In this document: piece by piece, positions 1 through 64,000 of the stretch | Position numbering within the stretch: the first letter of the stretch is position 1 | How the letters are laid out: every line of letters starts with the position of its first letter | Assembly: GCA_946807835.1 (NCBI GenBank) | Contig: OX327693.1 | Location: 3,551,501 to 3,615,500, forward strand | DNA: 64,000 nt | Source of the DNA: Ailanthus altissimus | Lineage: Eukaryota > Streptophyta > Magnoliopsida > Sapindales > Simaroubaceae | Direction of reading: 5' to 3' | The notes under the pieces: generated by a model | Seen by the model: only the letters and a program-made list of their open reading frames with translations | What the model was told of the DNA's origin: nothing | The model's database searches: none | Made by a program: the position numbers and the translations under genes

Positions 1-1811
1 GTCAAATCGATGTGCATTTTCAGGTATAGACTTTGTTCATCTCTCTTTGCATTTTGATTGTTCTGCCCTTTTTTTTTCTTATCATAGCAGTTCTATTTTT
101 CCCCGATTTGTACTGAGGTTTAGGCATATAGCATCTCATTACCTTGAGTTTCAAGTCTTTTTTTTCACGCTCAAGTATTCATTTATTCATCATCCATATA
201 AATGGTTTATTGCCATCCCCCTAAACCAATGTTTGCAGTAAAGAAATTTGAATTTTGATTACCATGCACTTCTGATTATCCTAATTTGACAATTTATTTG
301 CATGTAGCTTTTCAGTTCCACTAGGGTAACAATTGTGTTTAGAATTCGTTTGCACAGTTGGCAGTGGCATGAAAATAAGCATCCATTACATTCCTTGGGT
401 TGTAGTGTCATGAATCATCATTTATGAATATGTTAATATTCTTTTTCATATTGTTATATATGATTGATTTTAGGTCTGTGCCACGACCATTGAATGGAAG
501 CTATGGAGCTTGCTATTATATATGTTAGGCTGCAATGAATTTCTTATTTACTCGGAAATATAATTAACTTACCTACAGTTAATTTAGTTTTGAGAACTGC
601 TTCAGTTTAAATCATGGTCCACTGGGACAGTCAGTACTACCTTGTACTAATTTGCAAATCGGTGACCATTCTAAACTTCGATTTAACTTGCTTTCTTCCA
701 ATAATTTTGAGGTGGTTGAGAAGCAAAAACTGGCTGCATTTAGATTTGGTTGAACAGAAATTTATCCACTTTTGTAACTTGTCTTCTTCAAGCTAAAGAT
801 GTAACTTGAGTTTAAACCTAGATATTACTGCATTTACCCATCATCAGTTTATTAGTGAAGAATGAGGTGTATTTATCATGTTTTTAAACCAATTGGAGAA
901 CTTAGATTACTTTGCTTGCAAACATGCCATTTGCTGAAAAATAAGGCAATGCATATAATTTCCAACTAACACAAAGATGGCTTCTTTTTATCTTATTGCA
1001 TAAGTTGGCTCAACCTCATGTCTTCACTTTGCATAGTTTTGATTGATCGAATTTATTGATAGTAGAGAATGCAGTAAAAGTTTTGGATTTTTATTTCTAG
1101 AATTTGTAAATTTTAGATGTTGTTGCCATCCTTGCATGTTGGAAGGAGTTGAACCAGATATAGAAGATACAATGAATCTTTTAAGTAATCTTACATGCTA
1201 TTAAAATTAAAGCTAGAACTAAAATTATATTTATATGAACTGATGATTTATATTGTAGAAATCCTTTTTCTTCCTCTTTTTCCAAATCTTTCAGGTAGGT
1301 TAAAGATATCTACTGAACTTGAAATCACACTATTTTCTGCTTCTGCATTATTTTAATATTGACAGGCAATTGCTAGAATGTTTTCTTGAAGATTGAATAC
1401 ATTTTGCAGGAGGGCATTGAAGGAGTTTACTTCATTTTTTTCACTTAAATGTTGAATTTAAGGAAACAAGTATTTCATACTTTTAACCTTATTCTATGAG
1501 TAAGCTTTTTATTGGAGATTTGGTGATTCAACAATCTTGTTTGGGCAAGAATTGAGATGAATATCAAATAGGAGAGTCACAAATAGTCCAAAATGTGTGG
1601 GACACACATGAGAAAATCTAGGACGTGTGAGACACGAAGGGGAAAGCGCAACAAGACTCTAAAACACGAAGGAAGCGAGAAAAAGCGGAGTTGGTAACAG
1701 GGTTGAGTACCGCAGGCCTAGATCAAAAACCCAATGCCATGGCGCCAGAGCGGGCAGAGTCTATTTTTTTTTTTTCTAATTTTTGAGTTTTGAAAAGTTT
1801 TGAACTTTCAA
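1..1811. other. Non-coding stretch, nothing recognised
   Basis: The stretch is AT-rich and holds only short open frames on both strands, none resembling a known protein. It could be intron or flank of a gene outside the window. Bases 1590-1740 are less AT-rich than their surroundings and are not recognised. No RNA gene, tandem repeat or inverted-end element was seen. Confidence 0.5.
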
Positions 1812-2120
1812 AACAAGTGATAGCCTATGAAAACTCCATCACTTGAACAAAGAAGGTACTTCACCTTATTCATTGATGACTATACTAGAATGATGTGGGT
1901 ATATTTTCTTCATGAAAGATGAGAAGTCCTGAAAGTCTTCAAGAAGTTCAAGAATTTTGTAAAAAAGCAGAGTGGTTATAGCCTTAAGAAGTGATAGAGG
2001 GAAAGAGTATACTTTCAGACATATCAACCAGTTGTGTGATGATGAAAGAGCACTAATTGACAGTAGGCTATACTCCATAACAAAATAGAGTCTCAAAAAG
2101 AAAAAAAATATATAATAGTC

Positions 2121-2357
2121 ATGAAGATGGCAAGGTCAATGTTGAAAGAAAATAGTCTGCCAAATTCATTTTGGGTAGAAGCAGTGTATACAATAGTATA
2201 CCTTTTAAATAGATGTCCAATAAAAGTTGTACAAGACATGACTCCTATAAAGGCATCGAGCAAGCAGAAGCCTTCAGCATGTCATCTCAAAGTATTTGGT
2301 TGTGTGTGCTATGTCTATGTTCCAGCAGAAAAAGGCTTAAACTGGAAGAAAATATAA
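2121..2357 (+). pseudogene. Copia integrase C-terminal fragment
   Basis: A 78-residue open piece of the decayed Copia pol. It contains the integrase/GAG-pol segment read as NSFWVEAVYTIVYLLNRCP followed by HLKVFGCVCYVYVP, typical of the region after the catalytic core of Copia integrases. Upstream (about 1850-2110) the core is frameshifted and interrupted; downstream the frame stops before reverse transcriptase. It is not an independent gene. Confidence 0.8.
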
Positions 2358-3142
2358 AGAAAGGAATATTCTTATGATATAGTGCAAAGTCAAAAGGCTA
2401 TTGGATGCATAATCTAAAAACTAATAAACTGATGATTAAGATAGATGTTGAGTTCGATGAGTCAGCCTCATGGAACTAAAATGAAGATAAGGTTGAGGAA
2501 AAAAGTATCACAGTACCAGCAAACCAAAGGAAGGGAATCACAGGTAAAGATAAAGGTGAAGAGACAGAATTAGAAGTTTATAGAATACCTCCAGAATTGA
2601 TAACAAAGCAAAATAAACCATCTTTTGAGTCACCATTAAGAAAAGTTAAAGAACTCAAAAACATATATGAGACATGTAATTTCTCTACAGATGAACTAGG
2701 AAGCTTTGAAGAAGCAGTAAAATAGAAAATATGAAGGAATGCTATAGAAGAAAAGATTGAGACAATTGAAAAGAATCAAACATGGGAACTTGTAGAGCAT
2801 TCTCAAGATAAAGAGATCATCAGTGTCAAATGGGTGCACAAGACCAAGATCAATCCAAACGGTTCAGTCCAGAAATATAAAGCAAGGCTTCTGATAAAAG
2901 GCCATTCTCAATAACCAGGCATCAACTACAATGAAACTTTTGCTCCAGTAGCACGACTAGACACAATAAGAGCACTCGTGGCGCTTATAGCTCAAAACAA
3001 ATGGAAGGTTTATCAGCTCGATGTAAAGTCATCATTCTTGAATGGTTTTCTAGAAGAATAAGTATATATGGAGCAGCCATAGGAGTTCGTTAAACAAGGC
3101 AATGAAGAAAAAGTTCTAAAACTAAAAAAGGTTCTATATGGA

Positions 3143-3662
3143 TTGAAACAAGCACTTCGAGCATGGTACAATTGTATAGACAACTACCATATCAATTCAG
3201 ATTTCAGAAGGAGCAAAAGTGAGCCAACACTATACATCAAGACCCAAGATGATTTAGGTATTCTCATTATCTCTTTATATATCGATAATCTCATATATAC
3301 AAGAAACAATGACAAAATACTACAAAAATTTAAAGAAGACATGATGAAGACATTTAAGATGAGTGATCTTGGGTTAATGCATTACTTTCCTAGCATTGAA
3401 ATAAGTCAAGAATTAGAAGGAATCTTTATTTTCCAAAAGAATTACACAAAATTTATTGAAGAAATTTAAGATGTTTGGGTGCAAAACTGTAGCTACACCT
3501 TTGGTTACCTGTGAAAATTTTAAAAAAGAAAATGGGTCGGAGAAGATAGATGGATCACTCTATAGAAGCTTAATCAGAAGCTTACTATATCTTATAGTAA
3601 CTTGTCCAAACATAATGTATGCTACCAGTCTTCTCTCAAGATTTATACAGGAACCATCCTAG
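3143..3662 (+). pseudogene. Copia reverse transcriptase fragments
   Basis: Two adjacent open pieces (3143-3469 and 3456-3662) in different frames encode the second half of a Copia reverse transcriptase. The first includes a diverged active-site segment (LYIDN where YVDD is usual) and MSDLGLMHYF. The second matches the connection to RNase H (SLYRSLIRSLLYL). The frame change around 3456-3469 and the altered YVDD motif indicate loss of function. Confidence 0.8.
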
Positions 3663-4232
3663 GTTTAATATGGAGCAACAAAGTGAATTCTAAGATATCT
3701 ATAAGGCACAATGGACTATAGGATTTGATATAAGCCTACTGCAGACTCAAAACTAATTAGATATACAGACAATGATTAGGCAGGATTCGTTGATGACATG
3801 AAAAGCACATCAAGTTATGCTTTCACTATCGGGTCTAGCATATTCTATTGGTCATAAACAAAATAAGCAACAGTGGCACAATCATCAGCTGAAGCAGAAT
3901 ACGTAGCAGTAGAAAGCTCAACTTGTCAAGCAATAAGGTTGAGAAGAATATTTAAAGACTTTGGAGAAAAAAAAATGAAGCTATAGAAATATTCTGCGAT
4001 AACAAGTCAACAATAGCTATGGTAAAAAAATTCAGTGTTCCACAATAAGACTAAGCATATTGCAATCAAGCATCACTTTCTAAGAGAGGCATCAACAAAC
4101 AAGGAGATTGAACTCAAGTGTTACAGAATAGAAGAACAAATTGCAAATATCTTCACCAATGCATTTTCAATATCAAAGTTCGAGTTATTGTGAGAAATGC
4201 TGAGAGTTCAATGAAAGTGCATTAAAGAGGAG

Positions 4233-4756
4233 TGTTGAAAATTAATGCACTTTCTAAGGAGGCTCAAAATATTAAGTATTCAAAGTATCTAGACAAATCT
4301 ATAATTGTCTAGAAAATTATGAAAAATTTGTAATAAATGTCAAAAGAATTCTAAAAATATTTGAAAGTTTACAAGATTTTTTGTAATAGGTCAAAGATTG
4401 TGGGAGTTAGATGAGATTTTTGAGAAGTAAAAGGCAATGGCTACAAATATAAATAAGAGGTGTGTCAAATGTTCCATCAAGCTGAAATGAGCTAACAGAA
4501 CCCTCTCCAAAGTAATGTAATCCCTTCCTTTCTATAATAAAGCTTTCTTTTATCATCCAAAACATATATTTAACAAAAATCTTCAAAAACATTATCTTTT
4601 CAATCACCCTATAAATTCTTATCAATATATCTGAAGTCAAGTGGTTGGGGTCATATAATAGTAGTTAAAATACTATTTATATAGTTACTATTTATAGAGA
4701 TACTATTCACAAATATGGTACTGTTATTTTTACAATAGAGTCCAAAATTTTTATCA
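4233..4756 (+). repeat. 3' LTR of the decayed Copia element
   Basis: The LTR begins TGTTGAAAATTAATGCAC directly after a purine-rich tract (AAAGAGGAG) that follows the RNase H remnant, as expected for a Copia 3' LTR. It contains a TATA-like ATATAAATAAG near 4447-4457 and an AATAAA at 4536-4541. The right end is placed at the CA of TTATCA because a primer-binding-site-like sequence follows two bases later. No matching 5' LTR was found upstream. Confidence 0.65.
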
Positions 4757-5583
4757 GTGATATCAGAGCATATCACTTCTAACAATAATTAAGTCGAAGG
4801 TTAATTTTTCATACAAATTAATGTGGTTATTGTTTAATTTGACACATTTAAAAGAGTGATAGGTCATAGGATTATGTGCTAAGTTCTAACATGATCGTAG
4901 AAGATCAGTTGTCAAATTGAGTGCCGGAGGCCAAATTAGAAGCATAATTACTGTGTCTCGGACCTGTTTGGAAAAGCAACAACAATTTATAACTGAAAGG
5001 AAGTAATACAAAGCAGTTCAGTTTATAGAAATCAGTTCACCACTGAAAGATAAAACAACTTTATTAAGATGGAAAACCTAATAAAGAACTTAAGCTAACT
5101 TGAATTTCAGTCAACAAACAAATATTAAATAGTTCAAAGCTACTGAGAAAACGTCATGGTTTATGATAGGATACAAATAACCTCACCTTATTAAAAAAAC
5201 GTCTTACGCTCCGAATTTAGAGGCAATTCAGAAGTGAGAAAGCCCCCACCTGAAATTCCATGTAAAGCACCGAGCTCAGAATCAAGCATCATTGCCAAAT
5301 TACAAATCATTATCATTTACAGAGAGTTGAAGTGAAGCAGAAATGTAATGGCTGTCTCAAAGTTGTCATCACGATTTTTGATATTGCAGTTCTTTCATTG
5401 CAGGTTTTAGAACCATATGGAAGCAAGTTATGATGAAAAATCAAACAAGTGACCGAGTTTGGCATACAAAGCCTATTAATGGAGGCACCGTGTGTATTTG
5501 ATTTTGGGCCCTTTTAAATTTTAATAAATACTACATGCATCAAGTTAATATCTCAGTTTTTTCTTGTAATTATTTATAAATCT
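4757..5583. other. Intergenic, one PBS-like motif, otherwise nothing recognised
   Basis: TGATATCAGAGC at 4758-4769 differs by one base from the usual plant initiator-Met primer binding site. The rest has no long open frame and no recognised repeat; 4860-5480 is somewhat less AT-rich than its surroundings but matches nothing I know. Confidence 0.4.
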
Positions 5584-6316
5584 GGGGGAGATTACCACTT
5601 TCTCCTACTGTTTTCAACATTTCCACTTACTCCCCTAATTCTTTTTTATATTACTATATTACCCCCCTATTGTTAGAAAGTTTCTCCTAAGTAATTATTT
5701 TTTTTCCATTTAGAATTTTACTTATGTGAAAAGTGAGATTTAAAATTATAAAATAATTTAATTATTATTTAAATATAAATATATATAAATTTTAATAGTT
5801 TAATAATTATATTAAATATAAAAACAATTTTATTATGAATATAACAATATTTTTCTTACTTTCGAAAATTAATCTATTCAAAAAATTATACTCATAATGC
5901 GTTTTATCAAACATAATTTTGTGTGTTTTTTTATTTTATTTAGTATTAATTAAATTTTTTAAAAATTATCCAGGTTTAAAATAATATTAGTTTTTAAGTT
6001 CTAGTAAATTATATTTTTGTAGATTTAGTAATAAAAATATTACTAAGATGCTAAGATAAAATACACTAAAAGAAAAAGGTATATATTTACTATATTATTA
6101 AGATCAAAATGCACTAAATTATTTTTTTAAAAGCATCTTTTTAAATATTTTATTAAATTTAAATGTAAAAATATTAAATAATTATGTAAAATAACTAATA
6201 TATCCTTAAAAGTGTATTTTCTCTCATAACAGAGAAGTAATGGGTAATGTGAAACAATTATAAGGGTAAGTAGTAAATATGAGAAATAATAGGAGGGAAG
6301 TTGTAATTTTGTCTTA
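5584..6316. mobile_element. MITE-like element with long imperfect terminal inverted repeats
   Basis: The left about 95 bases (5584-5680, containing ATTACCACTTTCTCCTACTG) pair, with mismatches and small gaps, with the right end (6222-6316), whose reverse complement contains ATTACAACTTCCCTCCTATT. The core is very AT-rich with no coding capacity. This is the form of a non-autonomous DNA transposon. I could not identify a clear target-site duplication, so the superfamily is open. Confidence 0.5.
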
Positions 6317-6871
6317 ATTTAACAATGAGTAGGGTCTTTGGATTTAACGAAATATACTAGAACGTGATAAGGATATCCTTATTTCTTTGTTTCTTTTTTA
6401 TCGCTCTAATCAAATTAGGAAACCTAATCACTTGTTGACTCTTTTGCGATCCTATCGTTACATTTCCATTTCTTGGCATCAATTTCTTGTTCTATATTGC
6501 CTCAAATTTTCGGCCCTTAATTTGTAAAGACTGAATTAAAAGTTTCTGATTCTTTATTAAAAGCTGTTCATGTCGTTTATCATGAACCCAAAACTTTTAT
6601 ACATATGAATGGGGCAAACTGAGATCTTTAATTTGATGTCCATTTGATCAGATATTTTGAAGAGAAGTGTGTGTAGTTGTTTGGGAGTTTTGAGTATTCT
6701 TTTTTTAAAGTAAATTATTTAATTTAAAAAAGTTATGGTTAAGAGATAAAAGTGTTCTAAAATTCATTTTTTAGTTACAAGAAATAAAAAATTTGATGTG
6801 TGGCTAAAAAAATAAAGTATTAAAATAAGGGTTATTTTAAATTTTTTCCAATTATAAAAGAAATGCATCCT
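6317..6871. other. Intergenic, nothing recognised
   Basis: AT-rich sequence between the inverted-repeat element and the mitochondrial insertion. No open frame, repeat or RNA gene was recognised. Confidence 0.5.
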
Positions 6872-7103
6872 AAGGGGGCTTATGCACTCCACGACTTTCT
6901 TATGTTATGGGGTCTCGAAGAGTGAATTTAGCTGTATCAGTAAGCTGAAAAAGCCCTTTCTCTTTTCATAATAAGGTCAGCTTCATAACTCCAACCTATA
7001 CAAGGGGTTGGCGCCGTCGCTTACTAAGCACTAGTTCTATCCCAGCCAAGCAACCAAAGCGGGGGACCTCGGTGGGAATAGTGAAAGAAAGAGAAGGGGA
7101 AGA

Positions 7104-7177
7104 AGCGAGGTAGAGGAATTGGTCGACTCATTAGGCCCATGACCTGAAGACTGCAGGTTCAAATCCTGTCCTCGCCT
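7104..7177 (+). tRNA. trnfM: Mitochondrial-type initiator tRNA-fMet(CAU) within the NUMT
   Basis: The 74 bases fold as a cloverleaf: acceptor AGCGAGG pairs with CCTCGCC leaving A1 opposite C72, the unpaired first position typical of bacterial-type initiators; the anticodon loop reads CCCATGACC (CAT anticodon); the T arm is GCAGGTTCAAATCCTGT. The body matches plant mitochondrial trnfM as I know it. In the nucleus it is probably not functional as an initiator of organelle translation, though it keeps A/B-box-like segments. Confidence 0.85.
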
Positions 7178-10100
7178 AATCACTTGAGATGCTGGGGGAG
7201 CTGGCAGCTGTGCCCTAACTCACTCCTTTGAGTAAGAATTTCCTTTTTATGCTTTTTTTTTTGTATGCTTTGTAGTTTTGTTCAACATCATTTATTAGAA
7301 GGGGGCGGACATGGAAGGCAAAAAGTAAAAAAAGAAAGAAAAAGGATGCTAAATGGTATGGTAAAGTAAACCCTTGGAGGACCACCGAGGCTGAAACTAA
7401 GTCGAATAAACAAAAATGAAGAATCAAAGTGGAATGCTACAAAGGTAAAATCCAGAATGAAAAAGGCAATGGCGCTTGCCGTAGAAAGAGATTAGACCGG
7501 TTTGGGACTCCAACTACCAATGATCAAAAGTTTTCAAGACAAATCCATGGAGTCTAGTCATGCTGCTTCAAAAGAATCCTTTGGGTCTTTTCTTCCTATC
7601 TGGTTCTCTGGAACCGATGAAATCCTATGTTCAGAAGCACGCTTAGCCACTTCAAAAAGGTTGGACGAACTCTCCCCAGTCAAACAAAAGGATGGAAGGA
7701 CTTTCGCTTGTTAAGTAACGTATCCAATATAATTTCCACTAACTCGATTTCAGTACTCAATTCCTTCGTTCTTAGATCTTGATTCTTCTTTCTTTATCGA
7801 CAAAGTAATTAGTCGCTAGGGTCATTAAGTAAGTAATAGCATAAGAGAAAGAGGTTCGATACTAATCAAATGAATTGAGTCCATTAAGCAATATTTCCCA
7901 CCTCCTAGGAAGAGGCATAACCTATTCATAGGATTCCGTGTTCAAGGCAAGGCACGAAGAAGAAGTTTAGGGCTTGGCTTAACAGAAAAAAAGAAATGAG
8001 GGAGTCGCAATGAATAGGAAAGGGAAGGAGTCCACCTGCAAAAGCAAGGAATGCATCATCAATTTGTTCTGTAGTTCTTATTCGATTTTGGGTGAACAAG
8101 GGGTGAAGGGGTGGGCATAGCTCTTTCTCCAATCGTCTTTTGAGCCCAACCCTCTTTAATGCACAAGGTTACACAGCTATCTGAGGTGTCTAAAAGTCAA
8201 CTTTCGTTAAGCCATCTCTTAAGGGAAATGATCACTAAAAGCCATTTGGACGATGAAACCGCTCCACCAGCAGCCAACCCTACCTGTACTGTGAGCCTTG
8301 TAAAGCTAATTCCACTAGAGGAAGTCAATACACGAGATAGAGCTTTTTCCTCCCCTGATTTCAAATGTTAGCTGGTTCTAGGACGTGAGCTAGTTCAAGA
8401 AAATCAACGAGGTTCAAAACCGATCAAATGAAATTCCACCCTTGGACATGAGTAGGTGCCCCTTCAATAGATGGACTTGGAGTTTACCCTTTTGCAATCC
8501 GCCCTATCACACTGGAAAAGTCAGTTAACCACTCCGACATAACGAGATGGGATTTGAGAATCTATTTTGCAGAGTCCACCATGATAGGAACCTTAACCTA
8601 ATATGGTAGTAGGAGCGCCTGGTTTAGACAATCAGCTCTATTTCTGGTATGTCAAATAGTGGGGTTGGTTGTTAACTCCTTCTTGTTCAATAAAAAGCAT
8701 AGGAGTAGCCTAATCTAGAATGAATATCGTGGTTGAATCCTTCCCTCTTATTTGATATTGACCTTTCTTTCTCTTATGTTCCTAAAGGTATAAGAAGAGA
8801 AAAGAGGTATACATTCAATACACCTCTTCAGTCCCCTCTAGTCTCAGAAGATAAAATAAGGTATGTATTCCACCCTATTCGCATTCAAGTCTTCGTCTTC
8901 ATGCTCCTACTAAAATTCTTCTTTCCCGCCTTTCATCCTCTTCGATCCTTTTCAACTCTCCCTTCCCAATCACCGTCAACAAAAGCCTTTCTGAAGCAAA
9001 AGTCATAAGATAAAGGCGTCAGTCATCATTCAGTAGCATGGGATTGGGTCTTTTCACATCTCGTTGTAGTGTCTGCTTTCATTCATGAAGTAGCGAGGCA
9101 CACAGGGATTAGAGTAGGCAAGTGAGTATGGAGGAACCATGGTTTGAATGCTGCGTATATAAATATTCTCAATGAAACTATTGGAAGCACGATGGAAGGA
9201 CCATGAATCAATGTACAGAGGTTCCCTTTAAAGGATAAAGAATGGACGGTTTAAGCAAGTAATCGATACACAGAAGCAGAGCAGTATACTCAGCTCTTTC
9301 TTCCTTTCCTTCTCGTCGTAGGCCAAGCCCTCCCTTTTTATAATGCTTTGAGTCGATACTGGAACCTTTCTTCGTTCGTTCCTTGATCGCTATGAAACAA
9401 CCTTTTATACGGTGTTCTTTCTTCCTCGAAACGGCGTGAAAGCCTAACTATAAGCTATGAAGACTTACCAAATTAAACATACTAATTTAATGAGAAAGCC
9501 AATCCCTTTCTTAATGAGACATGAAGCTCAAACTAGACCATTCCATTCTGTCACGAGGGATGCTTTCCCTTGATAACCCATCATATTCCTTTCAATTTTC
9601 ACTGCGGATGTCTTCGATGGAAGTCCCCCCTGGGCCTAGCTTTCTTTAACCTTGAATGAACTTTCTTTTAGTGCCTTGCCCATTGTCTTAGTCGGGAATG
9701 CTCCTTTTCATAGCTCGTAATTCATTTCTGTTTCATATTTTAGTTACGGGAAAAGCAAACTAAGATTTTTTAGAGCAGAGCTGACTTTGGTCAATAAGTT
9801 TACTTACCTGAACCGCATCATTCTCCTCTCTCTTTCCGATTCCTTCCTTGCTTGCATGCTTCAAGAGCTACCAGAGCAGAGGAATTGAATTGCCATACAA
9901 TATCCGTTGGGATTCAATCAATAGGAATGACTACTTTGAGATTTCATCTCATCAATAGAACCACCGCTTTAATAAGAGGCTGAGATTGAGCCGATGACCG
10001 CCCTGACTAATAAGCTATCTTGCCCCTTTCACACTATCAGAGTCAGCAACCAAAGAACTAATGAATCGGCTGAGACTGAGATTGAGCCCATGACCTGCCT

Positions 10101-11024
10101 CTACTGCCAATCCGCTATCACACTTCCAGATATGAATATGAAATCCTTCTAATTTCCATACTTGTAGGGTAAGTACTTGAACTCTATTTATTTCGGGGTG
10201 AGCAAACTACTAAGTATTAAGCTGCCTGAACCCGCTCCGGCCTAGAATTCTAAACTACGAACACCGACTTTCTTCGTTGTAGCTTGAGTAACCTCTTACT
10301 TTGCTACTCTAGTGTAGCCTACTTAAACAAAATGGGCATTCCCCTTTCTTCAATAGGACAATGCCTCCTGATGAAAGCTTCCATCTGATGAGTGAGCAAT
10401 CGATGTCAAATAAATACGGTGATGACTCTCAGATGAAAATGGGACGAATCCATCCAAAAGGGAATAGGGACAGGGGGAGGTGAAGCAAAGGCAAAACCGA
10501 GAACTTTAGGCGGTATTTCAATGGAGCTGCCAATTTAGCCTAAACAGAGATGAAGATAAGAGCTGAACTGCTGCACAATCATTTCACGGATCTTCGCCAA
10601 TGGCTTTTGTCTTCGTCCAATCCATAAACATAGGCAACCTTCCATCTGAGACACCCTAGCGAGATTTCCAACCTTTTCAATTGGACAGATCGACATCACC
10701 TTACTTAGACCAAGCACTGCTCAATACTCAAGTCTTATCAGTTACAAGCTACCAATTAGAAACCCATGACTCTGCACATTATACTTCCTTCCGTTTTTGA
10801 CTTCCCGGGGCAGACACACAAAGGACGATTTTCTCGTAGGAGACAGGCCATCGGTCAACCAGTAAAAAGAAACCTCATGCTACGAACCTCTAAAGGATGA
10901 TAGTTTGAAGCCAGAAGATAGCCTTTATTGAATCAGCTAGGAAAGCATCACTCTACCCACATCAGAATGGTAACTAGGACAAATGCGAAACTATAACACA
11001 AATGCTAGACCCCAGCCCGATAAG

Positions 11025-11270
11025 TCAGGCAAACGTAAGAGCTCGACCTATCACTGCAATGGTTGTGAATCCTGCCACTCCAATAAAAAGAAAACTAAGA
11101 TTCTGGCGGCAGAGCATGGGCGGCAGAAAAAGAACTATAGTTAGGGCCTCTAAAGTGAATGATCCTGAATTCCTAGAGAACCAAGTCATCTTACATAAGA
11201 TAATCTGAGAGAACGAAAAAGTTGCAACTGGCGTAAACGTTAGAGCAAGAAAGATAGGTTCATAAAGCAA
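11025..11270 (-). other. Unidentified hydrophobic open frame in the NUMT
   Basis: An 81-codon minus-strand frame encodes a hydrophobic peptide with segments such as EPIFLALTFTPVATFSF and FLFIGVAGFTTIAVIG. It overlaps a plus-strand open frame of 68 codons. I could not match it to any plant mitochondrial subunit I know (nad, cox, atp, ccm, sdh). It may be an unnamed mitochondrial ORF or chance. A nuclear copy would not be expected to be expressed. Confidence 0.3.
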
Positions 11271-11880
11271 TTCATTGACCCATTTTCATATCCATGCTCA
11301 GGCGAGACTTCTTCATAGATATCTTCAAGAGATTCCAGGCGGCCGCCAACTACCAACTAGAAGGCATTCCTTGATGCCCTCTATCCACCTTGGGGACAGA
11401 GGATGAATCAGTCAAAGCCAACGCTAAAAAAAAAAAGAAATATTTCATGCAACAGTTCGAACACATCTCTACCGCAGTCGGCCCTTAGTCAACATAAAAC
11501 AAAAGTGTCTCTCGCGCATAAATCTTAAACCAAGAGCCGTATCCCAGTAGCTGAATCGACTTATCCGCTCAACTTCTCTATAGTCTTCTTTCTTGTTTCA
11601 TTACACGATGGCCCAACAACACAACAGATCACGAAGCACCTCATAGCAATCAATTATCAAACTTCAAAGCTGGACACTGGACCAAGTAGGGCAGGCCTCC
11701 CCTTCCCATCGGTAGTGTCTACTGATGGTTTTACCCGAGAACAAGGTACCGAGACCTACCAATAGGGATTAGCGGTGACTAGATCCCCCTGTTCTTATTG
11801 AAGGATAACCTTTTTACTTGTTGCTCATCGATCAGGGTTAGCTTTCTTTTTTAATTCACTTCAACGAATGCGATCAGTAA

Positions 11881-12869
11881 TTTTTTTTATTTTGGACAAT
11901 AATTAAATTTACAATAGAATAATACTACACATCTCAAATTTATATTTTAAATTATATCTCAATTAATGATGTATCAAACAACTATTAGATGTAATGAATA
12001 ATTTTATAATTTACACTATTTTATTAACTAATAATTGCTTGACACATTATTATTTAAAATACAATTTAAGATATAACTTAAAATCTGCTTGTTCCATAGC
12101 CCCACTCATCAATTTACTTATTCACATCATACAAAGAGATTTAAGAGTATTCTTATCTAACTCACTTAGCAACTAAAAAAATATTCAAAAAATAATAATA
12201 ATAAGTAAATTCTGAAACACCATGGAGAATCAATTAAGTTTGATAACTATATTTAGCTTTAGTCGTTTTTAAGGTTAATTCAAAATTTATTCATAAAAAG
12301 CGGTTGCTGGCGAGCTAATAAAAAAACGTCAGCACAAAATTCTCAATTTTAATCTTCTGAATTATAATTGATTAAGGCATTAATAGTGCTTAATTTATAA
12401 AAAGTTTTTATCAAATTAAATTTGATGTATGTAAATTTTGATTAATTTATGGTTAATGTCTTTATTAGTCATTTCGTTTTTAATTTATTTGCAAAATCAA
12501 ATTGGAGATCTTTTTTAAAGGAAAACTATTAGGCTTATAAAGTTAGAATACAATAATTATATGTTGCCGATTGTTTTTATGATCCAGCTAATACACCAAG
12601 AAGAAAATCTAATGCCATCTCCAGTTTCTGTTCAATTTCCTTTGTATTCAGAAAGTATGTAGGCTGTTTCATGGCTTGACTATGAATGAGCTTTTAGCAG
12701 TTCAAATCAACAGTAGGAGACGTCTACAAGCTCTGACTTTCCATCCAATAGCATTCCAAGCAAACCCCTTTGACGATTGTGCTTGTGAGTTTCAAGGGAA
12801 TTTTGCATTCCTTAACCAAAATCATAGAGCCAAACTTCTTGAAGTGCTAAAATAATTTTAATTAATAAT
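11881..12869. other. AT-rich intergenic, nothing recognised
   Basis: Ordinary AT-rich nuclear sequence. A less AT-rich patch at 12640-12850 has a 37-codon minus-strand open stretch, but no protein family was recognised. No RNA gene seen. Confidence 0.45.
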
Positions 12870-14180
12870 TTAACCCAACGAAGAAATAAAATTTTGAGTT
12901 CAGATCATAATCCAAAATTTAGGATTTTTTAAAAAAAATCTGTTAATTATAATCAATAGTACTCAACAAATTTTTTTTTTTATACATCAAACAATATCTA
13001 TATACTACAAAATCCGAGTATAACATTCTTAATACGTAATTCATTATCATAAGAAAACATCATAGATTATCTCCTTTAAAATTTATATCAAAATTACTCT
13101 CAAAACTAAGTCCTTAACTTTACCAAATTAGAATATTCAATGAGCAGCTTTTAGTATCCGAATTTTATAAATTCCCATACTCGTTCAAAACTTATAAAAC
13201 TATCTTAGACTTACTCATGACATATATCTTAGTTCATAATAAATCATTCAAGGCACATTTCTTTGATAAAATATTTAAAATAAATTCATTTTAAACATTT
13301 CAAAATTTGTCTGTAAATTCCTAGACTATGGTCACCTTACTTTAGAAAATCATAAAATTTCGAAAATAATGAAATAAATTTTGAGATTTGAATATGTCAC
13401 ACTATATATCTGTAAATATAATATTCTATAAAATCATAATCCTATAAAATCATTTGATAGATTAAAATAAACTTTTCACTTGGTCATATTGCTAAAATAG
13501 GGGATTCTCATAATTTCATGCTCATTTTTAAAAATATTACTAAAAATTAAATTTATGGACTTTGAAAGAAATTCAAAGTTTTACATGATTATAGACATGT
13601 TTAATTCAATATCTTCAAATATCAAGATATGGTCACGAGGGAAACGAGCAATTTATTTGTGATTCTTTCACTAATTCATACAATCATCATCAATTTCATA
13701 AAATCATCATAAATTCTTGAATTTAATAATTTTTTAGAAATCAAAATCTAACAAAAAATTATACTTATTATTAAATCTACTATATCCCCAATTTAATGTT
13801 TTTCATATAATTTATTTCTCCAAAATACAACCATCTCTTAGCATTAAAATTATCCCAAATACTTGCTAAAGAAATTTCTAAAAGAATATCAAATACTAAT
13901 CAATTCCATAAAAATTTCTGTGATTAACCATCAACCATACATAAGCACATAAAAATTACAAAAAAAAAAAAAGAGTTTATAAAATAACACTACTCACATT
14001 TAATAGTTTCTCAACATCCAGCATCTCCTTCATCTATTTCTTTTCTTTTTCTTTTTCTTTTTATACTTCTCTATTTTTTTTTCCTTCTTCTTCTTGATTC
14101 TTCTATCTCAAACTTTCTTTCTCTCGTCTCAAAATGTCATCACAAACAAGCAAACTTAAGAATATCTTAAAAGCTCGCTT
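12870..14180 (-). repeat. Decayed partial LTR of the 27.9 kb Gypsy-like family
   Basis: The reverse complement aligns by eye with about the first 1.3 kb of the 2,796-bp LTR at 27887-30682. Matching blocks include a shared stretch around 13540-13640 (AAACATGTCTATAATCATG against AGACATGTTTAGGATCATC) and another at 13130-13260 (ACTAAGATATATGTCATGAG against ACTGAGATATGTGTTAAGAG). The purine-rich GAAGAAG tract of the LTR corresponds to the pyrimidine tract at 14040-14130. It is heavily diverged and truncated, so it marks an old wave of the same family. Confidence 0.7.
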
Positions 14181-14687
14181 GCCATAATTCCACACCCATT
14201 TACAATTTTTCCACACGTGGTCTATATGTATCTATATATTATTTATTAAAAGTTTAGAATAATTCCACCAATTATGGCCCCATATGCCTAATTTAAAATC
14301 TACGAGCCCTGCATGTCTAATTTACAATAAATATATATAAAAATTTTAAATATATAGAAATATAAAGAAATAAGTTTCAAGTGTTATACATTTTGTGGCA
14401 GCTTCCGAGTTACTTAATTTGAGTCATCATGTAAGCTCAAATCCACATTTTAACACTATGGCTCAATAATTGTTTACTCACATTGCGCTAAATGAATACC
14501 AACACCTAACCAAATTCTAAATAACACAATTTGCAGCAAGGGCAAAAATTAAATAGTAATAGTAACAATAATAGATTAAAAATAAACGCATCAAAAGGTA
14601 AAAGGTACAGAATATAAAGCGCTGAACTTACATACTGAATAAGCCACCTCTCTTCCGAAGAAAAGCAAAAAAGATGGAACTTTGTTG
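14181..14687. other. TNL 3' flank, nothing else recognised
   Basis: AT-rich sequence downstream of the TNL stop and right of the decayed Gypsy LTR. It probably includes the 3' UTR of the TNL; no firm polyadenylation signal was chosen. Confidence 0.4.
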
Positions 14688-14960
14688 TTAAGGAGCTTCG
14701 GTTTGCTCTCTGCAAATTCTCTTGGAATTTGGTTCCTTTGCCTCGTGAAATCTGCCACCTTCAGCTGTCCCCACCTTGTCATGGTAGTCGTAGTCATTAG
14801 GGAACTTTCTAATCTTAGCGCAATCTTTTTCATTTGTGCCAGCAAATTTCCCCGTGAAGACTTCTGATTGTGTCGCGTTGGAATGGGCATATAGTGGACA
14901 CACGCCCCCACAAAATTTCACCCCGTAACCCGTTTGGTTCTTTGGGTAAGTATTGTAAAG
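14688..14960 (-). pseudogene. TNL exon 5, distal part beyond the Copia insertion
   Basis: About 90 codons that continue the post-LRR domain: LYNTYPKNQTGYGVKF, then CPLYAHSNATQSEVF, the usual C-JID ending 'VKxCGVxPLYA', and a polar tail to a stop at 14688. It lies 5.6 kb away from its upstream half because of the Copia element. The insertion flanks (TAAAG left, GAAAA right) do not form a clean target duplication, so one flank has mutated or a few bases were lost. Confidence 0.82.
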
Positions 14961-15716
14961 TGTCGAAGCAGAAGCAAACAAATAAAATTGAACAATTCAT
15001 TTAAATAATATAATAATATAAAATAAGTTATTAAAAAATAAAAAAGAGAAAGGGGTAGAAAAAAAATATACAAAGAATTACGTGGTTCAGTAACTTGTCT
15101 ACGTCCACGGTAGATTAAGATCACACTCTTCTCTTATTATGAATCACAAGGCAACCATAAAGTATGCCTATTACAAGAAAGATCACAAAGAAAACTCTCT
15201 CTTACTCTCTAGAAATTTTCTCTCACAAAGATCCACTAAGAATAATCACTAAGATTATTGTTGATCACCAAAATCTCTCTAAGATCACAAAGATCTCACT
15301 AACTTGACCACAAAGATTGTCAAGATCACAAAGTTGTATTTACAAGCTAATTGATAGCCTTTATATAGGTCTTGGGACGTCTTAGGTTTTCCCTATACAT
15401 GTGGAAGTCGTATTAGGGAGTCCTAAAACAAGTGGGAGACGAAATTAGGAAGTTTCCTAATTTCGGGATTCTGTTCCCGCGTCCAGCGCTGGCGCACTTT
15501 CTGCTGAGCGCTACGGCGCTGGCTTCCTGGCGCCGCGGCGCTAACATACTAGAATTTGAGCCGCAGCGCCCATGCCTTATCGCTGCGGCGCTAACACCTG
15601 TCGCGCCCTTCTTCATTTTTGCCTTCTTTCGCGTCCGTCTTCAATCCGCGCACACCCTACACACTTGGTTTGATCCCCAAATCATATTCCAATGATTTTT
15701 AATCAATATTCTCACA
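14961..15716 (-). repeat. 3' LTR of the Copia element (left copy)
   Basis: On the plus strand it runs from TGTCGAAGCAG to CTCACA, matching the right copy from TGTTGAAGTGG to CTCACA. It contains a GC-rich island at about 15477-15602. A purine tract (minus strand AAGGAGGGGA, about 15720-15729) lies immediately inside, as expected for the plus-strand primer. Confidence 0.9.
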
Positions 15717-15786
15717 AAATCCCCTCCTTGATTTAAAATCATTCACAAAGTAAATCGATCTCTCATTTTCGCATCTTCAATCACCC

Positions 15787-18700
15787 TCACAAAGTAGTGA
15801 CTCTGGTTAAGTCCTTGCATAAGACGAACTTAACTGAGGGCAGTAGTTTAGTCAACATATCAGCAGGGTTTTTAGATGACGCTATCTTTGTCAAACTAAC
15901 TTCACCACTTTGGACAATCTCACGAATGTAATGGAGCCTCACATCAATGTGTTTCGACCTCTCGTGGAACACTTGATGCTTGCTTAGGTGTATGGCACTC
16001 TGGCTGTCATAGTATACACCAGTGTTTACATCTTTATGAGCCAATATCTCCGCGCATATTTCTTTTAACCACACGGCCTCCTTTATAACTTCACCAACAG
16101 TTATGTACTCTGCCACTGTGGTAGAAAGTGTAACCACATGTTGTAGAACTGATCTCTAACACACACTACACCTAAACACTGTGAATACGTAGCCCATCAA
16201 CGATCTTCTCTTGTCAAGATCACCTGCATAATCTGAGTCTACGTACCCTCTTACTATTGCATTGCTGTCATCGTCCCTCTTATACACCAACCCGTGATTC
16301 GACATTCCCTTGAGATATCTCAGAATCCACTTTACTGCAAGCCAGTGATCTTTACCCGGATTCGCCATATATCTACTCACCACACTCACAGCCTGTGCTA
16401 TGTCTGGTCTTGTGCAAACCATTGCATACATTATGCTTCCCACAGCGCTTGCATACGATACTTTGCTCATCTGCAGTTTCTCATCCTCGGATGTCGGCGA
16501 CTGTGCTGCTGACAGTCTGAAATGCATGGCCAAAGGAGTAGAGACAGCCTTCGCGTTTGACATACCAAACTTCTCCAAAATTTTGACTATATATTGCTAT
16601 TGGGACAAGAAGATAACATCTCTTCTTTCCCTTACAATGTCCATACCCAAAATTCTCTTTGCTGCTCCCAAATCCTTCATTTCAAACTCGCCACTTAACT
16701 GCTTCTTGAGCTTTTGTATTTCTTCCATATTCTTTTATGCGATCAACATATCATCGACGTATAGAAGCAAATACATTATCCCATAACTCATGTTCTTGAA
16801 GTACACGCATCCATCATACTTGCTCCTACTAAAGCCACAAGCCATCATAAACTCATCAAATCTCCTATACCACTGTCTAAGTGATTGCTTTAACCCGTAT
16901 AATGACTTCTTTAGCAAACAAGCATGATCTTCTTTACCGGGCTCCTCGAACCCTTGTGGCTGTGCCATGTATATTATTTCTTCAAGCTCTCCATGTAAAA
17001 AAGCTGTCTTTACATCCATCTGCTCTAGATGTAAATAAAGGTTTGCACACATAGCTAACAAAATCCTAATAGATGTGTGCTTGACAACTGGAGAGAATAT
17101 CTCATGAAAATCGACTCCCTCTCTCTGAGTAAAATCTTGTGCTACTAACCTAGCCTTAAATCTCGTAGGCTCAATCCTCGGTATCCCCTCCTTCACCTTA
17201 TACACCCACTTGCACCCGACTAGCTTCTTTTAAGGTCTCTCCACCAACTTTCAGGTATTGTTCTTCCTAAGAGAACAAATTTCTTCTTCCATGGCCTGCT
17301 GCCATTCTTTTTTGTTTTCACTCTTCATAGCCTCACCATATGTCCTAGGCTCATCATACTCAAGAGTGTAAGCAGAATTAAAAGCATGAGCAACTAAGTC
17401 TGCTTGAGCATACCTGACTGGTGGGTTAATCGTTCTCCTTAGCCTGTCTCTAGCAAGCTGGTACTCTTCAAGTTCCAACTCAGGAGTTCTAGTCTTCTTT
17501 TAGGTGGACTTGGAGGAACACGCCAGTGTTCATGGTTCATCTTCAAGGATTTCCTTGTTGAAGTGTTGATCTGGGGGCATATCAGATCCATTTTCAGGTG
17601 CTACTTCAACTTCTATTGACTCGGGTGCTGAGTTTTCCTTGGTCACAGGTTCTTCTTTCTCATCTACTTGAGAGGTTTTCAACATTTTCATCTCATCGAA
17701 CGTCACATCATGGCTTATGATACTCATTGGTGGTGTTAAGTCTTTACACCACACCTTATATCCTTTTACTCCTTCGGGATATCCTATGAATACCCTTTTG
17801 ATAGCTCTAGGTTCCAACTTCCCCTCCTTAACATGTACAAAGGCAGGGCAACCAAATATTCTAAGATGGTCATACTTCGGAGGATTGCCAGACCATTTCT
17901 CTTATAGCGTCTTGAAGTCAATTGCTGAGGAGGGACTTCTGTTTATCAAGTAAGCAGCAGTCACTACAGCTTCTCCCCAGAATGTCTTGGACATTTTCGC
18001 ATTGGTAAGCATGCATCTAACCCTTTCAAGTAGGGTCTTGTTCATCCTCTTAGCTACCCCATTCTGCTGCGGTGTTGATCTTACTATTATGTGCCTTGCA
18101 ATCCCATGCTTGGCACAAAACCCATCAAACTCTTTGTTGCAAAACTCGAGGCCGTTGTCAGTTCTCAACCTCTTCACTCTTTTGCCAGTCTGATTCTCAA
18201 CAAGAATCTTCCAAGTCTTGAATACTTCAAAGGCTTGATCCTTGCTCTTCAACACATAGACCCACAGCTTCCTCGAATAGTCATCAATCAAGCTGATAAA
18301 ATATCTAGCACCACCACGAGTAGCTGTCTGAGCTGGTCCCCAAATATCCGAGTGTATGTAGTCAAGAGTCCCCTTAGTCTTATGCTCGCCGGTACTGAAC
18401 TTCACTCTATGTGCTTTCTCTAGCACACAATGCTCACAAAACTCCAAGGGCTGGAATTTATCCTCACCAAACGTCTTTTGACTATATAACTCCTTTAGGT
18501 TTCTCTCGCCTAGGTGTGCCAGTCTAAGATGCCATAACTTGGTTTGCATACTCTCATCATCTACAGAGAATAGTGCAGAATCACTCACGACTTCACCCTT
18601 AAGCACATAAACACCTTTGTGCTTCTCTCCTCTCATTACCACCATGGAATCTCTCAAAACTCTTAAAATCCCTCCGTCGATCCTAATGGAACACCCATTC

Positions 18701-18930
18701 TGGTCTAAAGTCCCTAGTAAGATCAAGTTTCTCTTCAAGTCAGGAACATACCTAACATCTGTCAACTCTCTCACTCTCCCATCATGCAGCCTAAGCTTAA
18801 CACTACCAATTCCCATCATCTGACATGCAACGTCATTACTCATTAAGACCTTACCACCACTAATGGGCTGGAAATTTGTAAACCAAGACTTGTGCGGGCA
18901 CATGTGAAAAGTACAACCAGAATCTAAAAT
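15787..18930 (-). pseudogene. Copia pol: protease, integrase, reverse transcriptase, RNase H
   Basis: Domains read in one frame on the minus strand. Protease: ILDSGCTFHMCP. Integrase: zinc-binding region ending HCVLEKAHRVKF, core with LDYIHSDIWGP and RTDNGLEFCNKEF, then STPQQNGVAKRMN. Reverse transcriptase: RFKARLVAQDFTQREGVDF, MDVKTAFLHGELEE and active site LLLYVDDMLIA. RNase H: STTVAEYITVGEVIKEAVW and YYDSQSAIHLSKH. Stops occur near 18931, 17902, 17530, 17251, 16735, 16600 and 16156 without change of frame; several replace codons expected to be Trp or Gln. Confidence 0.9.
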
Positions 18931-19771
18931 TCATTGTTTAGATTTTATACCATCAGTAGTGACGAGTGTCTCTGCGCTGTCATAGCTATCATCATAGGCA
19001 AGCATAGCATCCGCTTTCTTCTTATCCTGTGCTTTCTTCTCAGGACAGTCCTTTATGAAGTGCCCCTCTTTCTTGCAGTAATAGCACTTCCTAGGAGTTC
19101 TAGACTTCGACCTTGAGCTTTTTTTCTTCCCATCTTTATATGAGGGCCTTCCTCTTACAGATAAACTTTCTGTATTACCCTCAGCCTGCTTTTCTAATAA
19201 CTTTGAGTTTAATGATGATTTCATATCACTCATCGTTAAACTCTCTCTGTCGTAGAGTAGCGTATCAACAAAACTCTCATAGCTCTTGGGGAGTGAACTC
19301 AGTAGGATAATTGCTCTATCTTCATCTTCTATCTTGATGTTGATAGACTCAAGATCAAGGATGATCTTATTGAAGGCGTTTATATAATCTTTCATTGGCG
19401 TCCCCTCTGACATGGACAACTGATACAGCTTCTTCTTTATATGTAGTCTGTTGGCCAACGATTTTCTCATATAAAGAGAGTCAAGCTTCTTCTAAAGATC
19501 TATTGCCATCGTTTTCACCTGCTACTTCCCTTAGTACTTCATCGCTCAATGACAGAACGATTGTGCTATGAACTCTTTCTTGAATGTCCCTTCTTTCTAC
19601 TTCGGCTCTAGATGACTCTAGCGTCTTTTTTTCATCACTAGATGGAGCTGCAGTCTCCTCTAATGTCGAACCAAGTCTTTGGCTCACCAACAACGCCTTA
19701 ACCTTCATCTTCCACAGATTGAAGTCATTCGTACCGTTAAATTTCTCTACCTCATACTTGGGTGTGGCCAT
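18931..19771 (-). pseudogene. Copia gag with CCHC zinc knuckle
   Basis: Starts at ATG 19771, just after the primer binding site, with MATPKYEVEKFNGTN. A later part reads NRLHIKKKLYQLSMSEGTPM and LLSSLPKSYESFVDTLLY, typical UBN2-type Copia gag, and ends with the zinc knuckle CYYCKKEGHFIKDC (CX2CX4HX4C). One frameshift near 19500 and a stop where a tryptophan is expected (minus-strand CTT TAG AAG) break it. Confidence 0.88.
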
Positions 19772-19788
19772 GTCTGCTTAGAACCAAA

Positions 19789-19800
19789 GCTCTGATACCA
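19789..19800 (-). other. Copia primer binding site (initiator Met tRNA)
   Basis: On the minus strand TGGTATCAGAGC lies three bases inside the 5' LTR. This is the usual primer binding site of plant Copia elements, complementary to the 3' end of the initiator methionine tRNA. Confidence 0.9.
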
Positions 19801-19803
19801 GTT

Positions 19804-20590
19804 TGTTGAAGTGGAAGTACACAAACAAAGCTAAACAATTCACCCAAGTAATATAATAATGCAGAACAAGTTATTAAAAAATAAAAAAGAGAAAGGGGTA
19901 GAAGAAGAACACACACAGAATTACGTGGTTCGGCAACTTGCCTACGTTCACAGCGGATCAAGATCACACTCTTCTCTTATTGTGAATCACAAGGCAACCA
20001 CAAAGTATGCCTATTACAAGAAAGATCACAAAGAAAACTCTTTCTTGCTCTCTAGGGATTTTCTCTCACAAAGAACCACTAAAAATAATCACTAAGATTA
20101 TTGTTGATCATCAAGATCTCTCTAAGATCACAAAGTTCTCACTAACTTGGCCACAAAGATTGTCAAGATCATAAAGTTGTGTTTACAAGTCAATTGATAG
20201 CCTTTATATAAGCCTTGGGACGTCCTAGGTTTTTCTTATACGTGTGCGAGTCGTATTAGGGAGTCCTAAAATAAGTGGGAGACGAAATTAGAAAGTTTCC
20301 TAATTTCGGGATTCTGTTCCCGCGTCCAGCGCTGCGGCGCTGGTATCTCGTCGCTCCAGCGCTGACGCACTTTCTGCTGAGCGCTGCGGCGCTGGCTTCC
20401 TGGCGCCGCGGTGCTAACATACTAGAATTTGCGCTGCAGTGCCCATGCCTTGTCGCTGCGGTGCTGGCGTCTGGCGCGCCCTTCTTCGTTTTTCGCCTCC
20501 TTTCGCGTCCATCTTCGATCCGTGTACACCTTACATACTTGGCTTAATCCCCAAATCATATTCTAATGATTTTTAATCATTATTCTCACA
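19804..20590 (-). repeat. 5' LTR of the Copia element (right copy)
   Basis: A 787-base LTR with TG and CA ends on the plus strand. It carries a GC-rich island at 20320-20490 built from repeated GCGCTGCGGCGCTGG-like units, lying in the U3 part when read on the minus strand. The left copy is 756 bases long and differs by substitutions and small gaps. Confidence 0.9.
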
Positions 20591-20983
20591 GAAAAACTCA
20601 AATGAGGCAGTTTGATTGTGGTGACCATCGGGTAGCTGAACATTCAAACAGGGATCAAATCCAAGTAAGATGAGATCCGAGTCAACTGAAAAGTCGTAAC
20701 CGCGGGCAGCCATCAAATAGCAAACCCTGTCAGGATATTTTGTTCCGCGGTGATCCTTGGATTGAAAATGATACCTACAACTGACTCCAAAAGAGCGGGC
20801 AGCATCAACTACTTCCTCAAATGCAATAACAGCACAAAGAGCAAATCCGATGAACCTTCTATTACACCACTGTTGCGGCAGAAATTGAATAGTTATCGAA
20901 GATTCTGAACTTTGATATCTGAACCAGTCAGGAATTCTGCCTCCAGGTAAGCAAATGCTTACTCCATGTGGTGTATGAAATTT
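20591..20983 (-). pseudogene. TNL exon 5, first part: post-LRR (C-JID) domain, cut by Copia
   Basis: 131 codons of the C-terminal jelly-roll/Ig-like domain of TNLs, opening with HTPHGVSICLPGGRIPDWF and containing RRFIGFALCAVIAFEE. The domain ends abruptly at FEFF where the long terminal repeat of the Copia element begins. The missing end of the domain lies on the far side of the element at 14688-14960. C-JID domains are needed for ligand recognition in characterised TNLs, so loss would be expected to inactivate. Confidence 0.88.
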
Positions 20984-21053
20984 CTATAAAATGAAAATCA
21001 TGATCTTAGAATGTGAAAGGAGTGAAAGGGAGATAGGACAAAGAGAGACTAAC

Positions 21054-22280
21054 CTTTTCATAGAATAGTATCAGTGATGCAGTTGCCATATGCTGAATTC
21101 TTATCTGAGAATCGGCCAAAATGTTGTACGCATTTTGATTCATATTCAGGCAATTAGTAAATATGAACTCAATTACGGGTCCTGAAAATCCGTAGGAGAA
21201 TTGGGATATATGTACAAGTTTAGCTGCATCTAATTCTTCTCGACATGATGGAAGCTCTGGCAAAGATTGTTGCCGCTTGCAGTTAGTGGCTTGTAATTGC
21301 TGTAGCCCTAAGGGAAGCTCTGGCAATGATCGAAGCATATTGCAATTGCTTAAGATAAGGATTCTCAGCCGAGAAAGTTGCCTGATACTTGTAGGTAAGC
21401 TCTCAAAATTGTTGCCTCTTAGATCTAAAGATCGAAATGAGGACAAACAACCAATGTCATCTGGGACTTCTGCTAGATAACTGTCACTTAAATCAAGCTC
21501 TGTTATGGAAGATAAACCTGATAATGGAGGCAATACCAAATCTCTGCATCCAGAGCACCGAATGTACTTAAGTTGCTTTATACCTACAATAGAGGAAGGA
21601 AGTTGACTTATGGCGGATCCATCTGTGGAGAGGGCCTGCAAAGATTTTAAATTACCCAAGCTCCTTGGCAATTTGCCAAGTTTATGGCAATCAGTTAAAC
21701 TCAAAGTAGTAAGCCCTTTTAGATGTTCAATCGAAGTTGGCAGCTCTTTAATTGCTGTTGAATCTAAAGAAAGATGTCTTAAACAATCCATTATCTCCGA
21801 GATTTCTGGGAAACTGTCAAGTCTTGAGCAATTATTAAGTAAAAGCCAACAAAGATTTTTCAGTTTACAAATGCTACGTGACAGACTCTTAAGCCTAATG
21901 CAATCCTGCAGATCTAGCCAAAAGAGCTCAGTTAGGCCTTCAATTGAAGAGGGAACTTCTTCGATTGCCGTTCGACTTAAATACATCATTTTGATATTCC
22001 CAGAAATCTGTGGAAACTGTTTGAGATTAATGCAGTAGGAGAGATTAAGGGTTGTAAGAGATCTAAAATGAATATTTCCTGGAAAGCACCTAAGACTTTC
22101 GCATCGCTCCAAACTCAAGATCTTAAGGTTGTTGAAGTTCTGGATGGACGAGGGAATGTAAGCCAACTTTTTGCAGTTTAAAAGATTAATTGTCTCAAGA
22201 TTTGGAGTCTCTAAGGAGTCTGGGAACCTGGTGAGGTTTTGGGAGTTTTGAAGATCAATTGATTTTAACTTGACACCTTC
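21054..22280 (-). CDS. TNL exon 4: leucine-rich repeats
   Basis: A 409-codon exon with roughly ten leucine-rich repeats of the plant 23-24 residue type, for example SIEGLTELFWLDLQDC, SIEHLKGLTTLSLTDC and SIRQLSRLRILILSNC, and then LPELPSCREELDA and FTNCLNMNQNAYN marking entry to the post-LRR domain. This region usually determines recognition specificity. The frame is open from acceptor (22281-22282) to donor (21052-21053) without lesions. Confidence 0.9.
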
Positions 22281-22375
22281 CTATAACAAAAAAGATACAT
22301 GAATTTATATCAATTAGTTGCAAAATTTAAATGTAAAGAAATAAAGACAACATACATTTAGGAGTTATATAATAC

Positions 22376-22669
22376 CTTGTTCTCACTCCAAAGTTGTTCA
22401 ACTTTACTGTAAGGCAAGCTAAGTTCAACAAGATTTTCTGGACTAAAATTCGTAGGCAACATTTTCAAAGGATATCCATGCCAATGCAGATATCTCAATT
22501 CATCTGAAATATATTCTAGGCCTTGAGAAAGATGCACCATAGATAGCATGGCAGAACCATAGAATTTAAGCAATCTAAGGCTAGACATATTTTCGAAAAC
22601 TTTAGAACTCAAATGTAAGTCTTTGATTTTGGACATGTCTAGGAATATACCTTCAATTGAATCAGTCCC
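22376..22669 (-). CDS. TNL exon 3: NB-LRR linker
   Basis: A 98-codon exon typical of TNLs. It starts GTDSIEGIFLDMSK and runs through the linker segments LRYLHWHGYPLKMLP and LVELSLPYSKVEQLW that precede the leucine-rich repeats. It is bounded by an AG acceptor next to 22669 and a GT donor at 22374-22375, both in phase 0. The exon itself shows no lesion. Confidence 0.88.
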
Positions 22670-22819
22670 CTTATAAATAAAAATAAAGAATGAGTCAGTG
22701 TAAACACAAAAAAGCTTCATAAAAGTTATGAAAATCTTCTTAAATGGTGGCAATATTTGCGTGGTTTGATTCATTTATTAAAGATTTTATGTAAGAAACA
22801 AAACAAATTAATGAATTAC

Positions 22820-23909
22820 CTTGTTTTTCTTTAGTACTTGATAGACATCCTCGTGATACCACAACCTACTACGTTTTCCTGGCTCCTTCTCTGATTCTCG
22901 ACGAACAATATCTCGACCCATTTCTTGCAATAAATCATGCATTTGACGTTTGTTGTTTGAAATTGTTACGAGTGACTTATCAATTATCATTTTCAACCCA
23001 TAATGCATTGATTAACAGTCATCTAGTATCATTGTTACAATATCTCTATCCTCTCCTTTAAAGAAACATGCAATATCCAAAAATATGTTCTTCTCCTCCC
23101 AATTCAATTCCTCGTAACTGATTTTCAGTACTTCATAAATATCAGGGTCTGAAAGCCGATTTAAGTTACGCAATGCATTTTCCCACTCTTTTTCAGTCTT
23201 TTGATAAAAAGAGGAGCCTAACACTTTAAGAGCTAATGGATTGCCTTTGGCATATTTTACTACCCTCCTTGAAAGCACCGAAAGATCTTCAGGGCAGTGA
23301 TTTTTTCTAAAAGCACAGTTATAAAAGAGTTCAAAGGCTTCATTGTAATTAAATGCCTCAACCTCGTATATGCTATCCACTCCGTATTTATCAAGCACCG
23401 CTTTATCTCTAGTAGTTACAATGATTCTGCTTCCTGAACCGAATCGATCAAGCCCTCCAGCTAAATATTCTAACTGTCCAAATTTATTCACATCATCAAG
23501 AACTATAAAAACCTTCATACACCGAAGCCTCTCCTTAGTATATTGAGGTATATTAGGAGTTCCTACTTTGATATTTTCGTTTAATATTTGTGAAAGAATT
23601 TGATTTCGTAGATGTACCAATCCCCCTCCTTTTTCTGATTCTTCTCTGACATTTGCCATGAAGCATTTGCATTCAAATTCTCTAGAAACTTGGTTGAAAA
23701 CAGCTCCAGCAATGGTTGTTTTACCAATACCACCCATGCCCCAAATTCCTACAACTCGACAATTCGGCAATCCAATGCCTAATAGTGATTTAACTTGCTC
23801 AACGCGTAACTTCATTCCAATCAGGCCTTCAAAATCACTTGAGACTGATGTATCTTCCAATTTCTTTAAAATATCATAGATAATTTCCTTGACAAGTTTT
23901 GCCTCGGGC
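22820..23909 (-). pseudogene. TNL exon 2: NB-ARC domain with premature stop
   Basis: Encodes the nucleotide-binding switch. Visible motifs in order: P-loop GMGGIGKTT, kinase-2 VFIVLDDV, RNBS-B GSGSRIIVTTRDKAVLD, GLPL-type GNPLALKVLGSSF, FLDIACFFKGE, then after the lesion QMHDLLQEMGRDIVRRES (the MHD motif as MHD). A TAA at 23012-23014 interrupts the frame between ILDDC and SMHYGLKM, just before the winged-helix/MHD part. The frame is otherwise continuous, so this is a single nonsense change. The exon is 1,090 nt, typical for TNLs, and ends AACAAG before GTAATT. Confidence 0.9.
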
Positions 23910-26094
23910 CTGGTAGTTGTGAAGACAAAAAATAGTGAGTCAAAACAGAACAAGATAGAATAAAAACCGGTTATATGGAAATTTCACATCACTTGATGTG
24001 GCATTAGATACGCCTATTATTAATTAATATTGTATAACGGTCATATTAATAAAAAATTAACAACTACTTTATAAATAATAGTTACTATTTAATAATACAT
24101 TAATTAAAATACACACTTTATATTTTAATTATATAAATATAACACTCTAATAGTGTTATTAAATATGTGAACATCAAATCATAATAATAAAAATAATAAT
24201 GTAATAGTATCAAACTAATGATAGAAAATAAGAATCCTGGTCATATCAAAAGTTCAAATGATCGAAAAGCTTCATTATAAGAACAACAAATTAGAAATAA
24301 TTGTCACAACATTAATCTATAATGTAATTCTAGTTAAAATAATTTTAGATAGTAATCATCTACCTCTGTTGTTTCATATATTACCCATAAAAATCATAAA
24401 AAATCCATGACATTAGTGAAATCAATTTTAGAGGTGATTTTAAAATATTGATGTCAATAATTAATAGAGGAGTTTTTGGACATCTTGAAACGTCATAAGA
24501 ACAGGTGAGTAACATGGAAACTGGTGGGTAACCTTGGCTTTCAACTTGGGGCCTAAGTTCGAGTTCCCTCTTATACATGAATAAGAGTAGATTTTTTTAA
24601 TTTTTAATAGAATAGATTTAACCATTCCTGAGTTTAAATCTGTGGGCTGCACCACAACAATTTTCATTGTTATATTTTTCAATAAACTTTTAATTCTATA
24701 TATCAGTAGATTGTTATAATATTAAAAAAAAAAGTGAAATAACATGAAAACAATAGAGGGCCACATATAGTTTCCAATAATAATTTTCTTAGACACAGGC
24801 TTCTATAAATCAATGAGATCTAGCACAAATCTATCAAAAGATGAAGTATAACTATATAATAAGAGAAGGATCTTATAAAGGGAAATAAATGTTTTCCAAC
24901 AACTAAATCACTGAAAGTATAAGGTAATTCAATGTTAAATGAAAAAAAAAAAAACAAATAGGCACCAAGTAAATTAAGTTTGCACATGTAGTTGTACTCT
25001 ATATATATCACCACTTCATATTACATCCTTATTTTTAATTTAATTTATTTCCAAAAATAATCCTTATTTAATCTACATATTACATCTCTTTTCATCTATT
25101 TTATTTCCTATCAAATATCAATCATGTAAAATGTGCACTTATTATATTGATCAAATTTATAATTAATTGTGTTTTTTTAACGTACTTACAACTTAAAAAA
25201 AATATAGACTATAAAAAATTGTAATAAAATTCATATTAAAATTGTTTTAATATTAACTTGTATAGTTAAATATTATTTTAGTTATAATTTTCATATTTTT
25301 TATTAACTTAATATTAGAAATTCATAAGGGCACAAATATAACATTTATATTCATGCCTCTGTAATTTCTATAACACTGACCAATAGTTTATACTTATTTT
25401 TGCTTTTGATTTGGCACTCACTTTGCTCTAGCAATTTGTAGGTTTTTTTTAAAAAAAATGTAATTACATCAACAAATATTTCTAATATAGCCAAAAATTG
25501 TAATTATTACAAAATGACTAGCAATATAGATTATGATATGAGATAAGAAAAAATTTTATATATATATATATAATATTATACATGTTCCAATTACTATTAA
25601 CGTTTAACTATTCGGACGTTAATTAAATAATTTAAGGATAAATATGTTCATAAATTTTTATTTTACATACATATGTATATATATGATCAGAGCAATATCA
25701 CATAATTATAATAACCACGTCGTAACAAGATTATGCTTAATTTATGAACTAAAACATTCATTACAGTTAAGTTTTGCAAAAGAACAATAAAAGAAAAAAA
25801 GAAAAATTATCAGTATAATACTTAATTGTTTCTTGAATTACTTATGAGGTCTCTATATTTTTAAAATATCCAATTTAGTCCCTTTTATAGTTTTATTTCA
25901 AAATGTCTAAAATACACTTTTTGAGAGCATTAAGTTAAATTTGATTAAATTGTTTTTCTGCTCTAACAGAAGTGTTTCTCAAATGTTATTTTCTCAACAC
26001 CAAGGACTAAACGAGGGATATTTTAAAAAAACTTAAGGACTAAATTGCCAATTTTAAAAAAATGGATGCACAGAAGAGTTAAAAACGAAATTAC
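23910..26094 (-). other. Intron 1 of the TNL gene
   Basis: A 2,185-base AT-rich intron bounded by GTAATT (donor, after 26095) and CAG (acceptor, before 23909). It contains a patch at 24490-24590 with a B-box-like GTTCGAGTTCC that could be a SINE fragment, and otherwise no recognised repeat or reading frame. Confidence 0.75.
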
Positions 26095-26588
26095 TTGATT
26101 TTCATGGAATCCCATCCAGAAATATTTGAAGCTTCTGTCAATGCAGCCCTCCATTTGCGAACCTTTTCTGGCATCTCCTTAAAACGTATTTCATATTGAA
26201 AAATAGCATTCCCAATATTTCCAATTTGCTTTCGCACATCAGATGGATCAACATGGTAGAAAACTGGAATAACCTTCTGTCCATTCCTTTGGTGGCATTC
26301 AAGAATCTTTACAAGTTCATTCAAGCACCATTTGGAAGAAGCATAATCTTTTGAGAAAATAATTACTGAAATTTTAGACCCTTTGATTGCATTTAAAAGG
26401 GCAGGGGAAATCTCATCTCCCCTCTTAACTTCTTCATCATCAATGAAGGTTTTTATTTTTTTTCGACACAAAGCAGCATAAAGATGGCTAGTAAAGTTAT
26501 CACGGGTATCCTCTCCTCTGAAACTGAGGAAAACATCATATTTTTCTTGAGGAGTAAGGCAAGTAGAAGAAGAAGCAGCAGCAGCCAT
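26095..26588 (-). CDS. TNL exon 1: TIR domain
   Basis: Starts at ATG 26588 (MAAAASSST) and encodes about 164 residues. The TIR begins at KYDVFLSFRGEDTRDNF and contains the SSKWCLNEL segment with the glutamate that is catalytic in plant TIR NADases, then VIPVFYHVDPSDVRKQ. It ends AAAATCAA before GTAATT; joining to exon 2 restores K-P-E-A-K. This exon is undamaged and is followed by a 2.2 kb intron, so a TIR-only transcript is conceivable. The next repeat upstream, a Copia LTR, starts about 760 bases before the ATG. Confidence 0.9.
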
Positions 26589-27352
26589 AGAGAAAAACTA
26601 ATTACGAAATGTGTAACGGAACAGAGTTTCAATGGGATTCTGTTTCAATGGGCTTATGCTAAAATATGTGAAAGTAAAGACATATATTAAGAGCTTAGAT
26701 GACTTCAATATGAAAGTAAATGCTTAGAAACGACATATATTAAATGCTTAGATGACTTCAAGTTTTTTTGTCATCTGGCAATGGCCACTCACTTTTTGGG
26801 TCAAGCCTTCGTTTACAAGCTCAAATGACTTTTAAAATCGATCGTGTGGCCGAAATGCATTCATCTAGAGAATGTATAGCCCACTTTGACAAAGACTTCG
26901 ACTGCCATTTACTTGGACTTCGACTGCCGTTTACTTTTATTCTCATAACCTCATATCCATGGGCAACTATAAAGTAAATTGTTTTTCACATTAAATGTGA
27001 ACGAAAAAAAAATTCTTCGTAGTCTTGACTATTAATAGTCATTAAAAAGTTTGATCTCTATCTTTAATCTTATGTTAATAAAAATAAGCCTATTACTTAA
27101 ATTATATGCTATCTTGAATGATTATTAAGGTAATAAAGATATATATTCTTTCTTTAAATTACACTAATACGTAATAAATGTTAATTAATTTAATTTTTTT
27201 ATAATCATATCATTAAAATAAATTGCTAATTACTATATTGTTTTAAAGAAAAATTTATGTTATTAACAATTGAAATATAACGGTTTTAAACAATTGGAAA
27301 ATAAATATATTTTTAAGAATTAGTTTAGATTTTTTATAATAAAAAAAGTGGT
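26589..27352. other. TNL upstream region
   Basis: About 760 bases between the TNL start codon and the next Copia LTR. This is where the TNL promoter should lie on the minus strand. Bases 26760-26960 are less AT-rich. No clear TATA box was picked out; a 69-codon plus-strand open frame there has no recognisable family. Confidence 0.45.
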
Positions 27353-27829
27353 TGTTAAAGTAGAAGCAATAAAGTTAAGTAATATAATGTAATACAATCA
27401 ATTAAGAAATAAATTAAAAAAGAAAAATAAGAGAAAACACATAAACATTTATATGGTTTAACAACTTGCCTACATTTATTGTAAATCAATATCTCACTCT
27501 ATTATTATTAAATCACAAAACACTCATAAAATATACCTCTAACAAAAATGAACTCACAAAAAACTCTTTAAATTGCTCTCACTTGTAATTTAGGGTTTTT
27601 CTCTCACTAAAAATTATAAAAAATCACTAAGATTTTTTGTTACTACTAAGATATTACTAAAACTTCTTATGTTGTATTTACAAACCAATTGAGACCATTT
27701 ATATAAGCTTTGGATGTCTTAAATTATTTCTAAACTTAATGGGATTTGATTTAGGAAATCATATTCCACTTATGATATAAAATCCTAATTCACTTAGGAT
27801 TAAAGATGATTTTTAATCAACTATTTATA
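27353..27829 (-). repeat. 3' LTR of the second Copia (left copy)
   Basis: Starts TGTTAAAGTAGAAGC and aligns with the LTRs at 14961 and 19804, but lacks their GC-rich island. It ends just before AAATCTCTTCCTTGATT, the counterpart of the polypurine tract in the other copy. Confidence 0.85.
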
Positions 27830-27886
27830 AAATCTCTTCCTTGATTAGTATTAAAGATCTTTCATCTCTGCATCTTAGGTCACCCT

Positions 27887-30682
27887 TGTAGTAACCAGTA
27901 TCCATAACCGGTAAGAATATGTATATTTATATATATAAATATACGTATTTTATTTGTATGTGGGTGATCCTTGAATTATATATTGTTATTAGTAATATTT
28001 TATAGGTTAAGGATATACGATTAGTATTGGGTTTATTTGTATGACTTTAGATTTATTTTAGGGACCAAATTGTTATACTTTGAAAGTTTTGGGGGCAAAT
28101 TCGTAAATACCAAAAATTAACCACTTAGTATAAAAATACACTTTTAAAAACCCTAATTCTCTCATTTTGGTCGAGCTACCCATTTTTAGAGAGAGAAGAG
28201 AGAAATAAAGGAGAGAGAAAGAGAAGAAGAAGAAGAAAAAGAAGAAGAAATTGAAATTTTGGATCTTTAGAGGTATATCACAACTAATTATCAATTTATT
28301 GGTGTTAATTAAGTTAATTTCTTTAATTTTTGATTTCTGGAAATATGTATAATTAAGGATTTGATGTGTATTTCGTTTGATGTTGTGAGAATTGATGATG
28401 ATCTATAAGATAGCTTGATAAATTATGATGAATTGTGGAATTTCTGCTTGATAGTCTCTTGATCTAGGAATTTTATAAATTGTTGTGATTCGATTCTGGT
28501 TTTGAATTTTGAGTATATGAAATTAGACATGTTTAGGATCATCTGAGACTTTGAATCGACTGAAAATCTCGGAAATTGAATTTTTAGTAAATTTACCAAA
28601 ATGACCCTGGAATTCTGGAAATTTCCTGTGTAAACAGTATGATACAGTGGAAAATAATTTTTGACCTGCTGAATGATCTTTAAAAATTACGCATTTGTGG
28701 AATATGATAATTTTATATGTCTAATATGATATACTCGGAATTGAGAATTTGGATCAATGTGGTTGAAGTGTTATGAATTTCTAAAGTGTATCAGCTCATT
28801 GTAGTATTTGATTAACAGATTTTTAAAGTTATGAAATAAAATAGTTTTAAAATACTTTTGGCAGTGATTTGGAAGTGAAATATTTATCATGGACTGAGAT
28901 ATGTGTTAAGAGTAATTATGTGGTAGTTTTATAATTTTTGAGTTAGTATATGATTTTATAAAATTGGGAGATTGAATACTGTTCAGTAAGTATCTTGATC
29001 CTGTCAGGTTTGTAGTTGGATTCGATGGTGTGTATGGAATGGATTGTGTAGGAATTTTGATATAATATTCATATATAAGAAGTATATATGAGTCAAGAAT
29101 GATATATTCTGATTTCGGAGTAATTGGACATCATTTGATGTATTAGAAATTTTTGTTAAGTGTAAGTGGTCAGAATGACAGGTTTTGAGAAACCAAATAT
29201 TTAGACCAATTTGATGTGATAAATGCATTGTGTATAATTTTGTAAGCTATTTAAAGTATTTTGTGTGAATTGTGAGGCTTATGAAAGGATTAATCTCCAT
29301 TGATAGGTTAAGGAGATTTAAGCCTTGTAGCTGAAAGTGTTAAGAGGTAAGTATACTAGACTTTTTACTGAAATCACAATAAACATAGTAATTGTTTTGT
29401 ATGATTTTGCAAATGGGGTTAAGAATATGTTTATGATATGTCAAAGTATATTTTGATATGAAATGTGAATATATGTTTATGAATGTGAGCATTGACATTG
29501 AGCATGGACATACATGTGTTTTTGAAAGTGAGCTTTCCAAAATAAGATGCGTTTAACAAAGAAAGCTTTTGAAGTGTAATATGTCCATGAGAAATATTTT
29601 GTGATTTGAGGGTACTTGAACTTACTGTTAACTTAGTAGGCATTTTATGTGATTTGTGGAGCCTTTATGTGTGGCCTTTCCTTCGGGATTGGTATATGTT
29701 ATGTGTTCCGTATGTAGGGAGGATCCTATTGGTACCTAAAGGAAGTGTGAGTCATCACATTCGTGTGGTGGCGTATTGGTACATGTGAGAGGACTCACCG
29801 ATGATCAGGGTGAGGGTTTGGCTTTTACCTTCGGGCATAAGCGTTATATATGTGTGATTTAAAGACCTCACTTGTACTATTCCTCTCATACGGTATGTCA
29901 CCTACGAGTGACATTTGGCTCATTATGTGATATGTGATATGTAAGTCCTACTAAGTAGTAGTCGAGTAATGGTATTCCTATTATGTGTTTTGAAAGAATG
30001 TGTAAGCACTTACATGATATGTGATTTGATAAGATTATGATTTTGATTGATCACAGCATATCATACATATGCATTGTGTACATATATGTATTTGTATTTG
30101 ATATATGAAAAACTAGTATGCTTACTGAGTTTTATACTCATTATAGTTTATGGTGATTTCAGGTAAATAAGGTACATGTGTGCTTAGCGGATTTGGCAAG
30201 GCTTCTGCTGTTCCTTGGGTTCCCTAAGTTGCTAGGTTGTTGTGTGTTTCATTTGGGGACACGTGGGATAGGATATTTGGTTTGTCCCTATTGAATAAAT
30301 ACTTATGTATTATTTCATTGTGTGTGGATTGGATTTGGTTTAAGTTTTATAAGGTGTGGTTATTGGATGATTTTAAGTAAGAATTTGCAATGGATATATT
30401 CTGGGCTCCCGGTAACAAAGTTGCTACTGGTGACGTAGTAAAGTGTTAATCTCTGAGAAAACTCTGCGTATCTCCGGTTTAATAATTGTCCCAGTCATAA
30501 TTCAATTGCTATAATTCTGAAAGAAATTGAAATGAATGTTTAAATATTGTCAAGAGAAGTTTATATTTATATGTTAGGTTATGGTTGATTTTAGTGTTGA
30601 ACTTACTAGCAACTTGCTAAGGATTTCTGTGTTGAATGTAAGTGATGTCGTGTGTCAGATCTTTTGGGTCTGGGGCGTGACA
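27887..30682 (+). repeat. 5' LTR of the young Gypsy-like element
   Basis: Runs from TGTAGTAACCAGTATCC to GGGGCGTGACA. It is collinear with 34529-37324 at a constant offset of 6,642 bases; the only differences I saw are at 30441 (A, against G at 37083) and 30657 (A, against G at 37299). It contains an AT palindrome near 27917-27950, a purine (GAA) tract at 28215-28252, and two CCTTCGGG-bearing segments near 29680 and 29840. Confidence 0.95.
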
Positions 30683-30690
30683 GCTATTAT

Positions 30691-30702
30691 TGGTATCAGA
30701 GC
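30691..30702 (+). other. Primer binding site of the Gypsy-like element
   Basis: TGGTATCAGAGC begins eight bases after the 5' LTR, complementary to the 3' end of plant initiator Met tRNA. It fixes the element's orientation as plus strand. Confidence 0.9.
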
Positions 30703-30836
30703 TAAGATATGATTTTGTAGACTTTTAAGTGTCGAGTCAAGGGAACCGAGCAGATGCCAAATCCTTAGGATTGTATTTGTAGCTTTGTTGTGTAAAAGTT
30801 TGACATATTCCTTAAATTTTGTATGATTTTGTGAAG

Positions 30837-30935
30837 ATGACACAGTATCCAAGAGCTGCTAAGATTGCTGTTGTTGTGGATAATGGTACCTTGTGGATCT
30901 TAATGTTACCATTTAGATTTTCTTTTAAGTTATGA
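30837..30935 (+). pseudogene. Possible remnant of the gag start
   Basis: An ATG about 135 bases after the primer binding site opens a 32-codon frame, MTQYPRAAKIAVVVDNG and onward to a TGA. Its position is where a Gypsy gag would start, and it is followed at once by the antisense LOG segment. It may be what is left of gag after replacement of the interior. The peptide itself is too short to identify. Confidence 0.3.
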
Positions 30936-31126
30936 CTAATATGCTTAGTAAGAGTGATGTTGAATATCTTATAATGATAATTTGCATGTGATAGAGCAAA
31001 TTGAGATAATTTTCTCAATGACAAAATATAGAGAAGTAGAGTATTGAAGACATCAATTGAAACAACTTTTATTGAAAAGGAAAACAATAACACAACAACA
31101 ATAACAGCAACAAAAATACAATAGAG

Positions 31127-31793
31127 GCTACGGAGTGAGATTTAAGTCTATTTTGCGCTTCTTCTGACTGTCATGAGTAGACCAATCTAACTGATGCAAT
31201 GTTGGATTAGACAGAGGAATAAAAGACTGCAATTGATCAATCAGTTGATCAACAGTTGGAGCTGAAATAAGAATCCGTCGTGCTAGAAGTGGGATGAATT
31301 ATATTCCCGCTGCATAGTCAAGAAAAGATATCAACCCGTCGTAAAAATCATTAACATTTAACAAACCAATGGGTTTTTGGTGGATTTGTAATTGTGCCCA
31401 TGAGACAATTTGAAAAATTTCCTCCAAGGTCCCGAAACCTCCTGGTAGAGCTATGAAAGCATCCGCATGCCTAAGCATTTGAGCCATTCGCTCGTGCATA
31501 GATGAGACTTGTAACTCATCCCCAATTGTTTTTCCTACAACATTTTCAATAGCTAGAGGTTTTGGAATGATACCCAAAACTCGACTACCTTTATTGTGTG
31601 CAGCTTTTGCCACAGACCCCATTAACCCTCGGTTACCTCCTCCATATACTAAATGTATATTTTGCTCAGCTAATACCTTACCAAGATTTTCTGCAACTTT
31701 TGTAAACTCTTCAGTATTCCCAGGGTTGGATCCACAAAAGACACAAATTTTTGTGAATCGACGAGCTGAGGTTTCCTCCATTGTTATGCTCAC
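31127..31793 (-). pseudogene. LOG-family cytokinin-activating enzyme copy, intronless, with a premature stop
   Basis: LOG enzymes release active cytokinin bases from riboside 5'-monophosphates in the cytosol. From ATG 31793 the frame encodes 164 residues: KICVFCGSNPGN, the nucleotide-binding GGGNRGLMG, MHERMAQMLRHADAF and PGGFGTLEEIFQIVSWAQ (family signature PGGxGTxxE). A TAA at 31299-31301 ends it after LDYAAGI. The same frame continues with FIPLLARRILISAPTVDQL and DWSTHDSQKKRKIDL, the expected C-terminus, so nearly the whole protein of about 216 residues is present apart from that stop. LOG genes normally have several introns and this copy has none, implying an RNA intermediate. Antisense to the host element. 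Confidence 0.88.
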
Positions 31794-31840
31794 CTTAATC
31801 TTTGAATATTTTTGAGTTTGTATAAGGATGCAATAATAAT

Positions 31841-31852
31841 GTATTTATAGAG
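31841..31852 (-). promoter_or_regulatory. TATA box upstream of the LOG copy
   Basis: On the minus strand CTCTATAAATAC lies 48 bases before the LOG start codon, a normal plant spacing for a short leader. The segment between it and the ATG is closely matched at 47545-47612 elsewhere in the window, which suggests that a real promoter was captured along with the coding part. Confidence 0.6.
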
Positions 31853-32376
31853 AAACAAATTGATAATAGCTGTGGAGCATATGTGTAAGTATGTTCAAGT
31901 ATATATTTTTCTCGATTCTTGTGAGGTAAAACAAAAAAAAGAGAATGAGTTTTACTTTATCATTTTATAAGGGACAATAGGTCGCAAAATCTTGAATAAA
32001 TATATGTTGATATGTAAGTGTGATAAAAATTGTGTCGGAAGTGTGATAAGTTAGGTAAGATAATTAAGAAAAGTCAATAAAGGCCTATTTCATGGATTTA
32101 GGGACTTAGCCATTTTGGCACTAATGGTCGACAATACATCAATGACTTGAAGACTTTTTGAGCTAACAATTGGACTTTGGACATGAGGCCAAATTAACTT
32201 TATTAATTACAAAGATTTTGTGGTCTTAACATTAATTTTTGGCCGATAGATTAAAAGCAGATATGAAGAAAGATAAAGCACACTTGACATAAAAGATAAA
32301 GCAGTAATCAGTCTCTCTTTGATGTGATAGAGCAACACGGATCTAGTTTCTGTGAAAATAGAAACAGCAATGTAGG

Positions 32377-33570
32377 TCAAAATGAGTCTCCTTGGTCGCT
32401 TTCATCTGTGTCGTATCCGTGAGAGAGGAACTTATGGAGTTGTTGTTCCCATACATTGAATGAGGGCTCTGGCGGAGTGGAATGTGGGTCTACCATATCT
32501 TGATCTTCTCCAGGTGAGCTGGTCTGGATGAGGGATGTGCTGGCTTCCTCTTGGATTTGGGTGTCGGTTGGATAAGGTTGGGAGTCTTGAAAGAGGGATA
32601 AGTCAAGATTGGGTTGGTGTTGGTCAAGTTCTGTCGGGACAACTGGCTGAGATTGAGTAGGTTCTGTCGGGATAACTGGCTGAGATTGGGTAGGTTCTGT
32701 CGGGACAGTTAGCTGAGGCCATTGGTGAAGGTTATCCATTGCTTGTCTGTATCTGGCATAATAAGTCATGTTTGGGATATGGTGATGATGAGTAGAGTAA
32801 TCTGTATTTCTGAGATGTGAAAGATGATATTTTTGTCTTTGTTGGAATTTGAGTATATTGGCAAAATTCAGGTCTTCTGTAAAGTCAGCTTCAACTTGTT
32901 CCCAAGGTGCAGCATCTTCTGGGGAGATCCAAACAGACGGAGGAATTATTTGATTTTCCTGAGCAAGAATTCTTTCAAGTTCTCTCTTTTGCTGAATTAC
33001 TTCTTCAGGCCAGAGCTTAATTGATCCCTTTAGTGAAAGGGTAAATGTGAAGTAATCCTTAACAGTGGGGTAATAATGAATCTCGTGATCTGAAATAATC
33101 ATACCCTTCCGTTGGAGAAGTAAGACTGACCAAAGATGTTGTCTGGGGACTGCAGCATTTGTGTTGTTTGCAATCATGTATTGAAATTTAGTTATCCACC
33201 ATGTCTTTGGGTAAAACCATTGGAGAAAAATCAGGGCTGGATGATCTTCATCACATTTTTCTAATTTTTGGAGGGTTCTAAGTAATGGGAATTCCATGGC
33301 GATTGTATATAGATCCAACAGGTACCATAACAAGTAAAGGACAGGTTTGGACCATTGGGAAAATGGGAAAAAAGAGTGCAGGTGAAAGAAAGGGTATTCT
33401 AAGTTGAACAAAGGGCCACCAAGAACTGTGAGGCCGTGTTCTTGGATTGCTAAGATGGCGTAGTGTCTGATGAATTCTTTGGCACGGGAATGGAGTGTTC
33501 TAGTTTTGATTAGGTCTGGAAATTGTGGTGGAGAAAAAGGAACAGGAGGAGTTATGATAATGGGATTCAT
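32377..33570 (-). CDS. Intact 397-residue ORF of unknown function, antisense in the Gypsy-like element
   Basis: I do not recognise this protein. It starts MNPIIITPPVPFSPPQF, has an aromatic-rich hydrophobic part (residues 50-130, with LYLLWYLLDLYTIAMEF and WFYPKTWWITKFQY), a charged middle (185-255), and an acidic Pro/Gln-rich tail with 11-residue tandem repeats at 289-321 (PTEPTQSQPV). No protease, polymerase, integrase, zinc knuckle or signal peptide is visible. The frame is open for 1.19 kb in AT-rich DNA, so it has been under selection until recently. A TATA box lies 61 bases before the ATG. Antisense extra ORFs are known in some plant Ty3/gypsy lineages; a captured host gene or a pararetrovirus-derived protein are alternatives. 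Confidence 0.8.
   Translation of the reverse strand: MNPIIITPPVPFSPPQFPDLIKTRTLHSRAKEFIRHYAILAIQEHGLTVLGGPLFNLEYPFFHLHSFFPFSQWSKPVLYLLWYLLDLYTIAMEFPLLRTLQKLEKCDEDHPALIFLQWFYPKTWWITKFQYMIANNTNAAVPRQHLWSVLLLQRKGMIISDHEIHYYPTVKDYFTFTLSLKGSIKLWPEEVIQQKRELERILAQENQIIPPSVWISPEDAAPWEQVEADFTEDLNFANILKFQQRQKYHLSHLRNTDYSTHHHHIPNMTYYARYRQAMDNLHQWPQLTVPTEPTQSQPVIPTEPTQSQPVVPTELDQHQPNLDLSLFQDSQPYPTDTQIQEEASTSLIQTSSPGEDQDMVDPHSTPPEPSFNVWEQQLHKFLSHGYDTDESDQGDSF
32630..32710 (-). repeat. 33-base tandem repeats inside the 397-residue ORF
   Basis: Two and a half units of a 33-base repeat (sharing GGTTCTGTCGGGA and AACTGGCTGAGATTG on the plus strand) encode the 11-residue repeats of the protein tail. In-frame unit length keeps the ORF open. 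Confidence 0.8.
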
Positions 33571-33630
33571 TATGAAGATGGTAAGAAGGTTGGTTTTATT
33601 TATTGCTAGAAAAGTGATTATGAGGTTTAG

Positions 33631-33643
33631 GCTATTTATAGAG
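33631..33643 (-). promoter_or_regulatory. TATA box upstream of the 397-residue ORF
   Basis: On the minus strand CTCTATAAATAGC lies 61 bases before ATG 33570. It is nearly the same sequence as the TATA box of the LOG copy, and points to independent transcription of the ORF against the direction of the element. Confidence 0.6.
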
Positions 33644-33709
33644 TTTTATGAAAGAAAATCAATAATCGTTTTGTCCTTTCCTTTTACGTGGATGACGTTA
33701 AAGGAATAG

Positions 33710-34514
33710 TTAAAAGAATCATATTTGCCATCGCAGTAATTGTGCTAGTAGAATCTTTTCTATTTGAAATCGAGCATATTAGAAAAAGCAGACATGTCAA
33801 TCTCAATGAGAAAATGATGTCCAATAAGGTGGACTATTTTTTTTTAAGAGTTAAAGTAAGAGATATAATGTTAAGATCTATAGTTTAAGAATCAGTTGAA
33901 CTAAAGGTCTTTTTATTGAAGTTGATTTTTGATCGTTTAAGATAATGCTTTCAATATTCTGATTTGAATGACAACTTAGTTGCGTAGAAATACTACATTT
34001 TTTTTTTAATGATATCAAGGTAGTGAATGATATTATGACGTATGAGTATATGTTGAAGGGATTAAAATTTTTTTAAAGGAGTTAAGAATTTTATGTAAGA
34101 GATTAGTATGGGTATTCTACATCTATGTTATTCTTTAATGAATGAAAGGTGAAGTGTATAGATACCCATTAAATATTGAACGAATGGGAAAAAAAAAAAA
34201 GAATAAAAATATGTGTGTATAATTTTATAAGTCCATAATGTGTGTCATATGTTTATTTTATGGATATATGTTTCGTTCTCCTCTCGTATACTCAGCTATG
34301 AGCCAACTTAGAGATAATCTAACATATGAATGAGTATTTATTAGGATTTTGGACCACAATGAGCAAATCCTATATACAAGGAAGATTGCTTTGTAAATGT
34401 TTTATGAATAAACTATACAGTTGAAAAGAAAAATTGAGAATGAGAAGAAGAAATGAGATCTAAGTATCCTCATCTATGTGCTTAAGTTATGAATTTCGAG
34501 GACGAAATTCTTAT
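33710..34514 (+). other. Non-coding 3' interior of the Gypsy-like element
   Basis: No long open frame on either strand. The final part (34488-34512, containing TTTCGAGGACGAAATTC) resembles the very end of Gypsy pol and is the only coding relic of the ancestral element on this side. Confidence 0.6.
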
Positions 34515-34527
34515 AAGGAGGGGAGAA
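34515..34527 (+). other. Polypurine tract of the Gypsy-like element
   Basis: AAGGAGGGGAGAA lies one base before the 3' LTR, the place and composition expected of the primer for plus-strand synthesis. Confidence 0.85.
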
Positions 34528-34528
34528 T

Positions 34529-37324
34529 TGTAGTAACCAGTATCCATAACCGGTAAGAATATGTATATTTATATATATAAATATACGTATTTTATTTGTA
34601 TGTGGGTGATCCTTGAATTATATATTGTTATTAGTAATATTTTATAGGTTAAGGATATACGATTAGTATTGGGTTTATTTGTATGACTTTAGATTTATTT
34701 TAGGGACCAAATTGTTATACTTTGAAAGTTTTGGGGGCAAATTCGTAAATACCAAAAATTAACCACTTAGTATAAAAATACACTTTTAAAAACCCTAATT
34801 CTCTCATTTTGGTCGAGCTACCCATTTTTAGAGAGAGAAGAGAGAAATAAAGGAGAGAGAAAGAGAAGAAGAAGAAGAAAAAGAAGAAGAAATTGAAATT
34901 TTGGATCTTTAGAGGTATATCACAACTAATTATCAATTTATTGGTGTTAATTAAGTTAATTTCTTTAATTTTTGATTTCTGGAAATATGTATAATTAAGG
35001 ATTTGATGTGTATTTCGTTTGATGTTGTGAGAATTGATGATGATCTATAAGATAGCTTGATAAATTATGATGAATTGTGGAATTTCTGCTTGATAGTCTC
35101 TTGATCTAGGAATTTTATAAATTGTTGTGATTCGATTCTGGTTTTGAATTTTGAGTATATGAAATTAGACATGTTTAGGATCATCTGAGACTTTGAATCG
35201 ACTGAAAATCTCGGAAATTGAATTTTTAGTAAATTTACCAAAATGACCCTGGAATTCTGGAAATTTCCTGTGTAAACAGTATGATACAGTGGAAAATAAT
35301 TTTTGACCTGCTGAATGATCTTTAAAAATTACGCATTTGTGGAATATGATAATTTTATATGTCTAATATGATATACTCGGAATTGAGAATTTGGATCAAT
35401 GTGGTTGAAGTGTTATGAATTTCTAAAGTGTATCAGCTCATTGTAGTATTTGATTAACAGATTTTTAAAGTTATGAAATAAAATAGTTTTAAAATACTTT
35501 TGGCAGTGATTTGGAAGTGAAATATTTATCATGGACTGAGATATGTGTTAAGAGTAATTATGTGGTAGTTTTATAATTTTTGAGTTAGTATATGATTTTA
35601 TAAAATTGGGAGATTGAATACTGTTCAGTAAGTATCTTGATCCTGTCAGGTTTGTAGTTGGATTCGATGGTGTGTATGGAATGGATTGTGTAGGAATTTT
35701 GATATAATATTCATATATAAGAAGTATATATGAGTCAAGAATGATATATTCTGATTTCGGAGTAATTGGACATCATTTGATGTATTAGAAATTTTTGTTA
35801 AGTGTAAGTGGTCAGAATGACAGGTTTTGAGAAACCAAATATTTAGACCAATTTGATGTGATAAATGCATTGTGTATAATTTTGTAAGCTATTTAAAGTA
35901 TTTTGTGTGAATTGTGAGGCTTATGAAAGGATTAATCTCCATTGATAGGTTAAGGAGATTTAAGCCTTGTAGCTGAAAGTGTTAAGAGGTAAGTATACTA
36001 GACTTTTTACTGAAATCACAATAAACATAGTAATTGTTTTGTATGATTTTGCAAATGGGGTTAAGAATATGTTTATGATATGTCAAAGTATATTTTGATA
36101 TGAAATGTGAATATATGTTTATGAATGTGAGCATTGACATTGAGCATGGACATACATGTGTTTTTGAAAGTGAGCTTTCCAAAATAAGATGCGTTTAACA
36201 AAGAAAGCTTTTGAAGTGTAATATGTCCATGAGAAATATTTTGTGATTTGAGGGTACTTGAACTTACTGTTAACTTAGTAGGCATTTTATGTGATTTGTG
36301 GAGCCTTTATGTGTGGCCTTTCCTTCGGGATTGGTATATGTTATGTGTTCCGTATGTAGGGAGGATCCTATTGGTACCTAAAGGAAGTGTGAGTCATCAC
36401 ATTCGTGTGGTGGCGTATTGGTACATGTGAGAGGACTCACCGATGATCAGGGTGAGGGTTTGGCTTTTACCTTCGGGCATAAGCGTTATATATGTGTGAT
36501 TTAAAGACCTCACTTGTACTATTCCTCTCATACGGTATGTCACCTACGAGTGACATTTGGCTCATTATGTGATATGTGATATGTAAGTCCTACTAAGTAG
36601 TAGTCGAGTAATGGTATTCCTATTATGTGTTTTGAAAGAATGTGTAAGCACTTACATGATATGTGATTTGATAAGATTATGATTTTGATTGATCACAGCA
36701 TATCATACATATGCATTGTGTACATATATGTATTTGTATTTGATATATGAAAAACTAGTATGCTTACTGAGTTTTATACTCATTATAGTTTATGGTGATT
36801 TCAGGTAAATAAGGTACATGTGTGCTTAGCGGATTTGGCAAGGCTTCTGCTGTTCCTTGGGTTCCCTAAGTTGCTAGGTTGTTGTGTGTTTCATTTGGGG
36901 ACACGTGGGATAGGATATTTGGTTTGTCCCTATTGAATAAATACTTATGTATTATTTCATTGTGTGTGGATTGGATTTGGTTTAAGTTTTATAAGGTGTG
37001 GTTATTGGATGATTTTAAGTAAGAATTTGCAATGGATATATTCTGGGCTCCCGGTAACAAAGTTGCTACTGGTGACGTAGTAGAGTGTTAATCTCTGAGA
37101 AAACTCTGCGTATCTCCGGTTTAATAATTGTCCCAGTCATAATTCAATTGCTATAATTCTGAAAGAAATTGAAATGAATGTTTAAATATTGTCAAGAGAA
37201 GTTTATATTTATATGTTAGGTTATGGTTGATTTTAGTGTTGAACTTACTAGCAACTTGCTAAGGATTTCTGTGTTGAATGTAAGTGATGTCGTGTGTCGG
37301 ATCTTTTGGGTCTGGGGCGTGACA
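34529..37324 (+). repeat. 3' LTR of the young Gypsy-like element
   Basis: Nearly identical copy of 27887-30682 (two substitutions seen in 2,796 bases), followed by the right-hand target duplication ACCCT at 37325-37329. Confidence 0.95.
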
Positions 37325-40300
37325 ACCCTCATATAGTAATGACTCTAGTTAAGTCCTTGCATAGGGTGAACTTAACCGAGGACAGTAGCTTACTCAACAT
37401 ATTAGTAGAATTATTAGATGACACAATCTTCGTTAGACTAATTTCGAAACATTGGACAATCTCTATAATGTAATGAAGCCGTATATCAATGTATTTAGAC
37501 CTCTCATGAAACATTTGATGCTTGTTTAGGTGTATGACACTCTAACTATAATAATATACACCGGTGTTAACATTTTCAGTAGCCATTACCTTTGTGCATA
37601 TACCTTTCAATCACACGCTTTCCTTAATAGCTTCACCAATAGCTTTGTACTCTACCTCTGTGGTAAATAGTATAACCACATGTTGTAAAACTAATCTCTA
37701 ACACACATTACACCCAAACATTATGAATACATAACCCGTCAACAATCTTCTCTTGTCTAGATCATATGCATAATCTGAGTCGACATATCTTTTTACATTT
37801 TATTCTTGTTCTCAGCCCTTTTATACACTAATCCATGATCTAACATTCCCTTGAGATATCTCAATATCCATTTCATTACAAGCCAGTGATCTTTTCTCGA
37901 ATTTAACATGTATCTACTTACCACACTTTTAGCATCTGCTGTGTCTAGTCTTATGTAAACCATTATATACATGATGCTCCCCATAGCATTTGCCTATGGT
38001 ACTTTATTCATCTGCAATTTCTTCTCTTTAGATGTTGGCAATTATGCTGCTGAAAATTTGAAATACATAGCCAAGGGTATGGAAACAGCCTTTACATTGG
38101 ACATACCAAACTTTTCTAAGATTTTAAGTATATATCGCTACTATGACAAGAAGATAACATCTCTTCTTTCCTTCATAATATCTATACCCAATATCCTCTT
38201 TGCTGCTCCTAAATCCTTCATCTCAAACTCACCACTCAACTATTTCTTGAGTTTTTGTATTTTTTCCAAATTTGTACATGTGATCAACATGCCATCTACG
38301 TGCAGAAGTAAATATATTATCTCATCTCATGTTCTTAAAGTACACACATCTATCATAATTGATTCCACTAAACACATAAGTCATCATAAACTCATCAAAT
38401 CTCATATACCACTGTCTAGGTGATTACTTTAACCCACATAATGACTTCTTCAGTAAATAAGTATGCTCCTTTTTTTCGGGCTCTACAAACCCTTGCGGTT
38501 GTGCCATGTATATCATCTCTTCAAGCTATCCATATAGACAAGCTGTCTTTACTTTCTTTTGCTCTAGATGTAATTAAATGTTTGCATATATGGCTAATAA
38601 AATCTTAATGGAAGTGTTCTTGATGACTAGAGAGAAATCTCATAAAAGTCTACTCTATTTCTCTGAGTAAATTCTTGTGCAACTAACTTAACTTTGAATC
38701 TTGTAGGCTCTACCTCTAGTATTGCCTCCTTAACCTTATACACTCACTTACACCCCACTAGTTTCTTTTGAGGTCTCTCCATCAACTCTTAGGTATTATT
38801 CTTTTTAAGAGAACTAATCTCTTCTTCCATGGCCTGCTACTATTTATCACTATAGTCATTCTTTATAGTCTCACTATATGTTCTAGACTCATCAAATTTA
38901 AGAGTGTAAACAGAATTAAAAGCATAAGCAACTATATTTTTCTGTGCATATATGATTGGTGAGTTAATCATATATGCACAGACAAATATAGTTGAATAGT
39001 TGGTACTATTCAAGCTCCATCTCAAGAGTCTTAGTTTTAGTTTGGGTAGACTTAGAGGAACTCGTCAGTGTTTTTGGCTCATCTTCAAGGATGTTCTTAT
39101 TGAAGTGCTGATCTAGAGCATATCAGATCTACACTCAGGTTCTACTTCAAGTTCAATTGACTCGGGTGTTAAGTCTTCTTTAGGTATAGGTTCTTCTTTC
39201 TTGTCTTTTTGGGAGGATTTCAACATTACCATCTCATTGAATGTCACATCACGACTTATGATACTCCTTGATGGTGTCAACTATCTACACCACACCTTGT
39301 ATCTTTTCACATCTTCGGGATACCCTATAAATATCCCCTTGATAACTCTAGGTTCTAATTTTTCCTCTTTCACATGAACAAATATTGGGCAACCAAACAT
39401 TCTAAAGTGATCATACTTGAAAAGGTTGCCAGACCACTTCTCTTCTAGGGACTTAAAATCCATCACTAATGAGGAACTTCTATTACTCAAATAAGATGCA
39501 ATCATCACAGCTTTACCTTAAAGTATCATAGGCTTCTTTGCATTAGTAAGTATGCATCTAACCCTTTAAAGTATGGTCATATCCATCCTCTTAGCCAAAC
39601 TATTCTACTGCAGTGTTGATCTCACAGTTTTATACCTTACAATCTCATATTTGATATAAAATTCATTAAACTTTTTATTGTAAAACTCAAGTCCATTGTC
39701 AATTCTTAGCCTTTTTATCATTTTTCGAGTTTGATTCTCAACAAGAGCCTTCCCAGTCTTGAAAGTATTAAACACTTAATCCTTACACTTTAACACATAG
39801 ACTCATAACTTTCTCGAATAGTCATTAATAAAACTAGGAGAATACCTAGCCCTACCATGAGTCACTGTTTGAGTTGGTCTTCAAAGATCTAAGTGTATGT
39901 AGTTAAGAGTCCCCTTAGTCTTGTGCTCGCTGGTACTGAGCCTCACTCTATATACTTTTCCTAGTACATAATGCTCACAAAACTCTAATGGCTACAACCT
40001 ATCTTCACCAAATGTCTTTTGACTAAATAACTCATACAAGTTTCTCTCACCTATATGTGCTAGTCTAAGATGTCATAACTTGATTTGTATACTCTTATCA
40101 TCTATAAAGAATAATGTAGAACCACTTACAACCTTTCCCTTTAGCACATAAACACATTTGCGCTTCTCACATTTCATTATAACTATGAAACCCCTTAGTG
40201 TTCTCAAAAACCTTCTATCAATCCTAACAAAACACATATTCTGGTTTAAAGTTCCTGAGATCAAGTTCTTCTTAAGGTCAAAACCATACTAAACATTTGA

Positions 40301-41337
40301 CAACTCCCTCACTCGCTCATTATGCAACATAAGTTTGATATTACCAATTCACATTACTTGATGAGTAACGTCATTACCCATTAACACCTTACCACGGCTA
40401 ATTGACTGAAAATTTACAAACCATGACTTGTGGGCACATGAAAAAAGTGTAACCAGAATATTGAACCCAATATTCAGCATTCTTACCTTCAGCAGCAACT
40501 AGAGTCTCTGTGCTGTCATAACTATCATCATCGATAAGCATAGCATCCACTTTCTTCTTGACTTGTGCTTTTTTCTCTTGACAGTCCTTTATAAAGTGTC
40601 CCTCTTTTTTACAGCAATAGCACTTCTTAGAAATCTTAGACTTTGATCTTGAGTCCTTCTTCTTTCCATCTCTATTTGAGAACCTTCCTCTTGCAGATAA
40701 ATATTTTGTGTTCCCCTAAATTTGCTTTCCTGACAGCTTTAAGTTTAATAATGATTTCACATCACTAATCGTTAAACTCTCTCTGCCATAGAATAATGTA
40801 TCAACAAAGCTCTCATAACTTTTAGGAAGTGAACTTAGTATAATGATTACCTTATCTTCATTTTCTATCTTTATATTGATAAACTCAAGATCAACAATGA
40901 TTTTGCTAAAGGTGTATATATAGTCTTTCATCAGTGTCCCTTCTGACATGGATAATTGATACAACTTTTTCTTTATCAGTAATATGTTGGCTAACAATTT
41001 TTGCATGTAAAGAGAATTAAGCTTCTTTCATAGACCAATTGATGTACTCTTATCTGCTACTTTCCTCAAGACTTCATCGCTTAATAATAGAACAATTAGA
41101 CTATGAGCTCTTTCTTATATGTCTTTTTTTTTGCTTCAGATTTAGATGACTCCGACATCTTTTCTTTTTTACTAGATAAAGCTATAGTCTCCTCTAATAT
41201 CGAGCCTAATCATTGGCTCACTAGCAACGCTTTCATCTTGAACTTATGCAGATTAAAGTCATTTGCCCCATTGAATTTCTCAACCTCATACTTAGGTGCT
41301 GTCATGTCTTACTTTGCACCAAGCTCTTATACTAGTT
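37325..41337 (-). pseudogene. Decayed gag-pol of the second Copia
   Basis: Minus-strand fragments correspond one by one to the Copia at 14961-20590: RNase H (37329-37514), the RNase H/RT junction (37793-37984), reverse transcriptase (about 37985-38760), integrase C-terminal part (39281-39508), protease/integrase start (40073-40264) and gag (40716-41006, LYQLSMSEGTLM and LPKSYESFVDTLFY). Frameshifts and stops are numerous throughout. Confidence 0.85.
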
Positions 41338-41821
41338 TATTGAAATGGAATCAATAACCCCAAGTAATATTATGCAGTAATAAGTAATTAAAAAATAAAT
41401 TAGAAAAGAAAAATAGGAGAAAGCACACAAAAATTTACATGGTTTAGTAACTTACCTCCATCCACAATAGGTCAAGATCTTATTCTATTATTATTGAATC
41501 ACAAAATACTCACAGAATATGCATTTTACAAGAAATAGCTCAAGAATTCACAAAGAACTCTCTTAATTGCTCTCACTTGTAATCTAAGAATTTTCTCTCA
41601 CTAAGAATCACAAAAAAATACTATGATTTGTTGTGATTACTAAAATATCACTAACACTTCTTATGATGTATTTACAATCAATTGAGAGCCTTTATATAGA
41701 CTTTTGATGTCTTAGGTTATTCTTAAACTTAGTAAAATTTGGTTTAGAAGTCTTATTTCATTTAAAATACAAAATCTTAGTTCACTTAAGATTAATGATG
41801 ATTTTTAATCAAATTTTCACA
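41338..41821 (-). repeat. 5' LTR of the second Copia (right copy)
   Basis: Aligns with the LTR at 19804-20590 from TATTGAAATGG to TTTTCACA but is about 300 bases shorter because the GC-rich island is absent. A diverged primer binding site (reverse complement of AAGCTCTTATACTA) lies just inside. Confidence 0.85.
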
Positions 41822-43109
41822 ATATTTAGTCAAATAAAGAAAGAGTAGTAAAGAAGATACCATGGAGAGGTGATTTTTTTTTCAGCGTTTAAATGTTATT
41901 AGTTTCTTATTAAAATTCAAAGATCAAAGTTTATCTACTTCCTTTAACGTGTTTAGTCTATAAATATGTTAATGTATTTTACCATTGATTAGATCTTATT
42001 ACGGAATCATAAAATAACCCATAACCAAATACTTCTCCGCTTTAGTTTGAGGGAAGTACTTCTATACCTGTTATTCTAATTTAAGAATATGTATGATTAA
42101 TGAAATGTAAATACACGTCATATACAATATACAACAGAAACATAAAATATATTTTAAAATTATACTTTATTTCATTTATCTCGTATAAATATAACAATTT
42201 TATAGAAATAATTATTAAAAAATACCTACTAAGAGAAAGGTAGCTTTTTTAATTTTTAAACATAAAGCTCACTTTTAAGTATATTATCGGATAAATCTAG
42301 ATCCTAACTAAGATGGGTTAAGACTTTAAAATGATAGCTTTGATTTGCAAGATGAATTAAGCTTAAATCTTAAACCAATCACTCTCTCTGAGAACAAAAA
42401 TAATTCTTGTTTTTTCAAGCATAAAATGGTCATGAACAATTCTTACAATTTGCCAAACTAAGAAAACAAAAATGTAAAAACCCAGTTTTACATGCCATCC
42501 TTTTCTTAGCCTTATCCAAAAAGCTATGTGGCAAAACAACTTTTGACTCAATTAAAAAAGCATGGCCGGCCATCTCTTTCTTATATGATCAAAACAAAGC
42601 AAAAAAACTTTTTCTTGTTTTTCTCTCGAATGACCGAATTTCTCTTTGAAACGAAAAACCACCAAACAACTTTTGTCTTGATGCTTTTTATTCTCTTGGC
42701 TGAATCATTCATTACACCAAAAATGGTAAATTAATTAATTAATTTCATTAAATTGATTCATAGCCACTCATTAAAATAAATAACAAATTCATGATTTGAT
42801 TAATTAAATTAAATTGATTCATAGCCATTCATTAAAATAAATAACAAATTCATTTTAGGACACATGTCAATTTGTAAAAAAAGCTTAACAATTAAGCTTT
42901 AATTCAAACTTATCTAATAAACTTTAATGGATACCTTAATAGACACCTGTTATTTTCTCGTATCAAAGATTAAGTTATCCAATAAACTGATGATGCTTTA
43001 ACACACGTTAATTTTGGGAAGTATTAAAATTAAATCATATTTATTAAAAAATTTCTCAAATAAAACTCTTTAACCTTAATTGTTATCTTAATACTTAACG
43101 AATATATTT
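41822..43109. other. AT-rich intergenic, outer left arm of an inverted repeat
   Basis: No coding frame. It contains ATGGCCGGCCA at 42563-42573, a motif that recurs at 45612-45622, and a short local duplication (GATTAATTAA... CATAGCCATTCATTAAAATAAATAAC at about 42745-42790 and 42800-42850). It may be the outer part of the left arm of the head-to-head LTR-Z pair, but outside 43110 the arms cannot be aligned with confidence. Confidence 0.4.
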
Positions 43110-45010
43110 TATATTGTGACACTCACTAGGCTCGTACCCATTTGTCTTAAGAAATACTTTTATAAGTCCATGAATACTGCTCCATTCTCTTGTCATAGAT
43201 ACAATAAAATGACACATTAAATCTTACAAGTTGAGGTTAATTATATTTGTATAATCCTTCTGTCACCTATATCTCAAAAGAGCAGAGACACGGATATTCA
43301 CCATTAAATCTCTATTTACTCGACCATAAACTTTATCTCTAGATTTGTATTTTAATAAATAATTTCTATAAACTCCATTGTGAAATTATTTTGCCTTACG
43401 AAAACTCTTTTTTTAATATTAATACTTATAGCCATAAGACTTCTTGAAATACAATCTCGAAGCATTAGGTTATACGGCCTACCTGTATAAGCTGATGGAT
43501 CCTATATTTTCCTACACCGGGTTTCATGAACATCGTACCATATTCAACGACATCTAAAGGTCAGACCATGAAAGGTTCTGACATATGTTGAATATAAGCA
43601 TAGTGGATCACTCACAAGTGCACCATAGCACTCAGGTCAATGGATCACAAATACTACTCAACTCAAGAACACCATCCATTAAATTCTTTATGGGATGTTT
43701 ATTGAAGGTCCTTGTGAGTTTGTTCAGTACCCAATTCATACTAAATACTTGCATGCCTATACAAGCTTCCACTAAACTCGTGATTTACTAAGACTAATCA
43801 TTGGATAATCTAGATACACTAATTTGGAAGGTTTACCAAATGCTTTATGTCAAAATAAACATTGATAAAAAATGATATTTTTTTAGAACATATATAATGA
43901 TATTTTTTAACACCATTTATAACTTCTTGGAACTAGTTATTACGATAAATATTCTTGAGTCTTTATCCCATTTCAGATAAGATTATAACTCTTATAATTA
44001 TAAACTCTTAGTGCTGATCTAAACAATTTTAAATCACATTTACACTTATTCAGATCTATTGCATGACAAATAACAAGAATTTTACCATATAATAAATTAA
44101 CGATTTACTAAAATGTACATTGTATAAGTATCAATAATTACTCATACATAAAATGGAATAGTACGTAAGCACCATTGTATATGAAAATTTATTGATATTT
44201 ATACAATATACATTTTAGTGAATCGTTAATTTATTACATAATAATAATCTTGTTACTTTTTAAATATTTTAAATTTAAAGGAGTTTAGATCTAATCTAAA
44301 GGTATTTAGATCAGCACTAAGAGTTAGAGTCTTCTCTAGAATAGGACAGAGACTCAAGAATTTTTATTATAATGACATAATTATAAATAGTACTAAGAAA
44401 TTTCATTATGTAGTATATTCTCACAAACATCATTCCTAATCATTGTTTATCGACATGAGTTGATTGGCAAACCTTTCAGATTATTATAATCGCTATCTGG
44501 ATTGTCCAGACAATTAGTATTAGCAGATCGTGAGTTTAGTGGAAGCTCGTATAAGCAATCAGGTATTCAATGAGGACTAAGTAATTGAATAGACCTATGA
44601 TTACCTTTAATAGACATTTCATAAAACTATTAATGGATCAACTTCTCAAGTTGAGTAGTATTTGTGGTCCATTGATCTAAGCGCTATGGTGAGCTTGTGA
44701 GTGATCTACCATGCTTAGATTTCATACATATCAGAAACCTCTCATGGTCTGACCTTTAGTTGTCATTGGGTATGATTTTATGTTTATGGGGTCTAGTGCT
44801 CATAGACATGGGTTCCGTCATCGTATTTAAGTATGCTGTATATCTTGATGTTTTGAAATTATTTTTTAAGAAGTCTTATGACCATAAGTATTAACCTCAA
44901 AAAAGAGTTTTTGTAAGGTAAAATAATATCACAACAGAGTTTTTAGATATTGTTGATTGAAATAAAAATCTAAAGATAAATTTATAGTCAAGCCAATAAA
45001 GATTTAACAG
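43110..45010. repeat. Head-to-head inverted pair of LTR-Z fragments
   Basis: The left arm (43110-44175) and the right arm (44176-45010) are inverted copies of one sequence, meeting at a centre near 44166. Both arms align with the solo LTR at 54579-56875: for example GTGGATCACTCACAAGTGCACC (left, inverted) against GTGAGTGATCTACCATGC on the right, and ACTTATAGCCATAAG against CTTATGACCATAAGT. The arms differ at many positions, so this is old, yet it would still pair over several hundred bases. Confidence 0.75.
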
Positions 45011-45038
45011 TGAAGATCTATATCTATATTTTTTATAG

Positions 45039-45064
45039 ATATATATATATATATATATATATAT
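45039..45064. repeat. (AT)13 microsatellite
   Basis: Twenty-six bases of uninterrupted alternating A and T. Confidence 0.95.
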
Positions 45065-47540
45065 GACAAAAGAATTATACAAATATAATTAACATCAACT
45101 TGTATAATTTAACACATCATTTTATAGTATTCATAATATATAAGTGGAGTAATATTCATAAATTTATTAAAATATTTTATAAGATGAACGAAAATAAATT
45201 TAGAAAATTTCACAATGCAAAATATATTTGTTAAGTAAGAGGGTAGCAATTAGTTTTACAATATTTGATTTAAATTTTTTTTAAATAAGTATAATTTAAT
45301 TACAATACCTCTTAAAAAGGGAACGTGTCAATTCTAAGTAATAGAATGCAATATGTGTCGAAGTATTTTAAACTTTAAAAGCATAAGTTTGCTTATTATA
45401 TCGACAAGTGTTTTAGACTTGTCGCATCTGTAAATATCTTGATTATTTTAATATTTTTTATTGTTAAGTTTTGATTCATATAATGATATGTGTTCCCAAA
45501 TGTATTAATCAATTAAATTTGACTTTTATTGAGAGACAAAAACAAATGTTTTTGTCTCTATATTTTTACTTGGATTAAGTGTTATTCAATTTTAAAGATA
45601 AGGATTCGTTTATGGCCGGCCAAGTGTGTGGACATAAAAGAAATAATTGTCATTAAAATAATAAAATAAACAAATAAGAAAAATGCAATATAGTTTTGCA
45701 TTTTTGGAGTCGGCCATTAAGTGGCACAGAAGAAGACTAAGAAAACAAAAAGTTGTTTATTTTTAGTCTTTATCATTTTAAGGTGGTTCGGCCATGATTT
45801 TCCTTAAGGCAAGACAAGTTTTGTTTTTGCTTTGAAAAAGTAAAAGACTTCAAGGGGTGAAAATAAAAGGTTAAGTGTTAAAGTTTCTAACAATTAAAAA
45901 TATATCATGCATATAAAATTATTGTTTGAGATTTATTGATCCCATTAAAGTTTAGAATTGTGCAGAGAAGCATTTTAGGGTAAGGTTATGTGCTTTTTAA
46001 ATTGTCCAATGACACACGGCGATCTTTATAGGTATATTTTTTATTATTATAATAAAATTAAATTTAAAATATGTTAATTTTAAAATATATTTTATGTTTT
46101 CGTTGAACGTTGTGTATGACATGCATATATATTTTATTAATCATACATTTATACATTGTACTTATACATACTTGAAAAGTTTTTTAAATTGAAGATATAG
46201 TGTAAAAATATAAGAAAATGATATATTCTTGTATTAAATAACTTAAAAATAAGTATATTGAGTTCAAACGGTCGAATGTGGGAAAAATGAGTGAAAAATT
46301 AGGTGGATCAAATGAGAATAACGATGGTGATCGTGGCATGTGCGGTGGGCTTCCTTACTCGTAGGCGTAACGCATGTGTTCGATGCCATTGGGCATTATG
46401 GCGTGCTCTCAGTGCCTCAGTGGAATAATAAATTTTTATATGTATATATATTACTATAAAATAATATGTTTATTATAAAATAACAATGTTTATTATAATA
46501 TTATAATAATATATGTTTCAAAATTTCTCATAAAATAACATGTTTATTATAATATTTAATTTTTTATTAAATGAAAATTGTAAATTGAACAAAATAATTA
46601 GTTAATTTATTTAAATTCATTTAATAATTCAATAAATAAAAAATATGTAATTAACTAATTAATTTAATTAATCAGTTAATTAATTTATAATTGTTTAGTT
46701 CAGGTAATTTATATTAATTTTTTGTAATTAATTAATTAATTTCTTTTATTGTGTTTATTAACTTTTATTCTTTATTTTATTTTATTTATTTATTGTAATT
46801 ATTGTATTTAATTAATTCATTAAACAAAATTAGCTTATTGAACCGTTAATTTATTTAATTTTAATTATTGTATTTAATAATTCAATGAATAAAATTATAG
46901 AATTAATTAATTTAGTTTATTAGTTTATTAATTTACAATTGTTTAGTTAGGGGAATTTATATTAAAGTAATTAATTAATTGTAGTAAACGTCCCGACGAC
47001 CCGTGTGTCTGAATGTCCCAAATCATTGTATGGGTCCAACCTTTTTAATTCTTTATTTTTTTTTAACAAGTGGATCCCGCCTCTTTAAATATTATTTATT
47101 TTTCCACAAGCGGGTTCGCTACTTTAAAATATAAATAAATTAATAATATTTTCATAACTAGCAATTCATTATAAATAATATTAACATTTGATAAATTAAT
47201 TATTTTTAATAAATTTATAATTGTGACAATTTAAAAAATTATTTTCAAAGTTTTGAGACTGATGATAGAATTATGAAAGTATTTAAGCATTAGAGCGAAT
47301 TGCTCATACATAAATGAGATCTGTAATTTATTTTTAATTATTTTTTAATAATATTTTAAATTATTAAAGGTTTCGAGATGATACTTAGAACTCAATTATT
47401 TTTATTTTATACAATTTTTACCATACATCTCATTAATCCATAATTATCTCTACTATTCACTAAATGTATTTTTTCACATAACTAACACTTTACTTAAAGT
47501 TTTTACTATTATAAACTGTTCAATTCTCTCAAGGTTAGAT
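45065..47540. other. Very AT-rich intergenic
   Basis: No coding frame. ATGGCCGGCCA occurs at 45612-45622. A short island at 46310-46425, richer in G and C than its surroundings, and another at 46985-47110 stand out but match nothing recognised. Confidence 0.45.
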
Positions 47541-47544
47541 CTAT

Positions 47545-47612
47545 AAATGCACTCACCTTAACTTTTGAATTGTTTTGAGTTTGTAGAAGATATGGAAATG
47601 TATTTATATAAT
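47545..47612 (-). promoter_or_regulatory. Relic resembling the LOG promoter and 5' leader
   Basis: On the plus strand CTCACCTTAACTTTTGAATT and TTTTGAGTTTGTAGAAG followed by ATGTATTTATA closely match the sequence just upstream of the LOG copy at 31789-31851 (CTCACCTTAATCTTTGAATA, TTTTGAGTTTGTATAAG, ATGTATTTATA). The similarity covers the leader and ends at the TATA box. No LOG coding sequence follows on the left. It is a broken copy of the same promoter segment. Confidence 0.5.
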
Positions 47613-47715
47613 AAAAAGGTAGTGCAATATAAAATTTAAATGCAAAATAATTATTTTTATATATTATTAAATATGTAGGGTCACTTGTGAAAAAACTTTA
47701 AAAAAATTAAAAATA

Positions 47716-48407
47716 TTAAAGTAAAAGCACATAAATAAGTAATATAACTCAAGTTATAATATGCAGAATAATTAATTAAAGAATTAAATAGAGAAAAATA
47801 TAGAAGAACACACAAATTTTATGTAGTTCGACAATTTACCTACGTCCACAGCGGATCAAGATCACTCTTCTTATTATTGAATCTCAAAGACACTTATAAA
47901 GTACGCCTTTTATAAGAAAGACTCACAAAGAACACTCTCTCTTACAATTTAGGAATTTTCTCTCACAAAGAATCACAAAGTATGTTTGATCACAAAGATC
48001 TCACTTTTAATTTCACTAAGATATATTTACAAACCAATAGAAATGTCTTTATATAGGTTTTAGGACGTTCTAGGTTTACCCTAAATGTGTGAGAGTCGTA
48101 TTAGAGAGTACTGAAGCAAGTGAAAGACAAAACAAGTCGAACAAAAACGGGAAACATGTCATCGCGCTTAACGCCGTGGCATTCAGCCTTCATTGCCGCA
48201 GTGCTAGTGCGCTCACCTGGGAGTCGTGGTACTGGTCACCTGGCCTTGCGGCACTCAGGTTCTGTTTTGGGTGCCACGGCACCCACATCTGGGCATCATA
48301 CTTTCGTCTTTTGCCTTTTTTTACGTCCGTCTTCAATCTTTACATCTCTACACACTTGACTTGCTCTCCAAATTATATTCCGATAATTTTTAATCAATAT
48401 TCTCACC
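47716..48407 (-). repeat. Solo LTR of the Copia family
   Basis: Aligns along its whole length with the LTR at 19804-20590: AGTAAAAGCACATAAATAAG at the left, TAGTTCGACAATTTACCTACGTCCACAGCGG in the middle, and TTTTTAATCAATATTCTCACC at the right. It contains a diverged GC-rich island (48150-48290). No internal Copia sequence adjoins either end, so it arose by LTR-LTR recombination. The terminal dinucleotides have mutated and I could not identify a clean target duplication. Confidence 0.85.
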
Positions 48408-48944
48408 AAAAAAAATGAGACTCATGTATAGAAAAACTAAAACTTTGATGAAATATATCCAAACAATGTATTGGAGCATTCGGGCGACAATTCCCTTCGG
48501 GACAAATATCATTTTCTTAAAAAAATTAAATAAAAGCCACTCACAATTATCGATTTCGAACCTTCCTATTCTAGCTTCTCCTTTAATTTTGATTTTATTA
48601 AAGCTAGATTTAATTCTATTATCAATAAGATTCATAATTATTCTAGCTTTAATTTCATTTTCCTTCTTTTTATTTCTCCTCGAATTTTAAATATAAATTG
48701 TATATTTGTATCACACAATGAATAGGAGCCTTTAGTCTACCATGTATTTATCATATATAGTATTCCTTCGCCAAACTTTTGAACATTGGTTATTAAATTG
48801 GCATTAATAAAATATTATAAATTTTTTTTAATATTATTATTAGAGATTATTAGGGACTTGCTGTAAAAAAAGATAAGCTAGAGAAATATAATATGCAAGG
48901 ATTTTCCTATAGTTTCTGTTAGTGCATTAAAGGATCCATGCATG
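48408..48944. other. Intergenic, nothing recognised
   Basis: Contains a 91-codon plus-strand and an 81-codon minus-strand open frame that overlap and resemble nothing; low-complexity hydrophobic peptides from AT-rich DNA. Confidence 0.4.
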
Positions 48945-49389
48945 TAGGGATGGCAAAAATATCTAAACTCAAAATAATTCAGAATTTGGCCTGAAAATTT
49001 TGAGTTTTTTCTTGGATCTAAGTTTGAATTTTTTTAAAAATTCGAATGTTAGTCTGGATCGGGTATTTTTGGGAACCTAGAAACTCAGATCCAAATTTTA
49101 TTTATTTACTTATTTTTATTTTTTTAAAGTCCTAAATTAATTCATAAAATTCCTAATTTTTAATAAATATTAATCTATAATTATTTTACAAAATAATTAT
49201 TTCAAAAGTTTAAATTTCACATACAATTTTAAAAAAAACAATTGAAAAAATAAAAATAAATAAATCCCGGTTAAATTTTGGATTTGGATTTAAACCCAGA
49301 TCCGAAAAAACCCAGAAAAGCGCGGGTAAAAGCTAGGTTCAAGTCTCATTAAAAAAATTTAGATCTGAATCCGAATTTTACCATCCATA
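48945..49389. mobile_element. hAT-type MITE
   Basis: Begins TAGGGATGGCAAAAAT and ends ATTTTACCATCCATA, imperfect terminal inverted repeats of the hAT type. It is flanked by 8-base duplications CATGCATG (48937-48944) and CATGTATG (49390-49397), with one mismatch. No coding capacity over its 445 bases. Confidence 0.8.
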
Positions 49390-49397
49390 CATGTATG

Positions 49398-50169
49398 TGA
49401 TTATGTACATATTGAAAATTTCAAAATGTATGTCCAATATATATTGTGCAGCAGAATAAAAAGATATAATCAACATATACACATTAAAACTTCATCAAAA
49501 ATAGTACAAGGATCGAATACATACCCTTGTAGATGATTCGGTGAAGATTGTTACAATTTGAAGCCATTGAGCTCACAATGAAGTCCACCCTTAAACAATT
49601 CTAGACTCAAATATTTGGTGGGATTATAGTAGTTAGAATGATGGCTTTTGATCAATATTTCATGCAAGAATTAAACTAATTTCAACACTTGAACTAGTTG
49701 AAGCATCAAATGCTTAGGATTGCGTTTATAGACCAAAATGCAACTTTCTTAAAGTTGTCATTTTCTCTAAAATGCTTTGCATGAATTTTTTATTCAATAA
49801 TTGAATTGTGTACAAACGATACTATTTTCATTTGTTTTAATGGTCTAACACTTCCAAGTGCACACATGTCTAACATGTTGTCATGTTTGACCATGCAAAC
49901 GAATGCATTAGTGATAAATGTCACTTATGTTATCCATGCAAATACTTTATATGGATGACATTTGTCATATGCAACTCCATGTATGCTGTCATTTGTCATA
50001 CAAATTGCCATGCATAGATGCCATGTGGGTATTTTACTTTTTCATGCAATAAGAACTTGTTTGCAACATGTACAAACTATGTTTTTGACTTTTCAAATAA
50101 GTCCTAAAATGTATCGTGCTTTCTAAAACCTTTCTGGATTGATTCGTACGATCCGTCCCACTATCCCAT
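49398..50169. other. Intergenic or outer part of an LTR-Z copy
   Basis: No coding frame. Bases 49850-50030 repeat short motifs such as TGTCATTTGTCAT and CATGCAAAT several times. It may be the diverged 3' part of the minus-strand LTR-Z copy that follows, but the alignment fails here. Confidence 0.4.
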
Positions 50170-51248
50170 GGCTCAATAAGTACACTTCATATTGTGAAAC
50201 TCTCTAGGTTCACACACATTTGTCTTATGAAACACTTTTGTAAGTCCGTGAATGATGCTCCACACACACATTACGAATATTACAGAATAGTGCATTGAAC
50301 CAAACAAGTTAAGGGTAATCACGTATAATTTCTCCATTCACCTAAATTCTTAGAAGAGCAGAGATATAGATCATCACCATCAAATCTCTATATGCTCATC
50401 TATGAACTTATCTCTAGATTTGTATTTCTATAAACAATATTCGTAAACTCCTTTACGATATTGTTTAACCATATAAAAAGATCTTTTTCACGGTTTATGC
50501 TTCTGGCCATAAGACTTTCTGAAATACAATCTCGGAGCATTATGATATATAATCACCTATATGAGCTGATAGATCGCATATCTATGCACACTAAAATCTA
50601 TGAGCATCGAACCATATCCAGTGACACCAAACAATCAGGCGTGAAAGGTGTCTAATACCAATCGATTAATATTAGAACCAAAGTATGGTGGACCACTTAC
50701 AAGCCCACCGTGGTGCTCATGTTAAAGGATCACAAATACTACTCAATTCAAGAAGGCCCTCCATTGACGGCTTTATGGAAGGTCCTCATGAGTTTGTTCA
50801 GTACCCAGTCCTTGTTGAATACCTACATGCCTATACGGACTTTCGTTAGGTTCATGATCTGCTCAGACTAACCATCTAAATAATTCAGATATAGACATAC
50901 ACTAATTCAGAATGAATATTGATCGACCCATGTTGGTAACTATAAATCAAGAATGATATTTTTTATAACATATTATGTAATGATATTTCTTCGCACCATT
51001 TGTAACTTTTTACAACTACGTTATAACTATATTATTCTCGGGTCTTTATCTCTATTTTAGACAAGGTTCTAACTCTTTAGAATTGCTAACTTTAGCACTA
51101 ATCTCAACTCTTTTATATTAGATTTAAATTCTTTTAAATCTATAATGTCTGAAAAGTTACAAACTTCTTACCATATAATTATATATTAACGATTATTATT
51201 AGAATGCTTACTATATAGTGGAATGGCATGTAAGCACTATCTCCAATA
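50170..51248 (-). repeat. LTR-Z copy, minus orientation, partial
   Basis: Read on the minus strand it follows the solo LTR at 54579-56875 from its 5' end (TATTGGAGATAGTGCTTAC against TGTTGGGATTTGTGCTCAC) through the GGCCATAAG palindrome region (50499-50512) to the CCTAGAGAG segment. Beyond 50170 similarity is lost. Confidence 0.7.
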
Positions 51249-51579
51249 GTCTCTAGGTATATAAATTTTTTAATTCATTATTTGTTTGGAAGAGAAAGTA
51301 TTTAACTATCTTTTGTTGAGGTTAATTTGTTAGTTTTATTATCTTAGGTTTGAATTTATAAGGCAATAACGATCTATTGTCAGATATTTACACCTTAAAT
51401 TGATGACCATTCCTCGCACATGCTCAATTGGCACAACAGATGGAATTTTATTATACAATGAAGTTGAAGAAAATATTTAAACAAAGAATCTTGTGTGTTT
51501 TTACTCTTTATTGCCACCTTCATATACATAAAATTTTTGATAATGGTTAACAACTATGATATATATAATTTGGTTTTAT
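51249..51579. other. Intergenic, nothing recognised
   Basis: AT-rich, no open frame, no recognised repeat. Confidence 0.4.
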
Positions 51580-52620
51580 ATATTCCAGAAAAGGTAGATA
51601 TGAAGTTAATACCCAAACAACATAAAAAGAAGGATGAAGTTTTAGAATTATTTGTAGTTTAGGGATTCCATCACGAAGCTATGCAGGAAACCTTAAATTG
51701 GACAATGGTTTGGAAATATTTATTTTACTGACCTGAAGATGATATGGATATTGATCTTGGCTACGATGAGGAAGCTCTGCAAGCATTTAGAGCAACAGTA
51801 TAATATATGATACTTATTTATTTTATTGATACATTTTTATTAATGAGTATTACTTTGTAAATTGAATATAGTTATTTATTTATAGTTTAAACAGAACACG
51901 TCATTGAATTTTGATGTTATTACGAACAAGATTAATAATTTGTGAGAACAAATAAAATTGGACAAAGTAAAGGTGATGGAAAGGATTACACAAGTAGAAA
52001 AGTTAACTATGTAAAGGATGGAGTAGGGAAAAATAAATATTGTGCATTTGATGACACGATGATGCATCATTTCAAGTCATCTGCCATTTTGTAGATGCAA
52101 ATCAGACTATGATAAGTTTTGTACATTAAACTGCATTAAAAAATATAGCTAACAAAAAATTAAATTATTTAACTTAATAATCCATCAGTGTTGTATTGCT
52201 TCAATTTGGAGAAGATGTGAGTAATAATGCTCATACTCCAACAGTTATATATGAGAATGACTTAAATTTATACATATAGTACCAGCTTGATAATTTCGTA
52301 AGCATGCAAATTTTACTTAATATACTAATACAAAAGGGATAAGTATGTTCAGGCACTAATACAAGGTTGTATAGGTAAAACACCCATTTAACTATCCCAT
52401 ACCATTGAATAACAGGGTAAAAAAGACAGAACTATAGGTTAAGCCTTTATGCAATGAGACCGTGGTTGATGTGGATTCATTACGACCAATAGACAAGGCC
52501 GTGCAAGCAGAGTTTAAGGCTTGGGTTCGAGATGGTCAAGAGCGTGTAAATTTACCAGGGATTTATGCTAATACGAAATAGTTTCTTTAGCTCTTAAATA
52601 ACTAGTTGGATGATTTTGTA
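51580..52620 (+). pseudogene. Possible relic of a DNA-transposon ORF (Ulp1/MULE type)
   Basis: Short plus-strand stretches look like fragments of protein, notably VDSLRPIDKAVQAEFKAW at about 52470-52530, which resembles the region before the Ulp1-like protease domain carried by some plant Mutator-like elements, and an acidic stretch ending YDEEALQAFRATV near 51760-51800. No continuous frame, ends or inverted repeats were found, so the assignment is tentative. Confidence 0.3.
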
Positions 52621-52668
52621 AGAACATTTCTATTCTTTCATTTTTTTTAATTATGCTTTAGTGGTTAT

Positions 52669-52690
52669 GTGTGTGTGTGTGTGTGTGTGT
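52669..52690. repeat. (GT)11 microsatellite
   Basis: Twenty-two bases of uninterrupted GT. Confidence 0.95.
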
Positions 52691-53029
52691 TGGGTTTTAC
52701 AATATATTATTGAGTATTTAAAGTTGATTCACCAACGCTAATGAAAATATCAACAAGCATTGCCATAAGGGTGCATAGTTAAAAATATTTATATTGTTCT
52801 ACTATTGTCCTATGGATTAGGACTTAAAAAAAATTTACTTGAAGTTAAATTGTAGGTTGGGATTGATTAGATAATAGACATTGTAATTAAATTTTTGATT
52901 TCATTTATTGTAAAATTAATTCATAAAACAGTTTATAATTGTCTATATATATATTTATATTTATATTCCTATTAACTACAAAGGTGAGTATTAGATCATG
53001 ATGAAGGTTTATTTTTGCACCAAGATATC
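52691..53029. other. Intergenic, nothing recognised
   Basis: AT-rich with no coding frame or known repeat. Confidence 0.4.
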
Positions 53030-53638
53030 TAAGAATGGAAAATTCGAATCTGGATTCGGATTTTGCTCAACCAGGATCTTGATCCGAATTTTTTTTGAAT
53101 TTGGAATCCAGGTTTTTCTAAGCTGGGCCGGATCCTGGTTAAACCTATGTTTTTTTTTTTACTTTTTTTCAATTCTTTTTCAATTTTTTATTATTTTGGT
53201 AAAATTTAAACTTTTGGAGTATTTATTTTATAAAACAATTGTTAGATTTATATTTATAGTTTGTATTGTATAATTTTTATTTATAGTGTAATATGTATAA
53301 TTTGTACAAGTGACACGTAGAATTTGTATTTATAATATAAAATATAATTTATTTTTCTCGTTACAATTTTGTTTTCAACTCTTTAGGTTAAATTTAAAAT
53401 TTTGGGACATTTATTTTGTATTAAAGTTATTAGATTCATATATATTAAAGATTAAGAATTAATTAAGAATTTTTTTAAAATTAAAAATTAAAAAAAGGTC
53501 GGATCTGACCTGGATCCAAAATTTTTAAGAAATCTAGATCCAGATCCAAAAAAATTCGAATTGTTTTTAGCCGTGTTCCAAATTCGGGCCAAGCATGGTT
53601 TTGGATTTTTTTCAAATTCAAACTTTTTGCTATCCCTA
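53030..53638. mobile_element. Second hAT-type MITE
   Basis: Begins TAAGAATGGAAAATTCGAAT and ends TTTTTGCTATCCCTA, diverged inverted ends of the same type as the MITE at 48945. It is flanked by 8-base duplications AAGATATC (53022-53029) and AAGAGATC (53639-53646), one mismatch. Subterminal GGATCC/GGATCTG-like motifs occur near both ends. Confidence 0.75.
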
Positions 53639-54424
53639 AAGAGATCACTATTTATGATTCTAGCATTGATGGATATGCTACAATGTGTTTGGAGGCTCAT
53701 GTTGTACCATAATGTATTCATATACCACATTAACTCCAGTATAAAAATTTTATGCTCTTAGGAGGGATGATATTTTAGATTTGTCGTCATCAATGTGATT
53801 CAATTAAAAGAAAGTGTGCCTTAATAGAGAGTCCAAAGTAAGGACTATATAGTATTTGTTTATAATTTTATTGAGTATGTAATAGTGAATTGACTGTTTG
53901 ATTTTGGGCCCAAGAGTAACATTTTTTTAGACAAAGGATGACCATAAAACTATAGACCCATGCCTTGAAATAAATATAATGCATATTATTTTTTTTATTT
54001 TCTATTATTTTTTGTTTATGGTTAGATGATTTCAATTTATTTTACTTTGACAATTTAATTATAAAACAAACTTTAAAATTTATAATATCATTAGATAGTA
54101 ATAAAATAATAAATGACAAACGACATTAAATATAATTTTAAGTTTTATAAACATATATAGTATTAAACAGTAACAAAATGAATTGCAAATAACAATAAAT
54201 ATTAACATCAGTTGCTATGTTATAAAATTTCATTTTAATTTCCTTCCCAGCCCCACCCCGTCTCAATTCTTGAATTCTTATTCCATAAATCATAGATTTA
54301 TAATTATTCAACTACAAAATACCTAAAAATTAGGGTCAAAGAAAATACATTCCATACGGAACTGAATTATTGATTAATGAAATTTGGACAGACGCCGCTG
54401 TTTAAATCGGTAAGCAGTGGAGTA
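53639..54424. other. Intergenic, nothing recognised
   Basis: AT-rich nuclear sequence up to the plastid-derived fragment. No open frame or repeat recognised. Confidence 0.4.
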
Positions 54425-54578
54425 ATGCACCCTAGATGGCGAGAGTCTAATAGTCGAAAGCATCACTAGCTTACGCTCTAACTCGAGTAGCATTAGGTAC
54501 ATAGAATCCCGTGTGAATTAGCAAGGACCACCTTGCAAGGCTAAATACTCATAGGTGACCAATAACAAAGTAGTACCT
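54425..54578 (+). pseudogene. Plastid 23S rDNA fragment in the nucleus (NUPT), left part
   Basis: Reads as plastid 23S rRNA: GCACCCTAGATGGCGA, AAAGCATCACTAGCTTA, GAATCCCGTGTGAAT, AGCAAGGACCACCTTGCAAG, ending AAGTAGTACC. Differences from the plastid sequence as I know it are mostly G-to-A and C-to-T, the usual decay of methylated nuclear copies. The fragment is continued at 56876 after an inserted solo LTR. Confidence 0.9.
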
Positions 54579-56875
54579 GTTGGGATTTGTGCTCACGTGC
54601 CATCCCATATTTGTATGAATATTTTATTTTATAATATTTATATAGTAGATTACTTATTAAATCGCTAATTACTATTATTAAATGGTTCAATGCTTATAAT
54701 GCTACAAACATAATATGATCTGAAGGAGTTCAAATTTGGTCTAAAAAATTTAGATCAATGCCAAAAGTTAACATCACTGAAAACTATAAATGCTAAAGAG
54801 TTAGCATGTTATATTAATCAGTGAAGTCTAAGAGTTAGAATCTTGTCTATGATGGTACAAAGACCTAAGAATACATTAGTAATAACATAGTTGAAGAGTT
54901 ACAATAAATGCTAAGAAATGTTATTATACAAGTCTATTCTCAAAATTATTTATTCCTGGTCTTAATTCACTAATGTAGGTCTGTCGATGGAATCCTTTTA
55001 TATAGATCAGTGTATACTATATCTAGATGGTTGTTCTTAACTAACCATGGGCTTACTGAAAGTTCATATAGCATATATGTGTTCAGTAAGGACTGAATAA
55101 TGAACAGACTAAACGAGAATCCCAATAGACATTCCATGAAGCCGTCAATGAAAGGTCCTCTCGAGTTAAGTGGTATACATGGTCCTTTGATCTGAGTACC
55201 ACGATAGACTTGTAAGTGATCTATCATACTTTGATTCCACGCATGTCACAACCTTTCACGGTGTGACCGTTGGGTGTCATTGGGTATGATCCGATGGTTA
55301 TAAAGTCTAGTGTATACAGATATGAGATCTGTCAGCTCACATGGATGAGTTATATATCCACATGCTCAGAGACTGTATCTTAAAAATTCTTATGGCCATA
55401 AGCAGCAAACCCAAAAAATATTTTTTCACGGGGTTAAATAAAATTATAAAAGTGTTTGCATATATTATTTATCAAGATCCGTATATGAAGATAAGTTCAT
55501 GGATGAGCATATAGAAATTTGACAATAGTGATCTATATCCCTGCTCTTCCAGGATATGATTGGCGGAAGGATTATACGTATGTGATATGACCTCAACTTG
55601 TATGGTCTATTGCACTGGTTTGTAATATCCGTGACGTGTACGTGGGGCATCGATCTCGAACTTACAAAATAATTCTATTTGACAAATTGGGAGTGGACCT
55701 AGAGAGTCCCATAATATGAAGTGTACTCATTGTGCACTGGGGCAGCATACCAGATTGAATAGTTCAATTTAAAAAATTCTAGCAGACTAGACATTTACTT
55801 CAGTTTCCCTTCGGTCATGCACGTGTCAAGACTTAAGAGTTAAGTACATCAATTAGTTAACAATTAGTTATTAACCAATGGGATATTAACACATGGCACA
55901 TTATGAGCCAATTATTATTTGATTTAAAAATTACCAAAATTACCTTATTTGTTGGACAAATAATATCATTATTTTATTTTTTAAAATATTTATTGAATAA
56001 AATAATAAAAATAATAATATATGATATTATTATTTAAATTGAAATCAAATAATTTATTTTTTAATTTAAATTGGCACGTATTTCTACCATGATTTAATAT
56101 AATTAAATTATTTATTTAATATTAATTAAATATTATAATAAGAATAAATGAGTGGCACTTGTTAATGGTATGCCTTAAGATGTTTCTTAATAATGAGAAA
56201 GTGTTTTTTCATCTGGCCTAAATTTATGCCAAGTTCATTTAAATGATTTTTCATTTTGTTTTGTTTTCATTTCATTTATGTAAACAATAATAAACAAAAC
56301 ACTAATGGCAAATATTGACCTAGATAATAGATGTCATTAGGTGAGAAAATGAAAGAAAATAATAAACAAATAAGAGAGCAATATGTTGCTCAATTAATCA
56401 TACAAAATTTAGCCAAGGGGAGAGTTAGTAAGAGAGAAGTGAATTTTGCTAAATGTTAGAAAATTCTCTTAAGTGTTGAGAGCACAAAAACACACCTCTT
56501 CTATTTTTCCTCTTTTATTTTTGGTCACCCATACTACAAGGTAGAAATAAGGATCCAAGAGTTGAATCATTTGCTGGAAAAGTTTTCATTCTAGCTTCCT
56601 CAAGCCCACCATGTTGAGGAACTAGAATTGTAAATGGGTTGTTTCAAGGCAGGTACTCCGGTTTGACCATATACCAAAGGCTTGACGATGTACTATTTCT
56701 CAATTTTGAAATATTTTACATTTATGAGATAACATGTAAAAGTTCATTTATGTTTATCATTGAGTAATTTATATTCCGCTCATCCATTGCGTATATATAT
56801 ATGTGATACATATGGTATAATTGAATGATAAACACAAACCCGCATGTATGCACTCTAGGTTTAAAATCACTCACA
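54579..56875 (+). mobile_element. Complete solo LTR (LTR-Z) inserted in the plastid rDNA fragment
   Basis: A 2,297-base unit from TGTTGGGATTTGTGC to AAATCACTCACA, with TG and CA ends. It interrupts a plastid rDNA sequence exactly and is flanked by a 5-base target duplication, GTACC (54574-54578) and GTACT (56876-56880, one change). There is no coding region, primer binding site or polypurine tract, so it is a solo LTR rather than a whole element. It contains the palindrome CTTATGGCCATAAG at 55390-55403. It serves as reference for the other LTR-Z copies in the window. Confidence 0.88.
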
Positions 56876-57176
56876 GTACTGTGAGGGAAGGGTGAAAAGA
56901 ACACCCATCGGGGAGTGAAATAGAACATGAAACCGTAAACTCCCAAGCAGAGGGAGGAGCTCGGGGCTCTGACCGCTTGCCTGTTGAAGAATGAGCCAGT
57001 GACTCATAGGCAGTAGCTTGATTAAGGGAATCCACTAGAGTCGTAGTGAAAGCGAGTCTTCATAGGGTAATTGTCACTGCTTATGGACCCAAACCTGGGT
57101 GATCTATCTATGACCAGAATGAAGCTTGGATGAAACTAAGTGGAGGTCTAAACCGACTGATGTTGAAGAATCACTA
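56876..57176 (+). pseudogene. Plastid 23S rDNA fragment (NUPT), right part
   Basis: Resumes the plastid 23S sequence with GTGAGGGAAGGGTGAAAAGA, CATCGGGGAGTGAAATAGA, TGTTGAAGAATGAGCC, GCGAGTCTTCATAGGG and TGATGTTGAAGAATCA. C-to-T and G-to-A changes predominate. With the left part the original insertion was at least about 450 bases. Confidence 0.92.
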
Positions 57177-57210
57177 GCAATAAGTTTAAAAAAGTATCTA
57201 AAATTACAAA

Positions 57211-57244
57211 TGCGTTCGAGTGGCATTTCACCCTAACCACAACT
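57211..57244 (-). pseudogene. Short inverted match to the next part of plastid 23S rDNA
   Basis: GTTCGAGTGGCATTTCACCC followed by TAACCACAACTCA is the reverse complement of the segment that follows GAAGAATCA closely in plastid 23S rRNA, with one base missing. It lies 35 bases beyond the end of the direct match, so a small inversion at the insertion edge is possible. The surrounding sequence also forms an imperfect inverted repeat, leaving a DNA-transposon end as an alternative. Confidence 0.45.
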
Positions 57245-58524
57245 CAACCACGCACCCACTATTCGTTAGTAGCGACCTTACCACGCATCATTACCATTAG
57301 CCATTTCACTCGAATCTGTGACAAACCTTTCCCTTGTAAAGTTATTGGGATGAATTGCATTTCTATAATAGCGAATGGGATCAATATCATGAATAACAAT
57401 ATCTAAGCTTTCAAATTTTTAATTTTGAATTGACCATTTGAAACAAATCGCAAGAATGAATATTCTTCCTCGAATCTTTTATTTAGAGGCTTGAAATGAG
57501 AGATTTTGAGATAAGATATAAGTAAAAACTTCATTAAAAGAAAAAAGAAGATAGAAGGGGAGAATTCTTTGATATTTATATTTTTTTTATATTAGTATTA
57601 ATTTAAAAATGTATTTTAATTAAATATAAAAATCATGGTAATTAGTTAATTCGTAAGGAATTTTTTTATATCCTTATTTCTTATATCAATATTACGTATT
57701 ACTTTTTTAATATTTACATATTTTTCAAACTAGTCATATTACAAGGAAATCTATTTCTGAAATAAATATTTAAATTAAATTAAATATTAAAAATATGAAT
57801 AATAGATAAATATGTTAAATAAAATTTAAACAATAATACAAATAAATTTCTTTAATAATATCCCTAAATATGAGTGTGGGAGGGCAACGGGTATTAAAAA
57901 AAGAGTAATTTGTTAGGCTTATAAATTGTATCTCTCTTAATCTGTCAATAAATAATTATCATACGTTAAATATTTTTTGACTTTTGAATTTTTATTAGTG
58001 TAATAGTTATATAATATCTATTAATAATAAACACATAAAATATCATATCAATTGGAATATAAAATTTGTATCATAACTTTATAAATTTAACATTCTCATG
58101 AAAAAAAAAAACGGTAGGAAATAAGTGACTATTATAAAAATATTTAAAGAAGTAATTGGAAATTCCCATATCATTAACCCAAAAAATCAGAGGGATAAAA
58201 GTTTTGCTATCGAATGGTTAATTTACCTTCTAGTTAGTGCAGAGCTATATAATCATCACTTTATATTTTTGTAAATATTTTACTCTTTCAGGGTTAAAAC
58301 GATCTTATTAAACATTATTTTATGCATAAGGTATAATAAGAATTCTATACATACCTTTTAATTAGAAACTAACAAACTTGATAGATTTGTAATTCATTAA
58401 TACTTTTCAATATTTCTTCTAGTTTCGTAAAATATTTCGAAACTTGTTGCATCAGATAAACTTTCGTCAAAATAAGAGTAACTAAATGTTGATTTGAAAT
58501 AATCCGTTTCATAATTTTTTATAA
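57245..58524. other. AT-rich intergenic, nothing recognised
   Basis: No coding frame and no recognised repeat before the LTR-Z copy and its duplication. Confidence 0.45.
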
Positions 58525-60157
58525 ATATATATATATATATTACATTAATATAATAATAATAATATTATTATTATATACTATAAAATTACAAATGGCCACT
58601 TTTATTAAAAAATATTATTATTATGTTAAACAATAATAAAATATAAATAATGCTTGAAAACTAAAAAGTATTATTTAATATAATAATATTATATAATAAA
58701 ATAATATATAATATAATATTATAATAAAATATTAATGATTATTTAATAACTAAATAATTGTTATATGAAATGATCATTTTATTCTTCATGAATAGTTATC
58801 AAGTCTATTTTTAGCGAGTTTTATCAAATCTCACATTTAAATAAATTTGAGGGTCCATAATATATCACGTGTCATTATATAATTAATAAATAATAATTAT
58901 TGATTAATTGTTGTATTTAACACTTAAATACAGACATGCTCGCCTTTCCGTAGTAGTACTAGATATTGTTGAATTAAACAATTTAATTTGACATACTACC
59001 CTAATGCACAATGAGTACACTCTATATCGCAGGACTCCCTAAATCCATGCCTGATTAGTCAAATGGAACTATTCCATGAGTTTATGAACATTGTCCTACG
59101 TACATTAACGAATATACAAATTAACGCGTTGAACCATATAAGTTGAGATTACAACGCATACGTATAGTCTTTCCGTCATAATATCCTGAATGTGCAAGGA
59201 TATAGATTATCACCGTTGAGGTTAAAATGATTGGTTGTATGTGTTCTTCATTTTCTCTAAAAAAAATAAAAATAAAAATTAAAACAATTCATAATTACTT
59301 CTTTTGACACAATAAAAAAAATGAAACAATTTTATTTTTATATTTTATTATTATTATATTTTTTTTCTCCTTGCACAAAATGGGAAATGAAAACAATTTT
59401 CATTTCCCTCACATCTCGGCACATTCCCACAATTTATCCTTCACACACACACATCTCATATATAGATATATATATATATTACATTAATATAATAATAATA
59501 ATAATAATATTATATACTATAAAATTACAAATGGCCACTTTTATTAAAAAAATATTATTATTATATTAAACAATAATAAAGTATAAATAATGCTTGAAAA
59601 TTAAAAAGTATTATTTAATATAATAATATTATATAATAAAATAATATATAATATAATATTATAATAAAATATTAATAATTATTTAATAATTAAATAATTG
59701 TTATATGAAATGATCATTTTATTCTTCATGAATAATTATCAAATCTATTTTTAGTGAGATTTACCAAATCTCACATTTAAATAAATCTGAGAGTCCATAA
59801 TATATCACGTGTCATTATATAATTAATAAATAATAATTATTGATTAATTATTATATTTAACACTTTAATACAGACACGCTCGCCTTCCCGTAGTAGTACT
59901 AGATATTGTTGAATTAAACAATTTAATTCGACATACTGCCTTAGTACACAATGAGTACACTCCATTTCGCAGGACTCCCTAAGTCCATGTCCGATTAGTC
60001 AAATGGAACTATTCCATGAGTCTGTGAACATTGCCCTACGTACACTAACGAATATACAAATTAACGCGTTGAACCATACAAGTTGAGGTTACAACGCATA
60101 CGTATAGTTCTTCCGTCATGATATCCTGGATGTGCATGGATATAGATTATCGCCGTC
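58525..60157. repeat. 690-base tandem direct duplication
   Basis: 58525-59215 and 59467-60157 are nearly identical direct copies, offset by 942 bases: both run from TATTACATTAATATAATAAT through AAATTACAAATGGCCACTTT, GTAGTAGTACTAGATATTG and ACTATTCCATGAGT to AGGATATAGATTATC or GGATATAGATTATCG. About 250 unrelated bases (59216-59466) separate them. The right halves of both copies are minus-strand LTR-Z. Confidence 0.9.
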
Positions 60158-60480
60158 AAATCCTCATGTGCTCATCCATGTAATATCTTCAGACTTGTAT
60201 CTCACTGAACAATATGTACAAACTCCTTTGCTATATTGTTCCACCTTGGCGAAACTTTTTCCCGGAATTAATGCTTATGGCCATAAGACTTTTTGAGATA
60301 TAATCTCAAAGCATATGAATATCTAACTTCCTATGCAAGCTGACGGATCCTATATCTATACACCCCAGACTCCATAAGCATCGGATCATACCCAGCAGTC
60401 ACACAATGAAGGGTCTGTGACATGCGTGGTACCCAAGTATGGTAGATCACTTACAAGTTCACCGTGACACTCAGGTCAAA
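58860..60480 (-). repeat. LTR-Z copy, minus orientation, internally duplicated and truncated
   Basis: Read on the minus strand, 60480 down to about 58860 follows the solo LTR at 54579 from its middle (GTGATCTACCATACTTGGG, the perfect palindrome CTTATGGCCATAAG at 60274-60287) to the GGACTTAGGGAGTCC segment; the last part exists twice because of the tandem duplication. The 5' part of the LTR is missing to the right of 60480, where LINE-like sequence begins. Confidence 0.8.
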
Positions 60481-60509
60481 GAACCTCTATGACTTTTAAT
60501 GATTATAGC

Positions 60510-60720
60510 TACTAGAGAAAGAGTTTATGAATTCTATACCAGAGTATTGGTTGAGGTTGATATTTCGGGGCCTTTGCCATAATTCGTAATAGTAAAGAGT
60601 GAAGGCTTCAACTTTTAAGTAGAGATTTATTATAAAAATTTGTAACCTAAATGTTCTGGTTGTGAAAAAATTAAATATGACATCTCCAAATTTTGACATC
60701 AAATTTATTGTTATATAATT
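60510..60720 (+). pseudogene. LINE ORF1 (gag-like, DUF4283/zinc-knuckle) fragment
   Basis: Plus-strand translation gives YTRVLVEVDISGPLP, then IVKSEGFNF, then CSGCEKI with a few stops. This matches the segment before and into the CCHC knuckle of plant L1-type ORF1 proteins (pattern 'ARVLVEVDLSxPLP ... CxxCxxxGH'). It is broken by stops and short, a dead remnant. Together with the fragment at 61950-62643 it suggests a decayed LINE in plus orientation. Confidence 0.6.
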
Positions 60721-61417
60721 AGCTAAGGTGTTAAAAAAAAAGGGTTCAACAAAAAGGTAAGGAAAATAAGAATGAATTAGTAGTCTCTTTGATGGATTCA
60801 AAACTAACGAGAGCTTCTTCGTCTTTAATAAGTCCACAATAATATATTATTGTGGGCTATCTCTGGATGTATATCTAATCCACGTATAAAGTGGTGGAAG
60901 TTGTGAGAAAAGCATAATAATATTTGAAGCATTTGATAAAATTAAAATAAATAATTTTTTTATAAGAATTGTAGACTTCTCATTATTTATTTTCGATTAT
61001 TTCTCAAATTTGTCATTTTCTCTAAAAAGTCACAGCCACCGTTAAAATAGAGAACTAAAAAAGAGAGCTACATTATTAAATTGTTTCTGTCTCCAAATTA
61101 ATAGTACTGTAGCAACCAGACATTGTTGCAACCAGGTGCTATGTTAACTTAAATTCGTGTATAATTCTTGATAAGACGCGACTAACCAACAAAAAAGATT
61201 CGGAAAGGTAGAACCAATTTTCACCAAAGAGGGAGCTCCACTAAATCTTTTTTTTTTATTTGGAAAGGCAGAACCAATGTTAACCAAAAAAAGAAAAAAG
61301 CACTAACCAACAAAAAGAAACTTGAGTCCCTACTCTTTTTCCATCCGAGATGAAGCTCCACTATAGATTCTCTTTTTGATGAAAATTTGTTTTCCATTTC
61401 TTTTATTATGTGAACGT
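60721..61417. other. Intergenic, nothing recognised
   Basis: No open frame. A local repeat GGAAAG(G)CAGAACCAAT occurs at about 61201 and 61262, both followed by a run of related sequence ending in ACTAA. If the flanking LINE pieces are one insertion, this gap holds its lost middle. Confidence 0.35.
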
Positions 61418-61654
61418 TAGGGGCGAACCTGTGTTAATGCTTGAGGGTTATGGTGCCCTCAAGCTCTAGAAAAGTTTTAAGTTAAATAATGAACTTTTAT
61501 AATGTTACTCTTTTAAAATAGACACTTTTATGATTTGGCTACTTAAAATTTTAGACATAATATTATAACCTTCATATAATTAAACTCCAATACAATATAA
61601 TTTTTTTATATTTACATTTATCTCTCAACCCTTGAAATTCTAATTTCGCCCTTA
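61418..61654. mobile_element. Short MITE-like element
   Basis: Begins TAGGGGCGAACCTG and ends AATTTCGCCCTTA, short inverted ends around 237 bases of non-coding DNA. The flanks GTGAACGT and GTGAAGGC agree in their first five bases and could be a decayed 8-base duplication. hAT-type is likely but not certain. Confidence 0.45.
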
Positions 61655-61949
61655 GTGAAGGCAAAAATGGCTTCCCTCCATTAAAATCATTTATATGGTT
61701 TCTATAATTCAAATCTAAAAAGTTCAATTCTAGGATATCAATCTTTACTGAGAATTTGTTATTGTCATTGTAGGTAACAAAGTTAAATAATTAGTACTGA
61801 CCAATTGCAATCCACCACCTGTTTTAGAGCGTCCAAATTAATAATAATAATAAAGAGAAACAATATTCAATAAAGATAGAATAAATTTTAAACGTAAGAT
61901 AGATCTAACGGAATTTGAAACACAAATACAAACTACTTAATATATAATT

Positions 61950-62643
61950 GTTCCATGTTGATGCAAGTTTGTGTTTCAAAATATTTTCATTCCGACCAGG
62001 GAAATATTACGGCAAGTAGGGCTTCACCTTCACGAATACTAAGAATTATAATGTTTAGCCAGGATGAAGAAGGACTCCTTTCAGTATGCAAAAATTCCCC
62101 AATTTCAACCATAACTTGTCTCGACACAAATTGCGACTCAGAATATTTATTTGCAAAGCCCTGCAATTTGATAAGTTAAAAATACTTGTAGATGCGGGCT
62201 TCAATTCTCTTTACACATGCACAGGAATAGGATTGGAATGGTGAAATTTAAAGGGTGTGATATTAAAGGCAGCTACAAACTTTTTTCATGGTAGTCTTAG
62301 CTCTCTTTCAGCCTAGTGTTTCACCATGTATCACTGTGTTATAGATATAATCATACTCCAATAGGAAGTCGATACAGCTGCAATGGATTTCCTCAACATG
62401 ATTCAAGGTTTGCAAAATAAATTATTCTCTAGGGTAGAAGGTGATATTCTCTGTGAAATTTCTAGGCTTTTAGCCTCATTGAAGAATGTTGAAGTTTCTT
62501 CTACAAAGAAAGAAGGGAATTTAGTAGCACCTTTCTTGACTAAATATGCAGTCACCAGTCAAGTAACTTGTATTTGGGATGACTCCATTCCTTTTATTCT
62601 TTGTAATTGTATTCACAAAGATTTCCAATTGAGCAAGCAATAA
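61950..62643 (+). pseudogene. LINE ORF2 C-terminal fragment (zf-RVT and RNase H-like)
   Basis: 61955-62180 resembles the zinc-binding region after plant L1 reverse transcriptases (SKYFHSDQGN, then SPSRILRIIMF where 'SPSxxWRSI' is usual). After a broken stretch, 62260-62643 matches the RVT_3-type RNase H: an 86-codon open piece from ATG 62383 with LNMIQGLQNKL, EISRLLASLKNVEVSST and GNLVAPFLTKYA, the degenerate counterpart of 'ANxVAHxLAKxA'. The catalytic histidine of that motif has changed to proline. Not functional. Confidence 0.6.
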
Positions 62644-63680
62644 ACAACATTCTTTTCTGTCAAAAAGTCAGCTTTGCTCTACTATAATTATAGAATAGTA
62701 CACTTACATAATTGTAATATAAAATTTATATTTTAATTAATGTGTCACTAATCGCACCTGTTAGTGAATTGTTAATGTTTCATTTCTTATTAATGAGGTG
62801 GATATATAATATAAATCAGTAATGAGCACATTGAATGTTACGTCAATTGAAAATAAAAATTTCATATTTTAATTATATAAAGTTAATATTATAACTTCTC
62901 TATAAAGGATATGTTAATAAATAAGGGGTAAAACGTATAAAAAGTACATGCAAAATTGGGGAAATAAAAAGTCGGGTATGGACTGATGGGTGAAGGCCAA
63001 GAGCAGAACACCATTAGAGCTTAATTTTTTTTTAATTCAATAATTTTTTACATTTTTTATTCTTTGAAATAGATTTCGTTGCAATTTAGCCGTCAAAAAA
63101 TTTAAATCCAACGCCAAAACTTTCATATAATTAAATTATATTTTAATATAACTTTTAATTTTAACATTTTCACTCCTTCACTTTAAATGTTAATTTTATC
63201 CCTAAAGTAGAGTGGGGTGTTAGAAGGAAAATAATAAAAGGGTATTCCTACATTGGTATAAAAAAGGACATGGAATAATATTGTTAAAAAAAGGAACACT
63301 TCTTTTAAGAAATGTCCAATCCAAGAGAACTTGAGGAGGGCCATTATTACCTCTTTCATTCACAAAGCGATGAGCACTCTGTATACATTGTAATATGGGT
63401 GACTACGGCACGATTTAGTACAATTAGAAATAAATCGAGCTAAATTGGTTACATTTGGGTTTTTTAAAAATTAGGATCGAAAAAAATCGAATTCGTTAAT
63501 AAAAATTGAACCTATTTTTTGTTTATGTGGTTAGGTTAAATTTTTTTGGTTTTTGGAGTTAATTTAAAAAACAAACCTAAGAAATACCAAAGGTGAGAAT
63601 CAAAGTGTGCCCTCAAAACAATCAATGTAGCCAAAGATAAGTTTTAACTTAAATGAAATCAATCCTTTTATATTCACAAT
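62644..63680. other. AT-rich intergenic, nothing recognised
   Basis: No open frame. Bases 63380-63560 hold ATCGAGCT/ATTAGGATCGAAAA-type repeats that look like the subterminal region of a MITE, but ends were not found. Confidence 0.4.
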
Positions 63681-63790
63681 TTGAAATATTAATAAATAAA
63701 AAATCTCAACAACACACATGAGGAATCGAAGCAGAGACATAAATATAAACAAAGCCTTTGTTTTACCAGTTGAGCCAAAGATGGCTTTTG
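63681..63790 (-). repeat. tRNA-like SINE copy
   Basis: On the minus strand TGGCTCAACTGG (A-box pattern) is followed by TTCGATTCC (B-box pattern) and then by a tail ending ATTAATATTTC. That order and spacing fit a tRNA-derived SINE head. It is about 110 bases long and sits directly next to a second, related copy. Confidence 0.45.
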
Positions 63791-63827
63791 AAATCAAATG
63801 CATTCAACTTTATAATATTTAAACTTA

Positions 63828-63925
63828 GAAATATTAATAAGTAAAAAATCTAAAACACACGTACAAGAATTAAACTCGCGATAGGGAAAATATTAGCATC
63901 TTACCGAGTAAGGCATAGCTCATTT
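63828..63925 (-). repeat. Second SINE-like copy, same orientation
   Basis: On the minus strand GAGCTATGCCTTACTCGGTAA, GAGTTTAATTCTTG and GATTTTTTACTTATTAATAT parallel the A-box, B-box and tail of the copy at 63681-63790. It is more diverged. The shared tail ATTAATATTTC supports one family. Confidence 0.4.
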
Positions 63926-64000
63926 TGAACATAGTTACATTAAGATTTATTATATTTAATGTTTAACATGTAAAAGTTTACAAGAAGCAACATTTAGATT

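Follow-up and report, generated by a model that had tools for sequence, protein, structure and literature searches.

Introduction

Plant Ty3/gypsy elements with YgdH/LOGL-like extra open reading frames (ORFs) were reportedly described by Steinbauerova et al. in 2011. A LOG-type (YgdH) domain has already been reported in Gypsy consensuses of Citrus and Populus, which were found via their reverse transcriptase (PMC9289625). In Grande (gene23), RIRE2 and Retand, antisense ORFs lie upstream of the 3' LTR, and in Grande a promoter upstream of the ORF is described as driving its transcription (PMC7264820, PMC11963269). Two further systems contain host-type sequence: an orchid Gypsy family has kept an ALKBH5-like RNA demethylase, whose activity was assayed in vitro, over many copies (PMC9289625), and the LTR element Bs1 of maize holds sequences of different host genes (PMC7264820).

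Here, we describe a locus of Ailanthus altissimus, contained in a window of 64,000 nucleotides (the whole stretch that was analysed), which resembles each of these systems in part. As in the YgdH/LOGL elements, a LOG-family gene lies inside an LTR retrotransposon; here, the gene is antisense, has its own TATA box and is accompanied by a second antisense ORF. Gag-pol is gone, unlike in the Citrus and Populus consensuses, and the section of PMC9289625 on these consensuses mentions neither a C-terminal tail of the LOG nor its orientation. The position of the antisense ORFs is that of Grande, RIRE2 and Retand; the locus differs from these in that gag-pol is missing, that one ORF belongs to an identifiable enzyme family and that the other, of 397 aa, has no TRP28 (PF04195) match in Pfam at E<=1. 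With the orchid family it has in common a host-type enzyme kept over many copies by a Gypsy family, although the enzyme is a different one and is known here from sequence alone. Like Bs1 it holds host gene sequence, but its LOG, which has its own promoter motif, is a member of a non-canonical clade.

Results

A young insertion without gag-pol

The element has the paired LTRs, TG...CA ends, target-site duplication, primer binding site and polypurine tract of an LTR retrotransposon (Table 1). Each LTR starts with TGTAGT and ends with GTGACA, and the pair differs at two positions (30441/37083 and 30657/37299, each an A against a G); 3,846 bases lie between them. The primer binding site TGGTATCAGAGC is presumably the complement of the initiator tRNA-Met 3' end. 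The original prediction of a young LTR element with these parts, with a LOG-family copy and a 397-codon ORF in antisense inside it, was re-found in the sequence in every part.

Table 1. Features of the element and of its empty-site paralogue, in positions of the window
Feature	Position	Strand	Remarks
Paralogous Copia stretch	15692..16988	+	older copy, empty site for the insertion
Target-site duplication, left copy	27882..27886		ACCCT
5' LTR	27887..30682	+	2,796 bases, TG...CA
Primer binding site (PBS-like)	30691..30702	+	TGGTATCAGAGC
Poly-A signal, LOG	31068..31073	-	AATAAA, about 58 bases past the frame end; common in AT-rich DNA, no chance comparison
LOG-family frame	31128..31781	-	217 codons, intronless; in-frame stop at codon 161 (31299-31301)
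C-terminal tail of LOG frame	31131..31163	-	KKRKIDLNLTP (basic run and DLNxxP), beyond the stop
TATA box, LOG	31842..31849	-	TATAAATA, 68 bases upstream of the ATG
Poly-A signal, 397-codon ORF	32199..32204	-	AATAAA, about 176 bases past the ORF end; no chance comparison
397-codon ORF	32377..33570	-	intact, no recognised domain
TATA box, 397-codon ORF	33633..33640	-	TATAAATA, 70 bases upstream of the ATG
Remnant of pol end (putative)	34489..34533	+	MNFEDEILIRRGEL*, just 5' of the 3' LTR
Polypurine tract	34515..34527	+	AAGGAGGGGAGAA
3' LTR	34529..37324	+	2,796 bases
Target-site duplication, right copy	37325..37329		ACCCT

The element is a genuine insertion, because its joined flanks align without a gap across the junction to a Copia paralogue within the window (79% identity). 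Near-identical repeats of 2.8 kb are prone to misassembly, and a duplication made by the assembly could have produced the LTR pair where no element exists; this explanation is already largely refuted by the gap-free empty site in the same window, by the TG...CA ends and the ACCCT duplication, and by a primer binding site and polypurine tract that are correctly placed, and we give it almost no credence. From the two LTR differences, the insertion is 27,500 years old at a rate of 1.3e-8 (Poisson 95% 3,300-99,000), so that the tens of thousands of years first proposed hold at that rate; at 2.5e-9 the age becomes 143,000 years, with an upper limit of about 517,000.

The absence of gag-pol, also predicted, was confirmed by Pfam at E<=1 in the stretches scanned, namely 12 of the 14 listed interior stop-to-stop stretches of at least 55 aa, the LOG and 397-aa ORFs among them, and 10 of the 15 listed LTR stretches of at least 45 aa, the scan being confined to listed stretches of these lengths. 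Apart from the two ORFs, the Pfam matches of the scanned stretches were weak, below all curated cut-offs and never to gag-pol. The element is not an autonomous LTR retrotransposon; a short putative remnant, MNFEDEILIRRGEL*, is all that remains, and we take it to be the probable end of the pol of a Del/Tekay-type chromovirus. Such a chromovirus is probably the origin of the element, on the basis of end motifs and not of the reverse transcriptase, since both the type of primer binding site and the MNFEDEILIRRGEL end motif presumably fit Del/Tekay. A pattern scan of viral contigs for the chromovirus end motif gave 0 matches.

Two antisense genes with placed TATA boxes

The 397-codon ORF was expected to be intact and free of known domains, and it is: its open stretch of 422 codons exceeds chance (208 at most when its region was shuffled 1000 times), and no Pfam family matched at E<=1, a setting at which HMMER filters drop most weak matches. 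Neither PDB (E<=10) nor NCBIfam (E<=0.01) gave a match, and the viral contigs held no relative. The single relative found, P0001, has 99% identity, and the AlphaFold model, with a mean pLDDT of 38, is of no use. The motif TATAAATA fell by chance into the tested upstream stretch in 1.4% of shuffles for the LOG and in 1.0% for the 397-codon ORF; in the interior, the minus strand has exactly these two and the plus strand none. The count itself is unremarkable, as shuffled interiors average 0.45 on both strands and the 5' LTR has one too. It is the placement of the two motifs, not their number, that stands out.

The LOG copy matches PF03641 at 2.4e-35 and has the LOG domain (PF03641/TIGR00730) with GGGxxGLMG and PGGxGTxEE, which we take to be active-site motifs of LOG enzymes. 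The LOG-family copy that had been predicted is present, intronless and antisense; it cannot give a full-length enzyme (about 215 aa), the stop leaving a 160-aa ORF in a frame that is otherwise open to codon 217, and only the other ORF had been called intact. DLNxxP falls past the nonsense codon and is missing from the product. Its relative P0002 (97% identity) has a full-length, uninterrupted frame. The cut-off of 300 of the NCBIfam equivalog NF058542 was reached neither by P0002 (124.5) nor by the window copy (116.5), which may say little, canonical plant LOGs being unscored. A purposeful short form was considered, as the P0003 cluster stops at the same column; we set it aside because other short forms end at many places, in keeping with decay or gene-model cuts.

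A LOG clade apart from the canonical enzymes

Among the LOG matches listed (at least 120), P0002, P0005 and P0007 have identities of 97%, 95% and 90% over part, and the rest 62-79%. For P0002, the viral contigs gave no match, and the genome contigs gave one bacterial LOG at 46% alone. Near-identical relatives of both element proteins are present in public sequence (P0001, P0002, P0005, P0007); that the element has been spreading is only indirectly supported. GGGxxGLMG is kept in 100 and PGGxGTxEE in 101 of the 120 LOG matches listed. Many copies decay, because the window LOG has lost its tail and 27 of 121 LOG sequences, that of the window included, are shorter than 200 aa.

The window LOG and 118 matches form one clade of 119 rows, apart from canonical LOG1/3 and LOG8, with support of 100/95 against 17 canonical rows and AtLOG8, the bootstrap not having settled; with the tails removed, the support is 96/88 (37 rows). 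None of the 118 matches groups with canonical rows in this tree, which has no rows for LOG5, LOG7, LOG9 or the LOG genes of the host itself. In AU tests, a grouping of the retrotransposon-type LOG with LOG1/3 was weakly rejected (p 0.027), and one with AtLOG8 was not rejected (p 0.129).

The original prediction had the element capturing a host LOG transcript, a reading that is most likely not supported by the comparison with LOG1/3 and LOG8. If an ordinary LOG gene of the host had recently been captured as a spliced transcript, the copy would be intronless, as it is, and transcript capture by LTR elements is known (PMC7264820). The nearest kin, however, are non-canonical and often multi-copy LOGs, with only P0002, P0005 and P0007 above 62-79% and none of the 118 treed with canonical rows; canonical LOG1/3 stands apart as a group of high conservation (among 120 matches listed, all but one, at 73%, share 79-98% identity with AtLOG3); the C-terminal tail is missing from 85 of 85 canonical rows; and an upstream TATA box is unexpected in a processed transcript. 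We regard such a capture as improbable.

An EAR-like tail

At 205-225 aa, a length range that leaves out 30 of 120 LOG matches and 35 of 120 canonical LOGs, an EAR-like LxLxL/DLNxxP ending occurs in 72 of 90 near-full-length LOG matches versus 0 of 85 canonical LOGs; the shuffled expectation is 1.3% and 0.6%, respectively. Without the length filter, the counts are 73 of 120 versus 0 of 120. A basic run is also present in 67 of the 72 tails. The ending is not carried by Reevesia alone (29 of 35 Reevesia and 43 of 55 other matches), and among the ten earliest-branching rows of the clade, EAR is found in 0/10 and the basic run in 9/10. We take LxLxL or DLNxxP near the C-terminus to be the EAR repressor motif; the EAR and nuclear-signal readings of the tail are pattern matches, and TOPLESS binding is putative. 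Such a tail on a retrotransposon-linked LOG lineage is apparently new: an open-access literature search on the tail terms returned no paper joining them, nor the EAR motif and a retrotransposon together.

Discussion

We propose that the locus is a non-autonomous LTR element carrying self-promoted accessory genes, one of them from a tailed LOG lineage long resident in retrotransposons, and we consider this reading fairly probable. The element would borrow gag-pol from an autonomous relative for its mobilisation in trans, and the LTR-driven sense RNA would serve only as the copying template. The cargo would be two antisense Pol II genes, each with a TATA box, an ORF and a poly-A signal, expressed from their own promoters. 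The LOG gene derives from a lineage apparently long living in retrotransposons, with the basic run and EAR-like C-terminus in most branches. The intact members of this lineage may work in the nucleus as LOG proteins, either recruiting a TOPLESS-type co-repressor to chromatin or altering cytokinin in the cell; either effect would benefit the element. In the window copy, a nonsense mutation has shortened the LOG, and the 397-aa gene is intact.

In several plant families, retrotransposons seem to have carried the LOG lineage along; for the other clade members we infer this residence from copy number and literature. Reevesia pubescens provides 55 of the 120 LOG matches listed, on 19 chromosome labels (hand count), and its LOG proteins form one clade (100/100). 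Tailed LOGs also come from Paulownia and Populus. The family of Reevesia was shaped by allopolyploidy (PMC12343791), which weakens copy number as a sign of mobility because it would multiply ordinary genes too. The tailed clade could be a normal line of nuclear genes, expanded in certain plants, and its pick-up limited to this element and some few Citrus and Populus elements. Populus members are publicly annotated as genes (LOGL10), the Reevesia copies are known from their proteins, single-copy genes could be present among the clade members in a few cases, and the tree has no LOG5, LOG7 or LOG9. On the other side, the 55 Reevesia protein clusters are diverged and, with the many shortened copies, look mobile, and Gypsy consensuses with a LOG-type domain are published (PMC9289625). 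We hold an ordinary lineage to be rather unlikely.

A bolder form of the retrotransposon reading can be offered only tentatively, and we doubt it more than we believe it. Plant retrotransposons in several eudicot families may have kept a LOG lineage of their own, whose KKRK-LDLTLxL tail would make it nuclear. This putative cytokinin enzyme with a TOPLESS-recruiting signal, antisense and self-promoted, would steer the chromatin or hormone state of the host toward transposition.

Extra ORFs of plant retrotransposons mostly have no known conserved domains (PMC9289625), and their role is hard to test for that reason. An identifiable enzyme fold with a conserved co-repressor-type tail offers a direct experimental handle, through enzyme activity, localisation and TOPLESS binding. 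It also calls for caution in annotation, as some plant genomes may contain dozens of "LOG genes" that belong to mobile elements. If the proposal is true, a mobile element would act in trans on plant hormone or gene silencing.

A genuine insertion with no gag-pol domain found

Paired LTRs, flanking ACCCT and an empty-site alignment bear out the element and the coordinates of the original prediction. The LTRs differ at two positions, both A/G, have ACCCT on both sides of the pair and enclose an interior of 3,846 bases; the primer site presumably pairs with the 3' end of initiator tRNA-Met. Once joined, the flanks align at 79% identity, gap-free at the junction, with a Copia paralogue (15692-16988) that is an in-window empty site for the insertion; thus, it is very unlikely that the LTR pair is an assembly artefact. 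An age of tens of thousands of years, as predicted, was also recovered: two LTR differences at 1.3e-8 per site per year give 27,500 years (Poisson 95%, 3,300-99,000 years), and an alternative rate of 2.5e-9 gives 143,000 years.

Features of the element, in window positions
Feature	Position	Strand	Description
5' LTR	27887-30682		2,796 bases; begins TG, ends CA
Primer site	starts 30691		TGGTATCAGAGC
LOG-family frame	31128-31781	minus	217 codons; PF03641 at 2.4e-35
Second antisense ORF	32377-33570	minus	397 codons, intact
Purine tract	34515-34527
3' LTR	34529-37324		2,796 bases; begins TG, ends CA

The insertion site is Copia-like sequence (27806-27886 and 37330-38529, paralogous to 15692-16988), and the 5' flank further out instead resembles 41337-41825 (78%). 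A 92-base stretch at 13157-13248 resembles the inverted LTR (78%) and may be the remnant of an older related element. A TIR-NB-ARC-LRR resistance-type gene occupies 21009-26597 on the minus strand, its TIR part starting about 1.3 kb from the 5' LTR; the element lies upstream of this gene, whose expression it might influence. The tRNA-Met (CAT) at 7103-7178, which to us resembles mitochondrial trnfM, possibly marks an organelle DNA insert.

In line with the original prediction, scans of 12 of the 14 stretches listed for the interior and 10 of the 15 listed for the LTR gave no gag-pol domain. The plus strand ahead of the 3' LTR encodes MNFEDEILIRRGEL*, which we take to be where the pol of a Del/Tekay chromovirus ended; a pattern scan of viral contigs gave no match to this end motif.

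Two antisense genes

TATAAATA lies 68 bases upstream of the LOG ATG and 70 upstream of that of the 397-codon ORF; these are its only minus-strand occurrences in the interior, where the plus strand has none, and the 5' LTR has one. The stretch tested, chosen after the two copies had been seen, ran from 110 to 40 bases upstream of the ATG; when upstream sequences were shuffled, the motif fell there in 1.4% (LOG) and 1.0% (397-codon ORF) of cases, a joint chance of about 1.4e-4 if independent. AATAAA, a putative poly-A signal, follows about 58 bases past the LOG frame and about 176 past the ORF. With TATAAATA upstream and AATAAA downstream, each gene therefore looks like a complete antisense unit. 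A parallel is gene23 of Grande, for which transcription from a promoter of its own is described (PMC7264820); the promoters here are putative.

The 397-codon ORF is uninterrupted, as predicted, and its open length of 422 is far beyond chance (maximum 208 in shuffled sequence). The protein search gave it a single relative, the cluster P0001 (99%, five residue differences), and no match was found in Pfam, NCBIfam, PDB or viral contigs. Within it, three in-register 33-base repeats (32628-32726, minus strand; 100, 94 and 64% identity to the first) encode 11-residue units such as PTEPTQSQPVV.

The LOG-family frame matches TIGR00730 above cut-off and falls short of the threshold for NF058542, the LOG equivalog model. 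A single stop at codon 161 interrupts the otherwise open frame. Because P0002, a 217-aa cluster of 10 member sequences 97% identical to the window LOG, is uninterrupted, the remaining ORF of 160 aa is a damaged copy that has lost its last 57 codons. P0003, a 160-aa LOG of 79% identity, ends at exactly the column of this stop.

A tailed LOG clade

We examined the best 120 of 7,992 LOG matches. P0002, P0005 and P0007 are the closest among those listed, and the remainder of the 120 stand at 79-62% identity. Reevesia pubescens contributes 55 of the 120, under 19 chromosome labels; the other named sources are Xanthoceras, Paulownia, Rehmannia, Populus and Diplodiscus, many rows being without a name. 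The cotton family is described as having an allopolyploid history (PMC12343791), which would multiply gene copies too. Rows shorter than 200 aa number 27 of 121, the window's included, as expected of decaying mobile copies, though truncated gene models or the ends of contigs may account for some.

The canonical LOG1/3 group was retrieved by a separate AtLOG3 search. The main tree of 139 rows held the window LOG, 118 of the 120 matches (two shorter than 150 aa were left out), 17 canonical rows chosen manually from 120, At5g11950 (LOG8, as we take it) and two outgroup chains, presumably bacterial, whose branches were flagged as long. The window and the 118 matches form one clade (support 100/95), as do the Reevesia rows (100/100), in a bootstrap that had not settled. 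The same split of these TE-type rows from the canonical ones appears at 96/88 in a 37-row tree with 23 hand-picked matches of the 120, after the last 18 residues were cut from LOG1/3-type and TE-type rows. Grouping the TE-type LOG with AtLOG8 was not rejected (p 0.129) in trees built without LOG5, LOG7 and LOG9.

Many of the matches carry a C-terminal tail. Among those of 205-225 aa, an EAR pattern (LxLxL or DLNxxP within the final 14 residues) occurs in 72/90 versus 0/85 canonical LOGs, a basic run (last 20 residues) in 80/90 versus 0/85, and both together in 67/90 versus 0/85. Shuffled proteins carry the EAR pattern in 1.3% (matches) and 0.6% (canonical); without the length filter the counts are 73/120 and 0/120, and by source within the 90 they are 29/35 for Reevesia and 43/55 for the others. 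Typical ends are KKRKLDLTLRL and KRKLNLTLSL; that of the window lineage, KKRKIDLNLTP, lies beyond the stop in this copy. We regard the basic run as nuclear-signal-like, and LxLxL and DLNxxP as the two classic EAR forms. The ten earliest-branching rows have the basic run in nine and the EAR pattern in none, and when mapped on the tree built without tails, the pattern requires three changes over 33 labelled rows, with P0004 scored as lacking it owing to an altered end. Elsewhere, binding of a TOPLESS protein depended on the combination of a WUS-box and an EAR-like motif, and mutation of just one of the two made no clear difference (PMC6305195).

Precedents and proposed mechanism

In the open-access literature we found no report of the tailed LOG clade as such, or of its breadth, nor of an antisense, self-promoted arrangement in an element lacking gag-pol. 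Athila-like elements with similarity to LOGL4 were reportedly described by Steinbauerova in 2011. A later paper, which cites Steinbauerova 2011, gives YgdH, the LOG-family domain, in consensus Gypsy elements from two species of Citrus and, once the filter was switched off, from Populus trichocarpa (PMC9289625); a LOG within a retrotransposon is therefore already known.

We propose the following. The sense RNA would most likely serve as template and be mobilised by an autonomous partner, and the antisense genes would most likely act as accessory genes. The intact LOG relatives may be LOG proteins that reside in the nucleus and bear a hook for a co-repressor; in this copy, full action would be left to the 397-aa gene only.
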